From the NCBI RefSeq assembly GCF_036172515.1, contig NZ_JAXKVW010000012.1, positions 1 to 64,000 on the forward strand: a stretch of DNA of 64,000 nucleotides. Direction: 5' to 3'. Below are positions 1-64,000 of this stretch, piece by piece; within the stretch, counting starts at the first letter, position 1; the number at the start of each line of letters is the position of its first letter. The notes beneath the pieces were generated by a model. The model worked only from the letters and a program-made list of their open reading frames with translations. It made no database searches and was not told where the DNA came from. Origin of the DNA: Flexistipes sp. (lineage in GTDB: Bacteria > Chrysiogenota > Deferribacteres > Deferribacterales > Flexistipitaceae). The translations under genes were made by a program, and so were the position numbers.

Positions 1-104
1 TAGCGAACAAGTTGATAAGGCAGGCATTTGGTGTATTGAAAAGTGGCAAACCGTATGATCCGGATCATGCAAATAATTTAACTTTGGTTGCAAAAAATGC
101 TTGA
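1..104 (+). CDS. IS110-family transposase, C-terminal end (partial)
   Basis: Reading from base 3, an open frame of 33 codons runs to a TGA at 102-104. Its end (QAFGVLKSGKPYDPDHA) resembles the C-terminal tail of IS110/IS116/IS902-type transposases, which often end in a 'vLkdGkpYdp' motif. The gene begins outside the window, so catalytic residues cannot be checked. The repeat-rich stretch that follows fits a mobile-element neighbourhood. The call rests on one short motif. Confidence 0.55.
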   Translation, partial: ANKLIRQAFGVLKSGKPYDPDHANNLTLVAKNA

Positions 105-105
105 C

Positions 106-420
106 TTTTAACACGGAACATTTCGACCGAAACCGAGCGCATAATAATTTATGTGCTCGGTGGAGCGGAGAAATCTTATAGTGTTATTTGACAAGAGACC
201 TCTCCGCTTCGGTCGAGGTGACAGTTTTTTGCATAGCATCCGCCATGTGCGGATAAATAGAATGTTACACATATCTCGCTCGTCGTCGGACGGGTTTACC
301 AGTCTAAACGACTGATACCATCCGCAGGGATTCTTTAGACCGAGCACTTAAAGCGTTAAGTGCTCGGGAAGAAATCTCTACCATATGAAACGATATAGTA
401 AACAAATATTCAAGTGTGCT
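106..420. repeat. composite dispersed-repeat island
   Basis: This non-coding stretch is built from modules seen elsewhere in the window. One is a 'TTTCGACCGAAAC..GAGC' / 'TGCTCGGTGGAGCGGAG' block also at 15379-15430. One is 'GACCTCTCCGCTTCGGTCGA' plus 'GGTGACAGTTTTTTGCA', also at 15493-15530 and 18824-18860. The third (331-415) is the reverse complement of 18580-18663. Positions 346-370 form a hairpin (CCGAGCACTTAA / TTAAGTGCTCGG). I see no gene here; the antisense open frame through it is an artefact of the repeat. Confidence 0.75.
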
Positions 421-531
421 TAGTCTTTGTATTTAATTGTCGAATAACACAACGCTTAACTTTGAACAATTTTGGTGTTGATTTAGTTTAAATAATTTAT
501 ATCTTTTCTAAAAAAACGAAGAGGAGAGGGT

Positions 532-765
532 ATGGTTAATAAGATTTTGAAATTGAAAAAGGAGATAACTGAGCTCAGTGACAGGGAAGAATATCTGTAC
601 GATGATGAATACGAACGTTTAAAGTGTCTGAAAGAGGAATATGATGCTGAATTCCCGAAACTTTCAGATTATGATAAAAAAGTTATAGAAGAGGAATTCA
701 GCAGGTGGTATGAAAAATATATTTATTTTGAAGCTGTGGGTAATATAAGGCTGCCGGAGGGTTAA
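532..765 (+). CDS. small charged coiled-coil-like hypothetical protein
   Basis: A 77-residue protein rich in Glu, Lys, Asp and Tyr, with no signal peptide or membrane segment. The N-terminal half (KILKLKKEITEL.., EYERLKCLKEEY) has heptad-like spacing that could form a short helical hairpin. A strong ribosome binding site (GAGGAGAGGG) sits just before the ATG, which supports a real gene. It is convergent with truA, and its stop overlaps the end of truA by 4 bases. I do not recognise the family. Confidence 0.65.
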   Translation: MVNKILKLKKEITELSDREEYLYDDEYERLKCLKEEYDAEFPKLSDYDKKVIEEEFSRWYEKYIYFEAVGNIRLPEG

Positions 766-1496
766 TAATAGACCTTTTTTAAATACAGCCCTTTTGCAGG
801 AGCAGTGGGGCCTGCTGCAGAACGGTCTTTTGCAATAAACATGTTTTTTATGATTTCCGGATTCAGTTTTTTTCTGTACACGTGTAATGCTGTGCCCACG
901 ATATTGCGTACCATATTGTGAAGAAAACCGTCGGCATTTATTTCTATTTTTAGAAAATCCCCTATTTGCCGTACATTTGTGCTGTTAATTGTCCGTACCG
1001 GGTTATCAACCATGCTTCTTTTTTTGCAGAAGGAGCTGAAATCGTGGGTTCCTTCAAATAGTTCCAGGATTTTTATCAGTTCATCGGGGTCGATATAATC
1101 ACTGATATGCCAGCAGTGATTTCTGTAAAAGGCCGAAGGTTTTGCTGTGTTTAGTATGATATATTCATAAGTTTTGCTTATTGCGGATTTTGTGGCATGG
1201 AAATCCGCCGAAGCATACTCTGTATTTTTTATTACAATGTCATCACTGATTAAACTGTTCAATCCTGCAGTTATGGAAGCTTCCGGTATAAATGCCATGG
1301 CATGATAATTAAAGACCTGATTCAGGGCATGTACTCCGGAGTCGGTTCTGCCGGAACCCGTTATTTTAATATGGGTTTTGTACATTTTTGAAATGGCTTT
1401 TTCGATTTCTCTCTGAACGGTTCTGGCATTTTTCTGAGTTTGCCAGCCTGCAAAACAAGTGCCGTCGTATTCCACAGTACATTTGATATTATACAT
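762..1496 (-). CDS. truA: tRNA pseudouridine synthase A
   Basis: This 244-residue protein matches TruA, which isomerises uridines 38-40 in the tRNA anticodon arm. The catalytic Asp lies in GSGRTDSGVHA (Asp52), and the N-terminal start (YNIKCTVEYDGTCFAGWQ) is typical. The FLHNMVRNIVGT motif of the second half is also present. The length is normal for the family. Its start overlaps the stop of the upstream ECF transporter gene by 8 bases, so the two are probably translationally coupled at the end of a leftward operon starting near lnt. Confidence 0.95.
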   Translation of the reverse strand: MYNIKCTVEYDGTCFAGWQTQKNARTVQREIEKAISKMYKTHIKITGSGRTDSGVHALNQVFNYHAMAFIPEASITAGLNSLISDDIVIKNTEYASADFHATKSAISKTYEYIILNTAKPSAFYRNHCWHISDYIDPDELIKILELFEGTHDFSSFCKKRSMVDNPVRTINSTNVRQIGDFLKIEINADGFLHNMVRNIVGTALHVYRKKLNPEIIKNMFIAKDRSAAGPTAPAKGLYLKKVYY

Positions 1497-2238
1497 AGTA
1501 AAGCCCTATGAGGAAAATCAGATATATTACTGTTAAAATTATTTCAGGGATTTTTATTCTGTCAAACTTGTAAACCTTATCCCAGTTGTCTCTGAATTTT
1601 AATGTTATGGCTATCTGCTCGGAAAAATGAATAACTCTGAAAAAAAGCGGCACAATGAAAGCCTCTATTTGGAAAATACGTTTCAAACCTTTATGAGTTT
1701 CTTCGTTTCTCAGTATTTGAGCAGTTCTTATCTTGTCAGCTTCTTCGAACAAAAGGGGGATAAACCGCAGGGCAATGATTCCGGATGCCGTTATATCCTG
1801 AGTGTTAATCTTAAAAATTTTCAGAGGCTTTATCAGCAGATTTAATATTTTAATAATGTCCAGAGGCCTTGTTGTGGCTGTAAAAACAGCCGAAAAAAGT
1901 ATCATAAGTGAAAACTTTAAAGTAACGGCAGCTGCAGCTGTATAATTAAGATCGCCCGGATTAAAACCGGTGTTGTCAAAAAATAGCTGTATAATAAAAG
2001 TAAAAATGAGCAAAAAACGAAAAGGCTTGAAGATTGAGTATATTTCTCTTGCTGAAATTTTTGAGGCGGCAAGAAATATTAAGAAAACGGCTATTAAAAC
2101 AGATATTTTTGAAAGCGATATACTGAGCCCTGTCAAAATAATAGAGGATATTATTATAAAAAATTTTGCCAAAGGGTGCATATTGTGGAAAATTGAATTT
2201 TTATATCTGTATTTACCGAAATAGTTTTTTTTTAACAT
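1489..2238 (-). CDS. EcfT/CbiQ-family transporter transmembrane protein
   Basis: A 249-residue membrane protein with five to six hydrophobic helices that fits the T component of energy-coupling-factor vitamin or metal importers. The conserved cytoplasmic region is recognisable (ALRFIPLLFEEADKIRTAQ), followed by about 30 residues and HFSEQIAITLKFRDNW. The two Ala-Arg-Gly coupling motifs usual in this family are not intact: the positions read LRN and FRD. No EcfA ATPase or S component is encoded nearby, so its partners must lie elsewhere. It sits between a DUF1786 gene and truA in a leftward operon. Confidence 0.8.
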   Translation of the reverse strand: MLKKNYFGKYRYKNSIFHNMHPLAKFFIIISSIILTGLSISLSKISVLIAVFLIFLAASKISAREIYSIFKPFRFLLIFTFIIQLFFDNTGFNPGDLNYTAAAAVTLKFSLMILFSAVFTATTRPLDIIKILNLLIKPLKIFKINTQDITASGIIALRFIPLLFEEADKIRTAQILRNEETHKGLKRIFQIEAFIVPLFFRVIHFSEQIAITLKFRDNWDKVYKFDRIKIPEIILTVIYLIFLIGLYYV

Positions 2239-2291
2239 TTTGTTTTTTAATCCAAAGAGTCGTTATTAATAGTGTAAATGCGAAACTTGTG

Positions 2292-3305
2292 TTATAATAC
2301 ATTCTGTTGCATCAGGAGCCCCACAGAACCTGTAATCATGGTATCTCCCGCCGGTGATGCAAAAGTTACGTCGTCTTTCTTATCAAAAAAGCGGTGTCTG
2401 TTTGGACCTGTGATAATAAGGGGCACATTTTCAGGAAAGCTTTTTCCTGAAAATCGGTGAGCACCATGACCGCCGTCATTAAAAATCTCTTCGTTTGTAA
2501 GTTCACCCCGGAGCATTTTATTAACAAAATAGCGGATCTTTTTTTTGTCAAGCATGCCTGTGTGATGTTCGAAAAAGCTGCTGATTTTGTATTCTTCATG
2601 AATAAGAGCTGCGAATGTATGGCCGTTACCCGCATCTATTGTTACCGCCGGTCTTGTTTCGTTTTTGTAAAGTGCTCCGAGAGCTGCCGCTATTCCCGTG
2701 TCCGTTATGGCGAAATCGGTATTGTAATGATTGGTGATTGTTTCTCTGATACTTCTGAATCTGCTGAAATTCTGAGGAATTGATGTGTTTTTATCAAAAT
2801 ACGCCTTGGACAAATCACCATCCAAAAATTCTTTGAGAAAATCAATCCGGGTAATTCTGTCAGACTGCCCCTTTATATATCCATGATCCTGTACTGCAAC
2901 GAGGACTTTGTTGAACTTCCCGTAGAAAGCCTTTTTCTGCAGTATTTCAAAAAGTTCAAAGTCTATATCAGATAATTCCAGATGAGGATTTTCGACGGCC
3001 TCAACAATAGTAAATCCCCATGACTCAACCTTTTCAAGGTCATCTTTGATTGTCTTGGCGGCGTCTTTGGAGATGAAGACATTATAACCTTTGTCTATAT
3101 GATTTCTGAGAGCTTTTGTAATCGGGCCGCCGCCCATGACAACACCGCTTATAAAAAGATCACTTTCAAAATTTTTGATTTTTTCGGAAAATAATTTTGT
3201 GGGGGCTGGATATATGAGTTTAGGGGAATTTTCCAAAAATTCCCCTTCTTTGTATATCAAAACATCCTGAGTTCCGGTCCCAATATCGATTGCGAGATAA
3301 GACAT
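2292..3305 (-). CDS. DUF1786 protein, ASKHA-like ATPase fold
   Basis: This 337-residue protein starts MSYLAIDIGTGTQDVLIY, a phosphate-1 loop of the actin/hexokinase/Hsp70 type. A second such motif (AVTIDAGNGHTFAA) and a late glycine-rich motif (DTMITGSVGLL) occur in the C-terminal half. This pattern fits the DUF1786 family, whose role is unknown and which databases have sometimes labelled as linked to pyruvate-formate-lyase activation. The ATG directly abuts the tatA stop codon, so the two are probably coupled. I infer an ATP-dependent role and cannot name the substrate. Confidence 0.75.
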   Translation of the reverse strand: MSYLAIDIGTGTQDVLIYKEGEFLENSPKLIYPAPTKLFSEKIKNFESDLFISGVVMGGGPITKALRNHIDKGYNVFISKDAAKTIKDDLEKVESWGFTIVEAVENPHLELSDIDFELFEILQKKAFYGKFNKVLVAVQDHGYIKGQSDRITRIDFLKEFLDGDLSKAYFDKNTSIPQNFSRFRSIRETITNHYNTDFAITDTGIAAALGALYKNETRPAVTIDAGNGHTFAALIHEEYKISSFFEHHTGMLDKKKIRYFVNKMLRGELTNEEIFNDGGHGAHRFSGKSFPENVPLIITGPNRHRFFDKKDDVTFASPAGDTMITGSVGLLMQQNVL

Positions 3306-3530
3306 TTATGCCTTTTTATTTTCGTCTTTCTTTTCTTCATCCTTGTTTTCTGCTTTTTCGTCTTCATCCGGAGTTATATCTATGGCATCTTCAGCATCTT
3401 TTGCAGACTTCTTGAAGTTCTTTATTGCTTTCCCCATACCTTCACCTATTTGGGGGAGTTTTCCCGCTCCGAAAATGACCATTACAATCACCAGAATAAT
3501 CAAAAGTTCCTGTGTTCCCAAACCGAACAT
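3306..3530 (-). CDS. tatA: twin-arginine translocase TatA/E subunit
   Basis: A short protein with one N-terminal membrane helix ([19 protein letters not shown]), then the [20 protein letters not shown] hinge and amphipathic helix, then an acidic Lys/Glu-rich tail. This is the standard TatA/E layout. I chose the ATG at 3530 because GGAGGAAATT just upstream is an ideal ribosome binding site. A longer frame would use a TTG that lies inside that site. No tatB or tatC is nearby. Likely Tat clients in the window include the solute-binding protein next to cooS and possibly the hydrogenase small subunit. Confidence 0.92.
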
Positions 3531-3611
3531 AATTTCCTCCAATTTTGCTTTCTATAATGTCATTAATACATCCAACTTCTGATAAAATCAATATTAAACG
3601 TTTGTTCTGCA

Positions 3612-5123
3612 CTATTTTCTGGAATAGTTCGTTATCCATCTGAATGCATAAAAAATTATAAAAATAAGAAGCCATGAATAGCCCAATTTTGCAAATAAAG
3701 TTGGACTGTCTTCGGAGGGAACACTGCAGGAGACAGCCGTCTTTTCATCGATCTGAGTTTTTGCTTTTACATTTCCGCCGGGAGTAATACAGCCTGAAAT
3801 TCCCGACTGGGCAGCTCTTACAACGGGGATACCGTACTCTATACTTCTTATTACATCTATAGCAAGATGCTGGTATCTGCCGAATGACTTGCCGAACCAA
3901 CTGTCGTTGGTAAGCAATATCAGGATATCTGCATCGTTCCGTTTGACTCTATTGACCAGATTGGTGAAAGCTCCTTCATAGCATAATAAAGGGGACATTT
4001 TGGTTTTTTTGTACATAAAAATGGAAATGGAATCTCCACTGGTAAAATCTTCGGCATCTCCGAAAAAGTAGTAGTTTATAGGCTTGAATATGGTTTTGAA
4101 TGGAAAATATTCTCCGAAAGGTACAAGGTGAATTTTATCGTAAATTTTTGTATTATTATCATTTATATAATACACACTGTTGAATAATTTTATTTCTTGG
4201 TTTCCATTTCTGTTTAAACGGATACTTCCGAAAATAATAGGCTTTTGTTTGGAAAACTTCTGTAATTTGCTGTACAAATCCTTTTCATTTGCAGTGAAAG
4301 CTGGGAATACGGATTCAGGCAGAACAATTATATCACTTTCTGTATCCATGTTTTTTTTAAGCATGCCGAGGACATTGTCTGTAATCTCTTCTTTTTTTGT
4401 CGGTATCCATTTATTTTCCTGTTTGTACGAGGGCTGGATGATTCTAAATGATATTTTATCCTCAGCGGGGACGGATGTCGATTTTAAAATATATCCGCTG
4501 CCAAAACTTATTAATACAAGGGCAATAAAGGCACCCAGATATTTCACTTTTTTCGAATGTATGAATTGAAATATTAACAGATTGGAAAGAATTAACAGAA
4601 AACTTAAACCCTGCTCACCTATTAGTGATGCATTGAGCTTGAAAAACGGAATGTTGTAAGCGAAGCTGCCGAAATTCAGCCATGGAAAACCGGTGAACAA
4701 CCTGCCCCGGACAATTTCCAGTATTACAAAAAGGAGACTGAGTAAAACTAACCCGTAGCCGCTGCGGAAAAAGTATAGAAAAACCGCCCAGTAAACAGCC
4801 AAATAAACGATAAAAAAAATAAGCACTGCGTAGCCTATGAAAAGGGGGGCGTTGCCGAAGTGGCTTACGGCTATGGTTATCCAGTTGAGACTTATCAGAT
4901 AATAGACAAGGCAAAAGATTATAATTGAGGTAACCAGTTCTCTGTTATCGGATTTTCTTGTAATTATCATGAGGGGAACAAGTGCGAAAAAGGACAGGTA
5001 ACCTGAAAATACGCCGGGGGATGCTAATACAAGCAATACAGCACTTAAAATCGGGAACAGTATATGTTTAAAATCTATATTTTTCATAGGAAGTGGTATA
5101 ATCATTTTTTTTATAATAATCAA
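3612..5123 (-). CDS. lnt: apolipoprotein N-acyltransferase
   Basis: This roughly 500-residue protein has an N-terminal set of membrane helices followed by a nitrilase-type domain. Lnt transfers the third acyl chain to the N-terminal cysteine of outer-membrane lipoproteins. The catalytic triad is visible as Glu in IIVLPESVFPAF, Lys in KIHLVPFGEYFPF and Cys in SPLLCYEGAF. A final helix anchors the C terminus. The start is uncertain: 5123 is a TTG, with ATGs at 5105 and 5087, and none has a strong ribosome binding site. Several lipoproteins in this window would be substrates. Confidence 0.93.
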   Translation of the reverse strand: MIIIKKMIIPLPMKNIDFKHILFPILSAVLLVLASPGVFSGYLSFFALVPLMIITRKSDNRELVTSIIIFCLVYYLISLNWITIAVSHFGNAPLFIGYAVLIFFIVYLAVYWAVFLYFFRSGYGLVLLSLLFVILEIVRGRLFTGFPWLNFGSFAYNIPFFKLNASLIGEQGLSFLLILSNLLIFQFIHSKKVKYLGAFIALVLISFGSGYILKSTSVPAEDKISFRIIQPSYKQENKWIPTKKEEITDNVLGMLKKNMDTESDIIVLPESVFPAFTANEKDLYSKLQKFSKQKPIIFGSIRLNRNGNQEIKLFNSVYYINDNNTKIYDKIHLVPFGEYFPFKTIFKPINYYFFGDAEDFTSGDSISIFMYKKTKMSPLLCYEGAFTNLVNRVKRNDADILILLTNDSWFGKSFGRYQHLAIDVIRSIEYGIPVVRAAQSGISGCITPGGNVKAKTQIDEKTAVSCSVPSEDSPTLFAKLGYSWLLIFIIFYAFRWITNYSRK

Positions 5124-5186
5124 CGAAACTTTTGAACAATTGGGATATTGTCACCCTGTAGTATTTGGGACAAAGCGAAGATAAAC

Positions 5187-5345
5187 TGAATGTTAGTCAC
5201 ATATTTACCAGTTTGAAATACTGGTGCCAACCGAAGGTAATCACTTGGTTCAGGGTCTTATAGTTTTCGGATGGGAACTAACTACCTCAACTACTTCAAC
5301 TACCTCAAATACCTTAAATACTTCTACTTCCCTCCACCTATCTTT
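5187..5345. repeat. hairpin-module copy plus low-complexity tract
   Basis: Positions 5187-5230 hold a degenerate copy of the dispersed 'GAATGTTA..CATATTTACCAGT..ACTGGTGCTAGCC' module. Positions 5277-5338 are a near-periodic pyrimidine-rich run (AACTACCTCAACTACTTCAA and variants). Its reverse complement resembles the GTGAAGTAGGG-like tracts at 29672, 36290 and 38700. The tract runs into the 3' end of the flavoprotein gene. I see no gene in it. Confidence 0.55.
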
Positions 5346-5905
5346 TTCATAATCCATGCGATATTTTCGCCGAGAGCTTCCATCGTCCGCATACCTTCCT
5401 CATCATTTTCCACCTCGCCGATATTGCGGCCGAAGGCGAAATTCCAGTATACAGAACCGGGGACTATCATTTCATTGATGAGGAAAAAGTGATTAAATGT
5501 GTCAAAAACCCTGTTTGCTCCGCCTCTTCTCACTGCACTGATACCGGCTCCCACTTTGCGTTTCAGAAAGTTGCCGTTTGCCTTGTTTACATATCCAAGG
5601 CGGTCAATAATTGCTTTCATTTCAGCGGTCACGTCAGCAAAGTACGTGGGCGAGCCGAAAATTATACCGTCTGCATCAGCGGTTTTCTGTACGATTTCAT
5701 TAAGGCAGTCATTTTTAAAAACGCACTGCATATTTTTCTTTTCAAAACATGTTCTGCAGGCGGTACAGCCGCGAAGTGTCTCTCCGGCCAGCTGATACAT
5801 TTCCGTTTCTATATTATTATCATTCAGCACTGAAAATATTTTATTTATGAGCAGTGCGGTATTTCCGTCTTTTCTGGGGCTGGCATTTAATGCAAAAACT
5901 TTCAT
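5324..5905 (-). CDS. iron-sulfur flavoprotein / NAD(P)H-dependent FMN reductase family
   Basis: A 193-residue flavodoxin-like protein beginning MKVFALNASPRKDGNT, the usual FMN phosphate loop, with GSPTYFADVTAEMKA as the second flavin-contact region. Cysteines at 47, 50, 53 and 61 form CX2CX2CX7C, which fits the compact CX2CX2CX4-7C [4Fe-4S] motif of archaeal iron-sulfur flavoproteins. A further Cys is at 67. It probably passes electrons between ferredoxin-like donors and small acceptors. A GAGGTG ribosome binding site precedes the ATG. It stands alone, upstream of lnt on the same strand. Confidence 0.82.
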   Translation of the reverse strand: MKVFALNASPRKDGNTALLINKIFSVLNDNNIETEMYQLAGETLRGCTACRTCFEKKNMQCVFKNDCLNEIVQKTADADGIIFGSPTYFADVTAEMKAIIDRLGYVNKANGNFLKRKVGAGISAVRRGGANRVFDTFNHFFLINEMIVPGSVYWNFAFGRNIGEVENDEEGMRTMEALGENIAWIMKKIGGGK

Positions 5906-6299
5906 ATTTCACCTCTTCTTTAAAGTTTTTTTATTTTTCATATATCTCACATATAAAACTGCCGGTCAACTGTTACAACCATTTGTTAAACATATTATTA
6001 CAGATGCAGTGTTAATATATAGTTTAGAAAATTTTCCCAGATTTTCACCGATTTACTTGCTTTACATTTAGCCGTGAATTATAATAATATAGAAAGTATA
6101 AATTTTATTATAAATGCTGTGAAACAGTTTACAAATACTGAAATTATAAAAAGCAATCTTTATTTACAATTACGATCATCACGATCTGGTAACAGGGGGT
6201 GATAAAAAAGAATTGATTATAAAAACATTACCAACATGACATAAATTTTGATTTGAATTTAATTGCTTGATCGGCTTTTGAATAAATACACAATGGCTT
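5906..6299. other. AT-rich intergenic region, no gene seen
   Basis: Nearly 400 bases separate the leftward flavoprotein gene from the rightward sensor kinase, so promoters for both should lie here. The sequence is very AT-rich and contains several TATAAT-like words, but no spaced pair that I would defend. No repeat module, RNA gene or ribosome-bound frame stands out. Confidence 0.4.
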
Positions 6300-9200
6300 A
6301 TGCCGGGGCAAAATAATATGAATAAGCAGAAATTATCTGCAGTATGCCTTTTTATTTTGTTTCTTTTTATTTTATTTCAACCTTCTAGTTCTATCGCTCA
6401 TGCGTCAGAAAAAAAAGTCCGCATAGGAGTTCTGGCAAAGCGCGGTGAGGCAATAGTTCATGACAGGTGGGATGCAACCGCCGAATATCTGGACAAGGAG
6501 GTAAAAAGCTATAATTTTATAATAGTTCCTCTTGGCTTTGATGAAGTCTTTGAAGCTGCGGAAAATGGCAGTGTGGATTTTTTTGTTACAAATTCAGCCT
6601 ATTATGTTGCTCTGGAATATGATTTTGGAGCCAAACGGATTGCCACTCTTACCAACGAATATAAGGGTAAAAAAACAAATCTTTTTGGTGGAGTCGTTTT
6701 TACTAAGAAAGACAAAAATGATATTAACTCATTTAATGATTTAAAGGGAAAATCGTTTATGGCAGTTGACCCGTTTTCTTTCGGCGGCTGGCTGATGGCG
6801 AAAAGGGAATTTTTATCGTCAAAAATTAATCCAGAGGAAGATTTTTCAAAGCTACTTTTCGGTGAAACTCATGATGCCGTTGTTTTGGCGGTTGAGAACG
6901 GTGGCGTTGATGCCGGAACAGTTCGAACGGGGACACTGGAGCGTATGGAATCCGAAGGCGTAATAAACATACATAATTTTAAAATTATAAATAAACAAAA
7001 ATATGAAAACTTCCCTTTTGTATCTTCCACCCGTCTTTATCCTGAATGGCCGATATCAAAGGCTGCTCATACGGATACAGCTTTGGCTGAGAAAGTGGCA
7101 GTAGTGCTTCTGAATATGCAGCCGGATTCCGAAGCTGCAAAAGATGCTCATCTTGCAGGCTGGACAATACCTGATAACTATCAAAGTGTGGAAGATTGTC
7201 TGAAAGCCGTTAAGGCAAGGCCTTTTGAAAACTGGGGAGAGATTACTCTAAAAGACATATTAAGGCAATATGGCGTCTGGTTCTTTGTGGTTGTGACACT
7301 ACCTGTTTTTGTTTTTTTATTGTTGGCTATCCGACAGAGGGATCTTCTTAAAATAAAAAATGCAGAGATCAGTAAAAGTGAAGAAAATATGCGTACCACC
7401 CTCAATTCCATTGGAGATGCCGTTATATCAACAGATTCTCAAGGCAGAATCGAAAGGATGAATCCTGTAGCTGAGAAACTTACTGGCTGGGATATTGCGG
7501 ATGCTGTCAAAAAACCTCTCTATGAAATTTTTGAGATTAGAAATGCTCAAACCGGTAAAAAAATTAAGAATCCTATGGAAAAGGTTATTAATACAGGTAG
7601 GGTTATTGGACTTGCCAATCATACCCTTCTCGTTTCAAAAGATGGGAATGAATATCAGATAGCCGATTCCGCAGCGCCCATAAAAAATAAAGATGGTGAA
7701 ATTACAGGGGTTGTAATGGTCTTCCGGGATGTTACGGAAGAATATAATATGCGGGAGGCTTTAAAAGAGAGCAGTGAAAAATACAAAACGCTTTATGATA
7801 ATGCTCCCCTTTCGTATCAGTCACTTGATGAAAAAGGATATATAATTGATGTAAATCCGGCCTGGCTCAGAACATTGGGTTACAGTAAGGATGAGGTGGT
7901 GGGCGTCTGGATAGGGGATTTTCTGCATCCGGATTTTAGAAAAAATTTTGTGAGAAAATTTGAAATTTTTAAAAAACGCGGCTATGCACATGATGTTCAT
8001 CTGAAAATCCGCCACAAGGACGGTCATTATATTGATATGCTGCAGGAGGGGAGTATAGGATATTATGAAGACGGCAGTTTCAAGCAGACCTATTGTGTTT
8101 TGAAAGATATAACCGACCGATTAAAAGCTGAAGAAGCGTTGAAAAAATCCAACAGAGCACTGAAGACCCTGAGTGCCTGTAATGAGACGATGGTGTGGGC
8201 TAAAAGTGAAAAAGAGCTGCTGAATGATATCTGCAGAATTATTGTTGAGGAAGGTGATTACAAACTGGCATGGGTTGGAATGGTTCTGCATGATGAGGGT
8301 AAAACAGTTAAGCCTGTGGCGCATTATGGCTTTAAAGACGATTATCTTGAAAATGTTGAAATCAGCTGGGGTGACAATCCAAAAGGGCGGGGGCCTACCG
8401 GTAAATACATACGTGAAGGTGTACCTGAGATATGCAGGGATATACTCACAGACCCGGAGTATAAAGTTTGGCGGGATGAGGCTCTGAAAAGAGGTTATAA
8501 ATCTTCCATTGCTCTCCCTTTAAAAGAGGCCGGTGAGGTGTTCGGAGCTTTAAATATTTATGCAAAAGATCCGAATGCCTTCGGCAGAGATGAATTGAGG
8601 CTTCTTGAAAATCTTGCCGCGGATTTGTCTTATGGAATCCGGATTTTCAAAATAAGAGATGAGAGAAAAAAAGCACGCAATGAGCTGTTTAAGATGCAGA
8701 AACTTGAAAGTGTCGGGACCTTGGCTGCAGGGATAGCTCATGACTTTAATAATTTACTGACAGCGTTATTCGGCAATATTGCACTGGCTAAAATGAAGCT
8801 GAAAGCAGGTCATCCGGCTTATGATGCCTTAAGTTCTGCAGAAAAAGCAATGGAGAGGGCAACAAGTCTTACAAATCAGCTGCTTACATTTTCAAAAGGC
8901 GGGGAGCCCATAAAGGAGAAAGCTGATATAGGCAAAATTGTCAAAAAAACTGTGGAATTTGACTTGTCAGGCAGTAATGTGAAAGCTGTTTTTGAACAGG
9001 ATGATAACTTATGGACTGTTTTGGTGGATAAGGGGCAGATACAGCAGGTAATTTCCAACCTTGTGATTAATGCAAAACAGGCTATGCCGGAAGGCGGTCA
9101 CTTTTATGTCACAATGGAGAATATTGACACCGAAAAGTCTGAAATCCCTGCAGTCAAAAAAGGAAAGTATGTAAAATTAAGTTTCAAAGATGAGGGAGCA

Positions 9201-9800
9201 GGTATAAAGGAAAAGGATATCGGTAAAATATTTGACCCGTTTTTCACTACGAAAGAGATAGGCTCCGGCCTTGGTTTAGCAACAGCATACTCAATAATCC
9301 AAAAGCACGGGGGTTATATCGATGTTGAATCAACCCCGGGAATGGGAACCACATTTTTTGTTTATCTGCCGGCAGTCTGCAGAGAAGAAATCGACGAAAA
9401 GGCATATGCCGGGCACTTTAAAAAAGATAAAAAATTACGAGTATTGCTTATGGATGATGATGACCTTATATGCGATTCGGTAAAAATATATCTTGAAAGC
9501 TTTAATTTCAGCGTGGAATGTGTTCCGGACGGAGAGGCCGCTTTGGAAGAATATAAAAATTCATTGGAAGAAGGTAAACGCTATGATGTCGTTATTATGG
9601 ATTTGACTATTCCAAAAGGTATGGGGGGAGAGGAAGCAGCCTGTAAATTACTTGAAATTGATCCTGAAGCTGTTTGTGTGGTATCCAGCGGATATGCCGA
9701 TGATCCTGTAATGTCTGATTACAGGAATTACGGCTTCAAAGGGGCTCTTACAAAACCTTTTCATCTGGAAGAACTTAAAGACTTTCTACGACAATTATAA
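6300..9800 (+). CDS. PhnD-like/PAS/PAS/GAF hybrid sensor histidine kinase
   Basis: A 1166-residue one-protein signalling device. Residues about 7-36 are a signal peptide. Residues 38-315 form a periplasmic binding domain of the phosphate/phosphonate (PhnD) type (VRIGVLAKRGEAI.., DFFVTNSAYYVAL). A membrane helix follows at about 323-345, then two PAS domains (363-480, 490-610), a GAF domain (625-785), HisKA with the phospho-acceptor in GIAHDFNN (His814), HATPase and a C-terminal receiver (VVIMDLTIPKG, Asp near 1100). An ATG at 6318 fits the signal peptide better than 6300. No separate output protein is adjacent. The ligand is unknown, and oxyanions are only one possibility. Confidence 0.92.
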   Translation: MPGQNNMNKQKLSAVCLFILFLFILFQPSSSIAHASEKKVRIGVLAKRGEAIVHDRWDATAEYLDKEVKSYNFIIVPLGFDEVFEAAENGSVDFFVTNSAYYVALEYDFGAKRIATLTNEYKGKKTNLFGGVVFTKKDKNDINSFNDLKGKSFMAVDPFSFGGWLMAKREFLSSKINPEEDFSKLLFGETHDAVVLAVENGGVDAGTVRTGTLERMESEGVINIHNFKIINKQKYENFPFVSSTRLYPEWPISKAAHTDTALAEKVAVVLLNMQPDSEAAKDAHLAGWTIPDNYQSVEDCLKAVKARPFENWGEITLKDILRQYGVWFFVVVTLPVFVFLLLAIRQRDLLKIKNAEISKSEENMRTTLNSIGDAVISTDSQGRIERMNPVAEKLTGWDIADAVKKPLYEIFEIRNAQTGKKIKNPMEKVINTGRVIGLANHTLLVSKDGNEYQIADSAAPIKNKDGEITGVVMVFRDVTEEYNMREALKESSEKYKTLYDNAPLSYQSLDEKGYIIDVNPAWLRTLGYSKDEVVGVWIGDFLHPDFRKNFVRKFEIFKKRGYAHDVHLKIRHKDGHYIDMLQEGSIGYYEDGSFKQTYCVLKDITDRLKAEEALKKSNRALKTLSACNETMVWAKSEKELLNDICRIIVEEGDYKLAWVGMVLHDEGKTVKPVAHYGFKDDYLENVEISWGDNPKGRGPTGKYIREGVPEICRDILTDPEYKVWRDEALKRGYKSSIALPLKEAGEVFGALNIYAKDPNAFGRDELRLLENLAADLSYGIRIFKIRDERKKARNELFKMQKLESVGTLAAGIAHDFNNLLTALFGNIALAKMKLKAGHPAYDALSSAEKAMERATSLTNQLLTFSKGGEPIKEKADIGKIVKKTVEFDLSGSNVKAVFEQDDNLWTVLVDKGQIQQVISNLVINAKQAMPEGGHFYVTMENIDTEKSEIPAVKKGKYVKLSFKDEGAGIKEKDIGKIFDPFFTTKEIGSGLGLATAYSIIQKHGGYIDVESTPGMGTTFFVYLPAVCREEIDEKAYAGHFKKDKKLRVLLMDDDDLICDSVKIYLESFNFSVECVPDGEAALEEYKNSLEEGKRYDVVIMDLTIPKGMGGEEAACKLLEIDPEAVCVVSSGYADDPVMSDYRNYGFKGALTKPFHLEELKDFLRQL

Positions 9801-9803
9801 ATA

Positions 9804-10070
9804 AAGTTTCGCACTTCGTTTTGTCTAGCATTCGCTTTTAGCGAATATATAGAATGTTAAACATATTTACCAGTCTAAAGGACTGGTGCTAGCCATAGGC
9901 ATCCTTGCGAAACCCTGTGGAAACAGGGTTGTGGCAATCTCAAAACAAGAAAATAAAGAGATTGCTTCGTTGCTCTCACTCCCTGCCCTGTTAAATGCCA
10001 CAGGCAATCAGCGAAGCTGATATTTAACAGGGTGAACAAAGACGTGAAAACAGTGTAAGTGCGAAACCTT
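9804..10070. repeat. MITE-like element with inverted ends, copy 1
   Basis: This element starts with AAGTTTCGCACTT (9804-9816) and ends with AAGTGCGAAACCTT (10057-10070), forming terminal inverted repeats. Inside are the hairpin module CATATTTACCAGTC..GACTGGTGCTAGCC (9850-9894), a GAGATTGCTTCGTTGCT segment, and a long hairpin CCCTGTTAAAT / ATTTAACAGGG (9986-10032). It has no coding capacity. A second element with the same ends lies at 46056-46207. It starts right after the kinase stop codon. Confidence 0.65.
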
Positions 10071-10124
10071 ATAAGGATAAATTAAGCATCCTTTATTTTT
10101 ATGAAATTATTTCTTCCATATCTT

Positions 10125-10562
10125 TTAAATAAGAGTCTGGTACCATTTGGATTTGCTTTCCTTTTCCATAGCAGACTTCATGAACGGTTCATAATCTTTA
10201 TCGTCTTTGGCAATATGGGTAATAAGCCAGGTACCCAAGTATGTAACTAACTTTTCACCCACAGGCTTACCTTTCGAATAATCTTCAAAAAAAGCTATAA
10301 CTTTATCACAGAAACTGTCATGAGCTTTTTTATGTGCTTCATAAAGGGGATAGCCGTGTTTTTCCATAAGTTTCTCTTCAAGAGAAAAGTGATTTCTTGT
10401 ATAATCAAAAAGAGCATCGAATATTTTTCTGACCTCTTCCTGAGAGGCTTTTCTGTCTATAATTTCGGAAAGATCATTTATGTATTTTATCAATTGCTTG
10501 TGCTGAGAGTCTATCTCTTCAATTCCAACACTCAATGACGGTTTCCAAGAATAGATTGCCAT
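10125..10562 (-). CDS. bacteriohemerythrin
   Basis: A 145-residue single-domain hemerythrin that binds O2 at a non-haem di-iron site. The ligands are visible: His in GIEEIDSQHKQL, His and Glu in TRNHFSLEEKLMEKHGYP, the HKKAH pair, and His..Asp in THIAKDDKDYEPF. The length is standard. An AGGAGGT ribosome binding site and a well-formed promoter (10592-10620) precede it, so it is probably a strongly expressed single gene. In microaerophiles such proteins store O2, detoxify it or deliver it. Confidence 0.95.
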   Translation of the reverse strand: MAIYSWKPSLSVGIEEIDSQHKQLIKYINDLSEIIDRKASQEEVRKIFDALFDYTRNHFSLEEKLMEKHGYPLYEAHKKAHDSFCDKVIAFFEDYSKGKPVGEKLVTYLGTWLITHIAKDDKDYEPFMKSAMEKESKSKWYQTLI

Positions 10563-10591
10563 AAAGACCTCCTAAGGTTTAATGATTCTAA

Positions 10592-10620
10592 TTTATAGTG
10601 TAATTAACCTTTTTCGTCAA
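10592..10620 (-). promoter_or_regulatory. sigma-70-type promoter for the bacteriohemerythrin gene
   Basis: On the minus strand TTGACG (-35) is separated by exactly 17 bases from TATAAA (-10), about 30 bases upstream of the start codon. Position and spacing match a housekeeping promoter. Confidence 0.7.
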
Positions 10621-10905
10621 GGGTCTTAGCTTTGCAAACAAATGATTGTTTTCACATATTGATTTGGATTATCTATTAACGCACTTTGGGGGAAACAATA
10701 AATAAATTTTAATACTTGAAAATTCAGTATTTGCGAGGTATTATTTTTATAGCAGAATTTACTTATTAAAAGTATTCCCGAATAATTGCGTTTTGCCCCT
10801 ATATAATACTTGAATTTTTAAAAGAAGCATTAATTTTTAGTTAGCACCAGCCTTAAGGCTGGTAAATATGTAGAACACATTAATATGAAAATTATGGAGG
10901 GAATT
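10621..10905. other. intergenic region with a hairpin-module fragment and a TATAAT box
   Basis: The stretch is AT-rich and precedes the TraT-like gene. Positions 10840-10880 carry the dispersed hairpin module in reverse orientation (GTTAGCACCAGCC..GGCTGGTAAATATG). Positions 10802-10807 are TATAAT, preceded by TTTTGCCCCTATAT (10791-10804), a 14-mer also found upstream of cooS. I see no convincing -35 box and no gene. Confidence 0.45.
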
Positions 10906-11739
10906 ATGAGAAAACAAAAAGTTTTAATTACTGCAGTGTTGATAACCGTTGTTACTTTTGCTGCCTCCTGTACCAGCGTTTCCAGGGGACTGGGCAAAAT
11001 AACGGCCAATAAATATGCAGAACCGAGAAGTGGTACGGTCTGGGTAGTTCCTCCTCCACAATTGGAACCACCTAAACCGGAGAATAAAAACGTATATATC
11101 TCGTTTAGAAATATTAGTGACGCCCAGTCGGTGAATTTAACAGATGAATTGCGAGATGCCGCCAGAGAACAGGGTTGGAATGTTGTGAGTGACCCATATG
11201 AGGCTGATTACCGGCTGCGTGCTTCACTTCGTTACTTTGGCGAGGTTAAGCCCGAATCAGGAGGAACTGCAATTGCAAAAAATATGGGCGTTATCAGTGG
11301 AGCAGCTGTAGGAGTTGGAACCGGAGCTCTCGTGGCAAATGCCACCGACAACTGGGCGGCGGGAGCCGCCGTTGGAGTTGGGGCAGGCGGGTTGATTGGT
11401 CAGGGCATTTCAAATGCTTCCAAACCCCGTGAATGGGCGATGATCATCGATTTTGTGCTTGAGGAATACAGTGGGAAGCAGGTTGAATATGAATTGATGA
11501 GGAATACCGGAGCGGGCACCCTTGATGCCGCTGGTACCGGCAACAGCCGAATGGCAGCCGGCGGAGGAACAAGTGGTTCAAATACCAGTTCCGGCAGTAT
11601 TACCAAGAAAAGTCATTATTTCCCTCATGGTATGCGGCTTTCTGCCTGGGCTAATCAGATGAACATGAAAAAAGAAGAGGCCCTGCCGCTTCTAAAAAAG
11701 CGGACACGGAATGTGGTAACTAATATTCTTCCCCGGTAA
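10906..11739 (+). CDS. TraT-like outer-membrane lipoprotein
   Basis: A 277-residue protein with a lipoprotein signal peptide (FAASC lipobox) and the TraT fold pattern: an N-terminal half with VYISFRNISDAQ and EADYRLRASLRYFG, then glycine/alanine-rich segments (GVISGAAVGVGTGALVA, GAAVGVGAGGLIGQGIS) that insert in the outer membrane. TraT proteins of F-like plasmids mediate surface exclusion and serum resistance; chromosomal homologues have unknown roles. I chose the ATG at 10906 because GGAGGGAATT precedes it, rather than the upstream ATG at 10885. A serine/glycine-rich insert near residue 225 is variable sequence. Confidence 0.85.
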   Translation: MRKQKVLITAVLITVVTFAASCTSVSRGLGKITANKYAEPRSGTVWVVPPPQLEPPKPENKNVYISFRNISDAQSVNLTDELRDAAREQGWNVVSDPYEADYRLRASLRYFGEVKPESGGTAIAKNMGVISGAAVGVGTGALVANATDNWAAGAAVGVGAGGLIGQGISNASKPREWAMIIDFVLEEYSGKQVEYELMRNTGAGTLDAAGTGNSRMAAGGGTSGSNTSSGSITKKSHYFPHGMRLSAWANQMNMKKEEALPLLKKRTRNVVTNILPR

Positions 11740-11766
11740 TGTGCAAAACTTGAAAATTTAATAAAA

Positions 11767-11801
11767 ATGCCCCGAAATCTTTTCTATTGATTCCGGGGCA
11801 T
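11767..11801. terminator. bidirectional terminator
   Basis: ATGCCCCGAAAT and ATTCCGGGGCAT form a 12-base stem with one mismatch between two convergent genes. T-rich sequence follows on the plus side and an A-rich run lies on the other, so it can serve both. Confidence 0.75.
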
Positions 11802-11811
11802 AGTTACTTTT

Positions 11812-12357
11812 TTAGAAGCGCCAGTTAACTATGGTCATACCCTTTGCAAACTCATTCGGCAGATTAGTAAACCATTTATTTTCCGGAATGATGTTTACAA
11901 AACCAATCTGGACACCTTTATCCATTGTTGCTGCATAATTTACAAAACCGAGCTGTAAACCGGTGAAACTGCCGGCATAGTTTACAAAGCCGGACTGCAG
12001 CCCTTTTGCTGAGCCTTTTGTGTAGTTAAGTATTCCGGACTGCCAACCCACAAAATCAGATTTTGTGTAATTGACCGGTGCCCACTGAACACCTTTATAA
12101 TTTTCAGCATAGTTTAAAAACATGCTCCAGCTGAAACCCTTGCTGTTACCAGTAGAGCCGTTTACGAGTCCCAGTGCCAGAGCTGATTGAGGATTTTCCC
12201 CCCAGATATTTAGGGTTAAGCCCCGTATGTATGTATCTTTGTCATGAACAGCTACATCAGGTGTCAGGCTGAATTGGACAGGCTTGGTTTCTGCAATTGC
12301 AAAAGTGAATGAACTAAAGTAAATTACAAAAGATAGAAAAAATATTAATTTTCTCAT
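11812..12357 (-). CDS. exported surface-repeat protein (LA_2272-like)
   Basis: A 181-residue protein with a clear signal peptide (MRKLIFFLSFVIYFSSFTFAIAE). The mature part is made of repeats of about 20 residues centred on 'GxQxGFVNYA' (GLQSGFVNYAGS, GLQLGFVNYAAT, GVQIGFVNIIPE). Such GxxxGxVN repeats are typical of bacterial surface-repeat proteins first noted in Leptospira, which may form a small beta structure. It has no lipobox. An AGGAGG-like ribosome binding site precedes the ATG. Function is unknown. Confidence 0.7.
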   Translation of the reverse strand: MRKLIFFLSFVIYFSSFTFAIAETKPVQFSLTPDVAVHDKDTYIRGLTLNIWGENPQSALALGLVNGSTGNSKGFSWSMFLNYAENYKGVQWAPVNYTKSDFVGWQSGILNYTKGSAKGLQSGFVNYAGSFTGLQLGFVNYAATMDKGVQIGFVNIIPENKWFTNLPNEFAKGMTIVNWRF

Positions 12358-12499
12358 ATTTACCTCCTTTTAAATAAATTATGTTTTTTTACATTGACTT
12401 CAAGCAAATTTGAAAATTCTAAAAACATTTTATAGTCAAAGATTGAAATATAATTGTGGATAGGTTAAAATTCTAAATAATTATAACAGGATAAATATT

Positions 12500-13294
12500 A
12501 TGAGTGAAAAAAAGACCTTTAGTGTTAACACGTTGTCAAAAAGTTTCGATGATGTCAGCTTATTGCTGCAAGGAATAATTGGCACCCCTACCGAAAAAAT
12601 TAAAACAAAGGAACTGAAGCATTGTATTTCGACATTGGAAAATTTTAAAAGATATGCAGACCTCCTGATGGACAGCTGTTCCTACCAGAATAAAAACACT
12701 ATAAACATCAGTGTTGAAAAGTATCTGCCGGATATGAATAACTTGTTGTTGGAACTTGAGGTTTACTATGGCGGTAAAAATATAAAAAATCTTTCACAGA
12801 TAAAACAACTTGCTGAAAAAATTTATGAAGACTATTTATCGAAAGTTAAATATGAGCTGATTCCCTATATTAACAGCAGAATGTTTTCAAGAAAACTTAT
12901 CACAGGTGTTAGGATTATTGATGCACAGCATAAAGCTTTATTCACTTTTATGGATAAATTTGTTTCAAGAGTAATCAATGAATCATCAAATGAAGATTTG
13001 GAAAAGGTACAACGGTTTCTGATTAAGTATACCCATATACATTTTAATGAAGAAGAAAAATTGATGGAAGAATCGGGATATCCGCGTAAAAGGGCTCACA
13101 AGAGCGAGCACAAAGATTTTGTTGATATGATAGAAAAAATTGATCATTTCAAAGAAGGCAAGAATGAAGTTTCAACTGATGATATCTTAAAGTATATATA
13201 TTTTGATTTAAATCAGTGGTTTATTAATCACATTCTTAAATCCGACAGGGACTTTGTGGAATTTCATAAAAATCGTATGGGTGAAGAGGATTAA
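12500..13294 (+). CDS. hemerythrin-domain protein with N-terminal helical extension
   Basis: A 264-residue protein. The C-terminal half (about 135-264) is a bacteriohemerythrin domain with ligands in RIIDAQHKALF, THIHFNEEEKLMEESGYP, RAHKSEHKDF and NHILKSDRDF. The first 130 residues look alpha-helical and match no family I recognise. They may be a sensory or partner-binding helical bundle. It has no signal peptide or membrane segment. The two-part layout suggests an O2-responsive cytoplasmic protein rather than a simple carrier. Confidence 0.85.
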   Translation: MSEKKTFSVNTLSKSFDDVSLLLQGIIGTPTEKIKTKELKHCISTLENFKRYADLLMDSCSYQNKNTINISVEKYLPDMNNLLLELEVYYGGKNIKNLSQIKQLAEKIYEDYLSKVKYELIPYINSRMFSRKLITGVRIIDAQHKALFTFMDKFVSRVINESSNEDLEKVQRFLIKYTHIHFNEEEKLMEESGYPRKRAHKSEHKDFVDMIEKIDHFKEGKNEVSTDDILKYIYFDLNQWFINHILKSDRDFVEFHKNRMGEED

Positions 13295-13347
13295 TTATGC
13301 AACCCTCTCTTGATGTTGTATAATGTCACGCTGTTATGGAGTTTAAA

Positions 13348-15231
13348 ATGCGTAAAATTCTGATTGTTTTCTTTTGTCTGATTGCTTTAAATGTCTTTGC
13401 CGAAAATGTGTTGTTTAAATATACGGGTTCGGAAAATCCGGATTTAATTGTCCCTGATAGTGTGAGGGTTATAACAATCGGAGACAATGTATACTTATCC
13501 GGTGAGAGACAAGTGATAGAATCTCTTTTCGATAATTCGACGATAAAGGAAATAAATCCCCCTGAAAGAGAACTGAAAAGTATTCGAAACTTAAGCGGTT
13601 GGGTTGATTTGACTACTCAGTCCGGTTATTCTCAGATGGATTACATTTACAGAGTTTTACCCATGCCTTCTTATATGGAGAATCTTAACTCTACTTCTCT
13701 GAGAATATGTCTTGAAGGCTCTTCCGGTGATACGGCAAGTGTTGATGCAGTAAGGGTTTCTGCCAGTGATGCTCCCGATGCTTTTGCTATGGAGTCGGGG
13801 ACTTCTATGGCTACTCCTTTTGTCACCGCAGTTGCTGCTTTGGGGTACAGTTATTTTGGGGCATATTCCGAACAGGATTTACTAAATAATTCCGAAACTA
13901 TAACCACATCGAAAGGTGATGTTAAAAAACTAAATTTTTATAAATATTTAAGTGGCACAAATCCTGATAGCGCATCTTCATTTCAACCCGATGATGAGTT
14001 TTTTGATGTTCAATGGGGTTTGGATGCTTCAAATGATTCCGACATCGACTGGCCGGAAGGGATGGACTACTTTGAACAGCAAAGTAATACCTCACCCCCT
14101 ATCGTAGTTGTGATGGATTCAGGGATTGCATGGAATCATCCGGATTTGCAAAGCAATCTTTTGACTGGCATAGATTACGGCAATTTTGGTTTTAATTTTT
14201 GCCCTACAGAAAATATTGAAGATACTTACGATTATATAGGTCACGGAACCCATGTTGCCGGTATAATAGGTGCTGTTACAAATAATAATTTTGGAGTAGC
14301 GGGTGTCGTGAATAACAATATAAAAATTCTGAATATGAAGATTACATGTGATAATTCTCTTAATATAGATTTTTCTGCCGAACTCAGTGCTATTGATAAA
14401 ATATTGGAGCTTAAGAATAAGGGGTATGATATAAAATTTGTAAATATGAGCTTTGGCGGGAATACCTTTGTAAGTGAGGAACAAGATGCTATACAACAGC
14501 TTATAGACAATGGGATTTACGTATTTGCCGCCGCCGGAAATGATAATGAAACCACGAAAGATTATCCTGCCGGTTATGATAACGTGACTGCCGTAGGTTC
14601 TCTAAATGAAAACGAGGATGCCTCTTCTTTCAGTAATTACGGCGACTGGGTGGATATTTATGCACCCGGCTCATTTATATTTTCAACATATAACGAATAT
14701 CTGGCAAAACCGGATTCTCTTGGTCTTATTAGTAAATACAGCGATGCTTTCAGGGATGAATTTGAGACAGACTTAGCAGATACAACTTTCAGTGGAGGCT
14801 GGTCCCTGGATGGAGCTGGACATGCTGAAATAACTCTGAACAGCTCAAGCTCATGTGGTCAAACTGCAACAAATTACATTAAAATGGGCTCTTTTGATCC
14901 TGATTTGCCGGAATACAGGTATAAAAATATTGTCTTAAGTCTGAAAGCAAGCTCCGGAGCAACTGTAAATATTGACTGGTATGACAATACAACGGACTCT
15001 ACCAACAATAATACAGGTGATGCGACTAACGATGCCGGAACAAGCCCTACCGATAATACAACGGACAATACAACTGATAACACAACTACTACCCCAGAAC
15101 TCTCATCAGGCGGCGGCGGAGGCGGTGGATGCTCAATTGCCGGTAGTAGTGAAAACAATAATATCCTGTTTTTACTTGCTGTAATTGCCCGTCTTTTCTG
15201 GGTTCGAAAGACAATATCGGCAAAAGAATAA
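13348..15231 (+). CDS. secreted subtilisin-family (S8) peptidase with permuted domain order
   Basis: Residue numbers count from an upstream ATG at 13336; I prefer the ATG at 13348 (residue 5), which follows GGAG and starts a clean signal peptide. After a prodomain-like segment (24-85) comes half of a beta-sandwich-like domain (about 86-143), then the catalytic Ser motif SGTSMATP (Ser157). Only then come VVVMDSGIAWNHPDL (Asp261), GHGTHVAGI (His303) and AAAGNDN (oxyanion Asn402). Next is another half domain (474-548), an Asn/Thr linker, and a Gly-rich GGGGCSIAG segment plus hydrophobic tail that looks like a C-terminal sorting signal. Normal subtilases run Asp-His-Asn-Ser. All catalytic residues are present and the frame is unbroken, so the protein could be active. 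Confidence 0.85.
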   Translation: MRKILIVFFCLIALNVFAENVLFKYTGSENPDLIVPDSVRVITIGDNVYLSGERQVIESLFDNSTIKEINPPERELKSIRNLSGWVDLTTQSGYSQMDYIYRVLPMPSYMENLNSTSLRICLEGSSGDTASVDAVRVSASDAPDAFAMESGTSMATPFVTAVAALGYSYFGAYSEQDLLNNSETITTSKGDVKKLNFYKYLSGTNPDSASSFQPDDEFFDVQWGLDASNDSDIDWPEGMDYFEQQSNTSPPIVVVMDSGIAWNHPDLQSNLLTGIDYGNFGFNFCPTENIEDTYDYIGHGTHVAGIIGAVTNNNFGVAGVVNNNIKILNMKITCDNSLNIDFSAELSAIDKILELKNKGYDIKFVNMSFGGNTFVSEEQDAIQQLIDNGIYVFAAAGNDNETTKDYPAGYDNVTAVGSLNENEDASSFSNYGDWVDIYAPGSFIFSTYNEYLAKPDSLGLISKYSDAFRDEFETDLADTTFSGGWSLDGAGHAEITLNSSSSCGQTATNYIKMGSFDPDLPEYRYKNIVLSLKASSGATVNIDWYDNTTDSTNNNTGDATNDAGTSPTDNTTDNTTDNTTTTPELSSGGGGGGGCSIAGSSENNNILFLLAVIARLFWVRKTISAKE

Positions 15232-15676
15232 TTAAAAAGTTAAGTAATATCTTTTCATATTTTCGAAAAGATATCACTCCCAGTATTCTTATAAAATAAC
15301 AATAAAGTTCTGAGCACTTAAATTTAAGTCCCCGAATATGTGGGATACTTATTCAAAAGTCAAAAGTCTCAACCTGCCATTTCGACCGGAAGCGAGCACT
15401 CAGTACGGTGCTCGGTGGAGCGGAGATAAAGCTCCTCCCCTAAATTAGGGGAGGTTGGGTGGGGTATGATATTAAGATGTTTGACGATAGAGACCTCTCG
15501 ACTACGCTCGAGGTGACAGTTTTTTGCACATCATTAGCTATGGGCGGAAAAATAGAATGTTAAACATATTTACCAGTCTTTCAGACTGGTTCTGGTCACA
15601 GGCATCCTCTCAAAATCGAACTAAGTGCGAAACTTGATTAAATATGTTAAAATAAAAATAAAAAGTGGAGTTGATC
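15232..15676. repeat. composite repeat island between two surface-protein genes
   Basis: The island holds the GACCGGAAGCGAGCAC / GTGCTCGGTGGAGCGG module, then a hairpin CTCCTCCCCTAAATTAGGGG, then the ATTAAG..TGTTTGACGATAGAGACC block, the GGTGACAGTTTTTTGCA block and the ACCAGTCTTTCAGACTGGT hairpin (15552-15596). It ends with AAGTGCGAAACTTG (15623-15636), the same inverted end as in the MITE-like elements. From 15423 to about 15596 it matches 18750-18930 closely. I see no gene here. Confidence 0.75.
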
Positions 15677-18499
15677 ATGAAAAAGTTATCTTATTTTATA
15701 GCTGTTTTCTTATTGTTGTTTCTCTACTCTTGCGGTGGTTCAGGTGGAGAATCTTCAGATTCCACTAATATACAGCCTGAAGCTCCAGCTGCTTCCGCAG
15801 TTCAGGTAACCGGAAGAGCTATTCTGGGACCATTAAGTAATGCAAATGTAAATGTTTATTGTTCAGATAATTTATCTGCTGCTGTTTTTGCTGGCAATAC
15901 TTCAGATTATAACATCAACAGTTATAACCAGACAGGTATTTTCTCCTTTTCTGATAATAATTCGTGTTCTTTTTACCTGGTAGAGGTGAATGGAGGCAGC
16001 GATATTGATCCCAACGATGACGGAATTGTAAACACTACTGATATTATTAAAAACAGTGGAAAGATTCGGGCTTTCTTAACGGAAAGCTCTTTTACTGGCA
16101 ACATCACTGTTAATGTTTTAACAGAGATAGCTTACAGACTTCTGCAAAGCAGGCTGGATATAGGGTATCTCAGCGTAAATGATTTAATAAGAGATTTAAA
16201 CATAATTTCCGAAAAATTACTAAGCAGTGATATCACGGGTGATGATGTGATAAATTCGGATGACCTTCTTCACTTTGACCCTTTGGAACATAACATTTAT
16301 TTTAAACATGCAGAGCCGGGTAAAAGCTACGAAGATTTACTCCCCGATGATAATACCAGTTCTTTGACCTTTATAGAATCTATATACGAAAATGTTCGTT
16401 TTAATTTAGATGATATTACCGGGAAAAATATCTCTGATGATTTATCTAACATTTATTACAAGGATGAAGACGGTGACGGTTACAGTGATAGAGACAATGC
16501 TGTAGTAAGTTACGAGAAACCTCCCGGATATTCTTCAATACCGCCGCCTATTATTGTTACCACGACAGAAGATACAATAAATCCTTCCGATAACAAAATT
16601 TCACTTCGTGAAGCTGTAAACAATGCTTACAGTAATCAGCCTGTTATTTTTGACCAGGCTTTGGACGGTGAAGTAATTTATCTGAATAAAATTGCAGATA
16701 ATCATACCATATTAAAAGGTGAAGTTATGGGGATGAGAATGGAGCCGAGCGGGCCGGTATCATATCTCGAAGGGTATTTTGACCGGGATTACGGTAAATC
16801 TGCGCTGTATGCCCGAAAAAATCTAATTCTGGATGCATCAGATCTTACAAATGGAATAACACTTAAATGGGATGGAGTTTCTGATAATAAATATGCAAGA
16901 GTACTGGCAGTATATGGTGATCTTGTTTTGAAAAATGTGTCCATTACCGGCGGTAATAATAAAGCCGAAAAGCTGGATTCGAAAAGTCAGCCATGGACAT
17001 TGTCCCGGGGCTGCGGTGTGGCAGTTTGGGGAACGGCGAAAATAATCGGCAGTAAGATATACCATAACAGTTGTCTGGGGGATTTTGACCAGGCAAGAGA
17101 CAGGGGTGCCTTTGGCGGAGGAGTATATGCAAATATCGTTAAGATAGAAGACTCGGTTATCAGCGGTAATGAGGTTGTTGGTGTCGGAGCAGCCGGAGGT
17201 GGAGTTTATTCTGTCGGAGGCATAGATCCGTATTCCGATAATTCAATAATTAAAAGGTCAAGTATCTCCGGTAATCTTATTCAGGGGATGTTTGCTTACG
17301 GTGGTGGAATATATTCAGACGGCGGCAGTATAGGTAATCAGAAAAAAATTACAGTGGTTAATTCAACTGTAACGCAGAATCTCGCCGAGCCTTATCCATA
17401 CCTTCCACCCTTTCTCCTGGATATGGGTTATTGGCGTGGCGGCGGCATTTACATGTCAAACGGCTATATGGAAATAAAAAGCTCCACAATTGTGAATAAT
17501 GAAGTAGGTGGGAAACTTAGAATAGATGATTTGAATAAACCGAATATAGGCGGCGGCGGTATTGCAGCTACCATAGGAAACGCTCACGCTGTGGAAGATA
17601 TGAAGATAAGCCAGTCTATAGTTGCCGGAAATAAACTGCATTATGATAACGGTACAATAAAAGCCGAAGACATTTTCACCGGCTCATTGCTGTCTTTTAT
17701 TTCCGGTGGCTACAACTTGTTTGGTAAAGTTAATTTTGATCATATTTTAGTGCCTGTAGGAGAGTACTTGTGGAGATCTTTGATCAGAATACATTATCCG
17801 AAAGTGGGAGATGTAAACAGTGTTGATATGAGTCAGGTGCTTAATCTGACAACAGGTATTGAAGAATCTTCTATAATCAACTCAAAAGGTGTTGATGCAG
17901 GTGGGCCTGTGATACTTTATTACCGGCCCGCCGGTAATGCCCTGGATAAAATTCCTGACACTTATTCGGTGAATTATGTAGAAGGTCAATATAATTTGTC
18001 GGGCAGCACTGCAGACAGCGATTTCTTACGTATATTTTTAGACAGGCTGGAAAATTATCTGCAAGTAGATAACTTAACCAATAATTTTATAACTTCTTTT
18101 GAGGATTTTCTTTTGAATTACGATATAGACCCTGATACTTCAGGAATTCAGCATTATACAGATCCTGACAATAATTCCATTACTTCTTTGGATAATGTGA
18201 ATTTCTATGGTCCTGCAGAAACCTGGCCTTCCAATCTTAGTAATTATCCTTATATTTTATTTTGGCAGAAACTTCGCGAATATATGCATGATAATTACAG
18301 CTTGAGTTATGATGAAAGTATTCTGAACGGAAATATCTGGGATAGCTTGTTTTCAACGGGATATTTAAACGAAAATTCAAATATTTATATGGATATTCTG
18401 ACAAATACCTTGAACAATAGCATTTCTGTTTATGACCAGCTTGGTTTTGAGAGGCCTGCAAATTTGCAATCTGATATAGGTGCATTGGAGATAAATTAA
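15677..18499 (+). CDS. surface lipoprotein with CSLREA-like motif and right-handed beta-helix
   Basis: A roughly 940-residue lipoprotein: the signal peptide ends LLFLYSCGGSGG, so the cysteine would be lipidated. The first third contains calcium-loop-like segments (DPNDDGIVNTTDIIKN, DITGDDVINSDDLLHF, DEDGDGYSDRDN). Near residue 315 ISLREAVNNA matches the CSLREA-type motif found before beta-helices of bacterial surface proteins. Then come repeated ISGN/GGGVY turns (GAFGGGVYAN, AAGGGVYSVGG, AYGGGIYSDGG, RGGGIYMSNG) typical of polymorphic outer-membrane-protein-like parallel beta-helices. The ATG at 15677 follows GGAG; an upstream GTG is less likely. Function is probably adhesion or surface structure, which is inferred. 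Confidence 0.82.
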   Translation: MKKLSYFIAVFLLLFLYSCGGSGGESSDSTNIQPEAPAASAVQVTGRAILGPLSNANVNVYCSDNLSAAVFAGNTSDYNINSYNQTGIFSFSDNNSCSFYLVEVNGGSDIDPNDDGIVNTTDIIKNSGKIRAFLTESSFTGNITVNVLTEIAYRLLQSRLDIGYLSVNDLIRDLNIISEKLLSSDITGDDVINSDDLLHFDPLEHNIYFKHAEPGKSYEDLLPDDNTSSLTFIESIYENVRFNLDDITGKNISDDLSNIYYKDEDGDGYSDRDNAVVSYEKPPGYSSIPPPIIVTTTEDTINPSDNKISLREAVNNAYSNQPVIFDQALDGEVIYLNKIADNHTILKGEVMGMRMEPSGPVSYLEGYFDRDYGKSALYARKNLILDASDLTNGITLKWDGVSDNKYARVLAVYGDLVLKNVSITGGNNKAEKLDSKSQPWTLSRGCGVAVWGTAKIIGSKIYHNSCLGDFDQARDRGAFGGGVYANIVKIEDSVISGNEVVGVGAAGGGVYSVGGIDPYSDNSIIKRSSISGNLIQGMFAYGGGIYSDGGSIGNQKKITVVNSTVTQNLAEPYPYLPPFLLDMGYWRGGGIYMSNGYMEIKSSTIVNNEVGGKLRIDDLNKPNIGGGGIAATIGNAHAVEDMKISQSIVAGNKLHYDNGTIKAEDIFTGSLLSFISGGYNLFGKVNFDHILVPVGEYLWRSLIRIHYPKVGDVNSVDMSQVLNLTTGIEESSIINSKGVDAGGPVILYYRPAGNALDKIPDTYSVNYVEGQYNLSGSTADSDFLRIFLDRLENYLQVDNLTNNFITSFEDFLLNYDIDPDTSGIQHYTDPDNNSITSLDNVNFYGPAETWPSNLSNYPYILFWQKLREYMHDNYSLSYDESILNGNIWDSLFSTGYLNENSNIYMDILTNTLNNSISVYDQLGFERPANLQSDIGALEIN

Positions 18500-19013
18500 A
18501 ATAATCACTTTGAGAACTTTGGATAATTCAGTAAGTGCGGCTTCAGACGGGCAAAGTTTATTTTGCAAAACTATCATTGTAAGCACATTTGCATATTTGT
18601 TTACCATATAGCTTCATATGGTAAAGATTTACACCCGAGCACTTAAACTTTAAGTGCTCAGTGGAGTGGAGAAACCTTAAAGTGAAACTTTTGAATAATG
18701 TATACTTATAAATTTTACCACCCCTTAATCCCCTCCTAACTCTTTGATAGGAGGGGAGATAAAGCTCCTCCCCTAAATTAGGGGAGGTTGGGTGGGGTAT
18801 GATATTAAGTTGTTTGACGATAGAGACCTCTCCGCTTCGGTCGAGGTGACAGTTTTTTGCATAGCATCAGCTATGATCGGATAAATAGAATGTTAAACAT
18901 ATTTACCAGTCTTTCAGATTGGTGTTAGCCGTAGGCATATTTGCAAAATTTGAGATAATAAGTTAAATTTAAAAAAAATTGAAAAATATTGGACATAATT
19001 TTTTTTAAGATGG
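18500..19013. repeat. composite repeat island upstream of the autotransporter
   Basis: From left to right: a module at 18580-18663 that is the reverse complement of 331-415; a CGAGCACTTAA/TTAAGTGCTCAGTGGAGTGGAG hairpin; a CTCCTCCCCTAAATTAGGGG hairpin block; the TGTTTGACGATAGAGACC and GGTGACAGTTTTTTGCA blocks; and the ACCAGTCTTTCAGATTGGT hairpin (18884-18930). The block 18750-18930 nearly duplicates 15423-15596. I see no gene here. Confidence 0.75.
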
Positions 19014-19019
19014 TATAAT
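18989..19019 (+). promoter_or_regulatory. possible promoter of the autotransporter gene
   Basis: TTGGAC (18989-18994) and TATAAT (19014-19019) lie 19 bases apart. The -10 box is perfect but the spacing is long, so this is tentative. It would give a 5' leader of about 125 bases. Confidence 0.4.
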
Positions 19020-19074
19020 ATAAATAAATATCCAATTAGTATGTGACATTTATTCCTGAAAATTAAATAGGGAG

Positions 19075-19135
19075 GAAGGAAACATGCAGCCGTAAAGGTG
19101 TGCATGTATATATATTAAGTTACAGTAACTTATAA
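19075..19135 (+). promoter_or_regulatory. structured leader with a 3-codon minigene
   Basis: A strong ribosome binding site (GGGAGGAAGG) precedes ATG CAG CCG TAA (19084-19095). A CATGCAGCC / GGTGTGCATG hairpin overlaps it, and a perfect palindrome TAAGTTAC-A-GTAACTTA spans 19116-19132. All of this lies between the putative promoter and the autotransporter start. A role in translation or RNA stability is an inference. Confidence 0.4.
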
Positions 19136-19151
19136 AAACAGGGGGAAGAAA

Positions 19152-22100
19152 ATGAAACGTAGATTTTATCGAAAATCGGTAATGTTTTTGGGAGTGCTTT
19201 TGTTTGTATTTTTATCGGGTACAGCTCTTGCTGTCGACTACGGGGATAACATTACGGGTATATCAGGATTGTATACTAATTCTGATAATATCACCGCATC
19301 GGAAATTGTTGGCGATAATGAAAGCGCTAAAGCCTACGGTGTGTATGGGCTTAACGTGGACAATTTGTCTTTCCATAATACTACCAGCGGCAGTATAAGT
19401 GCTCACAGCAGTATCGGAAATGTAACAGATGGTAACAATTATTCCTCTGTTGCTACCGGTGTTTATCTTAGGGATAATGTTACACAGTTTAATAATGAGG
19501 GAGTTATATCTGCTGTTTCAGAGGCTGGAAGTTCTATCGACGGCTACTTAACTTCATCTGCCACAGGTGTTTTCAGTGATGCTGATATGAATAGTTTCAG
19601 CAACTCAGGAGATATTATTGTTAATGCAAATATTGGGAATAACAATGACAATAATTCAAATAATTATATTGATATTGAGGGAGTATCGGGGATATATATG
19701 ACCGGTAGTGTTGATAATTTTTTGAACAGCGGCAATATTTCCGTTTCTGCTGAAGGCGGGAATGGAATAGGAAACCTGGATTCTTACTCCGATGTTTATA
19801 TTGATAATGTTATAGGTGTAGAGTTAGGTTCATTGATAGAAAGCTTCAATAATACCGGAACAATATCGGTAGATGCAAAATTGGGGTTTAATGAAGGATA
19901 TTACACATATAATGGGATAGAAAATGTTTACGGTATTAATGCTGGTTTTGTCAATGCTGACTTTAGTAACACAGGAGTAATAGATGTTAATGTTCAAACC
20001 GGTGATGCCAACAGTTTTGATGATGGACTGTCGTATATTGATGTTGTTTACGGAGTTAATTTAAATGGTGCAGTTGAGTCATTTACCAACTCCGGACAAA
20101 TATCAGTCAGCGCTTTGACCGGGAATGCTAATGGTTACGATAATAGCGATTCATACATTTATGATGCTAATGGAGTATACTTAAGTTTTGTGGAGAGTTT
20201 TGAAAATTCCGGCTTTATAGATGTTAATGCTCAATCCGGTGATGCCAATGATAATTACACTGAATCTTATATTGAGTATGTTCGCGGTATATTTGTTGAT
20301 AGTTTAAATGATTCATTTACCAACTCCGGACAAATATCAGTCAGCGCTTTAACCGGAGATGTTAATGGCTATAATTCTTATGCATATGTTGACGAAGTTG
20401 TTGGAGTTTCTTCTTATTTTAATGAGGGCGATTTCAGTAATGAAGGTTTGATTGATGTTAATGTTCAAACCGGTAATGCTGACAATATTTCATCCGGTTC
20501 TTTCATAAGTTATGTGTCAGGAGCCTCTGTTAATGGTGTTAATGACTTTCAAAATTCAGGAGATATTACTGTTAGTGCTGAAACAGGCAGTGCAAATGAT
20601 AATGAAACTAACGTCAGTATAGACACTGTTTCCGGAGCATCAGTATATGGTGATGTGAATAATTTTAATAACTCAGGTAGTGTTATAGTAAGTACCACTA
20701 CCGGTGATGCTAATGGCTATTCTTCGAATGCTGAATCGTACAACATTAAAGGAACTTTGCTTTCGGGCAATGTTGGTGATTTTAACAATTCGGGAAATAT
20801 AGTGGTTGAAAATATTGTGGGGAATGCAAACGGTGACAGCAGTACAGTTAGAACATCTGATGTATTTGCTTTAGATAAAAACGATATTAATGCAGGAACT
20901 TATGGAGCTTATATTGGAAATGATTTTGATGTGAACAGTTTTGTCAACTCCGGCAATATAGAGGCTTCTGTAAAAGCAGGTGGCGCTATTGGTGATTATT
21001 CTGAAATTTACGCAGGTCATGTGCTGGGAGTTGATATAGGAAGCACTTCAGAGGTATTTTACACAGATTCAATTCCTTCAAATATCCCTCAATTACAGGG
21101 AACTGTACAACAAGTTCCATCATCTGGTTTACATGTCGGCTCATTTGAAAACAGCGGCACCATTTCCGCTTCTGCTGAAGCTGGAGATGCAGCCGGACAG
21201 GAATCTTGGGTAAGTGTTTTTACGGCAAATTCAGTTTGGATTGATTACAGCAAAGTGTTCAATTTCACAAATAAAGGGACCATGATTTCTCAGGGCTCAG
21301 CAGGCAGTGCAACAGGAATAGACTCAATAGTAGGTTTGTCTGATTTTGGTATGGGTTTTCTCGGTGAAGTGGGTAATTTTACAAATGAGGGAAGTATTGT
21401 CACAGAAGTATCAGCTGGTAACGCAACAGGAGAAGGTTCAGCTGTTTTAGTAGGTTCATCTGGAATGAAAGTAGGGGGTGCCTCAATAGATGAGGTTTCG
21501 TTGAAGGTGTCAAGAACATACTTCCCATATTTTCCTGTGTATGGAGTGCTTTTTGGCAATACATTATACAATTTTGAAAATTCGGGGACAGTTGCTGTTT
21601 CTGCCGAGGCAGGCAGCGCTATGGATAATAATTCCCGTGTGGGTGTCTCTGGGGTTTTAGGAGTCCTGGCAGGTATGAATCCGGAAACCGGAGGTGTTGG
21701 TAATTTTGTTAATGATGGTGACATTACGGTTGATGCAAGAACCGGCGATGCTTCCGGCTACGATAGCGATATAAGTATTTTTCAAACAGCCGGAGTTGGT
21801 GTGGCCTCCTATATGGATAATTTTACAAATACCGGTACTATTTCAGTAAATACTGAAGCGGGGGACGCTTCAGGAATTGAATCAGGAGTTGACCTTGGTG
21901 GGTTAACGGGGATTTTAGTAGGCTCCGGATATTACGGCGGCCTTGGGAATTTTATAAATGAAGGTTTAATTTCCGTCAGTTCACTGGGTGGCAATGCTGC
22001 TGCAGATAACACTTCTGTTGGAATTGAAGGTGTTACCGGTGCGAATTTTGATGCCTATTCGGACATGGTAAATAATTTTGAAAATACGGGTGATATTTCA

Positions 22101-24341
22101 GTAGACACTAAACTAGGTAATGCTGCAGGTAACAATACAGATGTGGATATTTGGGATGTTGCGGGTACAAGTTTTGATGCAAAGGTGGATAACTTTACAA
22201 ATACCGGCACTATTTCTGTTAACGCTGAAACCGGTGAAGCTTCAGGGGATAATTCTGATATTGATATAGCTAATATAATAGGAGTTATGACAAGATACAG
22301 GTCAGTAAGAGCATTTATGGATGTAACGCCGGGTAGTGATAGTGGTGTTAATAACTTTACTAACTCAGGAAATATTAATGTTGTAGCTAAAAGTGGAGGT
22401 GCGCTTGGCTATGACACTACAGCCGAAATAGAAAGTATATTTGGAGGAGAATTTAATTCCTCCGTTGATAACCTTACAAACTCAGGGGAAATATCTGTAG
22501 TAGCCTCAGCAGGTGACGCTGCGGGAGATAATTCAACAGTTAATATTTCCGGTGTAGGTGGTTTGAGTTTTGAAACAGGAGTAAAAAATGCTGAAAATAC
22601 AGGCTCTGTTTTGACAAGTGTAAGAGCCGGCGATGCATCAGGTGACAATTCGACTATTAATATTGAAGGAATAACTGGAATATATTTAGGCGGAGATTCT
22701 GAGTTTGTGAACAACGGACACATTGGAGTTTCAGTTACCGGTGGTAAAGGTTCAAATATAAATCAGGTTGCAGGAATGGTAGCCGCTGATACAGATAACA
22801 CCACTATCGAAAATAACGGCTTGATTTCTGTAAAAATTGATGCAGAGCAGGCAGACTCTGTAGACAATGTTTCCGGCATTTATGTTGTACGCGCGCCCGG
22901 AGACACTGTTAACATATCCAATACCGGTATGATAAACCTGTGGAGCAGCGCTCCTGAGGCTGATTCAGATATTCGTACACTGAGAATCGGAGAAGACTCA
23001 TCCGTAAGACTGCAGGATAAATTTGCAATTACTTTCGGTCAGATGGGTGTGGATGAAAGACCTATTTACATGGATAATAACTCAACACTCGATTTGAATG
23101 ATGCCGGGCTTATAGCAAGAACCGGAACGGATTTAAGCTTCAACAGTCCATATTATCTCATTGAGAATGATAATGGTACGGTTTCGGGAGAATTCGGTAA
23201 ACTATATAAAGGGTTTACCAATCCTGAAATAGGTGTTTCATGGTATGGCAGTGACAGGGGAGAGAATTCCGGCGTTGTTTTTGACTATAATCCACAAAAT
23301 TCAACTCCTTCCCTTGGTGTTACAAACACTGGAATAATAGCAGATTCGATATTTGACAGGATACTCTCAGGCAGTTCATTTTCCGGCGGATTGTTTGCAT
23401 CCGGTACCAAAGTGTATTATGCACAGGCCGAACAAAACGACAATACAGCAACTGATGCAGGCTCGTCACTGGGATATTTAAGTGGCAATGAGGCTGGTCC
23501 TCAGGAAAATAAAGATGCTGTCTATCTTTATCCTTTCTATGAGAGTTTGCAAGGTGATGATTTAGCTTATGATAGTACCGCAACAGGTTTAGTTTTGGGA
23601 TATGAGAAGGGAATCGGAGACAGACTGCGTTTTGGAGTTTTCGGCGGCTATGCAAAAGGAAATCTTGATTTTGATATTCAGGGATCCGATGAAGAAGATC
23701 AGACATTCTATTCTCTGGGTATTAATCTCGACAGACTGGCAGGATACGGTTCTCCCTGGTATTTTGGTCTGAAAGCTATGGCATACCGGACAAATCACGA
23801 CTATACAGGGTATACCGGACCAAGTTATCAGTTAACAGAAGACGCAGACTATGACAGTAACGGTCTTAAAGGTAGGTTAACTGTAGGTTACCGAATTGCT
23901 GGCAGCGATTGGGAAATTATGCCTAATGTTGGTGCTGAAATGACACGCTGGGAACTTGACAGTTTTACAACAGATGCATCAGATTCAGCCTGGGATAAGA
24001 AATACAGCAGTGAGAGCAACTCTTATACAACACTGATGGCGGGAATTTCCGGTGAAAAGAACTGGAGAACATCATCCAATAACAGACTTTACTTGGGAGC
24101 GCTGGTAAGACTGGAGCAGGTAGCCGGTGATAATGATATATCGGTTGATCAGGAGCTGGCTAACTTGAATTCCGGAAAAGTGGAAGTTGAGCAGGATATA
24201 AGTGATTTCTCCATTGTTGGTAAAGCAGAGCTTGGTATAGAAATTGGAAAACGTTACTCTTTTAGTTTGGTACCGGGAATAAAAATGAACTCTGACTATA
24301 AATCTTATTCCGGTCAGGCTGTATTTCGTTTGAAATTTTAA
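19152..24341 (+). CDS. giant autotransporter with repetitive passenger and C-terminal beta-barrel
   Basis: A 1729-residue type V secretion protein. The signal peptide ends near GTALAVDYG. The passenger (about 30-1400) is built from some 30 repeats of roughly 35-60 residues around the phrase 'sFxNSGxISVxAxTGdAnGxxS', pointing to a long beta-solenoid rich in Asn, Ser, Gly and Asp. The last 280 residues form the outer-membrane barrel (LVLGYEKGIGDRLRFGVFGGY.., NLDRLAGYGSPWYFGLKAM) and end in aromatic VFRLKF, the BAM recognition signature. GGGGGAAG precedes the ATG. Some neighbouring repeats are nearly identical in DNA, suggesting recent duplication. It probably acts as an adhesin or surface fibre. 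Confidence 0.92.
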   Translation: MKRRFYRKSVMFLGVLLFVFLSGTALAVDYGDNITGISGLYTNSDNITASEIVGDNESAKAYGVYGLNVDNLSFHNTTSGSISAHSSIGNVTDGNNYSSVATGVYLRDNVTQFNNEGVISAVSEAGSSIDGYLTSSATGVFSDADMNSFSNSGDIIVNANIGNNNDNNSNNYIDIEGVSGIYMTGSVDNFLNSGNISVSAEGGNGIGNLDSYSDVYIDNVIGVELGSLIESFNNTGTISVDAKLGFNEGYYTYNGIENVYGINAGFVNADFSNTGVIDVNVQTGDANSFDDGLSYIDVVYGVNLNGAVESFTNSGQISVSALTGNANGYDNSDSYIYDANGVYLSFVESFENSGFIDVNAQSGDANDNYTESYIEYVRGIFVDSLNDSFTNSGQISVSALTGDVNGYNSYAYVDEVVGVSSYFNEGDFSNEGLIDVNVQTGNADNISSGSFISYVSGASVNGVNDFQNSGDITVSAETGSANDNETNVSIDTVSGASVYGDVNNFNNSGSVIVSTTTGDANGYSSNAESYNIKGTLLSGNVGDFNNSGNIVVENIVGNANGDSSTVRTSDVFALDKNDINAGTYGAYIGNDFDVNSFVNSGNIEASVKAGGAIGDYSEIYAGHVLGVDIGSTSEVFYTDSIPSNIPQLQGTVQQVPSSGLHVGSFENSGTISASAEAGDAAGQESWVSVFTANSVWIDYSKVFNFTNKGTMISQGSAGSATGIDSIVGLSDFGMGFLGEVGNFTNEGSIVTEVSAGNATGEGSAVLVGSSGMKVGGASIDEVSLKVSRTYFPYFPVYGVLFGNTLYNFENSGTVAVSAEAGSAMDNNSRVGVSGVLGVLAGMNPETGGVGNFVNDGDITVDARTGDASGYDSDISIFQTAGVGVASYMDNFTNTGTISVNTEAGDASGIESGVDLGGLTGILVGSGYYGGLGNFINEGLISVSSLGGNAAADNTSVGIEGVTGANFDAYSDMVNNFENTGDISVDTKLGNAAGNNTDVDIWDVAGTSFDAKVDNFTNTGTISVNAETGEASGDNSDIDIANIIGVMTRYRSVRAFMDVTPGSDSGVNNFTNSGNINVVAKSGGALGYDTTAEIESIFGGEFNSSVDNLTNSGEISVVASAGDAAGDNSTVNISGVGGLSFETGVKNAENTGSVLTSVRAGDASGDNSTINIEGITGIYLGGDSEFVNNGHIGVSVTGGKGSNINQVAGMVAADTDNTTIENNGLISVKIDAEQADSVDNVSGIYVVRAPGDTVNISNTGMINLWSSAPEADSDIRTLRIGEDSSVRLQDKFAITFGQMGVDERPIYMDNNSTLDLNDAGLIARTGTDLSFNSPYYLIENDNGTVSGEFGKLYKGFTNPEIGVSWYGSDRGENSGVVFDYNPQNSTPSLGVTNTGIIADSIFDRILSGSSFSGGLFASGTKVYYAQAEQNDNTATDAGSSLGYLSGNEAGPQENKDAVYLYPFYESLQGDDLAYDSTATGLVLGYEKGIGDRLRFGVFGGYAKGNLDFDIQGSDEEDQTFYSLGINLDRLAGYGSPWYFGLKAMAYRTNHDYTGYTGPSYQLTEDADYDSNGLKGRLTVGYRIAGSDWEIMPNVGAEMTRWELDSFTTDASDSAWDKKYSSESNSYTTLMAGISGEKNWRTSSNNRLYLGALVRLEQVAGDNDISVDQELANLNSGKVEVEQDISDFSIVGKAELGIEIGKRYSFSLVPGIKMNSDYKSYSGQAVFRLKF

Positions 24342-24447
24342 ACTGACTAACGGAGTTTTGAATAGGTACCCCACCTTACTTTCCCTAAATCAGGGGGTAA
24401 GGTGGAAAATTTATAATGATTCAAAACTTTTGCTAATGCAAATAATT

Positions 24448-24477
24448 AAGTCCCCGGCCAGACCGGGGACTTTTTTT
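24448..24477 (+). terminator. rho-independent terminator after the autotransporter
   Basis: AAGTCCCCGG and CCGGGGACTT form a strong stem with a short loop, followed by a run of seven T residues. It separates the autotransporter from the hydrogenase operon. Confidence 0.9.
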
Positions 24478-24496
24478 GTTTCTTTAACTATGTGAC

Positions 24497-24525
24497 TTGA
24501 TTAAAAATGTTATAAATTGTACAAT
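24497..24525 (+). promoter_or_regulatory. putative promoter of the hydrogenase/c-di-GMP operon
   Basis: TTGATT (24497-24502) and TACAAT (24520-24525) are spaced by exactly 17 bases and lie between the terminator and the AAAGGTAAG ribosome binding site. This supports the start at 24575 rather than the longer frame whose TTG is the -35 box itself. Confidence 0.5.
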
Positions 24526-24574
24526 TTCCTCATTGTTTGAGTCATATTTTGCTTCATCAAAAGGTAAGATTCTT

Positions 24575-26011
24575 ATGTCAAAAAATTTGAAAATAGATCC
24601 TCTCACCCGCATTGAGGGGCATCTGAAAATCAGTGTGGAAGAGGAAGCCGGTACAGTCAAAGATGCGAAAGTTCATGGCGAAATGTACCGCGGTTTTGAA
24701 AAAATTCTCCATGGAAGGCACCCGTTTGATGCTGCGAGGATTACCCAGAGGGTATGCGGTATATGCCATGAGGTGCACGGGGTTGCTTCGGTAAAAGCTA
24801 TTGAAAATTTGTACAAAGTGGATGTTCCTTTTAACGGTCTGATTCTCAGGGATTTGATTCTGGGCTTGCACGTTATCACCGATCACATCATTCATTTTTA
24901 TAATCTGTGTCTTCCTGACTATGTTGATTTTAATGTTATCAGTGAGTATTCGGGATCGGACAGAAATCTTCTTAAAATAAAAGAGCTGATAACCCGCCCT
25001 TCCAACCCTTTTTTAAAAAGGAAAGAGAATGCAAAGCTCATCCGGAACGAAGATTTGTGTATCAGAATGGTTCGTAATTATTTTAAAGCTATTGATGTAA
25101 GGTCAAAAGCTGCTTCCGGACTTGCAATACTCGGAGCAAAAACACCTTTCTGCCAGGCGTTGCTGCCGGGCGGTATTACAACCGATGTTACACTGGATTC
25201 TTTGTATAAATATCACAAGGTACTGGAAGAAACAGCAGATTTTGTGATTCAGGATTATTACGCTGATGTGCAGATATTGTGCGAATATTTTCCGGAATAT
25301 TTCGGTATAGGCTCAACTTATGATCGTTTCTTTGGTTATGAATCACTGTCAATGAGCTGGGAGCCGCTTTTTAAAGAGGGTGTTTTACACGACAGTAAAC
25401 TCTATCCTATGGATTATAACAAAATAAGTGAAAGACTTGCATCATCATATTATGATGATGAAGGGAAACCGTATTATGGTAAGAACCATGCTTACTCTTG
25501 GATAAAGGCGCCTAGATATGATGGGCTTCCTATGGAGACCGGCCCTATCGCAAGGCTATTGATAAGCCACAATAAAACAATATCTACTGAAACTGCGAAA
25601 TATTATCAAGGTGATGTTCTTTCTTCAACGATGTCCAGATTGCTGGCAAGAGTTGTGGAATGTAAAATAATTTTAAAATATTTGTTTGATCTGATTTCAA
25701 AATACAGACCCGGTGATGACAACATCGTAACTGTGGATCCGAATCAAAACATTACAGGTTCTGCTTTTGCAACCTCCATAGCTGCCAGGGGAGATCTGAT
25801 GCATAAAATTTCAACGGTGGACGGCAGGATTGATGAGTATAATATGGTAATGCCCTCCACCTGGAATTTCGGGCCTTCTACTGGTAGTATGAAGGGTATC
25901 GTGGAAAAAGCGCTTATCGGCGTAAAATCTTCCGATGAAGCCTCAATAAAGTTGCATACGGAAAGGATTGTTAGGAGTTTTGATCCGTGTACGGCATGCT
26001 CAATACATTAG
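24575..26011 (+). CDS. [NiFe] hydrogenase large subunit without C-terminal extension (H2-sensor-like)
   Basis: A 478-residue protein that binds the NiFe(CN)2CO active site. The L0 motif DPLTRIEGHL is at 9-17, the N-terminal ligand pair RVCGICHEVHG gives Cys61 and Cys64, and the C-terminal pair is DPCTACSIH with Cys472 and Cys475. The stop codon follows His478 directly. Catalytic uptake hydrogenases carry a further tail that a HyaD/HoxM-type protease removes after this His; H2-sensing (HoxC/HupV) and some energy-converting types lack it. The ATG at 24575 fits the family's N terminus. The next gene starts 8 bases downstream. Hyp maturation genes are not in the window. Confidence 0.93.
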   Translation: MSKNLKIDPLTRIEGHLKISVEEEAGTVKDAKVHGEMYRGFEKILHGRHPFDAARITQRVCGICHEVHGVASVKAIENLYKVDVPFNGLILRDLILGLHVITDHIIHFYNLCLPDYVDFNVISEYSGSDRNLLKIKELITRPSNPFLKRKENAKLIRNEDLCIRMVRNYFKAIDVRSKAASGLAILGAKTPFCQALLPGGITTDVTLDSLYKYHKVLEETADFVIQDYYADVQILCEYFPEYFGIGSTYDRFFGYESLSMSWEPLFKEGVLHDSKLYPMDYNKISERLASSYYDDEGKPYYGKNHAYSWIKAPRYDGLPMETGPIARLLISHNKTISTETAKYYQGDVLSSTMSRLLARVVECKIILKYLFDLISKYRPGDDNIVTVDPNQNITGSAFATSIAARGDLMHKISTVDGRIDEYNMVMPSTWNFGPSTGSMKGIVEKALIGVKSSDEASIKLHTERIVRSFDPCTACSIH

Positions 26012-26018
26012 GTGGTTT

Positions 26019-26984
26019 ATGTTAACAAGAAGGCAGCTGTTGCAACACAGTGCAAAACTATCCATGCTATTGTTCGGCAATAAAGCTTTTGCAGTTGATA
26101 TTTTTGACGGCTTTATCAAACTTGAGGAAAAAAGGATAAAAGTGATTTTTATTCAGGGGCAGGTTTGTGCCGGCTGTTCGATCTCCATGATGTATGGCAA
26201 TGAAACTAACTTTCTGCAGTTTATCAGGCATATTATTTCTCTTCAGGTGCATCCCATGCTCTCCTTTGAAAGTTCTTATGATTACCTTGAAATGCTTGAA
26301 AAAACAGTAAAAAACGGTGATTATATTCTTGTCTTTGAAGGAAGCATTCCAATGGGTATTCCCAACGCATGCAATATAGGGGGTATGCCTTTAAAAGAAT
26401 TTATAAAACCTGCGGTTGAGAATGCTTCTATAATTGTGGCTTCCGGCACATGCTCTTCGCACGGCGGTATACCCGCAGCTGTGAATAATGAAACCGGAGC
26501 CGTATCCATTATCGAATACCTTGATATGCAGAATATTCAAAAGCCGTATTTACGTATTCCCGGCTGTCCTGTACACCCTGATTGGCTTATGGGCAGTATC
26601 TCCTATATTGCGGCCACCGGAAAAATCCCAAAAATAACGGAATTGAAAACGCCGAAAACATATTATAAAGACACTATTCATAACCATTGCAACAGGTTTC
26701 AGCATTTCAGCCAGGACTTATACCTATCTGATTATGCACAGGATAAAACCAACTGTCTCCTTAAAAAAGGCTGCCGGGGCCCTGTCACATATTCAGACTG
26801 CCCGATTCGGAACTGGAACGGCAATACGAATTTTTGTATTAAAAGCAATGCCCCCTGTGTGGGATGTGTTCATCCGGACTGGCCGTTTGACAGTGATATG
26901 TATATTACTGCTGAAAAGGTGGAAGATATCACCTGGTGGGAGATGCAGAAAAAAGTGAAAAACAGGGAAAAAGATAAAAAATGA
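26019..26984 (+). CDS. [NiFe] hydrogenase small subunit with Tat-like leader
   Basis: A 321-residue iron-sulfur subunit that wires the active site to an acceptor. Proximal-cluster ligands are in QVCAGCSIS (Cys50, Cys53), SGTCSSHGG and PGCPVHPDW. The second domain has HNHCNRFQHF, CLLKKGCRGP, SDCPIRNWN and NFCIKSNAPCVGC, so all three clusters can form. The start follows AGGTGG. The N terminus MLTRRQLLQHSAK..KAFA looks like a twin-arginine leader (Arg4-Arg5), although its hydrophobic stretch is short. There is no C-terminal membrane anchor. The stop overlaps the next start (ATGA). A Tat leader would be odd for a cytoplasmic H2 sensor. Confidence 0.9.
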   Translation: MLTRRQLLQHSAKLSMLLFGNKAFAVDIFDGFIKLEEKRIKVIFIQGQVCAGCSISMMYGNETNFLQFIRHIISLQVHPMLSFESSYDYLEMLEKTVKNGDYILVFEGSIPMGIPNACNIGGMPLKEFIKPAVENASIIVASGTCSSHGGIPAAVNNETGAVSIIEYLDMQNIQKPYLRIPGCPVHPDWLMGSISYIAATGKIPKITELKTPKTYYKDTIHNHCNRFQHFSQDLYLSDYAQDKTNCLLKKGCRGPVTYSDCPIRNWNGNTNFCIKSNAPCVGCVHPDWPFDSDMYITAEKVEDITWWEMQKKVKNREKDKK

Positions 26985-29641
26985 TGAAGCGGATAAAAAA
27001 ATTTTTCAGACAACTTTCCGTTGATTTGCATTTTCTTGTACCTGTGACAGTAATAGTCTTCTTCTTGTGTCTCATTATAATCATTGCCAAGGACAAGATG
27101 GTAAGCGATGTTGAAAGTTCTCTCAACCGCTATATGGGTTATCTGAAAGATACGGTTTTTTTATCAACTTATGATTCCCTGAAAAAGGGAAATATGAAAG
27201 TTTTTGAAGATATACTGACACAAATAGGTACGTATGAGCAGGTGAAGGAATTTTCGCTTATAAATAAAAACGGCAAAGTTGTGTACTCCACCAACAAGGA
27301 ATTTTTGAAAACCACAGATTCTAAAGCGGCAGAAATCAGCAGACCTTTGACAGAAGCCGGACGTGATAAAATTACTTATTATTTTCCTGTAGTTACAGTG
27401 GATTACTGCACCCGGTGTCACAGGCAGTGGGAAAGCGGTGAAATAAACTCGGTGTACAGAATTTCGTTAAACAATTCTTCTTTTGTTAATTTGGTGAATA
27501 TTTCAAGTTTTTCCAATAAAGCTATCTTTATCGGCGGATTCATTGCCATTCTTCTTATTTATATTCTTTATTCGTATATTAAGCAGCTGAGATTCAGTGA
27601 AATTATTTCTGAAAGTGAAAAGAAGTACAGGTCGTTGTTTGAAAATATTATGGATGTTCAGTTCTGTATAAATGAAAACGGTGAACTTATTCTTATAAGT
27701 CCTTCCGGTGTTGGTTTACTTAACTACAGAGATAAAAATGAAATTTTGTATAAGAACTTTTCTTCTAAACTTCTGTATGACGAACAGACTTATCAGGATT
27801 TGGTAAAGAAAGTTTATTCAGAAAAGGAAGTTTACGGCTATGAGATGATTCTTAAGAAAAAGAATGGAGAACCGTTAATTGCCGAGGCCAACATGCGTCT
27901 TGTGGAAAAGGGCGGAGAAAAGATTATAGAAGGTATTTTCAGAGATATCACTGAGCGTAAAAACAATGAGAAACAGCTTCAGCTTCTTGCGAGTGTATTT
28001 GAAAATACCATAGAATCAATTATGATTGTCAGTTCTGACGGGAAAATTCAAAAAGTTAACCAGGCTTTTCTTGATTCCACGGGTTATTCAGAAGAAGAGA
28101 TTGTGGATTTCTCACCTTTGGAAATTCAGCCGTTTAATGAAAACAGAAGATATCTGTTAAAAGTGGCGGCTGAAGTGAGAAAAAATGACAGATGGAAAGG
28201 AGAGATATGGTGCCGTAAAAAAACCGGTGAAATCTTCCCCCAATGGATGTCGGTGAGTGTCTTGAAAGATGATAACGACAATGTGATGAATTATATCATA
28301 CTTATGCATGATATAACTTCGCTTAAAAAAAGTGAAGAAGAACTGAGGCATCAGGCGACCCACGATATGCTCACAGGTCTTCCCAACAGACAGCTGTTTG
28401 AAGACAGATTAAAAAGGGCGGTTGCTCATCATGAAAGATACGGCGGCAAGTTTGCACTTCTTTTCATAGATCTGGACAACTTTAAAAATATTAACGACAC
28501 GCTGGGACATAAAATCGGCGATCTTTTGCTTATCAAGGCGGGCGAAACCCTCCTGGATTGCTGCAGGGAATCTGACACGGTTGCCAGGCTGGGTGGGGAT
28601 GAGTTTACCATTATACTGAATGATATCGAAGATGAAAACGGTATTGTTACTGTTACTGAAAGGATATTAAAGGCCGTTGCTTCTGCCAAGAAGGTCGGCG
28701 GACATGAAGTGTATACAAGTGTAAGCATCGGAATTGCAGTTTATCCTGCAGATGGCAGGAATTCTGTATCCTTAATAAAAAATGCGGACATGGCTATGTA
28801 CAAAGCAAAAGAGCTGGGAGCCAATGATTATTATTTTTACAACAGCGATCTTAAAGTCAGGCTGGAGAGGAAGATTTCTCTTACTACAAAACTGGCCAAG
28901 GCTCTGGAAGAAGATGATATAAAAGTGTATTTTCAGCCACTCGTCGATTTGACATCCGGAAAAATAACTGGTGCGGAGGCACTGGCAAGGTGGCAGACGG
29001 ATACATCCCGTTTTATACGCCCGGATGAATTTATAGAAGCGGCTGAAGAAAGCGGACTGATAGGTACTCTGGGAGATCATGTGCTGAATAAAAGTTGTGA
29101 GAATTTAAGAAAATGGCACGATGCAGGTTTTGAAAATTTAACAATATCGGTAAATCTGTCGGTGAAACAGATGAACGATCTGAATCTTGTGACAAAAACC
29201 AAGAATGCCTTGAAAAAATATTCGCTGAAACCAACTGATCTTGTTTATGAGATTACGGAAAATGTGGCAATGAAGGATTTTGATGCTACGCTTGCTCTTT
29301 TTAAAGAATTGAGCGGACTTGGTGTAAAAATATCTATGGATGATTTCGGTACTGGCTATTCCTCTCTTGCCTATCTGAAACAATTTCCATTGAATTCTAT
29401 AAAGATAGACAAGGTATTTTTGCAGAATATTCCTGATAATGAAAAGGATAATAACCTTATAAAGGGTATAGTCTGGATGGCTAAAAGTCTGGGATTGAAT
29501 GTTGTTGCTGAAGGAGTGGAGAATAAATCCCAATCCGACTTCCTGCGGGAAATCGGATGCAACGGATGCCAGGGATATTACTACAGCCGGCCTTTGCCGG
29601 AAGATGAGTTTTTTGACTATTTAAAAGGCAGTAAGGCGTGA
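26981..29641 (+). CDS. membrane PAS/PAS/GGDEF/EAL protein with periplasmic CxxCH haem motif
   Basis: An 886-residue bifunctional cyclic-di-GMP protein. A membrane helix (about 16-37), a periplasmic domain (38-179) and a second helix (180-199) precede two PAS domains (about 205-325, 330-450). The periplasmic domain contains DYCTRCHRQW (Cys143, Cys146, His147), a covalent haem c site. The GGDEF domain has RLGGDEF near 535 with an upstream RESD inhibitory site. The EAL domain has GAEALARW near 663, DDFGTGYSS and VAEGVEN, so both synthesis and hydrolysis appear possible. It overlaps the hydrogenase small subunit by 4 bases, so the two are coupled. I infer that it reads the redox output of the hydrogenase. 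Confidence 0.92.
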   Translation: MMKRIKKFFRQLSVDLHFLVPVTVIVFFLCLIIIIAKDKMVSDVESSLNRYMGYLKDTVFLSTYDSLKKGNMKVFEDILTQIGTYEQVKEFSLINKNGKVVYSTNKEFLKTTDSKAAEISRPLTEAGRDKITYYFPVVTVDYCTRCHRQWESGEINSVYRISLNNSSFVNLVNISSFSNKAIFIGGFIAILLIYILYSYIKQLRFSEIISESEKKYRSLFENIMDVQFCINENGELILISPSGVGLLNYRDKNEILYKNFSSKLLYDEQTYQDLVKKVYSEKEVYGYEMILKKKNGEPLIAEANMRLVEKGGEKIIEGIFRDITERKNNEKQLQLLASVFENTIESIMIVSSDGKIQKVNQAFLDSTGYSEEEIVDFSPLEIQPFNENRRYLLKVAAEVRKNDRWKGEIWCRKKTGEIFPQWMSVSVLKDDNDNVMNYIILMHDITSLKKSEEELRHQATHDMLTGLPNRQLFEDRLKRAVAHHERYGGKFALLFIDLDNFKNINDTLGHKIGDLLLIKAGETLLDCCRESDTVARLGGDEFTIILNDIEDENGIVTVTERILKAVASAKKVGGHEVYTSVSIGIAVYPADGRNSVSLIKNADMAMYKAKELGANDYYFYNSDLKVRLERKISLTTKLAKALEEDDIKVYFQPLVDLTSGKITGAEALARWQTDTSRFIRPDEFIEAAEESGLIGTLGDHVLNKSCENLRKWHDAGFENLTISVNLSVKQMNDLNLVTKTKNALKKYSLKPTDLVYEITENVAMKDFDATLALFKELSGLGVKISMDDFGTGYSSLAYLKQFPLNSIKIDKVFLQNIPDNEKDNNLIKGIVWMAKSLGLNVVAEGVENKSQSDFLREIGCNGCQGYYYSRPLPEDEFFDYLKGSKA

Positions 29642-30409
29642 CGCGTAATGCGTAATGCGTGAAAAGTGAGGTAGAGAGATGGTGAAGTGGGGAAGTAGGG
29701 AAACAATTTCCGTTTTTTCAAGTCATTACGAGGAGTCCGCTCAATGGCGGACGAAGCGGTAATCTCAAGTATGAGATTGCTTCGTCGCTAGCACTCCTCG
29801 CAATGACCGTAAACGTCATCGCGAGGGCGGCAGCCCGTGGCGATCTCATGACCTGCATACGAGATTGCTTCGCTACGCTCGTAATGACCGTACTGTGAGT
29901 TTGTTTCGTCGTTGTGACTCTTTGCAAGAATGCCTACGGTTAGCACCAGTCTTTTGACTGGTAAATATGTTTAACATTCTATTTATTCACCTAAAGGTGA
30001 ATTCCAGACGTTTTTTGGGAGTCATTACGAGGGACAAAGTCCCGAAGTAATCTCATGTCCCGTAAGTGAGAATACTTCTTAAATACGAGATTGCTTCGTC
30101 GTTAGCACTTCTCGCAATGACGGCCTTTGGCCTCGTTGTTAGCACTCCCTGAACTGTTAAATGCCAGAGGCAATCAGCATAGCTCATATTTAACAGGGTG
30201 AACAAAGACGAGTAAAAAGTAAAAGTGCGATACTTGAATTCTTATTTTTCGCCATTCCTATGAACCACTGTTATGTGGTGAAGAGAAAACTGTTTCATGT
30301 GAAGTGATATAATAAACATATATGCGGGTATATTTATTCAGATGTCTATTGTTACAAGTGATGTATTTGATGTATAATTAAAAGACTTGCATATTTTTGG
30401 AGACAAATT
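29642..30409. repeat. mosaic of dispersed repeats
   Basis: This 770-base stretch has no gene I would defend. It starts with a GCGTAATGCGTAATGCG run and a GTGAAGTGGGGAAGTAGGG tract (to 29702). Inverted 'GTCATTACGAGG..CCTCGCAATGAC' units follow at 29730-29806, 29816-29905 and 30022-30122, with GAGATTGCTTCGTCG cores. The ACCAGTC hairpin module lies in reverse at 29938-29984, a CTGTTAAAT / ATTTAACAG hairpin at 30154-30196, and an AAGTGCGATACTTG end at 30223-30236. The last 170 bases are AT-rich and should hold the promoter of the next gene. Confidence 0.75.
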
Positions 30410-33400
30410 TTGAGGAATAAACTCTTTCTTTTGGTCCTGCTTGCGGTATTTTTGTTTATAAGCGGCTGTTTTCATGAAAACAAGCTTACCCCTGAGGAAA
30501 GGGCATATCTTGAGAAAAAAGAGACAATTACGTTTGTAAGCCAGAACAGATACCCTCCATTTGAATATGTGAACAATTACGGTCAGATAACCGGAATGAG
30601 TATTGAACTGGCACGCTGGATGGGGATTGAATACAATTTTCAGCCCCGTTTTCTACACACGACTTTCGCAAACGCCAAGGAAATGGTTTTGTCAGGAGAG
30701 GCTGATGTTATAACCACATTTTTTTATTCCCGCAAAAGAGATAAAAAATATGAATTCACTGATATGATATTCCGGGTTCCGGCTTCCATCTTTGTAAAAG
30801 ATAACAATACAACAATCCAGGGCAGCGAGGATTTAAACGGAGCAACTCTGGCAATTCAGCGGGGAGATTATGCGCTGGATTTTCTGGCAAGCAAAAACAT
30901 CAACTATAATATCCTGTATACTGATAATTTTGAAGAGGCGGCAAATAAGGTCTTAACAGGGAAAGCTGATGCTACTGTGGCTGACGAGCAGATAGTAATT
31001 CACTATCTGAAAGACAACAATTTGCTGAACGAAATAAAAATAGTGGGAGATCCCCTTTATGTGGGCAAAGACTGCATGGCTGTTGCCGAAGGCAATGATA
31101 TTCTTGTTTCCGTCCTCAGCAAAGCGGTGAGAAGAGCTAAAGATACGGGAGTCCTTAAAAAGATTGAGCACAAATGGATGGGAACAAAGCTGACTCCTGC
31201 TTATGTCAAATATATCCCCTATCTTATTTTATTTCTTTTGATACTTGTTGGACTGGTTATTACGGTTTGGTACTGGAATATAAGCCTGAAAAAGCAGGTT
31301 TATTTAAAAACAATGGATTTGAGAAAACGGGAAAAGAACCTGCTGGATATATTAAGAGCGGCAAGAGATGTCGCAATAATAAAAGCCGAGCTTGTAAATG
31401 ACTTATGGAAAATTGTTATTTTTAACAAGGGGGCTTCCAGGCTTTTCGAATATGAATCATCAGAAATTGTTGGAAAGTCGATATTAAAGCTGTTCCCGGA
31501 AGCCGAAAAAGAAAGTATCCAAGATCTGATTAATCAAATAATTTCGGGAAATTCTGAAATAAAACACGACGGAATAAAAGGAGAAATGGATTTCCGGAAA
31601 AAAGGCGGGCAAAACTTTCCGGCTTTATTTACTATTAATCCTGTTTACGACAATAAGGGGGTTGTCAATTCGATAATTCTGGTGGCAACGGATATTACCA
31701 AACGGAAAAAAGCGGAAAAAGCTATTGCCGAAAGTGCAGAGCGTATGAATGCACTGATAAATGCTTCGCCGGATTTTATCTGCTTTAAAGATGAAAAAGG
31801 GCGCTGGCTTATCGCAAACGAGGCTGCACTTGAATTATTTTCTCTTAAAAATGTTGATTATTATAAAAAGACAGATGCTGAATTAGCTGAATTAGTGGGC
31901 GACTGCTACAAAGAAGCTTTTATAAATTGTCTGAAAACTGATGAAGAAGCATGGAAGAGCGGGAATGTATACAGGTCTGAGGAGCGTATTGTTTCTCCGG
32001 ATGGTACTGAAAATGTGTTTGATATGTTTAAAGTTCCTATTTTTAACGAAAATGGTGAGAGAAAAAATTTGGTTATTCTCGGCAGAGATATTACGGAACT
32101 CAAACGGTACGAGAAAGAAATTCTGGAAGAAAGGGAGTATTTAAGTGTAACCCTCCGCTCAATCGGGGATGCCGTGATCTCAACCGACGTGAATGGAAAA
32201 ATTGTGGTTATCAACAGAGTGGCGGAGGAGTTGACAGGATATTCAAGGAATGAGGCTGCAGACAGAGATATAGACAGTGTTTTTAATATAGTTGACAGAA
32301 AGACGGGAAGACGCCTTGAAAGCCCATATCAAAGGGTTTTGCAAAGCGGTAAAAATATCACACTGGAAAATGACATTCTTCTTATCTCTAAAAACGGGGA
32401 TCAGTATATCATCTCCGACAGCGGAGCTCCGATTTTTGACAACGAAAAAAATATAATCGGTGTTGTTATTGTTTTCAGGGATATTACGGAAAACGAGATG
32501 ATGCAGCAGGAACTGCTAAAAATGGAAAAACTTAAATCAGTGGGAGTATTGGCCGGGGGTATAGCTCACGATTTTAATAATATTCTGACGGCAATAAGTT
32601 CAAATATTTCACTCGTCAGAATAATAAATGATGAGAAGAAAGCTGAGAAAATATATGAAAAGGTTGATAATTCTATTGAGCGGGCTAAAAAACTGACAAA
32701 TCAGCTTCTGACATTTTCCAAAGGAGGTTCTCCTGTAAAAAAAATAACCCAGATCAAAGATATTATAAAGGATACTGTTGATTTTACTTTGGCAGGTTCG
32801 AATGTAAAAGTTGTTTACCAGTTTGAACCGGATACGCCGCCGTTATATGTTGACAGCAATCAGGTGAGTCAGGTGTTTCAAAATTTGGCAGTTAATGCCA
32901 GGGATGCCATGGAAAACGGCGGTAAACTTATGATACAGGTGGAAAAGGCTGATATTACCGATGATAAAAAACTGAATCCCGGTGAATATCTAAGGATTAA
33001 GTTTATAGATGAAGGCAAGGGGATATCTCCTGAAACTCAGCAGAAAATTTTTGACCCTTTTTTCACTACGAAAACAGGCGGTTCCGGACTGGGGCTTGCA
33101 ACATCCTATTCGATAATTACAAAGCACGGCGGTACGATTGAATTGGATTCAAAAGAGGGACTGGGGGCCACTTTTACAGTGGATCTGCCTGTAAACAGAG
33201 ATATCGGCGATATGACTGATATTTATGATGATACCATTGTCAGAGATAAATATGAGATTAAAGAAAGAGACGTTTTTAAAAATAAGAGGATTTTTATGCT
33301 GGATGATGAGGCGCCAATATTGGAAAGTTCGCGTATTTATCTGGAAATGATTGGATTTGAGGTGACAACAGCTGCAAGTGAGGACGAGGTTTATGAGAAA

Positions 33401-33643
33401 TTCCAAAAAAATATCTTTGATATTGCGATTCTTGATCTTACCATTCCGGGCTCAAGAAGCGGTGAGCAGATTCTCCAGGATATCAAGGAAATAGACGAAA
33501 AAGTCAAAACAGTTGTCACAAGCGGATATTCGGAAAATGATGTAATGAAAAATTATAAGGATTACGGGTTTGATGAGTGTATTTTGAAACCTTTTGATTT
33601 TTCGAAGCTTGAAAATATCTTGCAGTCGCTTTTGAATGGGTGA
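30410..33643 (+). CDS. lipoprotein-like SBP/PAS x3 hybrid sensor histidine kinase
   Basis: A 1077-residue hybrid kinase that starts at a TTG preceded by TTTGGAG. The N terminus has a lipobox-like ISGC. Residues 35-265 form a family-3 solute-binding domain (amino-acid type: NRYPPFEYVNNYGQITGMSIE, GEADVITTFFYS), followed by a membrane helix (265-290). Three PAS domains (about 305-435, 446-570, 580-700), HisKA with AGGIAHDFNN (His720), HATPase and a C-terminal receiver (DIAILDLTIPG) follow. The kinase core is closely related to that of the gene at 6300, suggesting duplication with a different sensor domain. The ligand is unknown. A short gap precedes the ABC-2 operon, so cotranscription is possible. 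Confidence 0.9.
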   Translation: MRNKLFLLVLLAVFLFISGCFHENKLTPEERAYLEKKETITFVSQNRYPPFEYVNNYGQITGMSIELARWMGIEYNFQPRFLHTTFANAKEMVLSGEADVITTFFYSRKRDKKYEFTDMIFRVPASIFVKDNNTTIQGSEDLNGATLAIQRGDYALDFLASKNINYNILYTDNFEEAANKVLTGKADATVADEQIVIHYLKDNNLLNEIKIVGDPLYVGKDCMAVAEGNDILVSVLSKAVRRAKDTGVLKKIEHKWMGTKLTPAYVKYIPYLILFLLILVGLVITVWYWNISLKKQVYLKTMDLRKREKNLLDILRAARDVAIIKAELVNDLWKIVIFNKGASRLFEYESSEIVGKSILKLFPEAEKESIQDLINQIISGNSEIKHDGIKGEMDFRKKGGQNFPALFTINPVYDNKGVVNSIILVATDITKRKKAEKAIAESAERMNALINASPDFICFKDEKGRWLIANEAALELFSLKNVDYYKKTDAELAELVGDCYKEAFINCLKTDEEAWKSGNVYRSEERIVSPDGTENVFDMFKVPIFNENGERKNLVILGRDITELKRYEKEILEEREYLSVTLRSIGDAVISTDVNGKIVVINRVAEELTGYSRNEAADRDIDSVFNIVDRKTGRRLESPYQRVLQSGKNITLENDILLISKNGDQYIISDSGAPIFDNEKNIIGVVIVFRDITENEMMQQELLKMEKLKSVGVLAGGIAHDFNNILTAISSNISLVRIINDEKKAEKIYEKVDNSIERAKKLTNQLLTFSKGGSPVKKITQIKDIIKDTVDFTLAGSNVKVVYQFEPDTPPLYVDSNQVSQVFQNLAVNARDAMENGGKLMIQVEKADITDDKKLNPGEYLRIKFIDEGKGISPETQQKIFDPFFTTKTGGSGLGLATSYSIITKHGGTIELDSKEGLGATFTVDLPVNRDIGDMTDIYDDTIVRDKYEIKERDVFKNKRIFMLDDEAPILESSRIYLEMIGFEVTTAASEDEVYEKFQKNIFDIAILDLTIPGSRSGEQILQDIKEIDEKVKTVVTSGYSENDVMKNYKDYGFDECILKPFDFSKLENILQSLLNG

Positions 33644-33715
33644 TTGATTTTTTGCATGAAATAGTTTATTTATTTGATAATAATGAGGTTAATTTAACAG
33701 CGGGAGAGTAACAAT

Positions 33716-34510
33716 ATGATTAGTCTGATAGCCGTACAAACATTGAAAAACAGTGTTAAAGATAAAATTTTCTGGCTTATTGTTTCGCTGATTGTGGTGT
33801 TTGCAGTTGTGCCTTTTTTCAGTTCTTTCTCCATGAGACAGATTCAGGAGGTTTCCATAACGATGTCTCTGACGCTGAATTCCACGATTTTGCTGTTTTT
33901 GGCGGTTTTCGGAGGTGTTGCCACTGTCTGGCGTGATATAGAACGCAAATATGTCTACACAGTTCTCGGCAATCCTGTGAGCAGGACAAGTTTTATTCTC
34001 GGAAGGTTTGCAGGCTTTGCTGTTATAATGCTGATTCTGATGCTTTTGAATATTGTGTTTTCATTTATTGTGATAAAAATATCTGCAGCAATGTATGAAT
34101 CAAATTTACCTGTTTTATGGGGAAATATTCTGACAGCATTCTGTTTCCAATATCTCAAATATTTACTGGTGATGGCTTTCGGTTTTCTTTTTTCGTCATT
34201 CTCCACATCTTTTTTTGTACCCTTTTTTGCAACCGTTGCCGTCTATATCGCAGGCAATGCATCCCAGGGAATTTATGAATATGTTTTACAGAAGGCTGCA
34301 GCTGACTATTCAGCTTTTTTTGAAATTGTTGTAAAGGGTGTTTACTATATCCTGCCGAATTTCTCCGGGCTGGATTTTGTTGCCAATGCTACTTATGCGC
34401 TGGATATAGCTTTAACAGATGTGATATTCTCTTTTTGTTATTTTCTGATTTATTTCACTCTGATTTTTTCCCTGACTCTGATAATTTTTAATAAAAGGGA
34501 TTTTACTTAA
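33716..34510 (+). CDS. ABC-2 type transporter permease
   Basis: A 264-residue integral membrane protein with six predicted helices. It has the ABC-2/NosY-like pattern: an N-terminal helix with charged loop (KNSVKDKIFWLIVS), VWRDIERKYVYTVLGNPVSRTSFILGR after helix 2, and a final cytoplasmic FNKRDFT. It pairs with the ATPase two genes downstream to form an exporter. The gene between them begins 4 bases after its stop, so the three form one operon. The substrate is unknown. Confidence 0.85.
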   Translation: MISLIAVQTLKNSVKDKIFWLIVSLIVVFAVVPFFSSFSMRQIQEVSITMSLTLNSTILLFLAVFGGVATVWRDIERKYVYTVLGNPVSRTSFILGRFAGFAVIMLILMLLNIVFSFIVIKISAAMYESNLPVLWGNILTAFCFQYLKYLLVMAFGFLFSSFSTSFFVPFFATVAVYIAGNASQGIYEYVLQKAAADYSAFFEIVVKGVYYILPNFSGLDFVANATYALDIALTDVIFSFCYFLIYFTLIFSLTLIIFNKRDFT

Positions 34511-34513
34511 TAT

Positions 34514-35377
34514 ATGAAGAAGATTTATTTGATATTTATAGTTTTTTTAGTGGTTTTTGCTCTCTTTTTGCCTGAGTTCAAGCAAAACATGAATCAGCGT
34601 TCCGGTCTGGAAAAGCTCGGATACACACCCCAGGGAGAGTTGTATAAGTCGGTTTTGGGCGAATTCAGATGGTTTATGGGGGATTATCTCACTTTTAAAT
34701 CTATTATTTATTATGGGGGCAAAGTAAATGAGCTCAGGCAAAGAAAATATAAAGAAGTTGAGTTTTACAATCTTTTCAGGACAATTGAAACATCTATTAT
34801 TTTGAATCCCTATCACGAAGACAGTTATTATTTTGCCCAGGCTGCTTTTGTATGGGACATTGGAAGGGTGAAAGAAGTTAATGCGCTTTTAAAATATGTG
34901 ATGAAATACAGAATCTGGGATTACAGAATACCGTTTTTTCTTGGATTTAATTACAGTTATTTTATGAAAGACTATGAGAAAGCTGCAAAATATTTCAGAA
35001 AAGCAGCTGAAATCAGCGGTTCCCCCCTTTTCACAAAACTTGCTGCGAGATATTTTTATGAAGGCGGTGAAACGGAACTGGGGATAGTTTTTTTGAAGTA
35101 CATGTATGAAAATGCACGCAAGGAAGCTGTCAAAGAGTCATATAAATTAAGGCTGGAAGCGCTTAAAATGATAAAAATGCTCGAAGATGGCGTGAGTGAG
35201 CATAAAAAACGATTTAACAGTTTACCGGAAAATCTGGATCAGCTTGTGGAAAAAGGGATACTTGATAAAATTCCCCAGGACCCCTACGGCGGGGAATTTT
35301 ATATCAATGAAAAGGGTAAAATAAGAACAACCAGTAAGCTGACTAACAAAAAGGGTGAGAAAAATGAAGGCAGTTGA
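34514..35377 (+). CDS. membrane-anchored TPR-like protein of the ABC-2 operon
   Basis: A 287-residue protein with one N-terminal membrane helix (YLIFIVFLVVFALFLP) and a periplasmic region of tetratricopeptide-like helices (NPYHEDSYYFAQAAFVW, KDYEKAAKYFRKAAEIS). The C-terminal section (ENLDQLVEKGILDKIPQDPYGG) resembles the end of type II secretion pseudopilins, where a similar loop binds calcium. It lies between an ABC permease and its ATPase and overlaps the latter, so it probably serves that exporter. I do not recognise a named family. Confidence 0.7.
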   Translation: MKKIYLIFIVFLVVFALFLPEFKQNMNQRSGLEKLGYTPQGELYKSVLGEFRWFMGDYLTFKSIIYYGGKVNELRQRKYKEVEFYNLFRTIETSIILNPYHEDSYYFAQAAFVWDIGRVKEVNALLKYVMKYRIWDYRIPFFLGFNYSYFMKDYEKAAKYFRKAAEISGSPLFTKLAARYFYEGGETELGIVFLKYMYENARKEAVKESYKLRLEALKMIKMLEDGVSEHKKRFNSLPENLDQLVEKGILDKIPQDPYGGEFYINEKGKIRTTSKLTNKKGEKNEGS

Positions 35378-36266
35378 ATGTGATAATATCTTTAAACAGT
35401 TTAAATATAAGGGAGAAAAAATTCAGGCTTTGAACGGTTTGGATTTACATATTGAAGAAGGGGAGATGTACGGTTTTCTGGGGCCTAATGGTGCTGGTAA
35501 AAGTACAACTATTAAAATTCTAATGGATTTTATAAGAGCTGATAAAGGAAGTACTAAAATTTTCGGTATAGATTCCAAAGATGTAAAATCCAGAGCTAAA
35601 ATCGGGTTTTTACCCGAAAATCCCGTTTTTATGGACAATCTGACCGGCCGGGAAATTTTACGATTTGCCGGAAAATCCCATGGTATGGACAGTGACGAAA
35701 TCAATAAAAAAAGCAAAGAGCTTTTGAAAAGGGTTGAGTTGACAGAAGCTTCTGACAGAGCCGTAAGAAAATACAGCAAGGGAATGATTCAGCGGATAGG
35801 TTTTGCAGCAGCAATAATACATGCTCCTGAGCTTCTAATATTGGATGAACCGATGAGCGGACTGGATCCTCTGGGCAGGGTACTGTTCAAAGATATGTTA
35901 AAAGAGCTTAATGAGAAAGGTACAACCATCTTCTTCAGTTCACACATTATCCCTGATATTGAAGATATTTGTACAAAAATCGGTATTATAAAAAACGGCA
36001 GGATGTATAATGAAATAGATGATACGGAACTTAAATATTACAGTACCGAAAGTTTCAGAATTATTTACAGAGATGAAGGAATTTTGCCTGCTGAGTTTAA
36101 GGATGATGCCGTTAAGGTTAGTGAGGAACTGAGCAGTGTTAATGTATCGAAATCCCGCCTTGACCTGGTTTTATCGAAAATGAAAGAAGAGAATTTTGAT
36201 ATTGTTGACATCCAGCCGCAGAAAAAGGATCTGGAAGACTTGTTTGTGGAAATTTCCGAAAAGTGA
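35364..36266 (+). CDS. ABC transporter ATP-binding protein
   Basis: A 300-residue ATPase with Walker A (GPNGAGKST), signature (KYSKGMIQRIGFA), Walker B (LLILDEPMSGLDP) and the switch His (FFSSHIIPDIE). The signature reads YSKGM rather than LSGGQ, as is common in ABC-2 export ATPases. About 90 residues follow the core and may contact the permease. The ATG at 35364 lies 9 bases inside an alternative GTG and follows GGGTGAG. It overlaps the TPR gene by 14 bases and completes the exporter with the permease at 33716. Confidence 0.92.
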   Translation: MKAVECDNIFKQFKYKGEKIQALNGLDLHIEEGEMYGFLGPNGAGKSTTIKILMDFIRADKGSTKIFGIDSKDVKSRAKIGFLPENPVFMDNLTGREILRFAGKSHGMDSDEINKKSKELLKRVELTEASDRAVRKYSKGMIQRIGFAAAIIHAPELLILDEPMSGLDPLGRVLFKDMLKELNEKGTTIFFSSHIIPDIEDICTKIGIIKNGRMYNEIDDTELKYYSTESFRIIYRDEGILPAEFKDDAVKVSEELSSVNVSKSRLDLVLSKMKEENFDIVDIQPQKKDLEDLFVEISEK

Positions 36267-36363
36267 ATTAGTTGAATAGTATATTTGCTGAGTGGACAAG
36301 TGGTTAAGTAGTTGAGTGGGAAGTTAGGGTAATTGTTCAACAGTCTTTTTTTTGAACCTTACT

Positions 36364-36858
36364 TTACAGTTTTAAAATATTGGTAATTCTGTTTTCAAGC
36401 TCATCCAGAGTGCTGTTATTTTCAATAACAAAATCACATTGATTTCTCAACTGTTCGATTTCTTTTTCTGCCGGGTGGTCTTCTCTGAAATCCAGCCCCA
36501 GTTTTTCGGCTCTTTTCCTTCTGATACCTTCTTCGGCATCAACATAGATGGTTGTAAAGCCGGCAGATTTTAAAGTATCAAACTCAATCTGTTTGCGCAT
36601 GTCATCCGTTACAAAAGAGCAGCCGCTTTGCTTCACCCTTGATGCCAAATCTTTTACAAAGTAATCTTCACCGAAATATTTTCTTATCGATTCCCCCAGA
36701 TCCTGCATGAATCCGCGGTTCCGGGGAACGCCCAACAACTTATTTATTTGATAAATCTTGTCTATTACTTTACAGAGCTTGGCTCCGTTATGCTTTGATA
36801 TTATTTCCGCCAGTGTTGATTTTCCTGCGCACTGCTTTCCTGAAATGGCAATATTCAT
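36364..36858 (-). CDS. small P-loop nucleotide kinase-like protein
   Basis: A 164-residue protein with an N-terminal Walker A loop (SGKQCAGKST), a conserved DDMRKQIEFD segment and a Lid-like arginine-rich region (EGIRRKRAEKLG). The layout fits an AAA_18/deoxynucleoside-monophosphate-kinase-like enzyme that phosphorylates a nucleotide or cofactor precursor. The exact substrate cannot be read from the sequence. A GGAGGGATTTT ribosome binding site and a promoter-like pair upstream support the start. Confidence 0.75.
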   Translation of the reverse strand: MNIAISGKQCAGKSTLAEIISKHNGAKLCKVIDKIYQINKLLGVPRNRGFMQDLGESIRKYFGEDYFVKDLASRVKQSGCSFVTDDMRKQIEFDTLKSAGFTTIYVDAEEGIRRKRAEKLGLDFREDHPAEKEIEQLRNQCDFVIENNSTLDELENRITNILKL

Positions 36859-36880
36859 AAAATCCCTCCAAACCTGTCCA

Positions 36881-36908
36881 ATTATAATTGAATTATCCGA
36901 TTATACAA
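36881..36908 (-). promoter_or_regulatory. promoter-like pair for the P-loop kinase gene
   Basis: On the minus strand TTGTAT and TATAAT are spaced by 16 bases, and the -10 box ends about 23 bases before the ATG. Confidence 0.45.
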
Positions 36909-36983
36909 CTAAAGTTTTCTGCTGAGGTTGTTAGATTAAGCTAAATATATTATATTAAAGTAAAAACATGAAGGGGGTAGGAA

Positions 36984-37496
36984 ATGCAGCTGCTTGAAGG
37001 GATTTTTAAAAGACGAAGTATAAGAAGTTTTATTAAAGACAAACCTGTGGAAACCGAAAAGATCGAAACACTGTTGAAAGCCGCAATGAGCGCTCCTTCA
37101 GCAGGTAATCAACAGCCGTGGCATTTTATAGTAATCGATGAAAGAGAAATCCTGGATGAAATCCCTGAAATACACCCTTACGCCGGCATGAGCACCTCAG
37201 CCCCGCTTGCAATACTGGTGTGCGGCGATATATCTCTGGAAAAGCATAAAGGTTTCTGGGTTCAGGACTGTGCCGCATCAATTGAAAATATGCTTCTTGC
37301 AACCCAGGAAGTAGACCTGGAAGCTGTTTGGTGTGGAGTTTATCCGAATGAATCGAGAGCGGAAGCTTTTAAAGAAAAATTTAATCTGCCGAAAAGTGTG
37401 TATCCGCTTGGCCTGGTAGTAATCGGATACTCTGATAAATCTGGTTTTAAAGTGGACAGATACAGAAAAGACAGAATACACAGTAACAGGTGGTAA
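36984..37496 (+). CDS. nitroreductase-family flavoprotein
   Basis: A 170-residue FMN enzyme that uses NAD(P)H to reduce nitro or quinone-like compounds; its true substrate is unknown. The phosphate-binding start (FKRRSIRSF) and SAPSAGNQQPWHFIVID are classic for the family, and the GVYPNESR and PLGLVVIGY segments are also typical. It is a short member and probably works as a homodimer. GGGGGTAG precedes the ATG. It is convergent with the MFS gene, with only 2 bases between their ends. Confidence 0.9.
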   Translation: MQLLEGIFKRRSIRSFIKDKPVETEKIETLLKAAMSAPSAGNQQPWHFIVIDEREILDEIPEIHPYAGMSTSAPLAILVCGDISLEKHKGFWVQDCAASIENMLLATQEVDLEAVWCGVYPNESRAEAFKEKFNLPKSVYPLGLVVIGYSDKSGFKVDRYRKDRIHSNRW

Positions 37497-37498
37497 TA

Positions 37499-38638
37499 TT
37501 ATTTTGCCACTTCTCTGTCTATCATCTGTACAAAGACGAAAGAGATAAGGCTGAGAGCGCTTCCCATTATGAACGGGATTTTATAATTGTATATCCAAAG
37601 TATCCCGCCGAATACAGGCAGGATAACGGCAGCGATATGGTTTATTGTAAATCCGACAGCCATACTCGGTGCAATGTCACCGGGGTCGGCCATTTTTTGG
37701 AAAAACGTCCTGATTGCCAGTGCAAAATTGAAAAATATGTGATCCAGTATATACATGATACCCACAAGAATTTTGCTTTCTGAGAACGCATAAACGAGGA
37801 AAATTACAATAAGGCTGCCGTACTCCAGAGAAAGCACTTTTCTTTCACCGAACCGGTTTACTGCTTTGCCGATTTGCGGGCTTATAAAAAAGTTTATCAG
37901 ATTATTAAGTACAAAAAGGGCGGAAACAGTAGTTACACTGTAGTCAAACTTTTTTACAAGCAGAAAGACTGAGAAAGCTACGAAAATCTGTCTTCTGGCA
38001 CCTGCAAAAAATGTCAGTACATAGAAAAGCCAGTATTTTTTTCTGAAAATCATTTTTTTATGCTGAGCCGGCATGTCTTTTTTGGTGGGGTCCATGAAAA
38101 TTGTTATAAAACCCAGCAAAGCAACAAATATCCCTGCAAACAGAAAAATGGTTTTGTATGTTAAAAAATTGACCACAAAGAATATAACTATACCTATCCC
38201 GATACTTGTAATTGCAGCCAAAGAGCGCAGTTTTCCGAAGACAACAGGAGCTTCGGAAGTGGTAAAGTACTGTAAAGTGAGGGACTGGTTCAGCGTTTCA
38301 TAGTAATGAAAACCGAAGGACATAAGAATCGTTGTGAAGATAACCCCCTGAAAAGTGGGTAAGAATCCTGTCATACCGATACCCACGCCGAGCAGAATTA
38401 TTGATAAAGATGCCAGTCTGTGTTCGCTGATAAAGAGTAAAATGTAGATGACCAGAAGTGCTAAAAAACCGGGAACTTCTCTGACAGATTGTATTACACC
38501 AATATTGAAACCGTTCAGATGCGCTGTTTCCACAGCGAAGTTGTTGAATATTGTGCGCCATCCCTGCAGACCGGAAAAAGCGGCAATGGTGAGAATCATC
38601 AAAAATATATACATTTTTGTGCTTTCTGTTTTGAACAT
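37499..38638 (-). CDS. major facilitator superfamily transporter
   Basis: A 379-residue protein with 10-12 hydrophobic helices. A central cytoplasmic loop (DPTKKDMPAQHKKMIFRKK) divides two six-helix halves, and a conserved loop (GKAVNRFGERKVLSLEYG) sits early in the second half. The N-terminal half lacks the strict GXXXDRXGRR motif, so the transported compound cannot be guessed. No transport-linked neighbour helps. Confidence 0.8.
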   Translation of the reverse strand: MFKTESTKMYIFLMILTIAAFSGLQGWRTIFNNFAVETAHLNGFNIGVIQSVREVPGFLALLVIYILLFISEHRLASLSIILLGVGIGMTGFLPTFQGVIFTTILMSFGFHYYETLNQSLTLQYFTTSEAPVVFGKLRSLAAITSIGIGIVIFFVVNFLTYKTIFLFAGIFVALLGFITIFMDPTKKDMPAQHKKMIFRKKYWLFYVLTFFAGARRQIFVAFSVFLLVKKFDYSVTTVSALFVLNNLINFFISPQIGKAVNRFGERKVLSLEYGSLIVIFLVYAFSESKILVGIMYILDHIFFNFALAIRTFFQKMADPGDIAPSMAVGFTINHIAAVILPVFGGILWIYNYKIPFIMGSALSLISFVFVQMIDREVAK

Positions 38639-38832
38639 AAGGATATGTTTTTAAACCTATTTTAATTTCGGAGCAACAAAAAAATTGTTTAGAAAGAGAA
38701 ATGGGGAGATTGGGGGCAGAGAGATGGTGAAGTAGGGAGATAGGGAAGAATAGGCAGGGGCAGAGGAAAACTCTTGAATAAAACATGTTAAAAATATACG
38801 TTTACATTCCTATCTATTGCATTGGAGGCGGT

Positions 38833-39786
38833 ATGTTAAGACTCAGAAGCTTTATAGAGCTTTATGGACTTCCCAGGATTATTAATAACCAGATCTGGAT
38901 TGCAGCGGGTTCGATAATTGCAGCATTGGGTTATGCGTTGTTCCAGGTACCGTTTAATATCGTGGCAGGCGGCATAGGCGGCATAGGTATTATCATTAAT
39001 CACTTCACCGGTCTTCCGGTGGGGGTTTTGTATTTTGTTCTTAACATACCTTTACTTGTAGTGGGTTTTCGCCATCTGGGGAGGTGGCAGTTTTTATTTT
39101 CTACACTTTCATCTGTTATAGTTTTTTCTGTTTTTGCGGATTACTTTGGTTATATACTTCCCGTTACGCTTGAGAAATTTCCCATAACCAATGATCTTCT
39201 TCTTAACGCACTTTATGGCGGGATTATTTTTGGTATTGGATCAGGTATAATTTTTCGTTTCGGCGGGACAATAGGCGGTACGAGCATAATCGGCAGGATT
39301 ATCAATAACAAAACGGGTTTTCCGCTTAGTCAGTCCTATTTTTTCGCTGACGGGTTGATAATATTGACCGCCGGGTTTGTTTTCGGCTGGGAGCTTGCTA
39401 TGCTTGCTCTGATAACATTGTTTTTTGTAGGATTTGCCAATGATTTTGTTATGGAAGGGGTAAGCCAGGCAAGGACTGTTACCATTATTACTAATAAACC
39501 TAATGAACTGAAACATGAAATGATGCATAAACTGCGCAGAGGTATCAGCCAATGGAATGTGACAGGAGGGTATTCCAATAAAGAATATACAATGTTGTTT
39601 TGTACGGTGAGCAGATCCCAGGTACAGGATATAAAAACAATTGTAGCGGAAGTCAATCCGGAGGCTTTTCTGGTAATAGGCGTTGCACAGCAGGCAAGAA
39701 ACGGACACGGCTTTAAGTTGCTTAAGGCCGGGAAGAAGAGCAAGAAAAATATAAATGTTGAGGAAACAGCAGAAGAGACCGGTTAG
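38833..39786 (+). CDS. YitT-family membrane protein (DUF161/DUF2179)
   Basis: A 317-residue protein with about five to six helices in a YitT-like core (GGIGGIGIIINHFTGLPVGV, GSGIIFRFGGTIGGTSIIGRI) and a C-terminal soluble DUF2179 domain (ARTVTIITNKPNEL.., YTMLFCTVSRSQ). Function is unsettled in the family. The ATG at 38833 follows GGAGG and begins where homologues usually begin; the longer frame from 38785 would add an unlikely hydrophobic stretch. It ends in a Lys-rich tail and is convergent with the small gene at 39792. Confidence 0.85.
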   Translation: MLRLRSFIELYGLPRIINNQIWIAAGSIIAALGYALFQVPFNIVAGGIGGIGIIINHFTGLPVGVLYFVLNIPLLVVGFRHLGRWQFLFSTLSSVIVFSVFADYFGYILPVTLEKFPITNDLLLNALYGGIIFGIGSGIIFRFGGTIGGTSIIGRIINNKTGFPLSQSYFFADGLIILTAGFVFGWELAMLALITLFFVGFANDFVMEGVSQARTVTIITNKPNELKHEMMHKLRRGISQWNVTGGYSNKEYTMLFCTVSRSQVQDIKTIVAEVNPEAFLVIGVAQQARNGHGFKLLKAGKKSKKNINVEETAEETG

Positions 39787-39791
39787 AAAAA

Positions 39792-40040
39792 TTATTTATA
39801 AAGAATACTGTTGATTGTTTTCTTTATATCCTCAGGTGAAGTGGCGTCTTTGCAGCATCCGGCCTCAGCATATGGGTCATAATCGGACACCTGGAATATC
39901 AGCGATTCTATCAGATTCTTTTTTGATTCCATAATTTCCGGTTCTTTCATAATTATTTCTATCTCTCTTGCCAAAAAGTCAGGGAAATCCAGATTATTCT
40001 GGGAATATTGAAGAGATTCCTTTAGTTTTTCAGCTAACAT
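39792..40040 (-). CDS. small soluble hypothetical protein
   Basis: An 82-residue acidic, helical protein with adjacent cysteines near the C terminus (AEAGCCKDATS). GGAGAAA precedes the ATG, which supports a real gene. It has no signal peptide or membrane segment. I do not recognise the family. Its 3' end lies 5 bases from the convergent YitT gene. Confidence 0.6.
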   Translation of the reverse strand: MLAEKLKESLQYSQNNLDFPDFLAREIEIIMKEPEIMESKKNLIESLIFQVSDYDPYAEAGCCKDATSPEDIKKTINSILYK

Positions 40041-40194
40041 TATTTTCTCCTTCCTGGTTTATTAAAAATAATTTATAATAATTCTCTGAGTTATCAAGAC
40101 TGTTTTTTTCAATAAATGAAAGCGTCTGAATTTCCTACTGCCACGCATTCAAATCGTTAATTTAATAATTTTTGTAGTGTGTTCGGTTGACACT

Positions 40195-40260
40195 TCAACA
40201 ACCCTGTTAAATCCATCTCATATGGGTTGCCTTTGGCAGCATTTAACAGGGTAAACCTTT
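40195..40260. repeat. CCCTGTTAAAT hairpin, copy 3
   Basis: ACCCTGTTAAAT (40201-40212) and ATTTAACAGGGT (40241-40252) form a perfect 12-base stem. The same stem occurs at 9986-10032 and, shorter, at 30154-30196. It lies downstream of the phosphodiesterase gene and could also act as a terminator. Confidence 0.65.
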
Positions 40261-40275
40261 ACTACCCTAATACCC

Positions 40276-41016
40276 CTAACCACCTCCCATTGTGAGTGTT
40301 TTTTTCATTAGAACCGGCTTGTTTGTGGTGAGGTAGTCCAGCCCTATTTCTTGGTATTTTACAGCGGCTTCAGTGTCATCTACAGTCCATACGTTTGTTT
40401 TCAGCCCGGCGCTTTTAGCCAATATTACCATTTGTCTGCATCGATAAAATTCTCCGGAAATCCCCAGTCCGGTTATCCCGTTTTTTACGGCTTCGTTTAC
40501 TGCGCTCAGGTAATTCATATTCGGATTGCGGTCAAGGTCTATAAGTTTGTAGGTTTTTATTTCATGGAAACTGCTCCATATATTTACCAATACCTCAGGC
40601 AGAAAACTGATGATGTTAAGCTTCTTTTTATCAAACGGGAAAATATAAGCTAATTTTTCTTTAAGAGGTTTGATTATTTCTTTTCCGCATTTAATTTCCA
40701 GAAAAAGTTCTTTTCCATCTTTTGTTGCTTCAACAATTTCTTCAATCACCGGTATTTTGTCAGATATATTTTCAGAATCTTTTTGAAGAGTGCAGTCAAG
40801 ATTTCTTAAAAAATTAAAAGAGTATTTGTTTATTTCGTATTCTGCATTTGTTACTCTTTTAGTATTCTCATCGTGGAAGGCCACCACATTTTTATCTGCA
40901 GTGAGTCTTATATCAACCTCTACTCCGTCAGCGCCGTCAAGCCAGGCCTGTTTTACAGCTGAAACTGTATTTTCCGGCGCTTTCAGATTCGAACCCCGGT
41001 GTGCAATTATTTTCAC
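40276..41016 (-). CDS. glycerophosphodiester phosphodiesterase
   Basis: A 246-residue TIM-barrel enzyme that hydrolyses glycerophosphodiesters to glycerol 3-phosphate and an alcohol. The catalytic and metal-binding motifs are visible: HRGSNLKAPENT, GVEVDIRLTADKNVVAFHDENT and the conserved LEIKCG. The C-terminal NVWTVDD motif is also typical. It has no signal peptide, so it is cytoplasmic (UgpQ-like). It stands alone. Confidence 0.92.
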   Translation of the reverse strand: MKIIAHRGSNLKAPENTVSAVKQAWLDGADGVEVDIRLTADKNVVAFHDENTKRVTNAEYEINKYSFNFLRNLDCTLQKDSENISDKIPVIEEIVEATKDGKELFLEIKCGKEIIKPLKEKLAYIFPFDKKKLNIISFLPEVLVNIWSSFHEIKTYKLIDLDRNPNMNYLSAVNEAVKNGITGLGISGEFYRCRQMVILAKSAGLKTNVWTVDDTEAAVKYQEIGLDYLTTNKPVLMKKTLTMGGG

Positions 41017-41057
41017 GATTATCCTCTTTATTTGAACTGTAATAAGTAAAGGTACTT

Positions 41058-42323
41058 TTATGTTTCAAATACGGAATCCTCGTCTGTTAGTTCTTTTCTC
41101 ATTGCCGTTCTGACACGGTTCATTCCATCGTAAAATTCGCTCATCATTAGTGAGATGATAAACTCACCCTGTGGTGTCAGACTGTAACCGCCGTTTTTAT
41201 TTTGTACACATTCGGACAGTTTTAAAAGAGAAAATTCCGGCTCGGGAAAAGCTTTGTTGTTAAGGTTAAAACCGAAAAGATCCACAATCATTCTGTATTG
41301 TTTTATAGCATGTTTGCCAAATCTGATATTTTTAACGGCTGAAATTTTGTTATCCTTAATCAATTTGCCGTATTCTTTCAGGGAAAAGGAATTTATATAC
41401 AGTGTATTGCCGATAAATCCGAAAGCTCCCGAACCCAGCCCGATATATTCGTCGTTATCTATTACGTATTCGTCTATAATATCGCCTGTATCTTTGGAGA
41501 ACGCCCATTGTGTGCGCTGCTCGTATTTTTTAGTATCCATATTTGTGAGAATAAGCTGAAACAGTTCACTTTCACGCTTATAGCTTTTTGAGCCCTCCCT
41601 GTTTTTTATCCCCCAGTCGCTGTTGGAGGAAAACATCAATGGATAGAATGTTATCTGCTGCGAGCCGGTGGAAAGCACTTTGGAGATATCGTTTATAAGT
41701 TCCTCTTTTTTCTGATAGGGATAGTTATAAATCATATCTATGTTGACTATCGGAAAATGAGGCATGAGATTTTTAACTTTCTCCAACTGTGATTCTCCGG
41801 AGCCGAATTTATCGTACCGGCCTATCAGCTTCAGGTAATCATCGTTAAAAGTCTGAATTCCCACAGAAAGTCTGTCTATTCTATCCACTGTGTTTTCAAG
41901 AATCGGTGAGGATACATGGTCGGGGTCACTTTCACAGGATACCTCTTTTATATCAAAAAGTTCTTTTGCATAATCGATGAGCCCGGCAAGTTCAGCAGGT
42001 AAAACCGTCGGAGTTCCGCCACCGATGTACATAGCCCCGAAATTATAACCTTTTTCATGAATCAGATGCATTTCTTTTTTTAACAGCCTGAAATAAGTTT
42101 CGGCGGTTTTTTGGTCAAAAATAAACTTATGAAATGTACAGTATGTGCAGAAAGAAAAACAAAAAGGAATGTGGAGATATAAAAGCCTCTTTTTATTATC
42201 GGGGCATTCGGGAAAATCTGCATTGAATTTCTTTGGTTTCAGATAATAACTGCAGGCACTTTTCATAATTTTTGATGCAAAACGGGCCCGGAAATCCATG
42301 CGAATTGTATTGTTGTCAAACAA
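41058..42323 (-). CDS. HemN/HemW-like radical SAM protein
   Basis: A 421-residue radical SAM enzyme of the coproporphyrinogen-oxidase superfamily. The cluster-binding motif is FCFSFCTYCTFH (CX3CX2C), followed by YIGGGTPTVLP, the SAM-binding stretch, and SVGIQTFNDD. It may act in anaerobic haem synthesis or as a haem chaperone; HemN-specific and HemW-specific features cannot be told apart here. I place the start at the TTG at 42323, because GAGGAGG lies 5-11 bases upstream. The longer frame to 42353 lacks such a site. Confidence 0.8.
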   Translation of the reverse strand: MFDNNTIRMDFRARFASKIMKSACSYYLKPKKFNADFPECPDNKKRLLYLHIPFCFSFCTYCTFHKFIFDQKTAETYFRLLKKEMHLIHEKGYNFGAMYIGGGTPTVLPAELAGLIDYAKELFDIKEVSCESDPDHVSSPILENTVDRIDRLSVGIQTFNDDYLKLIGRYDKFGSGESQLEKVKNLMPHFPIVNIDMIYNYPYQKKEELINDISKVLSTGSQQITFYPLMFSSNSDWGIKNREGSKSYKRESELFQLILTNMDTKKYEQRTQWAFSKDTGDIIDEYVIDNDEYIGLGSGAFGFIGNTLYINSFSLKEYGKLIKDNKISAVKNIRFGKHAIKQYRMIVDLFGFNLNNKAFPEPEFSLLKLSECVQNKNGGYSLTPQGEFIISLMMSEFYDGMNRVRTAMRKELTDEDSVFET

Positions 42324-42353
42324 TATTTTCCTCCTCAAAATAACACTAACCAA

Positions 42354-42699
42354 TTATACATTAGTAGATAATATTATTCAAACTTATAGTTTTCAATTAT
42401 TCAATTAAGCCGGGATGCAGAATATTATTCAACCGTATGTGCAATATTCTTCACGACAGGCGATTATAAATCGAGAGCTTTGAATTATGTAATTTTTAAA
42501 GTTTTTGGAAGCCGGACTTTATTTGTAAGCCAACGGGCTGAGTCCCGCATGCTTGATAATACTGAATTTCAAAACAAACTTTGCCCGGCTAATCGCACCC
42601 TTTGGCGGACAAGAGCGCTCTTCCTGAATTATTCAAAAGTATTATATTATTACGTTTATGGCATATTTGGTGCTACTAAACAGGAAAAATGCGGAATAA
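42354..42699. other. intergenic region without a convincing gene
   Basis: This stretch holds no repeat module from the main families and no supported reading frame. The word AAACTTTGCCCG near 42572 recurs in variant form near 45500 and, inverted, near 18551. It may be decayed sequence from the 5' part of the ABC gene whose end survives at 42700. Confidence 0.35.
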
Positions 42700-42999
42700 G
42701 CGAAGGAATGTCTTGACAAAGTGGGGTTTGAGGGAAAGTATGAAAGACTAACCAATCAGTTGTCGGGCGGTGAACAGCAGCGGGTTGCCGTTGCCAGGGC
42801 CTTGGTGAAAAAACCGGAAATCCTTTTTGCCGATGAACCTACGGGCAGCCTGGATGATGAAAACAGCACCGGGATAGCAAACATTTTCAGTCAGCTGAAT
42901 GAGGAAGGTTATACTGTTGTTATGGTGACACACGACAGCAGTATAGCTGATTTTGCCCGGAGGAAAATTATGATGAAGGACGGACAGATTGTCGCTTGA
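42700..42999 (+). pseudogene. ABC transporter ATPase remnant (C-terminal half only)
   Basis: An in-frame stop at 42697-42699 is followed by the second half of a LolD/MacB-type ATPase: signature [15 protein letters not shown], Walker [13 protein letters not shown] and switch VMVTHD. The N-terminal half with Walker A is missing, so it cannot bind ATP normally. An open frame from a GTG at 42721 exists but is unlikely to make a working protein. The remnant overlaps the start of the next kinase gene by 11 bases. It resembles the kind of ATPase that begins at 63796. Confidence 0.75.
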
Positions 43000-44095
43000 A
43001 AAGTATTATATACCAGGCAGTAAAACCGCAGCTTTAATCTCCATTATTTCCATCTCTGTAATAACCTACCTGCACTTATCCACGCCGGCCGGTTTTCATA
43101 TAATTCATATAATACACTATTATATGCTCTATCTGGCAGTTATTTACACTGCAATGAAATTCGGGTTTTTGGGAGGTTTGGTTTCAGCATTTATAATCAC
43201 TGTTTTTTATGCTCCCGGGGTTTATCTTAATCTTTTGGATTTGCAGCATTATCAGGTTAGAAGTTTTGTTGAGATACTTATGATGTATACTTTGGGATTA
43301 TTTGCCGGATTATATTCCCAAAGAATCTATTTACAGAACAGCAAGTTGAAACAGACCTATGAACAGCTGGAAAAAAGTATTGAAGAAAAGATAAAAATGG
43401 AAAAAGAAATCGCCAAATCTGAAAAATTGAGGGTAATGGGGCAGCTATCCGCTGGGATTGCCCATGAAATAAGAAATCCTCTTGCCTCTTTGAAATCCGC
43501 GTCAAGAATGCTTAAAGACGGCAGGAATTCACCTCAGATTCTTGATATTATGATTTCGGAAATAGACAGGCTTAACGCTTTTGTGGAAAGGTTTCTGCAA
43601 TATGCCAATTTCGGGAAAATTGAGAATGAAAAAATAAAAGTCTCTTCTTTTTTTGATGAGCTGACAGAGCTGCTCAAGCTTCTTTGTAAAAGCACTGACG
43701 ATATAGATTTGAAAATACGGAATTATTTGGCTGAAGAATGTTTTATGGAAGGGGATGTGAATAATCTGAAGCAGGTTTTTCTTAATATTTTTTCTAACAG
43801 TGTGGAAGAATTGAAAGGGCAAACGGGCGAGAAAAAACTCCTCTTTGAAGTGGACAGTGACGATGAATATGTGGTTTTTAGAATAAAAGATACGGGGAGT
43901 GGAATTCCGGATGAAATAAAAGAAAGGATTTACGAACCTTTTTTTACAACCAAAGAGACAGGCACCGGCCTCGGTCTGACAATAACTGCCAAAATTATAA
44001 AAGATCATGACGGCATTTTGCAAATTGAAAATGACAACGGGGCACATTTTACTATAAAATTTAAGAGGGTGAGTGATGAATATACTGCTGATTGA
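42989..44095 (+). CDS. membrane sensor histidine kinase
   Basis: A 368-residue kinase with four to five N-terminal membrane helices (about 14-110), a coiled coil (KQTYEQLEKSIEEKIKMEKE), a HisKA domain with SAGIAHEIRNPLASL, and a HATPase domain with NIFSNSVEEL, DTGSGIP and FTTKETGTGLGL. No separate sensor domain is seen, so the signal probably acts in the membrane. It starts at a TTG inside the end of the ABC remnant and overlaps the response regulator by 20 bases. The pair is a standard two-component system of the NtrB/NtrC type. Confidence 0.9.
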   Translation: MSLEKYYIPGSKTAALISIISISVITYLHLSTPAGFHIIHIIHYYMLYLAVIYTAMKFGFLGGLVSAFIITVFYAPGVYLNLLDLQHYQVRSFVEILMMYTLGLFAGLYSQRIYLQNSKLKQTYEQLEKSIEEKIKMEKEIAKSEKLRVMGQLSAGIAHEIRNPLASLKSASRMLKDGRNSPQILDIMISEIDRLNAFVERFLQYANFGKIENEKIKVSSFFDELTELLKLLCKSTDDIDLKIRNYLAEECFMEGDVNNLKQVFLNIFSNSVEELKGQTGEKKLLFEVDSDDEYVVFRIKDTGSGIPDEIKERIYEPFFTTKETGTGLGLTITAKIIKDHDGILQIENDNGAHFTIKFKRVSDEYTAD

Positions 44096-45413
44096 AGATA
44101 ATGAATCTTTGGCAATGCTTATCAGAATGATGCTTGAGGATGAAGGCTATGAAATCACTTACTGCTCCCGGGGAGACAGTGCTCTTGAAACGTTTGAAAA
44201 AGGTAAGTTTGATGTCATAATTACCGACGTTAAGCTGCCCGGGGTCAACGGACATGAAATATTGCACCGTGTTTTATCTGATGATCCGGACGCTTTGGTT
44301 ATAGTAATAACGGCTTACGGGAATATTTCGGATGCTGTAAAGTCTATAAAAGCCGGTGCTTTTGATTATATCGCAAAGCCTTTTGAAAATGAAGATTTGC
44401 TGCACACCGTAAATAAGGCTGCCAGATATAAAGAACTGAAACAGGAAAATACGAACCTGAAGAATTATGTAAGGGACTCTCTCAAACCGCAGATTATAGG
44501 AAACAGCAGAAAAATGCAGGAAGTTCTGGATCTTGCGGGAAAAGTGGCAAATACTGAAGCACCCGTGTTACTGCTGGGCGAAAGCGGCACAGGCAAAGAG
44601 CTTATTGCCAGAGAAATTCATTTCAGAAGTATGAGAAATAATAATCCTTTTGTTTCAATAAATTGTGCAGCTATCCCTGAAAATTTATTTGAAAATGAGC
44701 TGTTTGGTCACAAAAAAGGTGCTTTTACAGGTGCTGACAGAGATAAAAAGGGTAAAATCACCCAGGCCAACAAGGGAACAATATTTCTGGATGAAATAGG
44801 GGAGCTGCCTATGGATTCCCTGCAGGCGAAGCTTCTTCGTTTTCTGCAGGAAAAAGAGATAGAACCGGTGGGTTCAAGCAGTGTGGAAAAGGTTGATGTT
44901 CGCGTTATTGCAGCAACGAACAGAAACCTTGCTGAAATGGTGCGGAAAAATACATTCAGAGAGGATCTATATTACAGATTAAATGTTTTTCCTTTGGAGA
45001 TACCGCCTTTAAGAGAGCGGAAAGAGGATCTGCAGAGTTTATGTGAGTTTTTCCTGAAAAAGTACGGTTTTAAAAATGCTGTATTAGACAAAGAAATCCT
45101 GCAAAAACTGGCAGCATACAGCTGGCCGGGTAACGTGCGTGAGCTTGACAATATTATTTACAGAATGACGATTCTGTCAAAAAACGGACAGCTGGATCCT
45201 TCCGTTATTCCAGGGAGTGAAAGCAATGATATAAGAAGCTGTCTTGACCTTGATCTGCCTGATGACTATTTTGATCTGGTAAATTTCGAAAAAAATATTA
45301 TTCTCAGATCGCTTGAAAAATTCGACGGGAATAAAACCCAGGTGGCAAAATATCTATGCATTCCAAGACATGTTCTTTTATACAGGCTGGAAAAATACGG
45401 GATAAAAGATTGA
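44076..45413 (+). CDS. NtrC-family sigma-54-dependent response regulator
   Basis: A 445-residue regulator. The receiver (1-118) has the phospho-acceptor in DVIITDVKLPG. The AAA+ domain (about 138-370) has Walker A GESGTGKE, the sigma-54 contact loop GAFTGA and the R-finger region REDLYYRLNVFPLEIPPLR. A Fis-type helix-turn-helix lies at 400-445 (KTQVAKYLCIPRHVLLYRL). It is cotranscribed with the kinase upstream. Its targets are unknown; I could not find a convincing sigma-54 promoter near it. Confidence 0.95.
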   Translation: MNILLIEDNESLAMLIRMMLEDEGYEITYCSRGDSALETFEKGKFDVIITDVKLPGVNGHEILHRVLSDDPDALVIVITAYGNISDAVKSIKAGAFDYIAKPFENEDLLHTVNKAARYKELKQENTNLKNYVRDSLKPQIIGNSRKMQEVLDLAGKVANTEAPVLLLGESGTGKELIAREIHFRSMRNNNPFVSINCAAIPENLFENELFGHKKGAFTGADRDKKGKITQANKGTIFLDEIGELPMDSLQAKLLRFLQEKEIEPVGSSSVEKVDVRVIAATNRNLAEMVRKNTFREDLYYRLNVFPLEIPPLRERKEDLQSLCEFFLKKYGFKNAVLDKEILQKLAAYSWPGNVRELDNIIYRMTILSKNGQLDPSVIPGSESNDIRSCLDLDLPDDYFDLVNFEKNIILRSLEKFDGNKTQVAKYLCIPRHVLLYRLEKYGIKD

Positions 45414-45522
45414 TATTCAAAAGAGCGTTGAACTGTTCGGTAGTGTATTGGTTACCTGTATACTGTTGAATGATTATCATCTCTGCAACGCTAACAAGCT
45501 TTGCCCGATGATTCGGGTGAGA

Positions 45523-45948
45523 TTAAATAATAAAATTTACGACTTTTCTGTCATCCTCAAGCATTTTCAGTATATCTTCAAAAGTCATGTTTTTTAAAAT
45601 ATTTGCTATTTCCGAGTTGAGGCTGTTGAATATGGATTTCAAAAGACAGTTCTCATTTTCAATGTATTTCTCACAGTTGAAGATTTCCACATTGCTTTCG
45701 GTTATTTTGATGATATCATACATAGATATCTCTTCTACGCTTTTCGAGAGAAAAAATCCTCCCTTTGCTCCCTTCTTTGAATCCACAATGCCCGATGATC
45801 TGAGCTCCGACAGCGAAATTTCAAGAAACCTTTTGGGGATACCGTGCTTTTCAGCAATTTTGGATACTTTTACGGCTTCCCCCTTCGGAGAATTAGCCAG
45901 CTCAACAATTGCCATTATAGAATAAACTGTTTTGGCAGTAACGTTCAT
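45523..45948 (-). CDS. Rrf2-family transcriptional regulator
   Basis: A 141-residue winged-helix protein. The N-terminal HTH (TAKTVYSIMAIVELA, VSKIAEKHGIPKRFLE) and the wing (KGAKGGFFLSKS) are typical of Rrf2/IscR/NsrR. Cluster-binding members have three cysteines in the C-terminal half; here only two are seen (NCEKYIENENC), so a standard three-Cys [Fe-S] site is not obvious. The ATG at 45948 follows GAGG; the longer frame is unlikely. It faces away from cooS across a 390-base gap, which suggests that it may control the CODH operon. Confidence 0.85.
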   Translation of the reverse strand: MNVTAKTVYSIMAIVELANSPKGEAVKVSKIAEKHGIPKRFLEISLSELRSSGIVDSKKGAKGGFFLSKSVEEISMYDIIKITESNVEIFNCEKYIENENCLLKSIFNSLNSEIANILKNMTFEDILKMLEDDRKVVNFII

Positions 45949-46341
45949 GTTAACCTCTTTTTTTTTGTTAACTACACTAAATTGATGATATTTAATTTTA
46001 AAGAAAAAGACAAGCAAAAATTTAAATTTAGGTGGAAAACCATAATAAGCTAACTCAAGTTTCGCACTTGCAACTATTGAGAGCTTTGCACAATGTGCTT
46101 TTTTGTGTTTTGGAAGTGGGTAGCACCAGCCGGAGGCTGGTAAATATGTTTAACATTCTATATATTCGCTAGAAGCGAATGCTAGACAAAACTAAGTGCA
46201 AAACTTGATAACTAATAATAAAAGAGAACAGCAGAAAGTTTCTTTTTGATTAAAAATCATAAAAATCATGTTTTTACTTGACAATATTTTGCCCCTATAT
46301 TAAAAAGCCTGAAGTTTGGAACATTTGAAAAGGAGAGTAAG
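45949..46341. repeat. divergent promoter region with MITE-like element, copy 2
   Basis: The element spans 46056-46207: CAAGTTTCGCACTT at one end and AAGTGCAAAACTTG at the other. Inside is the reversed hairpin module (46121-46175) and CGCTAGAAGCGAATGCTAG, which is a variant of the left end of the 9804 element. To its right lie a TTGACA box (46278-46283) and TTTTGCCCCTATAT (46287-46300), a word shared with 10791. The gap to a TATATT is only 12 bases, so the cooS promoter is not secure. Confidence 0.6.
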
Positions 46342-48258
46342 ATGACTCTGGACAAGAAAGAGAAGTACCCGGACAAGTATGATGTTAAAGCGAGGACACC
46401 CGATTCAGGTGTTCGTATGATGATGGAAAGAATGGAAGAACTTGGTGTTGAAACGGCTTTTGACAGATTTGATGCTCAGAAACCTCTTTGTGGTTTCGGT
46501 ATAAACGGTACTTGTTGCAAAAATTGCCACATGGGACCATGCCGGATTACAAAAAAGAGCCCAAAAGGTGTATGTGGTGCTGATGCAAATGTCATAGCCG
46601 CAAGAAATATTTTGAGATGGGTGGCCGCAGGTGTTTCCGCTCACGGTGCCAGAGGAAGAGAGGTGATGCTGACACTTAAAGCTGTATCGGATGGCAGACT
46701 TGATTTGCCAATCTTGGGAAAAGATAAGGTTTTATCAAGTGCAAAAGCTTTTGGTATAGATACAAGCAACAGAAAAATTGAGGATATCGCCGGTGAAATT
46801 GCTATGATTTTACTGGATGACTTGTGCAGGACTTTGCCCGGTGAGCATCGGACTCTCAGAGCTCTTGCGCCTGAGGACAGTCTTAAAACCTGGGAAAAAC
46901 TGGGCATTCTTCCGATAGGAGCTTATCACGAGGTTTTTGAATCTCTGCACCGGACCACCACAGGGACTGACGGAGACTGGAGAAATCTGATGTATCAGAT
47001 GCTCAGATGCGGTCTTGCTTTTGCATGGACCAGCGTTGCAGGGACGAGTATTGCAATGGACTGTCTCTATGGATCACCTAAACGCAGCAAAATTGAAGTT
47101 AATCTGGGAAACATAACTAAAGATACGGTTAATATTGCTGTCCACGGTCATTCTCCTGTTCTTGTGGCGGCAATTGTCAAAGCTTCCAGAAGAGGGGATT
47201 TGACTGAAAAAGCGAGAGAAAACGGAGCAAATAAGATACAGCTTTACGGAGTTTGCTGTTCCGGCCACTCTGCTCTTGCTAAATTTAAAGATGTCAAGCC
47301 GCTTTCAAGTGCAGTAGGTGCTGAACTGGTTCTGGCAACAGGTGCTATGGATTTGTGGGTCGCTGATGTGCAGGATGTTTTCCCCGGCATCATGGATGTT
47401 GCCGCGTGTTTTAATACGAAAGTTATAACGACAAGTGATTCTGCAAGATTGCCCGGTGCTGAGCATTTGGCTTTTGATCATCACCATTCTAATTTGCGGG
47501 AAGCTGATAAAATTGCCGAGCGTATTATCTCCTATGCAATCGATAATTTTGGTGAACGACTTGATGGCAAAGTTTACATCCCGCCCGCCCGTATGGAGGC
47601 AGAAGTTGGATTTTCAGTTGAAAATATTGCATCTGAATTTGGCAGTATAGATATTTTGTCAGAATATCTGAAAACGGGTCAAATAAAAGGTATTGTAAAT
47701 CTGGTGGGATGTAATAATCCCAAGATAGTTTATGAAGAAGCGGTTACCGTATTAGCTGAAAAGCTGATAAAAAATGATGTACTGGTACTTACAAATGGAT
47801 GTGCTGCTTATGCATTGTTAAAATTGGGATATTGCAACACAGAAGGTTTAAAGTGGGCTGGAAATGGTCTCCGTTCTATTCTGGAACCGGTCGGGTTACC
47901 GCCTGTCTGGCATATGGGGGAATGTCTTGATAATGCCAGAGCCTCCACGCTGTTCCGCCTGGTTGCGGACTCTTTGGGAGAATCTGTTAGAAACCTTCCT
48001 TTCGCTTTTTCAAGCCCTGAGTGGTCAAATGAAAAAGGCGTGGGAGCAGCCCTGGGATTCAGATTAATAGGGGTTAACTCATATCATTGCATAGAACCCC
48101 CAATAAGTGGCTCAGAAAAGGTTTCGAATTTTTTTTACAATGAAACCCGGGAAAGTCTGGGTTCTGTGATGGTCGTGGAGAAAGATCCGGTTGTTTTAGC
48201 AGAATGTATTCTGAGTGATATTGACTATCGACGAAGCAAATTGTCCTGGAAAATATAA
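46342..48258 (+). CDS. cooS: anaerobic carbon monoxide dehydrogenase catalytic subunit
   Basis: A 638-residue CODH that interconverts CO and CO2. The D-cluster and B-cluster cysteines are at 50, 58, 59, 62, 67 and 78 (LCGFGINGTCCKNCHMGPCR). The C-cluster (NiFe4S) ligands are recognisable: His in VHGHSPVLVAA, and Cys in YGVCCSGH, AACFNTK, VGCNNP, TNGCAAY and MGECLDN. The catalytic Lys region (NEKGVGAALGF) is present, so it should be active. GGAGAG precedes the ATG. No cooF ferredoxin or cooC nickel-insertion gene is next to it; an ABC importer follows within 16 bases instead. Confidence 0.97.
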   Translation: MTLDKKEKYPDKYDVKARTPDSGVRMMMERMEELGVETAFDRFDAQKPLCGFGINGTCCKNCHMGPCRITKKSPKGVCGADANVIAARNILRWVAAGVSAHGARGREVMLTLKAVSDGRLDLPILGKDKVLSSAKAFGIDTSNRKIEDIAGEIAMILLDDLCRTLPGEHRTLRALAPEDSLKTWEKLGILPIGAYHEVFESLHRTTTGTDGDWRNLMYQMLRCGLAFAWTSVAGTSIAMDCLYGSPKRSKIEVNLGNITKDTVNIAVHGHSPVLVAAIVKASRRGDLTEKARENGANKIQLYGVCCSGHSALAKFKDVKPLSSAVGAELVLATGAMDLWVADVQDVFPGIMDVAACFNTKVITTSDSARLPGAEHLAFDHHHSNLREADKIAERIISYAIDNFGERLDGKVYIPPARMEAEVGFSVENIASEFGSIDILSEYLKTGQIKGIVNLVGCNNPKIVYEEAVTVLAEKLIKNDVLVLTNGCAAYALLKLGYCNTEGLKWAGNGLRSILEPVGLPPVWHMGECLDNARASTLFRLVADSLGESVRNLPFAFSSPEWSNEKGVGAALGFRLIGVNSYHCIEPPISGSEKVSNFFYNETRESLGSVMVVEKDPVVLAECILSDIDYRRSKLSWKI

Positions 48259-48274
48259 GTGATTGGAGGTTGAT

Positions 48275-49249
48275 ATGGATAGAAGGAGTTTTATAAAAAA
48301 AGGATTAATATTTACAGGAGCAGCAGCTTTAAGCACTTCGCCGTGGCCTGCACCCTCGATACTCCGGGCTGCTGAGAACAGGAAAGTAAAACTAAAGATT
48401 GGATATCTTCCTATTACCGACCATATGCTTATAATGGCCGCCAGTCTGGGAAAATTCCAACATGCGGAGATTGAGCCTGTTAAATTTTCATCATGGCCTG
48501 ATATTTCGGAAGCAATCAAAGCCGGTGCTATTGATGGTGCTTTTCTCCTTACACCAATTGGCATCACCCTTTACAAAAAAGGTATTCCACTTCAGGCAGT
48601 TATGCTGGGACACAGAAACGGCAGTGTGATAACTGTAAAAGTGGGTAAAAGTATAAAAAAAACAGGAGATTTAAGAGGTAAAACAATAGCTATTCCCAGC
48701 CCTTTTTCCACTCATAATATACTTTTAAGAAAGATTCTGTTGGAAAATAAAATACCAGTATCATCAGTCCGTATAATTGATATGGCACCCCCGGAGATGC
48801 CTGTTGCATTGGCTACGGGTAGAATTGACGGTTACATAGTAGCAGAGCCTTTCGGCGCTCAGGCGGAATTTATGAATGTTGGAGAAATTCTTATGTTATC
48901 AAGAGACATTTGGAAAGATCACATCTGCTGTGTTCTTAATATAAATGAATCTGTAATAAAAAATCATCCCGAATCAGTAAGAGAACTTGTGGGTGGAATG
49001 GTAAATACGGCCGGATTTATAAAGAATAATCCTAAGAAAGCATCAGAAAAATCCGTGGATTTTCTTGGTCAGAAGCCTAGTGTGGTGGAGCATGTTTTGA
49101 CCAAGCCGAAAGGCAGACTGACTTTTGATCATTTAAAACCTGAGATTTCGGATTTTGAAGCCACTCAGAACTATATGGTAGAGTTCGGTATTGCCGATAG
49201 AAAAGTAAGTTTGAAAAATTATGTGAGTACAGATTTTTTTGAGGGATAA
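48275..49249 (+). CDS. Tat-exported NitT/TauT-type solute-binding protein
   Basis: A 324-residue periplasmic binding protein. The leader MDRRSFIKKGLIFTGAAALS has a twin-arginine motif. The mature protein starts VKLKIGYLPITDHMLIM and has the two-lobed pattern of the SsuA/NMT1 family (IKAGAIDGAFLLTPIG, TGRIDGYIVAEPFGAQA), whose members bind sulfonates, nitrate, thiamine precursors or similar small molecules. GGAGG precedes the ATG at 48275. It lies directly downstream of cooS and upstream of the matching permease. The ligand is unknown; a CODH-related one is an inference. Confidence 0.88.
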   Translation: MDRRSFIKKGLIFTGAAALSTSPWPAPSILRAAENRKVKLKIGYLPITDHMLIMAASLGKFQHAEIEPVKFSSWPDISEAIKAGAIDGAFLLTPIGITLYKKGIPLQAVMLGHRNGSVITVKVGKSIKKTGDLRGKTIAIPSPFSTHNILLRKILLENKIPVSSVRIIDMAPPEMPVALATGRIDGYIVAEPFGAQAEFMNVGEILMLSRDIWKDHICCVLNINESVIKNHPESVRELVGGMVNTAGFIKNNPKKASEKSVDFLGQKPSVVEHVLTKPKGRLTFDHLKPEISDFEATQNYMVEFGIADRKVSLKNYVSTDFFEG

Positions 49250-49250
49250 A

Positions 49251-50015
49251 GTGGGGAGAGTTGCAAAGAATTTAATAAAATTACTGCCAATTGTAAGTAT
49301 TGCTGCTTTTTTTTTGTTTTGGCAGTATTTTTCCGGCTTTTATTCAGTTACACTTTTCCCCTCTCCGCTCCAAGTTTTAACAGCTTTGTTTGAGCTCATT
49401 GAAAGAGGCGTTCTTGCTGAACATATTACGGTAAGTATTTTAAGATATTTAGCAGGCTATATTCTTGCTGTCATATTTGCTGTCCCTCTGGGGATTATGT
49501 TTGGGTATTATCCTCTGTTCCATTTTGCCGTTGATCCTTTAATTCAGGTATTGCGGCCGATATCGCCTATAGCATGGTTTCCTCTCGCAGTTCTATGGTT
49601 CGGCATAGGTAACGCTCCCGCTGTTTTCATAATTTTTCTTGCATCATTTTTCCCTCTGTTGTTATCTACGCTGGATTCGGTTCGCCAGATCCCTCCCATT
49701 TATTTTAAAGTTGCAGCCAATTTTGGTGCCGGCAAAGGGGCGGTTTTTTACAAAGTTATACTGCCGGCTGCTTTTCCCGGAATAATGGTTGGGCTTCATA
49801 TCGCTGTAGGGACAGCGTGGATACATCTTGTTGCCGGTGAAATGCTTGGTTCTCAATCAGGGCTCGGGTATTTGATAGTTGATTCGAGAAATTTTCTTCG
49901 TACTGACTGGATAATTGCCGGGATGCTGACCGTAGGTATAATCGGTCTGGTAATTTACAGAATAATGCAAATGTTTGAGATTTTTATAAAAAGATTCTGG
50001 GGAGTTGAATCGTGA
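49251..50015 (+). CDS. NitT/TauT-type ABC transporter permease
   Basis: A 254-residue membrane protein with about six helices and the ABC-permease EAA-like loop (VAANFGAGKGAVFYKVILPAAFPGIMVG). The N-terminal region (FFLFWQYFSGFYSVTLFPSP) is typical of SsuC/TauC. I prefer the GTG at 49251, with GAGGG just upstream, to the TTG at 49239. It begins 1 base after the solute-binding gene ends and overlaps the ATPase start by 4 bases, so the importer is tightly coupled. Confidence 0.9.
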   Translation: MGRVAKNLIKLLPIVSIAAFFLFWQYFSGFYSVTLFPSPLQVLTALFELIERGVLAEHITVSILRYLAGYILAVIFAVPLGIMFGYYPLFHFAVDPLIQVLRPISPIAWFPLAVLWFGIGNAPAVFIIFLASFFPLLLSTLDSVRQIPPIYFKVAANFGAGKGAVFYKVILPAAFPGIMVGLHIAVGTAWIHLVAGEMLGSQSGLGYLIVDSRNFLRTDWIIAGMLTVGIIGLVIYRIMQMFEIFIKRFWGVES

Positions 50016-50791
50016 AATTTGAAAAACAGCCTCCAAAAATTATTATAAGGGACGTGGAGAAGTATTATAAGGAACATACCGCACTCTCAAGTATCGATCT
50101 TGAAATTTCGGCGGGCGAGTTGGTTTGTGTTGTAGGCCCAAGCGGCTGTGGTAAAAGTACGCTTATAAGTTTGATGGCGGGTTTTGAAAAACCTTCTTAT
50201 GGCACGGTTAGTATCGACGGCAAAGAAGTAAAATCACCTGATTCAGACCGTATAATGATATTTCAGGATTATGGACTTTTTCCATGGAAAACTGTTATGG
50301 GGAATATACTGTTTGCACTTCAGGCAAAAAAAATCAAGGGTGAAAAAGCACTCCAGGCAGCCCGTGAATACATTGCTCTTGTCGGCCTGGAAGGAAGTGA
50401 AAATAAACATCCTTACCAGCTTTCCGGAGGCATGAAACAGAGAGTGGCAATAGCAAGAGCACTGGCAGTGGAACCGAGTATTTTGTTTATGGATGAACCG
50501 TTTGCAGCCCTGGATGCTTTTACCCGGATGCGTCTTCAGGATGAAATTCTGCGATTGTGGAAGGAGAAACAGCCCACCATTGTTTTTGTTACCCACGACT
50601 TAGATGAGGCTGTTTATCTGGGAGGACGTATATTTGTTATGGCCACTAATCCAGGGAGGCTCAGCCGTATTGTAAAAGTGGAACTGCCGCATCCGTGTAA
50701 TCGAACCAGCAGCGCTTTTCTATCATATCGTAACGAACTGTTCAGAGAATTTCAGCTTGTACATGAAAAAAATGAAGAGTATGTGATATAA
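50012..50791 (+). CDS. NitT/TauT-type ABC transporter ATP-binding protein
   Basis: A 259-residue ATPase with Walker A (GPSGCGKST), Q-loop (FQDYGLFPWKTV), signature (YQLSGGMKQRVAIARAL), Walker B (ILFMDEPFAALD) and switch (VFVTHDLDEAVYL). It belongs to the SsuB/TauB/NrtD group. It starts at a GTG overlapping the permease stop. It closes the cooS-importer operon; a low-complexity, gene-free gap follows. Confidence 0.93.
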   Translation: MKFEKQPPKIIIRDVEKYYKEHTALSSIDLEISAGELVCVVGPSGCGKSTLISLMAGFEKPSYGTVSIDGKEVKSPDSDRIMIFQDYGLFPWKTVMGNILFALQAKKIKGEKALQAAREYIALVGLEGSENKHPYQLSGGMKQRVAIARALAVEPSILFMDEPFAALDAFTRMRLQDEILRLWKEKQPTIVFVTHDLDEAVYLGGRIFVMATNPGRLSRIVKVELPHPCNRTSSAFLSYRNELFREFQLVHEKNEEYVI

Positions 50792-51060
50792 TGTTAAAAA
50801 AACTTAAATAACTTAGAAAATACCAAAGAAGATACCATGATACCTGGTAATTGGTGCTAAGTGTTGAAATAAGGTAACGTTTAAATTTAGGTAAAAGGGC
50901 TGAGGAGCAAGGTACAAGTCACTTGAGAAGGTCGAATTGTACGACAAATTATGACCTTGCCATTTCTCCACTTCTCCATTTTGCCAATGTGCCATTCAAT
51001 AAATTGCTGAAGCCATACTTCCGAAACACAAAACAGCGCTTCATTTACAAGACCGTATGC
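50792..51060. other. gene-free gap with low-complexity words
   Basis: Positions 50836-50910 contain loosely repeated words (ATACCATGATACCTGGTAAT, GGTAAAAGG, GGTACAAG). Positions 50958-50995 are a CCATTTCTCCACTTCTCCA run similar to the inverted GTGAAGTAGGG tracts elsewhere. I see no gene or clear terminator. Confidence 0.4.
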
Positions 51061-51546
51061 TTATAAAATATTTTTTACTTTTTCGCTATAATTTTCATTA
51101 ACCGGACCGATTGTTTTATTTACAAGTTTGCCTTTTTTATCATAAAGAAACGTTTCAGGCACACCAGTTACTTTTAAGTGTGTCATAAGGTCTTCAGCAC
51201 CAAGATATACGGGGAAATCGACATTGTATTCCTTTATAAATTTACTCAGATCATTCATTTTTTTGTCAATTGAGAGACCAATCATCACAAAATCCTTCCC
51301 TTTAAAATCCGAGTAAATGTTATTTAACAACGGCATTTCATACTGACAGGATGGACACCAGGATGCAAAAACATTTACCAGAACCACTTTGCCTTTATTC
51401 TTTTCGAGAAAATCGGTATAACCTGTTTTATCCATCGTTGTAAAATTCCCGGTTTCGACATCCGTCTTGTCAGTGCAGGCCGTAATATAGAATGCGACTG
51501 CTATCAAAATTGGTAAAATCAGCCATCTGAAGTTAGTTTTTTTCAT
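51061..51546 (-). CDS. TlpA/ResA-like thioredoxin-fold lipoprotein
   Basis: A 161-residue protein with a lipoprotein signal (FYITAC lipobox) and a thioredoxin fold. The active site is FASWCPSCQYEMP (CPSC), and the cis-proline region is GVPETFLYDKKG. TlpA/ResA proteins reduce disulfides outside the cytoplasm, for example in apocytochrome c before haem attachment. It lies 5 kb from a CcmF/CcmH cluster, which fits that role. It is transcribed leftward, downstream of the larE-like gene. Confidence 0.88.
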   Translation of the reverse strand: MKKTNFRWLILPILIAVAFYITACTDKTDVETGNFTTMDKTGYTDFLEKNKGKVVLVNVFASWCPSCQYEMPLLNNIYSDFKGKDFVMIGLSIDKKMNDLSKFIKEYNVDFPVYLGAEDLMTHLKVTGVPETFLYDKKGKLVNKTIGPVNENYSEKVKNIL

Positions 51547-51576
51547 GTATTCTCCTTTTTAAACTCAACCTCTAAA

Positions 51577-52290
51577 CTATTCAAACTCCACATTTTCAAA
51601 AAATTTTCTCACAACATTCTCTATTATTTCTCTGTCAAACCTGGTTAAATGTTTTTTAATCTTGAATTCTATTCTGGCCGTTTCTCCGTAGTCTCTGACG
51701 CGTATGCCGGGATAGTTGTATCTGAGTTTGTCTTCGATTTTTTCAATTTTCTCAAGCCTTGCCTCGGTAATCCGGCCGGTTTTGATACGGGTGGCGGCGC
51801 ACGATTCAGTATTGAAGAAAATTTCTGCGTTATTGATTTTTCCTGCAATCGTTTCGGCATCTTTTTTGCCCATTCCTGCTTCAAGCAGGGGTGAGAAGAC
51901 ACCGTATTCGTTTAATATTTTCATGCCCGGCCTGTAATCATCGAGATCGTCTTTGTTGCTTCCATCGCAGACGGCTTGATATCCGTATTTCTCTGCAATT
52001 TTGGTAATTTCACCTATGACCGATTTTTTGCAGTAATAGCATTTGTCGGCGGCATTCTTGAAAAATTCTTCTGAGGGAGTTGATGTGAATGTATACCATT
52101 TTACCCCAAGGGTATTTGCGATAAGCTCGGCATTTTTTATTTCATAATTAAAAACATGAGGATTGACACAGGTAGCCGCAGCAACATTGTCCGTTCCCAG
52201 TTCGTCAACTGCAAGTTTCAGTACCGCAGCACTGTCCACTCCTCCGCTTAAGGCGACTATACAGCTTTTGTAATCCTTAAAATACTTCAT
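51577..52290 (-). CDS. LarE-like ATP-dependent sulfur transferase (PP-loop)
   Basis: A 237-residue enzyme with the ATP-pyrophosphatase loop ALSGGVDSAAV. Two more cysteine regions are seen: DKCYYCKKSV and ESCAATRIKTG. The second matches the position of the sacrificial Cys in LarE, which makes the Ni-pincer cofactor of lactate racemase; the CXXC could instead hold a [4Fe-4S] cluster that carries sulfur. No larB or larC is nearby, so the acceptor may differ. Its first 14 bases overlap the end of mnmA, so the two are coupled. Confidence 0.82.
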   Translation of the reverse strand: MKYFKDYKSCIVALSGGVDSAAVLKLAVDELGTDNVAAATCVNPHVFNYEIKNAELIANTLGVKWYTFTSTPSEEFFKNAADKCYYCKKSVIGEITKIAEKYGYQAVCDGSNKDDLDDYRPGMKILNEYGVFSPLLEAGMGKKDAETIAGKINNAEIFFNTESCAATRIKTGRITEARLEKIEKIEDKLRYNYPGIRVRDYGETARIEFKIKKHLTRFDREIIENVVRKFFENVEFE

Positions 52291-53305
52291 TTATAAACCC
52301 GCCTCCAAGTACATAATCTCCGTCATAAATACTCAATATCTGTCCGGGAGCAGGTGCAAACCTTTGTTCCTCAAATTCTACAAAAGCAGTGTTGTTTTCT
52401 CTGATCTCGACTGAGCAGTTTTGTTCTGTCATTCTGTATCTTATTTTGGCTTTGGCAGTGAATCTTTCAGGTGGAGTTGTTACAAAATTGCAGTTTATAG
52501 CTTTGATATTTTTGAAGAATACGTTTTGTCTTGATGCAAGCTCAATATTGCATGTGTGAGGATCGATATTTTTTACATAAAGAGGCTCGTGATAGCTTAT
52601 GCCGAGCCCTTTTCTCTGACCAACTGTATAGTTGAGTATCCCTTTGTGTTCCCCGATAATCAGGCCGTTAAGGATAAAGTTACCTTTGCCGTAATCCAGC
52701 GGTACAAATTTTGAGAGATAATCCCTGTAATCTCCGCCTTCCAGAAAGCACACTTCCTGACTGTCTTTTTTATTACTGACCTGCAGGCCGTACTCACCGG
52801 CAATCCTTCTTACTTCAATTTTTGTTCTATGAGCATGGGGAAAGTGCAGGTATCTTATCTGATCCGCAGTCAGCAATGATAGAAAATATGATTGATCCTT
52901 TTTGGGATCGGCAGCCTTTTTTATGTGCATGGTACCGTCAAGTTCAGCGGTATCCGCGTAGTGGCCAGTCACTACCATTTTCGCATTGATTTTTTTCATT
53001 TCACTTATCAGATAACTGAATTTTGAATAACGGTTGCAGTAGGCACAGGGATTCGGAGTTTGCCCTTGCTTGTATGTGTTTGTAAAGTAGCTGATGACAT
53101 TGCTTTTAAAGTCTTCTGAATAATCCGCCATATACCAGCGTATTCCAAGATGATCCGCCATCTTTGAGGCGTCTTCCAGATATTTCTCCTGTCCGTCGAA
53201 CAATTTAAGGGTAATGCCTGTGACATCATACCCTTTGTCTTTCATCAGTGCTGCTGCAAGAGAACTGTCCACTCCGCCGCTCATTGCCACAATAACTTTT
53301 TTCAA
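52277..53305 (-). CDS. mnmA: tRNA-specific 2-thiouridylase
   Basis: A 342-residue enzyme that adds sulfur to U34 of tRNA-Lys, Glu and Gln. It has the PP-loop AMSGGVDSS, the first catalytic Cys in TPNPCAYCNRYSKF, the second in SQEVCFLEGGDYRDYL, and the C-terminal beta-barrel region (YTVGQRKGLGISYHEPLYV). Length and motifs are normal. It is followed by a larE-like sulfur transferase with a 14-base overlap, and both may draw on one sulfur carrier. Confidence 0.95.
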   Translation of the reverse strand: MKKVIVAMSGGVDSSLAAALMKDKGYDVTGITLKLFDGQEKYLEDASKMADHLGIRWYMADYSEDFKSNVISYFTNTYKQGQTPNPCAYCNRYSKFSYLISEMKKINAKMVVTGHYADTAELDGTMHIKKAADPKKDQSYFLSLLTADQIRYLHFPHAHRTKIEVRRIAGEYGLQVSNKKDSQEVCFLEGGDYRDYLSKFVPLDYGKGNFILNGLIIGEHKGILNYTVGQRKGLGISYHEPLYVKNIDPHTCNIELASRQNVFFKNIKAINCNFVTTPPERFTAKAKIRYRMTEQNCSVEIRENNTAFVEFEEQRFAPAPGQILSIYDGDYVLGGGFINEVF

Positions 53306-53379
53306 CGATTCACCTCATTTATCATTAATACGATGATTTAGATGCTATTTTATCAGCTTTTGTCGTATTTTCAAGTGTT

Positions 53380-53832
53380 TTATCCGCAGTGGCTGCAGCC
53401 CTGGACATTTTTTCTGCCGGGTCTTTGAAGCACTAATTCTGATTTTTTATTTTTATAAATCAGATGCAATATTGAAAAATACATAATAATTGATGCAACT
53501 GCCGTTACCGGTGTAATAAATCCCGTTCCCAGCTTTTTATCAAAAACATTACCTACACCGGCGGATATCAACACAATGATTAAAGGGAGAATATATACTA
53601 TAAAACCGTTTTTGTACGTGCTTTTTACAGAGGATGCAACTTCAACCGTCTCTCCAACTTTTGCGTCTATGGTGTTCTCAAGTTCAACAAACATGTAATC
53701 CTCACCTTCGCTGCTGCAGGAATCTTTGTGATCGCAATGAGAACAGGCGGATGTTTTTGCAAACCTCACTGTCACTTTGTCACCGTCTATTTTAACGACT
53801 TTTCCTGTTTCTGTATTTGTTTTTCCAGCCAT
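53380..53832 (-). CDS. RseC/MucC-like membrane protein
   Basis: A 150-residue protein. The N-terminal cytoplasmic part has the family's four-cysteine pattern (SACSHCDHKDSCSS), which can hold a redox-active cluster. Two membrane helices follow (GFIVYILPLIIVLISAG, FITPVTAVASIIMYFSIL), and the tail is again cysteine-containing (VQGCSHCG). RseC proteins regulate sigma-E or help reduce SoxR via the Rnf-like complex. No such partners are seen here. It lies downstream of the polyferredoxin fusion. Confidence 0.85.
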   Translation of the reverse strand: MAGKTNTETGKVVKIDGDKVTVRFAKTSACSHCDHKDSCSSEGEDYMFVELENTIDAKVGETVEVASSVKSTYKNGFIVYILPLIIVLISAGVGNVFDKKLGTGFITPVTAVASIIMYFSILHLIYKNKKSELVLQRPGRKNVQGCSHCG

Positions 53833-53873
53833 TTCTATATCTCCTTATTTGGCACCCAAAATACTTAAACAAC

Positions 53874-53902
53874 CCCGCCCTTAATCTGTGATTAAGGGCG
53901 GG
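53874..53902 (-). terminator. hairpin terminator of the polyferredoxin fusion gene
   Basis: CCCGCCCTTAAT and ATTAAGGGCGGG form a perfect 12-base stem with a 5-base loop. On the minus strand it lies 30 bases after the stop codon and is followed by a T-rich stretch. Confidence 0.75.
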
Positions 53903-53932
53903 ATAAACCTCAAGTACCTCAAATCATCTCCA

Positions 53933-56560
53933 CTAATGTACATGCCCTCCGGCCATGGGCAAGCTTAAAACATACACAAGAAGTATACTAAGCAATATGA
54001 AACCGGCTGCAATGAATATTCTGCCGGACTTGTTAACCAGGTTCCGTTTTTTCAGTACATAAATTGAAACGGAGGCAAATCCTGCCATAAAAACACTCTG
54101 AAGAGAGAAAACAGACGCTGCACTTGAAATTGCCGGAGTAACATTAAAATCAGCATATAAACTGCTTAGAGCGCCCAATTTCTGCAGACCAGTTATGATG
54201 CCGGGGACAACCAGCCCTATCTCTTCTACAAGATGCGAGAAATTATGGGATAAGTGCAATCCCAGGCTGATGGGGATAAGAGCTATTGCAGATTCTCCCG
54301 ATAATTTAGAGAGAATTTCTTTTTTACTTTTTGTGTTACGCGAAAACAGACTGATTGTACCGAAAATCAACAATGCCGACAGCAGCGGTATTAAAACGGT
54401 GAGAAAGAAGAACGTTTCAAAAGCCCACTGGCTGCCGATAATGGATGATATAAATTTTTCAAAAGTCGTTTTTACAGAGGTCATGGAAAGTGTCTGCACG
54501 AGTACCACTCCGAAAAGAAGGTAGGAACCGACCGTTTCCGAGGAAGAAAGAGTTGTTTTTAAGGCGCTTCCCACTCCAAACCTTTTTTTGGAAAGCTGCA
54601 GATTGTTTTTCTCACAAGCAGTAAAACATTTCATGCAGTAATCGCAATAGACACTGTTTTGCATTTTAACGGGATTTTCAAACGTCCGGCATGCAGGGAT
54701 GCAGGATTTTTGATTATGAGAACTGCACGTACTGTCGGATTCTCTTTCTATCTGTACCGGGCTTATAACAGAATAAATTCCAAGGGCTCCGCCTATGGGA
54801 CAGACGTATCTGCAAAATGTCCGCCTTTTATACATTAAAGAAAACAGGCCGGCTGAAACTGTAAATACAAGAAGCAGGACTGCCGTATAAAAAGGACTCT
54901 TGTCGATACCAAATCTGACGAATATATAAGTCAATATAACAAAAAGTGTAATTTGCAGATAATAGTTTCTGAAAATTTTGGGCAGTTTTTTGTTAAAACA
55001 GTGCAGTTTTTGAATCATATCTCCGAAAAGTGCAAACGGACAGATTCTACACCACAGCCGTCCGGCTAAGATAATGCTGAAAACCAGAAGATTCCACCAT
55101 ATGATCCATGTGATAATAGTTGCCAGATTTTCTCTGGGCAGCTGTTCGCCGAAAAAACCCGTAAAACCTATCAGCAGAAAAATCAGCACCGTGGGAAGAG
55201 TAAAAATAAGATGAAAGTATCTGCTTCTTAAAATTTTCTCGTAAAAGAAAGATCTGCCTGTTTTTTCTTTTTTAAAAAATAAAAAGATAAAAGATCCCAT
55301 TAATATGATGAAAAACGAGGTGATTCCTGCAGAGAATTTTTTGGAAGTATCTGTGTAGGAAAGCTGTGTGTAACGTTTGTTAGGGTTATAGCTTGATAAA
55401 AAACTTGTTTTGAGCATATTTGCATTGACAGCAATATTCTCCCCGAAGAGATTTTTATCCGGAAGTCCTCCAATCCTGAAAATTTCCTCTGAAGATGCCT
55501 GAACATTTACGTGGTTTTTATTTGCCTTGGAATGTTCATGGTCTTTATGAGCGTCATCGAGTGTGAATAACCCGTAGTGTTTTTTGGTATTGCCCATCAT
55601 AAGTACCGCAGAATAATCATTGTTTTTTGCAAAAGAGACATCTTCATCACTGTCATCAGGACTCAGTCTGATTTTGAACTCATAGGTATACAAACCGTTT
55701 TGTGATGCTGAATAATTCTCAATTCTGCTTTTGATATCTTTTTTTAAAAAATATGATTCATCCTTTCTTTGAGCAAAGTGAGCATCAGTAACAGAACCGT
55801 CAGATTTCATGAGAAGAGCATCTTTGTATTCCCACATCATCCCCATATTGGGATCTTCTTTAAAGAGGAGAGAAAGCCAGTAGGGTGAATCCGTTTTTAC
55901 ACCAAAGTACAGGGATGTGTTATCATAATATGATTTCACCTCTGTATAAAATCTGTTTTTCCCCTTGCCTGTATAAAAGTATTGTGCCATGGCGTTTTCC
56001 CATGCTTTTTCGTTGAGACGGCCATCAATGTTAATTTGCCCCTTTAACGGCAATGCAATAAATCCGGTATTATTCTGGATGAAAGGTTTTTTGTAGATAT
56101 CCCCGAAATCTATATATTTCTCAAACCGGGTGGGTGTGTATACTTTTTGGGATGGAGAACCCCCGCATCCGGAAGCAAGGTAAACATTACCTGTCATTGC
56201 ATCCACATCAATACGTATTTTATGATTGTTCTGGTTAACAGGTCCGAAATGGTATTTTGCATTTACATCTTCAAAGTAGTTTTTGCTTTCAAACTGATAG
56301 ACAAGCTTGCTGTGAACGTATTCAGCTTTTCTGAAAACAAACTCTTCATCTTTAAAACGTGAATTTTGCAATGCTTTTAATAAAATACCGAAAGCGTCTT
56401 CCGGCAGAAAATTTACATTGGTATAATCCAATGACCCGCTGATGTTTTTGTTTAAAATCTCTCCACTGTCATTTAAAAACGTATCTTCACCACCGCAAGC
56501 AAGAACAGTGATTGGAACAAGAATAAGAAAAAGTGTTATTAACAGTCTAAAATTACTCAC
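53933..56560 (-). CDS. exported lipoprotein fusion: PepSY-like / haem-binding DOMON-like / membrane polyferredoxin
   Basis: Residue numbers count from an upstream TTG at 56620. The preferred start is the GTG near 56560, after AGGAG, which begins a lipoprotein leader (ITVLAC lipobox). Residues about 60-155 look PepSY-like (KIRIDVDAMTGNVYLASG). Residues about 195-400 resemble the ethylbenzene-dehydrogenase/cytochrome-type haem-binding DOMON domain (INIDGRLNEKAWENA). From about 430 on, membrane helices alternate with NapH/CcoG-like iron-sulfur motifs: RLWCRICPFALFGD, RTFCRYVCPIGGALG and YCDYCMKCFTACEKN. More helices and a His-rich end (GGHVH) follow. It could move electrons between the membrane and a periplasmic haem. 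I know of no named family with this layout. Confidence 0.8.
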   Translation of the reverse strand: MSNFRLLITLFLILVPITVLACGGEDTFLNDSGEILNKNISGSLDYTNVNFLPEDAFGILLKALQNSRFKDEEFVFRKAEYVHSKLVYQFESKNYFEDVNAKYHFGPVNQNNHKIRIDVDAMTGNVYLASGCGGSPSQKVYTPTRFEKYIDFGDIYKKPFIQNNTGFIALPLKGQINIDGRLNEKAWENAMAQYFYTGKGKNRFYTEVKSYYDNTSLYFGVKTDSPYWLSLLFKEDPNMGMMWEYKDALLMKSDGSVTDAHFAQRKDESYFLKKDIKSRIENYSASQNGLYTYEFKIRLSPDDSDEDVSFAKNNDYSAVLMMGNTKKHYGLFTLDDAHKDHEHSKANKNHVNVQASSEEIFRIGGLPDKNLFGENIAVNANMLKTSFLSSYNPNKRYTQLSYTDTSKKFSAGITSFFIILMGSFIFLFFKKEKTGRSFFYEKILRSRYFHLIFTLPTVLIFLLIGFTGFFGEQLPRENLATIITWIIWWNLLVFSIILAGRLWCRICPFALFGDMIQKLHCFNKKLPKIFRNYYLQITLFVILTYIFVRFGIDKSPFYTAVLLLVFTVSAGLFSLMYKRRTFCRYVCPIGGALGIYSVISPVQIERESDSTCSSHNQKSCIPACRTFENPVKMQNSVYCDYCMKCFTACEKNNLQLSKKRFGVGSALKTTLSSSETVGSYLLFGVVLVQTLSMTSVKTTFEKFISSIIGSQWAFETFFFLTVLIPLLSALLIFGTISLFSRNTKSKKEILSKLSGESAIALIPISLGLHLSHNFSHLVEEIGLVVPGIITGLQKLGALSSLYADFNVTPAISSAASVFSLQSVFMAGFASVSIYVLKKRNLVNKSGRIFIAAGFILLSILLVYVLSLPMAGGHVH

Positions 56561-56844
56561 GTCAACTCCTGTTTGTGTTCTTTTTCCATTTACAAAACAA
56601 AAATCATGCCAAAATACCAATTAATATTAAAAAAGCCCTATACACTGTTTTGACAGAGATAATTAAGCAGTGACACGTCTTGACCAAATTTATTTAACGG
56701 ACTTTTTGTATAATATTCTGTAACCAGCTGAATAATATTCTACACCGGTTTCTGAGTATATCATGTAAGTGTCTGTTAAATATAGAAAGATAAAAGTGGC
56801 ATATCAATTGTTATCCGTTCTGTAAAAAGATATGGAGGCACTGT

Positions 56845-57744
56845 ATGAATGTAATTAAGAAATTATTTATTGCTGCAATTATTGTTATGGCTGCATCTGC
56901 TGCATTTGCTCAGGATTCCATGACAATGAAACAACTGAGGTATTCTATCTGGCCGGAGTATGACAAATCCGACGTATTGATTATTTATTCCGGCAAGTTT
57001 GTTAACGATACCGGTAAGCCTTTTAACGGAAAACTGGCTTATTACATTCCCAAAGGGTCAAAGATAAATATGCTCTGCGAAACAGAAAAGGGTATGCTCT
57101 GCCAGCGGTATATCGTTGAAGATGCAGGTAAGTATTCAAAAGTTGTCTGGCGACCCTCAAGGACAATTGCTCCCGGTGAGGAATTCCCCGTAATGTTTGA
57201 GTATTATGTTGATTATTTTGATGAAACGGTTTCACAAAGGAGATTCACCGATATTTTCCGTGCACCGTTTCCTGTTAAAAATTTAACAGTTGAAGTCAAG
57301 AAACCAACAGGATCTGAAAATTTTAAGATGAACCCCGCATCACAATGGTCTCAAATGAACGGAGAATTTGAAAGTTTTTATGTCAGTTATCAGAATGTTG
57401 CGGCATCTGAGGAAATACCTGTTAGTGTCGAATATACAAGAAACACTTCCGCTCCTTCGGTTCAGAAAGCTGCCGGTGGTAATTCACAAGCGGCACAAAC
57501 GGCCAGCACCTCAGGTGTGAACAATAAAATGATAGTGGTGGTTGCTTTATTTTTTACAGCGATGGCTGTAGTTATTGTATTTATAACCAGAAAACCTTCC
57601 ACAGCTAAAAATTCACAGAAATCTCGGGACACACAGAGTAATAAGCAGGTAAAAAAGGAAAAAGAAAGGATTAGAAAAATGCTTCTGGACGGTAAAATTT
57701 CCGAAGATACCTATAAACAGCTGATGAAAGATCTGGAGGGTTGA
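56845..57744 (+). CDS. exported membrane protein of the cytochrome c maturation cluster (twin A)
   Basis: A 299-residue protein with a signal peptide (ASAAFAQDS), a periplasmic beta-rich domain with two cysteines (INMLCETEKGMLCQRY), a membrane helix (MIVVVALFFTAMAVVIVFI) and a Lys-rich cytoplasmic tail ending in a SHOCT-like helix pair (ERIRKMLLDGKISEDTYKQL). GGAGG precedes the ATG. It opens the ccmF operon, with ccmF starting 3 bases after its stop. The layout is shared with the gene at 60550, though sequences differ. A role in handling apocytochrome or haem is inferred from position. Confidence 0.75.
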   Translation: MNVIKKLFIAAIIVMAASAAFAQDSMTMKQLRYSIWPEYDKSDVLIIYSGKFVNDTGKPFNGKLAYYIPKGSKINMLCETEKGMLCQRYIVEDAGKYSKVVWRPSRTIAPGEEFPVMFEYYVDYFDETVSQRRFTDIFRAPFPVKNLTVEVKKPTGSENFKMNPASQWSQMNGEFESFYVSYQNVAASEEIPVSVEYTRNTSAPSVQKAAGGNSQAAQTASTSGVNNKMIVVVALFFTAMAVVIVFITRKPSTAKNSQKSRDTQSNKQVKKEKERIRKMLLDGKISEDTYKQLMKDLEG

Positions 57745-57747
57745 TTT

Positions 57748-59727
57748 ATGGAGGTTATCGGACAGTTAAGCATTTTACTCGCTTTCGGTTTTTCCATATA
57801 TGCTACACTTATTTATACTGTAGGTATAAGCAGAAAAAATTCAGCCCTCATACTTAGCGGCAGGGGAGCTGCATTCTCTGTTGCTTTTCTCGTGGTTCTT
57901 TCTTCCGTTTTGTTGTGGTACGGATTTGTTGACGGGGCTTATAACATAAAGTATGTGTACGGATATTCCAGCGATGATCTGCCTCTTATTTACAAACTTA
58001 CGGCTTTCTGGGCAGGTAATAAGGGCTCCCTTCTTTTATGGGAGCTTCTTTTGGCAGTTTACACGGCCATAATAGCTTTAAAACTCAGGAAAATTTATAA
58101 TAAATATATCGCTAATGCCACGGTGGTACTTCTTATTATAAATATTTTTTTTCTGGGTCTTCTGGCGTTTATAGCTAACCCGTTCGAAGCTTATAATTTT
58201 ACGCCGCCTGACGGTTCCGGACTTAACCCGATGCTTCAGAATCCCGGAATGGTTTTTCACCCGCTTACTCTTTATCTCGGTTATGTGGGAGTAAGTGTGC
58301 CTTTTGCATTTGCAATTTCAGCACTCATTACAAAAAGAACAGATGACTGGTGGATTAGAAATACAAGGAAATGGGCTGTTTGGGCATGGGTTTTTCTGAG
58401 CCTGGGTAACATTCTCGGCGGTATATGGGCCTATGTGGAGCTCGGCTGGGGCGGATACTGGGCATGGGATCCGGTTGAAAATTCTTCGTTTATCCCGTGG
58501 CTTATCCTGACCGCTTACATACATTCCGTAATTATTCAGGAGAGAAAAAATATGCTGAAAATATGGAATGTATCGCTGATTATTTTTGCTTTCCTGGCAA
58601 CGCTGTTTGGTACGTTTCTAACACGCAGCGGGGTTTTTGCCTCTGTTCATTCTTTTTCTGACTCCCCTCTCGGCTTTTATTTTCTGATGTTCATGTTCCT
58701 TGTACTTATTGTTTCACTGGGGCTTATGTTCAGCCGAATCGGTCATCTTACATCCGGAAAGGAGTTTGAATCTTATGTTTCCAAAGAAAGCAGCTTCCTT
58801 TTTAACAATTTATTTCTTGTAGGCGGAGCTTTTGCCGTATTTCTCGGGACAGTCTTTCCTATTATCTCTGAAGCACTCAGGGGAGTTAAGGTTTCTGTGA
58901 GTGTTCCCTGGTACAATCAGATTATGGCGCCCATCCTGCTTGGAGTGGTTCTTTTAATGGGTATATGTCCTTTAATTGCCTGGCATAAATCATCAAAAAG
59001 GAATTTCAAGGTTAATTTTCTGGTGCCGGTGGTGCTGTCTCTGATTTTTTTCGGCGTAATTTTTTATCTGCTGAATGGAGAAAACCTTTATGCTGCGATC
59101 GGTTTTACAATATGTTTTTTTGCATTATTCACAACTGTTCAGGAGTTTGTAAAGGGGATGTTTGCCCGTAGTAAAATAACCGGTGAGATGCTCTTAAAAT
59201 CGTTAGCCCTTATGGTTATGAAAAACAGACGCCGTTACGGCGGTTATATAGTTCATATAGGCATTATTTTAATTACTTTTGGTATAATCGGTTCCCAGGT
59301 GTTCAATCAGGAAATGAAAACACGCCTTGCTGTTGGTCAGAAAGCTGAAATAGGTGGTTATGAAATTTTGTACAAGGGTTTGCAGAAGACAGAAATACAA
59401 AACGGCACAGCAATCTATGCAAATCTTGCCGTATTTAAAAATAATAAATTTATCACAACTGCCAGGCCGGAGAAAGTTTTCTATTCCAACAGCGAAAGGC
59501 CTTTTTCGGAAGTTTCCATACATTCCACATTAAAAGAGGATTTGTATATTGTTCTTCAAAACTGGCTTGAAGGCGGCAGGGCGGCGGATTTTATGTTTAA
59601 GATTAATCCTCTGATTATATGGATGTGGATTGGCAGTTTTATCCTTACTCTCGGCGGTTTGCTTGCTTTGTGGCCGGGAAAAGGAAGTCAGCTTAACCCC
59701 AAAATGTACGAAGAGGTTTCATCATGA
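57748..59727 (+). CDS. ccmF: cytochrome c haem lyase subunit CcmF
   Basis: A 659-residue integral membrane protein with about 15 helices. The haem-handling WWD-type signature is ELGWGGYWAWDPVENSSFIPW, and histidines flank it (NPGMVFHPLTLYLGYVG, SGVFASVHSF). CcmF joins haem to apocytochrome c in System I, working with CcmH and CcmI. Length is normal. It starts 3 bases after the upstream gene and overlaps ccmH by 4 bases. CcmA, B, C and E are not in this window. Confidence 0.95.
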   Translation: MEVIGQLSILLAFGFSIYATLIYTVGISRKNSALILSGRGAAFSVAFLVVLSSVLLWYGFVDGAYNIKYVYGYSSDDLPLIYKLTAFWAGNKGSLLLWELLLAVYTAIIALKLRKIYNKYIANATVVLLIINIFFLGLLAFIANPFEAYNFTPPDGSGLNPMLQNPGMVFHPLTLYLGYVGVSVPFAFAISALITKRTDDWWIRNTRKWAVWAWVFLSLGNILGGIWAYVELGWGGYWAWDPVENSSFIPWLILTAYIHSVIIQERKNMLKIWNVSLIIFAFLATLFGTFLTRSGVFASVHSFSDSPLGFYFLMFMFLVLIVSLGLMFSRIGHLTSGKEFESYVSKESSFLFNNLFLVGGAFAVFLGTVFPIISEALRGVKVSVSVPWYNQIMAPILLGVVLLMGICPLIAWHKSSKRNFKVNFLVPVVLSLIFFGVIFYLLNGENLYAAIGFTICFFALFTTVQEFVKGMFARSKITGEMLLKSLALMVMKNRRRYGGYIVHIGIILITFGIIGSQVFNQEMKTRLAVGQKAEIGGYEILYKGLQKTEIQNGTAIYANLAVFKNNKFITTARPEKVFYSNSERPFSEVSIHSTLKEDLYIVLQNWLEGGRAADFMFKINPLIIWMWIGSFILTLGGLLALWPGKGSQLNPKMYEEVSS

Positions 59728-60209
59728 ATATTATGAGAAAAAGCTCTCTGATTATTCTGACTGTTCTGTTTCTTCTCTCTCTCTTTTACAGCATTTCCTA
59801 TGCTGAGAGATTGGACAGAGCGCTGTTTAAAAAAATTGAAGCCAACCTTATGTGTACAGACGGATGTGGTATGTATCTTAAAACGTGTGAAAATGCCACA
59901 GCACAGAAAATGCGCAAGGATATAATCGCCATGCTGACCAAAGGAATGAGTGAAAAGGAGATATACGGCAGGATGATTTCCGTTTACGGAGAGGAAGTGA
60001 TGGCAGCTCCCCCTGTAAGCAGCAAGTTTAATATAATTGCCTGGGCGGGCCCTTTTGTGGCTATAATTATCGGTTTTATAGTGATTTATATCTGTCTTGA
60101 CCGCTGGATATTCAACAGCAGAAAAGCAGAAGCCGGTACAAATATAAATGAGAAGGAAATTGAACAGTACGAGGATTATCTTGATGAGGAAATTAAGAAA
60201 CATTATTAG
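59724..60209 (+). CDS. ccmH: cytochrome c-type biogenesis protein CcmH
   Basis: A 161-residue protein with a signal peptide, a short periplasmic three-helix domain and a C-terminal membrane helix. CcmH reduces the cysteines of apocytochrome c before haem attachment. The usual LRCxxC motif is altered to NLMCTDGCGMYLKTC, giving CX3C and a third Cys; similar cysteine-rich variants occur in other anaerobes. MSEKEIYGRMISVYGEEVM matches the conserved part after the motif. It overlaps ccmF by 4 bases. Confidence 0.9.
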   Translation: MNIMRKSSLIILTVLFLLSLFYSISYAERLDRALFKKIEANLMCTDGCGMYLKTCENATAQKMRKDIIAMLTKGMSEKEIYGRMISVYGEEVMAAPPVSSKFNIIAWAGPFVAIIIGFIVIYICLDRWIFNSRKAEAGTNINEKEIEQYEDYLDEEIKKHY

Positions 60210-60221
60210 GAGGAAGATAAT

Positions 60222-60557
60222 ATGATATATATCGCTCTTGTGATTGTAATGATTGTTGCTGTGTTGATAACGGTCTTGCCGGTGGTGAGAAAAGAAGATT
60301 TGATATTTTTGGACGACATGTCTGACAAATCGGTACCTCTGGAGGAGAGAAAGCGTTCTGTATATAAGACACTGGGTGAAATTGAATTTGATTACAAGAT
60401 GAATAAGTTAAGTGAAAAAGATTATAAAAGACTTAATAACTTATACAGGCAGAAAGCTGTAAATCTCCTGAAAGAAGAGAAGGAAAAGTCCGGAAATATA
60501 GATCAGGAAATTGAGTACAAACTGAGCCGGCTGAAAAAAGGGGAATTGTATGAGTAG
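60222..60557 (+). CDS. CcmI-N-terminus-like small membrane protein
   Basis: A 111-residue protein with one N-terminal helix (IALVIVMIVAVLITVLPVV) and a charged helical region (TLGEIEFDYKMNKLSEKDYKRLNNLY) that resembles the N-terminal part of CcmI. The TPR half of CcmI is absent. AGGAGG precedes the ATG, and its stop overlaps the next gene by 8 bases. It probably forms part of the haem-lyase complex. Confidence 0.75.
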   Translation: MIYIALVIVMIVAVLITVLPVVRKEDLIFLDDMSDKSVPLEERKRSVYKTLGEIEFDYKMNKLSEKDYKRLNNLYRQKAVNLLKEEKEKSGNIDQEIEYKLSRLKKGELYE

Positions 60558-61443
60558 ATTATCGTTTATTTTTACAGCGTTTCTGGCGTGTTTTGTTTTT
60601 TTGTCGTTTTCTCCAGCAACGGCATTTGAAAAAGTGGAAATTGATAAAAACACATTTGTAGAGCAGGAAGAAATATTCGTACATAAAGGATTTAACGGGT
60701 TCGTTTCTGTAACCCATGCTCTGTTTATTATCAATGAATCAGGGGAAAGTGTTAACAAATCATTAAAATTCTCACCCGGCAGATATAGGCATTTGAAATT
60801 GCTGGGCAATACCGCAGGAGAAGTAAAGAATGAAAATCCAGCTCAAGTGCAGCTTAGACTTCAGCCGGGCAAAAATGAAGTGATTTTGAGTTACGCTTTT
60901 TCATCGCGAAATAACAGAATTTTAATGGATCTCAGCAAAAACATACTTGTCAAAAGATCCTATATTCTGGTGCCTGCAGAACGATTTGAAGTAAAGGGTG
61001 GTGAAGTTAACAAAGTACAGGAAATGAATATGAAAGACGTATTGTACAGTGTTTATATGAGTGGAAGCACAATACCGTCTGCAGAGAAAAATATTTATAT
61101 AGTACAAACATCCGGCACTGCTGCTGCAGAAACTGCAGGCACAGATGTAAGCTTTCACCCCCAATGGCTTGTTCGCTTTTGGTATCAGTCCCCTTTTTCA
61201 GGATTAAACCCTCATATTATTCTGATTGTAATTGCAGCTGTTACCGTATTTCTTCTGTATCTGAAATTGAAAAATAGGGGCAAAGACAGTGATATCACGC
61301 ATCTTAACGGTCAGAAGAAAAAAGATCAAATAATCCTGGATATCCATCTGCTTGATGAAAAATTTAAAAACGGGGAGATAGGTGAAGAGGCTTACAAAAT
61401 TGCAAGGGAAGAGCTGAAAAGGGCATATGCAGAAGAAAAGTAA
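60550..61443 (+). CDS. exported membrane protein of the cytochrome c maturation cluster (twin B)
   Basis: A 297-residue protein with a signal peptide (FSPATAFEK), a periplasmic beta-rich domain of about 200 residues, a membrane helix (PHIILIVIAAVTVFLLYL) and a cytoplasmic tail with a SHOCT-like end (LLDEKFKNGEIGEEAYKIA). The architecture mirrors the gene at 56845. No cysteine pair is seen in its periplasmic domain. It closes the ccm group and overlaps the CcmI-like gene by 8 bases. I do not recognise a named family. Confidence 0.72.
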   Translation: MSRLSFIFTAFLACFVFLSFSPATAFEKVEIDKNTFVEQEEIFVHKGFNGFVSVTHALFIINESGESVNKSLKFSPGRYRHLKLLGNTAGEVKNENPAQVQLRLQPGKNEVILSYAFSSRNNRILMDLSKNILVKRSYILVPAERFEVKGGEVNKVQEMNMKDVLYSVYMSGSTIPSAEKNIYIVQTSGTAAAETAGTDVSFHPQWLVRFWYQSPFSGLNPHIILIVIAAVTVFLLYLKLKNRGKDSDITHLNGQKKKDQIILDIHLLDEKFKNGEIGEEAYKIAREELKRAYAEEK

Positions 61444-61459
61444 ATCGGAGCATTAGGGA

Positions 61460-61972
61460 ATGTTGAAAAAAATACTTTCACTGTTTAAGTCGGAAGACAC
61501 GGTACTTTTGGTATTTCTGATTCTGCTGCTTTTGCTGGCATTTAATTTTAGAAATTTGTCCATCTGGGAAAAAACACTCCCGGCAAAACTGGGGGGGCTG
61601 CCGCTGAATTCATTCACTCTCGGAGATGAAGCAGAAGGTAAAATTTCCAGACTTATGGAAAATGCAGATGTGGAGACGTCTTCCAGTGTCATTGCCGAAT
61701 ATACTGACGGCCTCGATTTTATACAGATTGTTTCCGTCAGAGCTCAGGAATCCGGACATATAAAGCTGATTAACATTTTAGGAAATAAGCTTCATTTTTA
61801 CAAAAGTGCATACAGGATAAAAAATGCCTCTGTGGAGGTTTTTGAGGGAAATATGGGTGACCGGAACTTCTATGCCCTGAGCGGCAAATCCAGGGTAATT
61901 TTAATAAATTCATCCGTAAAGCTTAACGAAGGAAGTATTCTCAATATTTACGGATTTCTTAGGAGGCTTTAA
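61460..61972 (+). CDS. membrane-anchored hypothetical protein
   Basis: A 170-residue protein with one N-terminal helix (VLLVFLILLLLLAFNF) and a periplasmic domain of predicted beta strands ending in YGFLRRL. The domain could be a lipid- or haem-related beta fold, but I recognise no family. It begins 16 bases after the preceding gene and abuts the DUF2318 gene, so it belongs to the same transcript. Confidence 0.65.
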   Translation: MLKKILSLFKSEDTVLLVFLILLLLLAFNFRNLSIWEKTLPAKLGGLPLNSFTLGDEAEGKISRLMENADVETSSSVIAEYTDGLDFIQIVSVRAQESGHIKLINILGNKLHFYKSAYRIKNASVEVFEGNMGDRNFYALSGKSRVILINSSVKLNEGSILNIYGFLRRL

Positions 61973-62554
61973 ATGAAGAAAAGTGAAGCAAAAAACAAAT
62001 TTGAAGAGGATAAATTCCGATACAAGGGGCCGAATAAGCTGATTATTGCAAGCACATTTTTTGTTATATTGGCAGTCATCGGGGTTTTTTACGTTAAGTC
62101 GTCAAACAGTAACCAAATCGTCTCAAGATATGAGGGAGGGGACTACAGATTAAATGAAACGTTTGAATATGAAAACTCACCGATAAGTATGACCAATATA
62201 AAGAGTGAAATTGCTGCGGATAAAATAAAAATTTCTTTGGAGAAAATCAAAAAAAATAAGCTTGTTCATATAGCTGTGGAAGGTACTGACAATGCATTGA
62301 CCGCTTTTATTACAAATGCCGGCAGACTTATTGTGGCCGTTGCCATGTGCGAGCCCTGCAGATCGACACGCTTTAGAATTGAGGAGTATAACCTCGTATG
62401 CGAAACGTGCGGAACAAGATGGAATCTGAACGATTTAACGGGACTTTCCGGCGGTTGTCCTCAATATGCCCCTGAGGGCCTTCCTTACGAGGTTAAAGAT
62501 AACTATGTTTATGTAGACAAACAGATTGTCTATGAATGGAAGCCGAGGATCTGA
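61973..62554 (+). CDS. DUF2318 Fe-S-like membrane protein
   Basis: A 193-residue protein with one membrane helix (about 23-42) and a C-terminal periplasmic DUF2318 domain: MCEPCRSTRFRIEEYN, CETCGTRWNLND and GGCPQYAPEGLPYEV. These paired cysteines probably bind a cluster or metal. DUF2318 proteins are often encoded with FtsX-like permeases and an ABC ATPase near periplasmic iron or copper transport genes, as in the Campylobacter P19 region. The next two genes here are exactly such a permease and ATPase. AGGAGG precedes the ATG. Confidence 0.88.
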   Translation: MKKSEAKNKFEEDKFRYKGPNKLIIASTFFVILAVIGVFYVKSSNSNQIVSRYEGGDYRLNETFEYENSPISMTNIKSEIAADKIKISLEKIKKNKLVHIAVEGTDNALTAFITNAGRLIVAVAMCEPCRSTRFRIEEYNLVCETCGTRWNLNDLTGLSGGCPQYAPEGLPYEVKDNYVYVDKQIVYEWKPRI

Positions 62555-62556
62555 GT

Positions 62557-63666
62557 GTGAAACTTGAAAATATTATTATAAGAAATCTTACAGTCAGAAA
62601 GTTTAAAACTTTTTTGTCGGTGATATGTATTCTGATAGCTGTAGCGAGTATATTTGCAGTGTACAAGATAAGCAGTAAGCTGGAAAGTGAGGTTTCAAGA
62701 AGTTTTGATGAAATCGGTGCAAATCTCGTCATTACACCTGATTATAAAAACAAGGCAGTATTGACGGCGGATGATATTATAAAAATTAATTCCATTAAAA
62801 ATAAAGAAAACGTAGCCGTAATAGCTCCAAAATTAATAAAAAGTCTGGATGTAAATGGTAATAATGCACCGGTTGTTGGAGTGGATTTTCCTTATGAATT
62901 AGAATTGAACAAAAATTTATGGAAGCTCAGTGGGGGAAAGCCCTCGGCTGTAAATGATGCGGTAGCGGGAGCGGCTGTTGCAGAAAAAATGAATCTTACC
63001 ACAGGGGACACTGTAAACATACAGGGGAAAAGGTTTAACATTAAAGCGGTATTGGAGTCTACAGGGACTGCCGATGACAGGATGATATTTACCAATCTGC
63101 TGACATTACAGCAGCTTACCGGGAGTAAGTATCAACTTAACCTGATTGAGGTGGCTGCTTACTGTTTTACGTGTCCCCTGCCTCAAATAGCTTCCCAGAT
63201 TCAGAACAAACTTCCCTATGCAAGCGTTTTTAAAGTTTCAGATGCACTTAAAACACGGAAAGCGACTGTGGGAAAGTTTTCTCTGTATTCAAAGGTAATT
63301 GAGGGGTTTATTATTATCACAGTATCCTTCCTGCTATTTTTGATAAATGTATCCCTTGTGAACGAACGAATGAAGGAGTTTGGGATATTGAGGGCACTGG
63401 GTTACAGAAAGATTCAGATAGTAGAAATGCTTTTGAGTGAAAATATAATCAAAGGTCTGGCGGGTGCTGTGACCGGCTATATCCTGGCAGTATATACCTC
63501 GAAGTTGTGGTTGTCTAATCTGCAAATTTTTTCAGTAACGGCTTCGTTTAATATTTCTGAGCTGCTTATTGCCTGTGTTTTTTCTTATCTGATAGTTGTT
63601 GTGTCATCAGTAATTCCGGCTTTTAAAGCGGCACGGGTGGACCCGATTGTGGTTATAAATGAATAA
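62557..63666 (+). CDS. FtsX/MacB-like ABC transporter permease
   Basis: A 369-residue protein with one N-terminal helix (FLSVICILIAVASIFAVYKI), a large periplasmic domain (about 45-235) and three C-terminal helices with the FtsX core (MKEFGILRALGYRKIQIVEMLLSE, ARVDPIVVINE at the end). The MacB/LolC family couples ATP use to work in the periplasm. I prefer the GTG at 62557, just after the DUF2318 stop, to the upstream frame. The periplasmic domain has a CFTCPLPQ segment with two cysteines. Its ATPase partner starts at 63796. Confidence 0.88.
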   Translation: MKLENIIIRNLTVRKFKTFLSVICILIAVASIFAVYKISSKLESEVSRSFDEIGANLVITPDYKNKAVLTADDIIKINSIKNKENVAVIAPKLIKSLDVNGNNAPVVGVDFPYELELNKNLWKLSGGKPSAVNDAVAGAAVAEKMNLTTGDTVNIQGKRFNIKAVLESTGTADDRMIFTNLLTLQQLTGSKYQLNLIEVAAYCFTCPLPQIASQIQNKLPYASVFKVSDALKTRKATVGKFSLYSKVIEGFIIITVSFLLFLINVSLVNERMKEFGILRALGYRKIQIVEMLLSENIIKGLAGAVTGYILAVYTSKLWLSNLQIFSVTASFNISELLIACVFSYLIVVVSSVIPAFKAARVDPIVVINE

Positions 63667-63689
63667 AGATTTTTGAAGTTTAAATTTTA

Positions 63690-63762
63690 CGAATCTTCGC
63701 CCGGATGGGGAAAGGTTTATCCTCCTCCCCTAATTTAGGGGATGTTGGGTGGGGTACTTACC
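63690..63762. repeat. CTCCTCCCCTAATTTAGGGG hairpin-block copy
   Basis: This short block repeats the CTCCTCCCCTAAATTAGGGG..GGTTGGGTGGGGTA sequence of 15432-15468 and 18765-18800 with minor changes. It lies between the FtsX permease and its ATPase without breaking either gene. Confidence 0.65.
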
Positions 63763-63795
63763 CAAAGATTTCGAATAGATAGTGAGGTATGCGAG

Positions 63796-64000
63796 ATGGA
63801 TGATTTTATTAAAATCGACGGATTGAAGAAACGGTACAAATCAAAAGGTGTAACTTATGAAGCTTTAAAAGATATAACGTTAAGTTTGCGTAAAGGGGAG
63901 TTCGTTGCGGTTAAAGGGCCTTCAGGCTCCGGAAAAACCACTCTGCTGAGTATTTTGGGAACACTGCTTTCACCTGATGCAGGGAACATCAGTATTGACG
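63796..64000 (+). CDS. LolD/MacB-type ABC ATPase (partial, cut by window end)
   Basis: The ATG at 63796 opens a frame of 68 codons that runs off the window. It has the typical start [23 protein letters not shown] and Walker [16 protein letters not shown]. This type of ATPase drives FtsX-like permeases such as the one just upstream. Signature and Walker B motifs would lie beyond the window. Confidence 0.9.

Follow-up and report, generated by a model that had tools for sequence, protein, structure and literature searches.

The window, a stretch of 64,000 nucleotides from contig NZ_JAXKVW010000012.1 of Flexistipes sp., carries three genes on its forward strand (24575-29641), which encode the large subunit of a [NiFe] hydrogenase, its small subunit, and a membrane receptor (Table 1). 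All three genes were found, and the operon which an earlier note on this DNA had described is therefore real. The large subunit had been taken to start with the TTG at 24497, but the N-terminus read from there is not conserved; the actual start is the ATG at 24575, from which the N-terminus MSKNLKIDPLTRIEGH begins that is common to the 15 relatives aligned. The TTG itself lies inside a weak promoter-like match (24497-24525). Between the two hydrogenase genes seven bases were counted (26012-26018) instead of the eight given before, and the ATGA overlap of the small subunit and receptor genes was located at 26981-26984. A terminator-like hairpin stands between the operon and an upstream gene coding for 1729 amino acids.

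Table 1. Features of the hydrogenase-receptor operon and its upstream border (positions in the window).
Feature	Positions	Strand	Basis
Terminator-like hairpin, then TTTTTGTTTC	24448..24472	+	consensus match only
[NiFe] hydrogenase large subunit, 478 aa, start ATG	24575..26011	+	Pfam NiFeSe_Hases E 1.6e-94; alignment of 15 relatives; tree
L1 Ni-ligand motif RVCGICHEVH, residues 59-68	24749..24778	+	sequence; Cys61 and Cys64 invariant in the 15-relative alignment
L2 Ni-ligand motif DPCTACSIH, residues 470-478, stop codon next	25982..26008	+	sequence; alignment
[NiFe] hydrogenase small subunit, 321 aa	26019..26984	+	Pfam NiFe_hyd_SSU_C, Oxidored_q6; alignment
Twin-arginine core RRQLLQ of Tat signal peptide, residues 4-9	26028..26045	+	sequence; RR conserved in all relatives
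Membrane receptor, TM - periplasmic haem-Cache - TM - PAS - PAS - GGDEF - EAL, 886 aa	26981..29641	+	Pfam; hydropathy
Periplasmic single-Cache domain with predicted c-haem site	27089..27514	+	AlphaFold2 pLDDT 81, pTM 0.72; Foldseek
Met72, KGNM motif, predicted distal haem ligand	27194..27196	+	invariant in alignments A2/A4; position equivalent to GSU0935 Met60
CTRCH, residues 143-147, predicted covalent haem c attachment	27407..27421	+	C..CH invariant in alignments
Two cytoplasmic PAS domains, approximate limits	27599..28327	+	Pfam PAS_9, two stretches
GGDEF domain, active site and I-site intact	28355..28825	+	Pfam E 1.2e-50; motifs
EAL domain, catalytic motifs intact	28889..29593	+	Pfam E 1.1e-71; motifs

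The large subunit terminates at its last nickel ligand motif, DPCTACSIH, and has no C-terminal extension. This bears out its earlier description as sensor-like, since regulatory hydrogenases end in the same way, and absence of the extension is a rule for groups 2b and 2d (PMC7294309). The cofactor residues are complete, comprising the four nickel-ligating cysteines of the motifs L1 (RxCGxC) and L2 (DPCxxC) and the cluster-ligating cysteines of the small subunit, and judged by these ligands the hydrogenase should be a catalytically competent enzyme of the [NiFe] type. In the small subunit a Tat signal peptide (MLTRRQLLQHSAKLSMLLFG) was recognised, which the earlier note had missed; the twin-arginine motif is absent from the aligned HoxB and from the small subunit of the group 2c enzyme of Ideonella. 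The alignment further shows that the small subunit of the operon lacks the C-terminal membrane anchor seen in HyaA and HybO, and its medial cluster has four cysteines, as in HysB. The closest solved enzymes are periplasmic NiFeSe and NiFe uptake hydrogenases. No cytochrome b partner, membrane anchor, or maturation protease of its own was found for the operon's hydrogenase; HypD and TatC genes are found in the genome, as are two further, ordinary hydrogenases (L001 and L002). Phage records searched with the large subunit yielded uptake-type matches only, with 27-30% identity, which do not bear on the question.

The two hydrophobic segments of the receptor (hydropathy windows starting near residues 18 and 182) enclose the CTRCH motif, in agreement with the periplasmic CxxCH claimed before, and because the small subunit has a Tat signal peptide the enzyme should share a compartment with this site. 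A Foldseek search with the Cache domain found WalK (E 2e-6) and had the haem sensors GSU0935 and GSU0582 at ranks 18 and 26. With a CxxCH and a periplasmic single-Cache fold between transmembrane helices the protein belongs with the c-haem Cache (sCache_heme) receptors, and haem binding is predicted. Only the fold search linked the haem domain with Cache proteins and the GSU receptors: a PDB profile search yielded nothing but chance matches, the DUF3365/Tll0287-like Pfam family gave no significant match, and the receptor of the operon had no more than a sub-threshold dCache_1 match. The known receptors of this kind (sCache_heme/DUF3365: GSU0935, GSU0582, Tll0287; DcrA) likewise have a single Cache domain with the CxxCH before the last strands and chemotaxis protein (MCP), histidine kinase, or GGDEF outputs; however, no dedicated hydrogenase has been described for them, and the word 'hydrogenase' is absent from PMC12889525. 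An equivalent of Met72 is conserved in 41 of 43 receptors, and in GSU0935, where an upstream methionine likewise serves as redox-linked ligand, the haem is ligated by Met60 and His144 (PMC8396549). For haem c maturation the genome has the CcmF type and lacks the ResB type. On the cytoplasmic side the GGDEF motif reads RESDTVARLGGDEF, with the RxxD inhibitory site included, and the EAL domain keeps the usual catalytic motifs EALARW, DDFGTG, and AEGVE.

A comparison of gene order and of the CxxCH across genomes, as the earlier note had proposed, found the linkage of large subunit, small subunit, and receptor in about 40 other loci, with the C..CH invariant in the core family. The arrangement of this family is an exported hydrogenase with an extension-less large subunit, where the next gene but one encodes a membrane-bound c-haem Cache receptor. 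In every extension-less locus with enough sequence (45/45) the large subunit gene is closely followed by genes for a small subunit with Tat signal and for a receptor with CxxCH, while such a receptor linkage is found in none of the 48 extension-bearing control loci. The pattern used for the linkage counts missed the histidine kinase of locus L060, which is shown by Pfam. Chance adjacency of the three genes was rejected on the strength of this contrast and of the other loci. Starting from the haem domain, 22 of the 24 strong matches (23 genomes) are linked to genes for the large and small subunits, and the distances of haem domain and large subunit correlate closely (Mantel r = 0.89, p = 0.0002). 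Co-function of hydrogenase and haem receptor is well supported. The haem domain is common to receptors with MCP, histidine kinase, and GGDEF outputs, among which only the output part varies, and the CxxCH and the candidate methionine ligand are conserved across these output types; a related Chrysiogenes-type lineage is without the methionine and has two CxxCH motifs.

The phylogeny which the earlier note had suggested places the large subunit outside the group 1 uptake enzymes, in a clade of its family which is also apart from group 2 (support 99/100). On the tree a single change would suffice for a clade of all extension-less enzymes, but the branch that sets them apart has weak support (54/51), so that no single origin is claimed beyond the core clade. 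The diguanylate-cyclase-linked hydrogenases to which the earlier note had related the operon are HydDB group 2c, a proposed H2 sensor (PMC5037454). In the plasmid operon of Ideonella dechloratans (L159), a member of this group, the hydrogenase genes likewise adjoin a GGDEF/EAL protein, and H2 sensing via c-di-GMP has been proposed. That the operon in the window, which also has an adjacent diguanylate cyclase/phosphodiesterase gene, should be a further example of group 2c is nevertheless highly improbable. The Ideonella reference falls into the clade of soluble group 2 enzymes, together with those of 2a and 2b, and its grouping with the family was rejected (AU p = 1.6e-6), one clear 2c reference having been used for both placement and test. 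Its enzyme is cytosolic without Tat signal, has a C-terminal extension with a maturation protease, the gene order small before large subunit, and an L2 motif with CLVCTVH (2c consensus SFDxCLVCTVH; PMC4853749), whereas the operon has a Tat signal, no extension, the large subunit gene first, and SFDPCTACSIH. The Ideonella GGDEF/EAL protein has no CxxCH, unlike the receptor of the window.

HoxBC/HoxJ of group 2b shares with the family the extension-less large subunit and a dedicated signalling partner. HoxBC, however, stays in the cytoplasm, is a distant relative in the phylogeny (29% identity), and works with a kinase and without haem c; the family has a Tat signal and is not placed with HoxC/HupV. 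The group 1 periplasmic NiFeSe and NiFe enzymes (HysAB, HynAB, HybOC) are the closest relatives in sequence and have a Tat small subunit as well, but they are C-terminally processed, mostly in the order small before large subunit, and linked to respiratory or cytochrome partners with no receptor gene, whereas the operon has neither the extension nor respiratory electron-acceptor genes.

To our knowledge the H2-sensing [NiFe] hydrogenases known so far work inside the cell through a kinase. The operon of the window is probably an extracytoplasmic H2 receptor, in which electrons from H2 reduce the Cache haem and so alter the turnover of c-di-GMP. The folded dimer of large and small subunit, the large one needing no C-terminal processing, would be exported by the Tat system and, instead of taking part in respiration, would oxidise H2 in the periplasm solely as an input to the receptor. 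In a putative complex with the third protein the FeS chain of the dimer would deliver its electrons to the Cache domain, whose only c-type haem, once reduced, would switch by analogy with GSU0935 and GSU0582 to low-spin ligation by His147 and Met72. Movement of the Cache domain would then travel through the second transmembrane helix and the two PAS domains, and the balance of c-di-GMP synthesis by GGDEF and hydrolysis by EAL would shift to one side or the other. The potential of H2 is about -414 mV at pH 7. The haems of GSU0935 and GSU0582, with their redox-linked methionine switch, have potentials of -251 and -156 mV (PMC8396549). Such haems should thus be reducible by H2. The core idea of the earlier note, that H2 oxidation is read via haem c, is supported by this comparative genomics, through a relay which we infer.

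The hydrogenase might alternatively act by docking, as HoxBC does on HoxJ: its contact with the Cache domain would change when H2 binds or when its FeS clusters change redox state, and the haem would be structural or would sense NO, O2, or general redox, so that two inputs are integrated. Known regulatory hydrogenases do signal by protein contact with a kinase (PMC6978683), and binding of NO in vitro is described for related haem-Cache receptors (PMC12889525). This reading is nonetheless unlikely: the haem site and the candidate methionine are kept in every linked core-family receptor whatever its output, the hydrogenase has no other obvious electron acceptor, and HoxB-type enzymes are cytoplasmic with kinases that need no haem c. 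We regard it as less likely still that a soluble periplasmic uptake hydrogenase feeds the cytochrome pool and the receptor reads the redox state of this pool in energy taxis or redox sensing, the genes being merely co-expressed. The kinship with solved uptake enzymes is in line with such a role, and so is the sensing of redox potential by DcrA and the GSU receptors (PMC8396549), but absence of the extension together with gene order tracks the receptor linkage almost perfectly, the uptake relatives differ in just these features, and the genome already has its two ordinary hydrogenases. An orphan also speaks for this role: in one Denitrovibrio genome (L165) an intact GGDEF/EAL receptor stands at the syntenic site with no adjoining hydrogenase genes, and the receptor may therefore also use another donor or stimulus.

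Reduction of a Cache haem by H2 may be the function of the family at large. With somewhat less confidence than for the operon itself, we favour the reading that these Tat-exported [NiFe] hydrogenases, a clade which is widespread, unclassified, and not processed at the C-terminus, form a dedicated extracytoplasmic H2-receptor system. Its input module would be the same throughout and would feed a chemoreceptor in most relatives (H2 taxis, in Deferribacterota and Desulfobacterota with flagella), a histidine kinase in Desulfuromonadales, and c-di-GMP in the non-flagellated genus of the window. In the family the enzyme that senses H2 would lie beyond the cytoplasmic membrane, joined by a redox relay of haem c to a transmembrane receptor, and the pairing seems to be a means, little noticed so far, by which anaerobes sense H2 outside the cell. 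An arrangement of periplasmic [NiFe] hydrogenases linked to MCP or GGDEF proteins was not found in the open-access literature; H2 sensing via MCPs has been proposed for the putatively chemotactic [FeFe] group C2, which is alike by its HydDB description but belongs to an unrelated enzyme class. Such a system would account for the way in which anaerobes move toward H2 or switch lifestyle in response to it, which can be put to a direct test in cultured members of the Deferribacterota and Desulfobacterota. Sensors are then probably to be expected behind many genes that now bear the annotation of periplasmic uptake hydrogenases, so that genome-based estimates of H2 consumption would change; a missing C-terminal extension together with receptor linkage offers a simple annotation rule.

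The receptor output in the family is nearly always an MCP, with a histidine kinase in Desulfuromonadales, and GGDEF/EAL is restricted to the operon of the window and its near kin. Of the coupling between H2 and c-di-GMP suggested in the earlier note, the conserved link to a haem receptor holds, but c-di-GMP is not the typical output. Two genomes, both from one genus, are the only ones where the GGDEF/EAL form is intact and stands beside its hydrogenase; flagellin is missing in both and present in all f5 genomes that bear the family. In the other linked GGDEF/EAL copy (L065) an in-frame stop lies between GGDEF and EAL.

The large subunit, the small subunit and the membrane receptor encoded by the three co-directional genes of the operon, listed in the table below, very probably act as one H2-responsive unit. 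An alignment with relatives, which share the N-terminus beginning at an ATG, places the start of the large subunit 78 bases downstream of the TTG codon chosen in the earlier note, and the gap to the small-subunit gene is 7 bases, not 8; the ATGA overlap of the small-subunit and receptor genes described there was confirmed. Pfam matches were NiFeSe_Hases for the large subunit, NiFe_hyd_SSU_C and Oxidored_q6 for the small subunit, and PAS, GGDEF and EAL for the receptor. The motifs show no loss of nickel-ligating cysteines, and both the active site and the I-site of the GGDEF domain are intact, as are the catalytic motifs of the EAL domain.

Features of the window and of loci from other genomes (MCP, chemoreceptor)
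Locus	Feature	Position	Strand	Remark
Window	Large subunit, 478 aa	24575-26011	+	Gene call
Window	Small subunit, 321 aa	26019-26984	+	Gene call
Window	Receptor, 886 aa	26981-29641	+	Gene call
Window	Hairpin and T-run	24448-24472		Between operon and upstream gene
Window	Hybrid histidine kinase, periplasmic solute-binding domain	30410-33643		Directly downstream of operon
Window	Second hybrid histidine kinase	6300-9800		Domain types of the two kinases: SBP_bac_3, phosphonate-binding type
Window	Intergenic stretch, about 770 bases, palindromic, repeat-like (CGTCATTGCGAGG-type)	29642-30409		Possibly MITE or REP-like element
Window	Repetitive Asn/Ser-rich protein, 1729 aa	19152-24341		Secreted-looking, autotransporter-like C-terminus, no Pfam match
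Window	944-aa protein	15665-18499		Likewise no Pfam match
L037	Transposase-like ORF	5533-6954	+	Separates small-subunit gene from its MCP gene
L050 (Chrysiogenes-side family f10)	Divergent extension-less hydrogenase ending in DPCIGCSVH, Tat small subunit, MCP	5498-9954	+	
L051 (f10)	As L050	5550-10013	-	
L063	Second CxxCH MCP (CLKCH), divergently encoded	1947-3680	-	Just upstream of hydrogenase-receptor operon
L065 (Denitrovibrio)	Linked GGDEF receptor	10331-13015	+	In-frame stop between GGDEF and EAL
L165 (Denitrovibrio)	GGDEF/EAL haem receptor, 892 aa	8628-11306	+	Intact; no hydrogenase genes adjoining

The small subunit begins with MLTRRQLLQHSAKLSMLLFG, a Tat signal overlooked in the earlier note, and when relatives and reference enzymes were aligned with it, the twin-arginine motif was present in every family member and missing from HoxB and from a group 2c small subunit. 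Unlike HyaA and HybO it carries no C-terminal anchor, and like NiFeSe enzymes it has an extra cysteine in the medial-cluster region. As the nearest solved structures are periplasmic NiFeSe hydrogenases, the Tat signal should put the enzyme in the same compartment as the CxxCH site, the periplasm. The large subunit terminates directly after its last nickel-ligand motif, DPCTACSIH, and thus has no C-terminal extension, a feature that regulatory hydrogenases of groups 2b and 2d share with certain group 4 enzymes (PMC7294309). The small subunits of four relatives (L063, L066, L068 and L069) have an aspartate in place of the second cysteine of the proximal-cluster CxxC (CTGDS/CSGDS), and the same replacement is found in the 2c small subunit from Ideonella.

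Conservation of the three-gene order, a check suggested in the earlier note, was borne out. A search of 51 genomes from the phylum gave an identical operon in one genome of the same genus, with 94% large-subunit identity, and 15 further copies with 46-49% identity in family f5 on the Denitrovibrio/Seleniivibrio side. A scan of named GTDB genomes added copies in Desulfuromonas, Thermodesulfobacteria, Desulfobulbus and others, and 395 genomes of the Desulfobacterota-side phylum yielded a further set. The layout is constant: an extension-less large subunit, a Tat small subunit and, third, a membrane protein whose periplasmic part carries a CxxCH. By Pfam, 19 third proteins comprised 13 MCPs, three GGDEF proteins and three histidine kinases. 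The three with GGDEF came from the window, its congener and a Denitrovibrio copy (L049; L065 is the same locus).

Hydrogenases next in similarity (30-36% identity) served as an internal control; they mostly have the small-subunit gene first, an extension of 7-31 residues and no receptor. Pattern matching was applied to loci whose sequence extends 3 kb or more downstream: a receptor followed 44 extension-less large subunits and was missing from one (L060, whose third protein is a histidine kinase by Pfam), against none of the 48 extension-bearing loci (Fisher p = 6e-26). This p-value overstates the independence of the loci, because duplicate sites (L049/L065 and L047/L070) reduce the extension-less ones to about 43 and many of these are closely related; the difference between the two sets is nonetheless stark.

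In a tree of 59 large subunits the family forms one clade (support 99/100), and group 2, with HoxC, HupV, the 2c enzyme and 2a enzymes, is separate from it (100/97), as are the group 1 uptake enzymes. The assignment to group 2c, the diguanylate-cyclase-linked group mentioned in the earlier note, therefore fails: the one 2c reference used falls in group 2, and its forced joining with the family was rejected (p-AU 1.6e-6). Its Ideonella plasmid operon also differs, encoding a small subunit, a large subunit with extension, a protease and a GGDEF/EAL protein without CxxCH. With additional loci (68 rows) a core clade of 21 rows had support 100/100; all extension-less enzymes are explicable by one change, with weak support (54/51). 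The output label requires two changes on the tree, MCP being commonest.

Strong matches to the receptor domain profile were linked to hydrogenase genes in 22 of 24 cases in 23 genomes, L037 with its interposed transposase-like ORF included. One exception, from a Desulfobulbus genome, is a remnant of 252 aa that has no output. The other, L165, lies next to a pyruvate-kinase-like gene that also flanks the linked copy (L049) of a sister genome, and here the input enzyme has apparently been lost and the receptor retained. Large-subunit and haem-domain distances correlate (Mantel r = 0.89, p = 0.0002), as expected under co-inheritance, to which shared ancestry alone would also contribute.

Whatever the output, L, KGNM, F, EFSL, YS, T, YC..CH, W and N are invariant in 15 periplasmic domains. 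CxxCH is constant across 43 loci, as is the methionine of a G-x-M motif in all but the Chrysiogenes-type pair (L050 and L051), whose MCP has two CxxCH motifs instead and may be a receptor variant with two haems. An AlphaFold2 model of the window domain is a single Cache fold (pLDDT 81). WalK was its top Foldseek match, and the haem c receptors GSU0935 and GSU0582 ranked 18 and 26. The haem of GSU0935 is ligated by His144 and, when low-spin, by Met60, whose binding is favoured by reduction (PMC8396549). Met72 and His147 of the window receptor are similarly spaced. The potential of H2 is about -414 mV at pH 7. The midpoints of GSU0935 and GSU0582 are -251 mV and -156 mV (PMC8396549), and by analogy H2 can reduce a haem of such potential. 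Haem-Cache domains have been described as a class with signalling members proposed as NO sensors, in a paper that does not mention hydrogenase (PMC12889525).

HypD, TatC and CcmF-type maturation were found in the genome, one CcmF lying within the window. In the mechanism considered likeliest overall, and probably correct, H2 would be oxidised by the hydrogenase, the electrons would pass to the receptor haem, its ligands would switch, and c-di-GMP would be affected by the receptor; the haem relay is likewise the probable route. The sensory classes in HydDB are 2b, 2c and [FeFe] C1-C3 (PMC5037454), and a census of c-di-GMP stimuli mentions neither hydrogenase nor molecular hydrogen (PMC8846402). 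A search of open-access literature only gave no description of Tat-exported extension-less [NiFe] enzymes with MCP, histidine kinase or GGDEF haem receptors, which is absence of evidence.

In both genomes with an intact GGDEF/EAL operon flagellin is missing, one MCP is encoded and the sole CheA-like match is weak and divergent; flagellins occur in all family-bearing f5 genomes. A simple reading, based on one genus, would be that a non-flagellated genus swapped its chemotaxis output for c-di-GMP. The in-frame stop in the linked Denitrovibrio receptor (L065), together with a shortened, long-branch large subunit, suggests decay; the EAL part forms a separate ORF continuing in the same frame.
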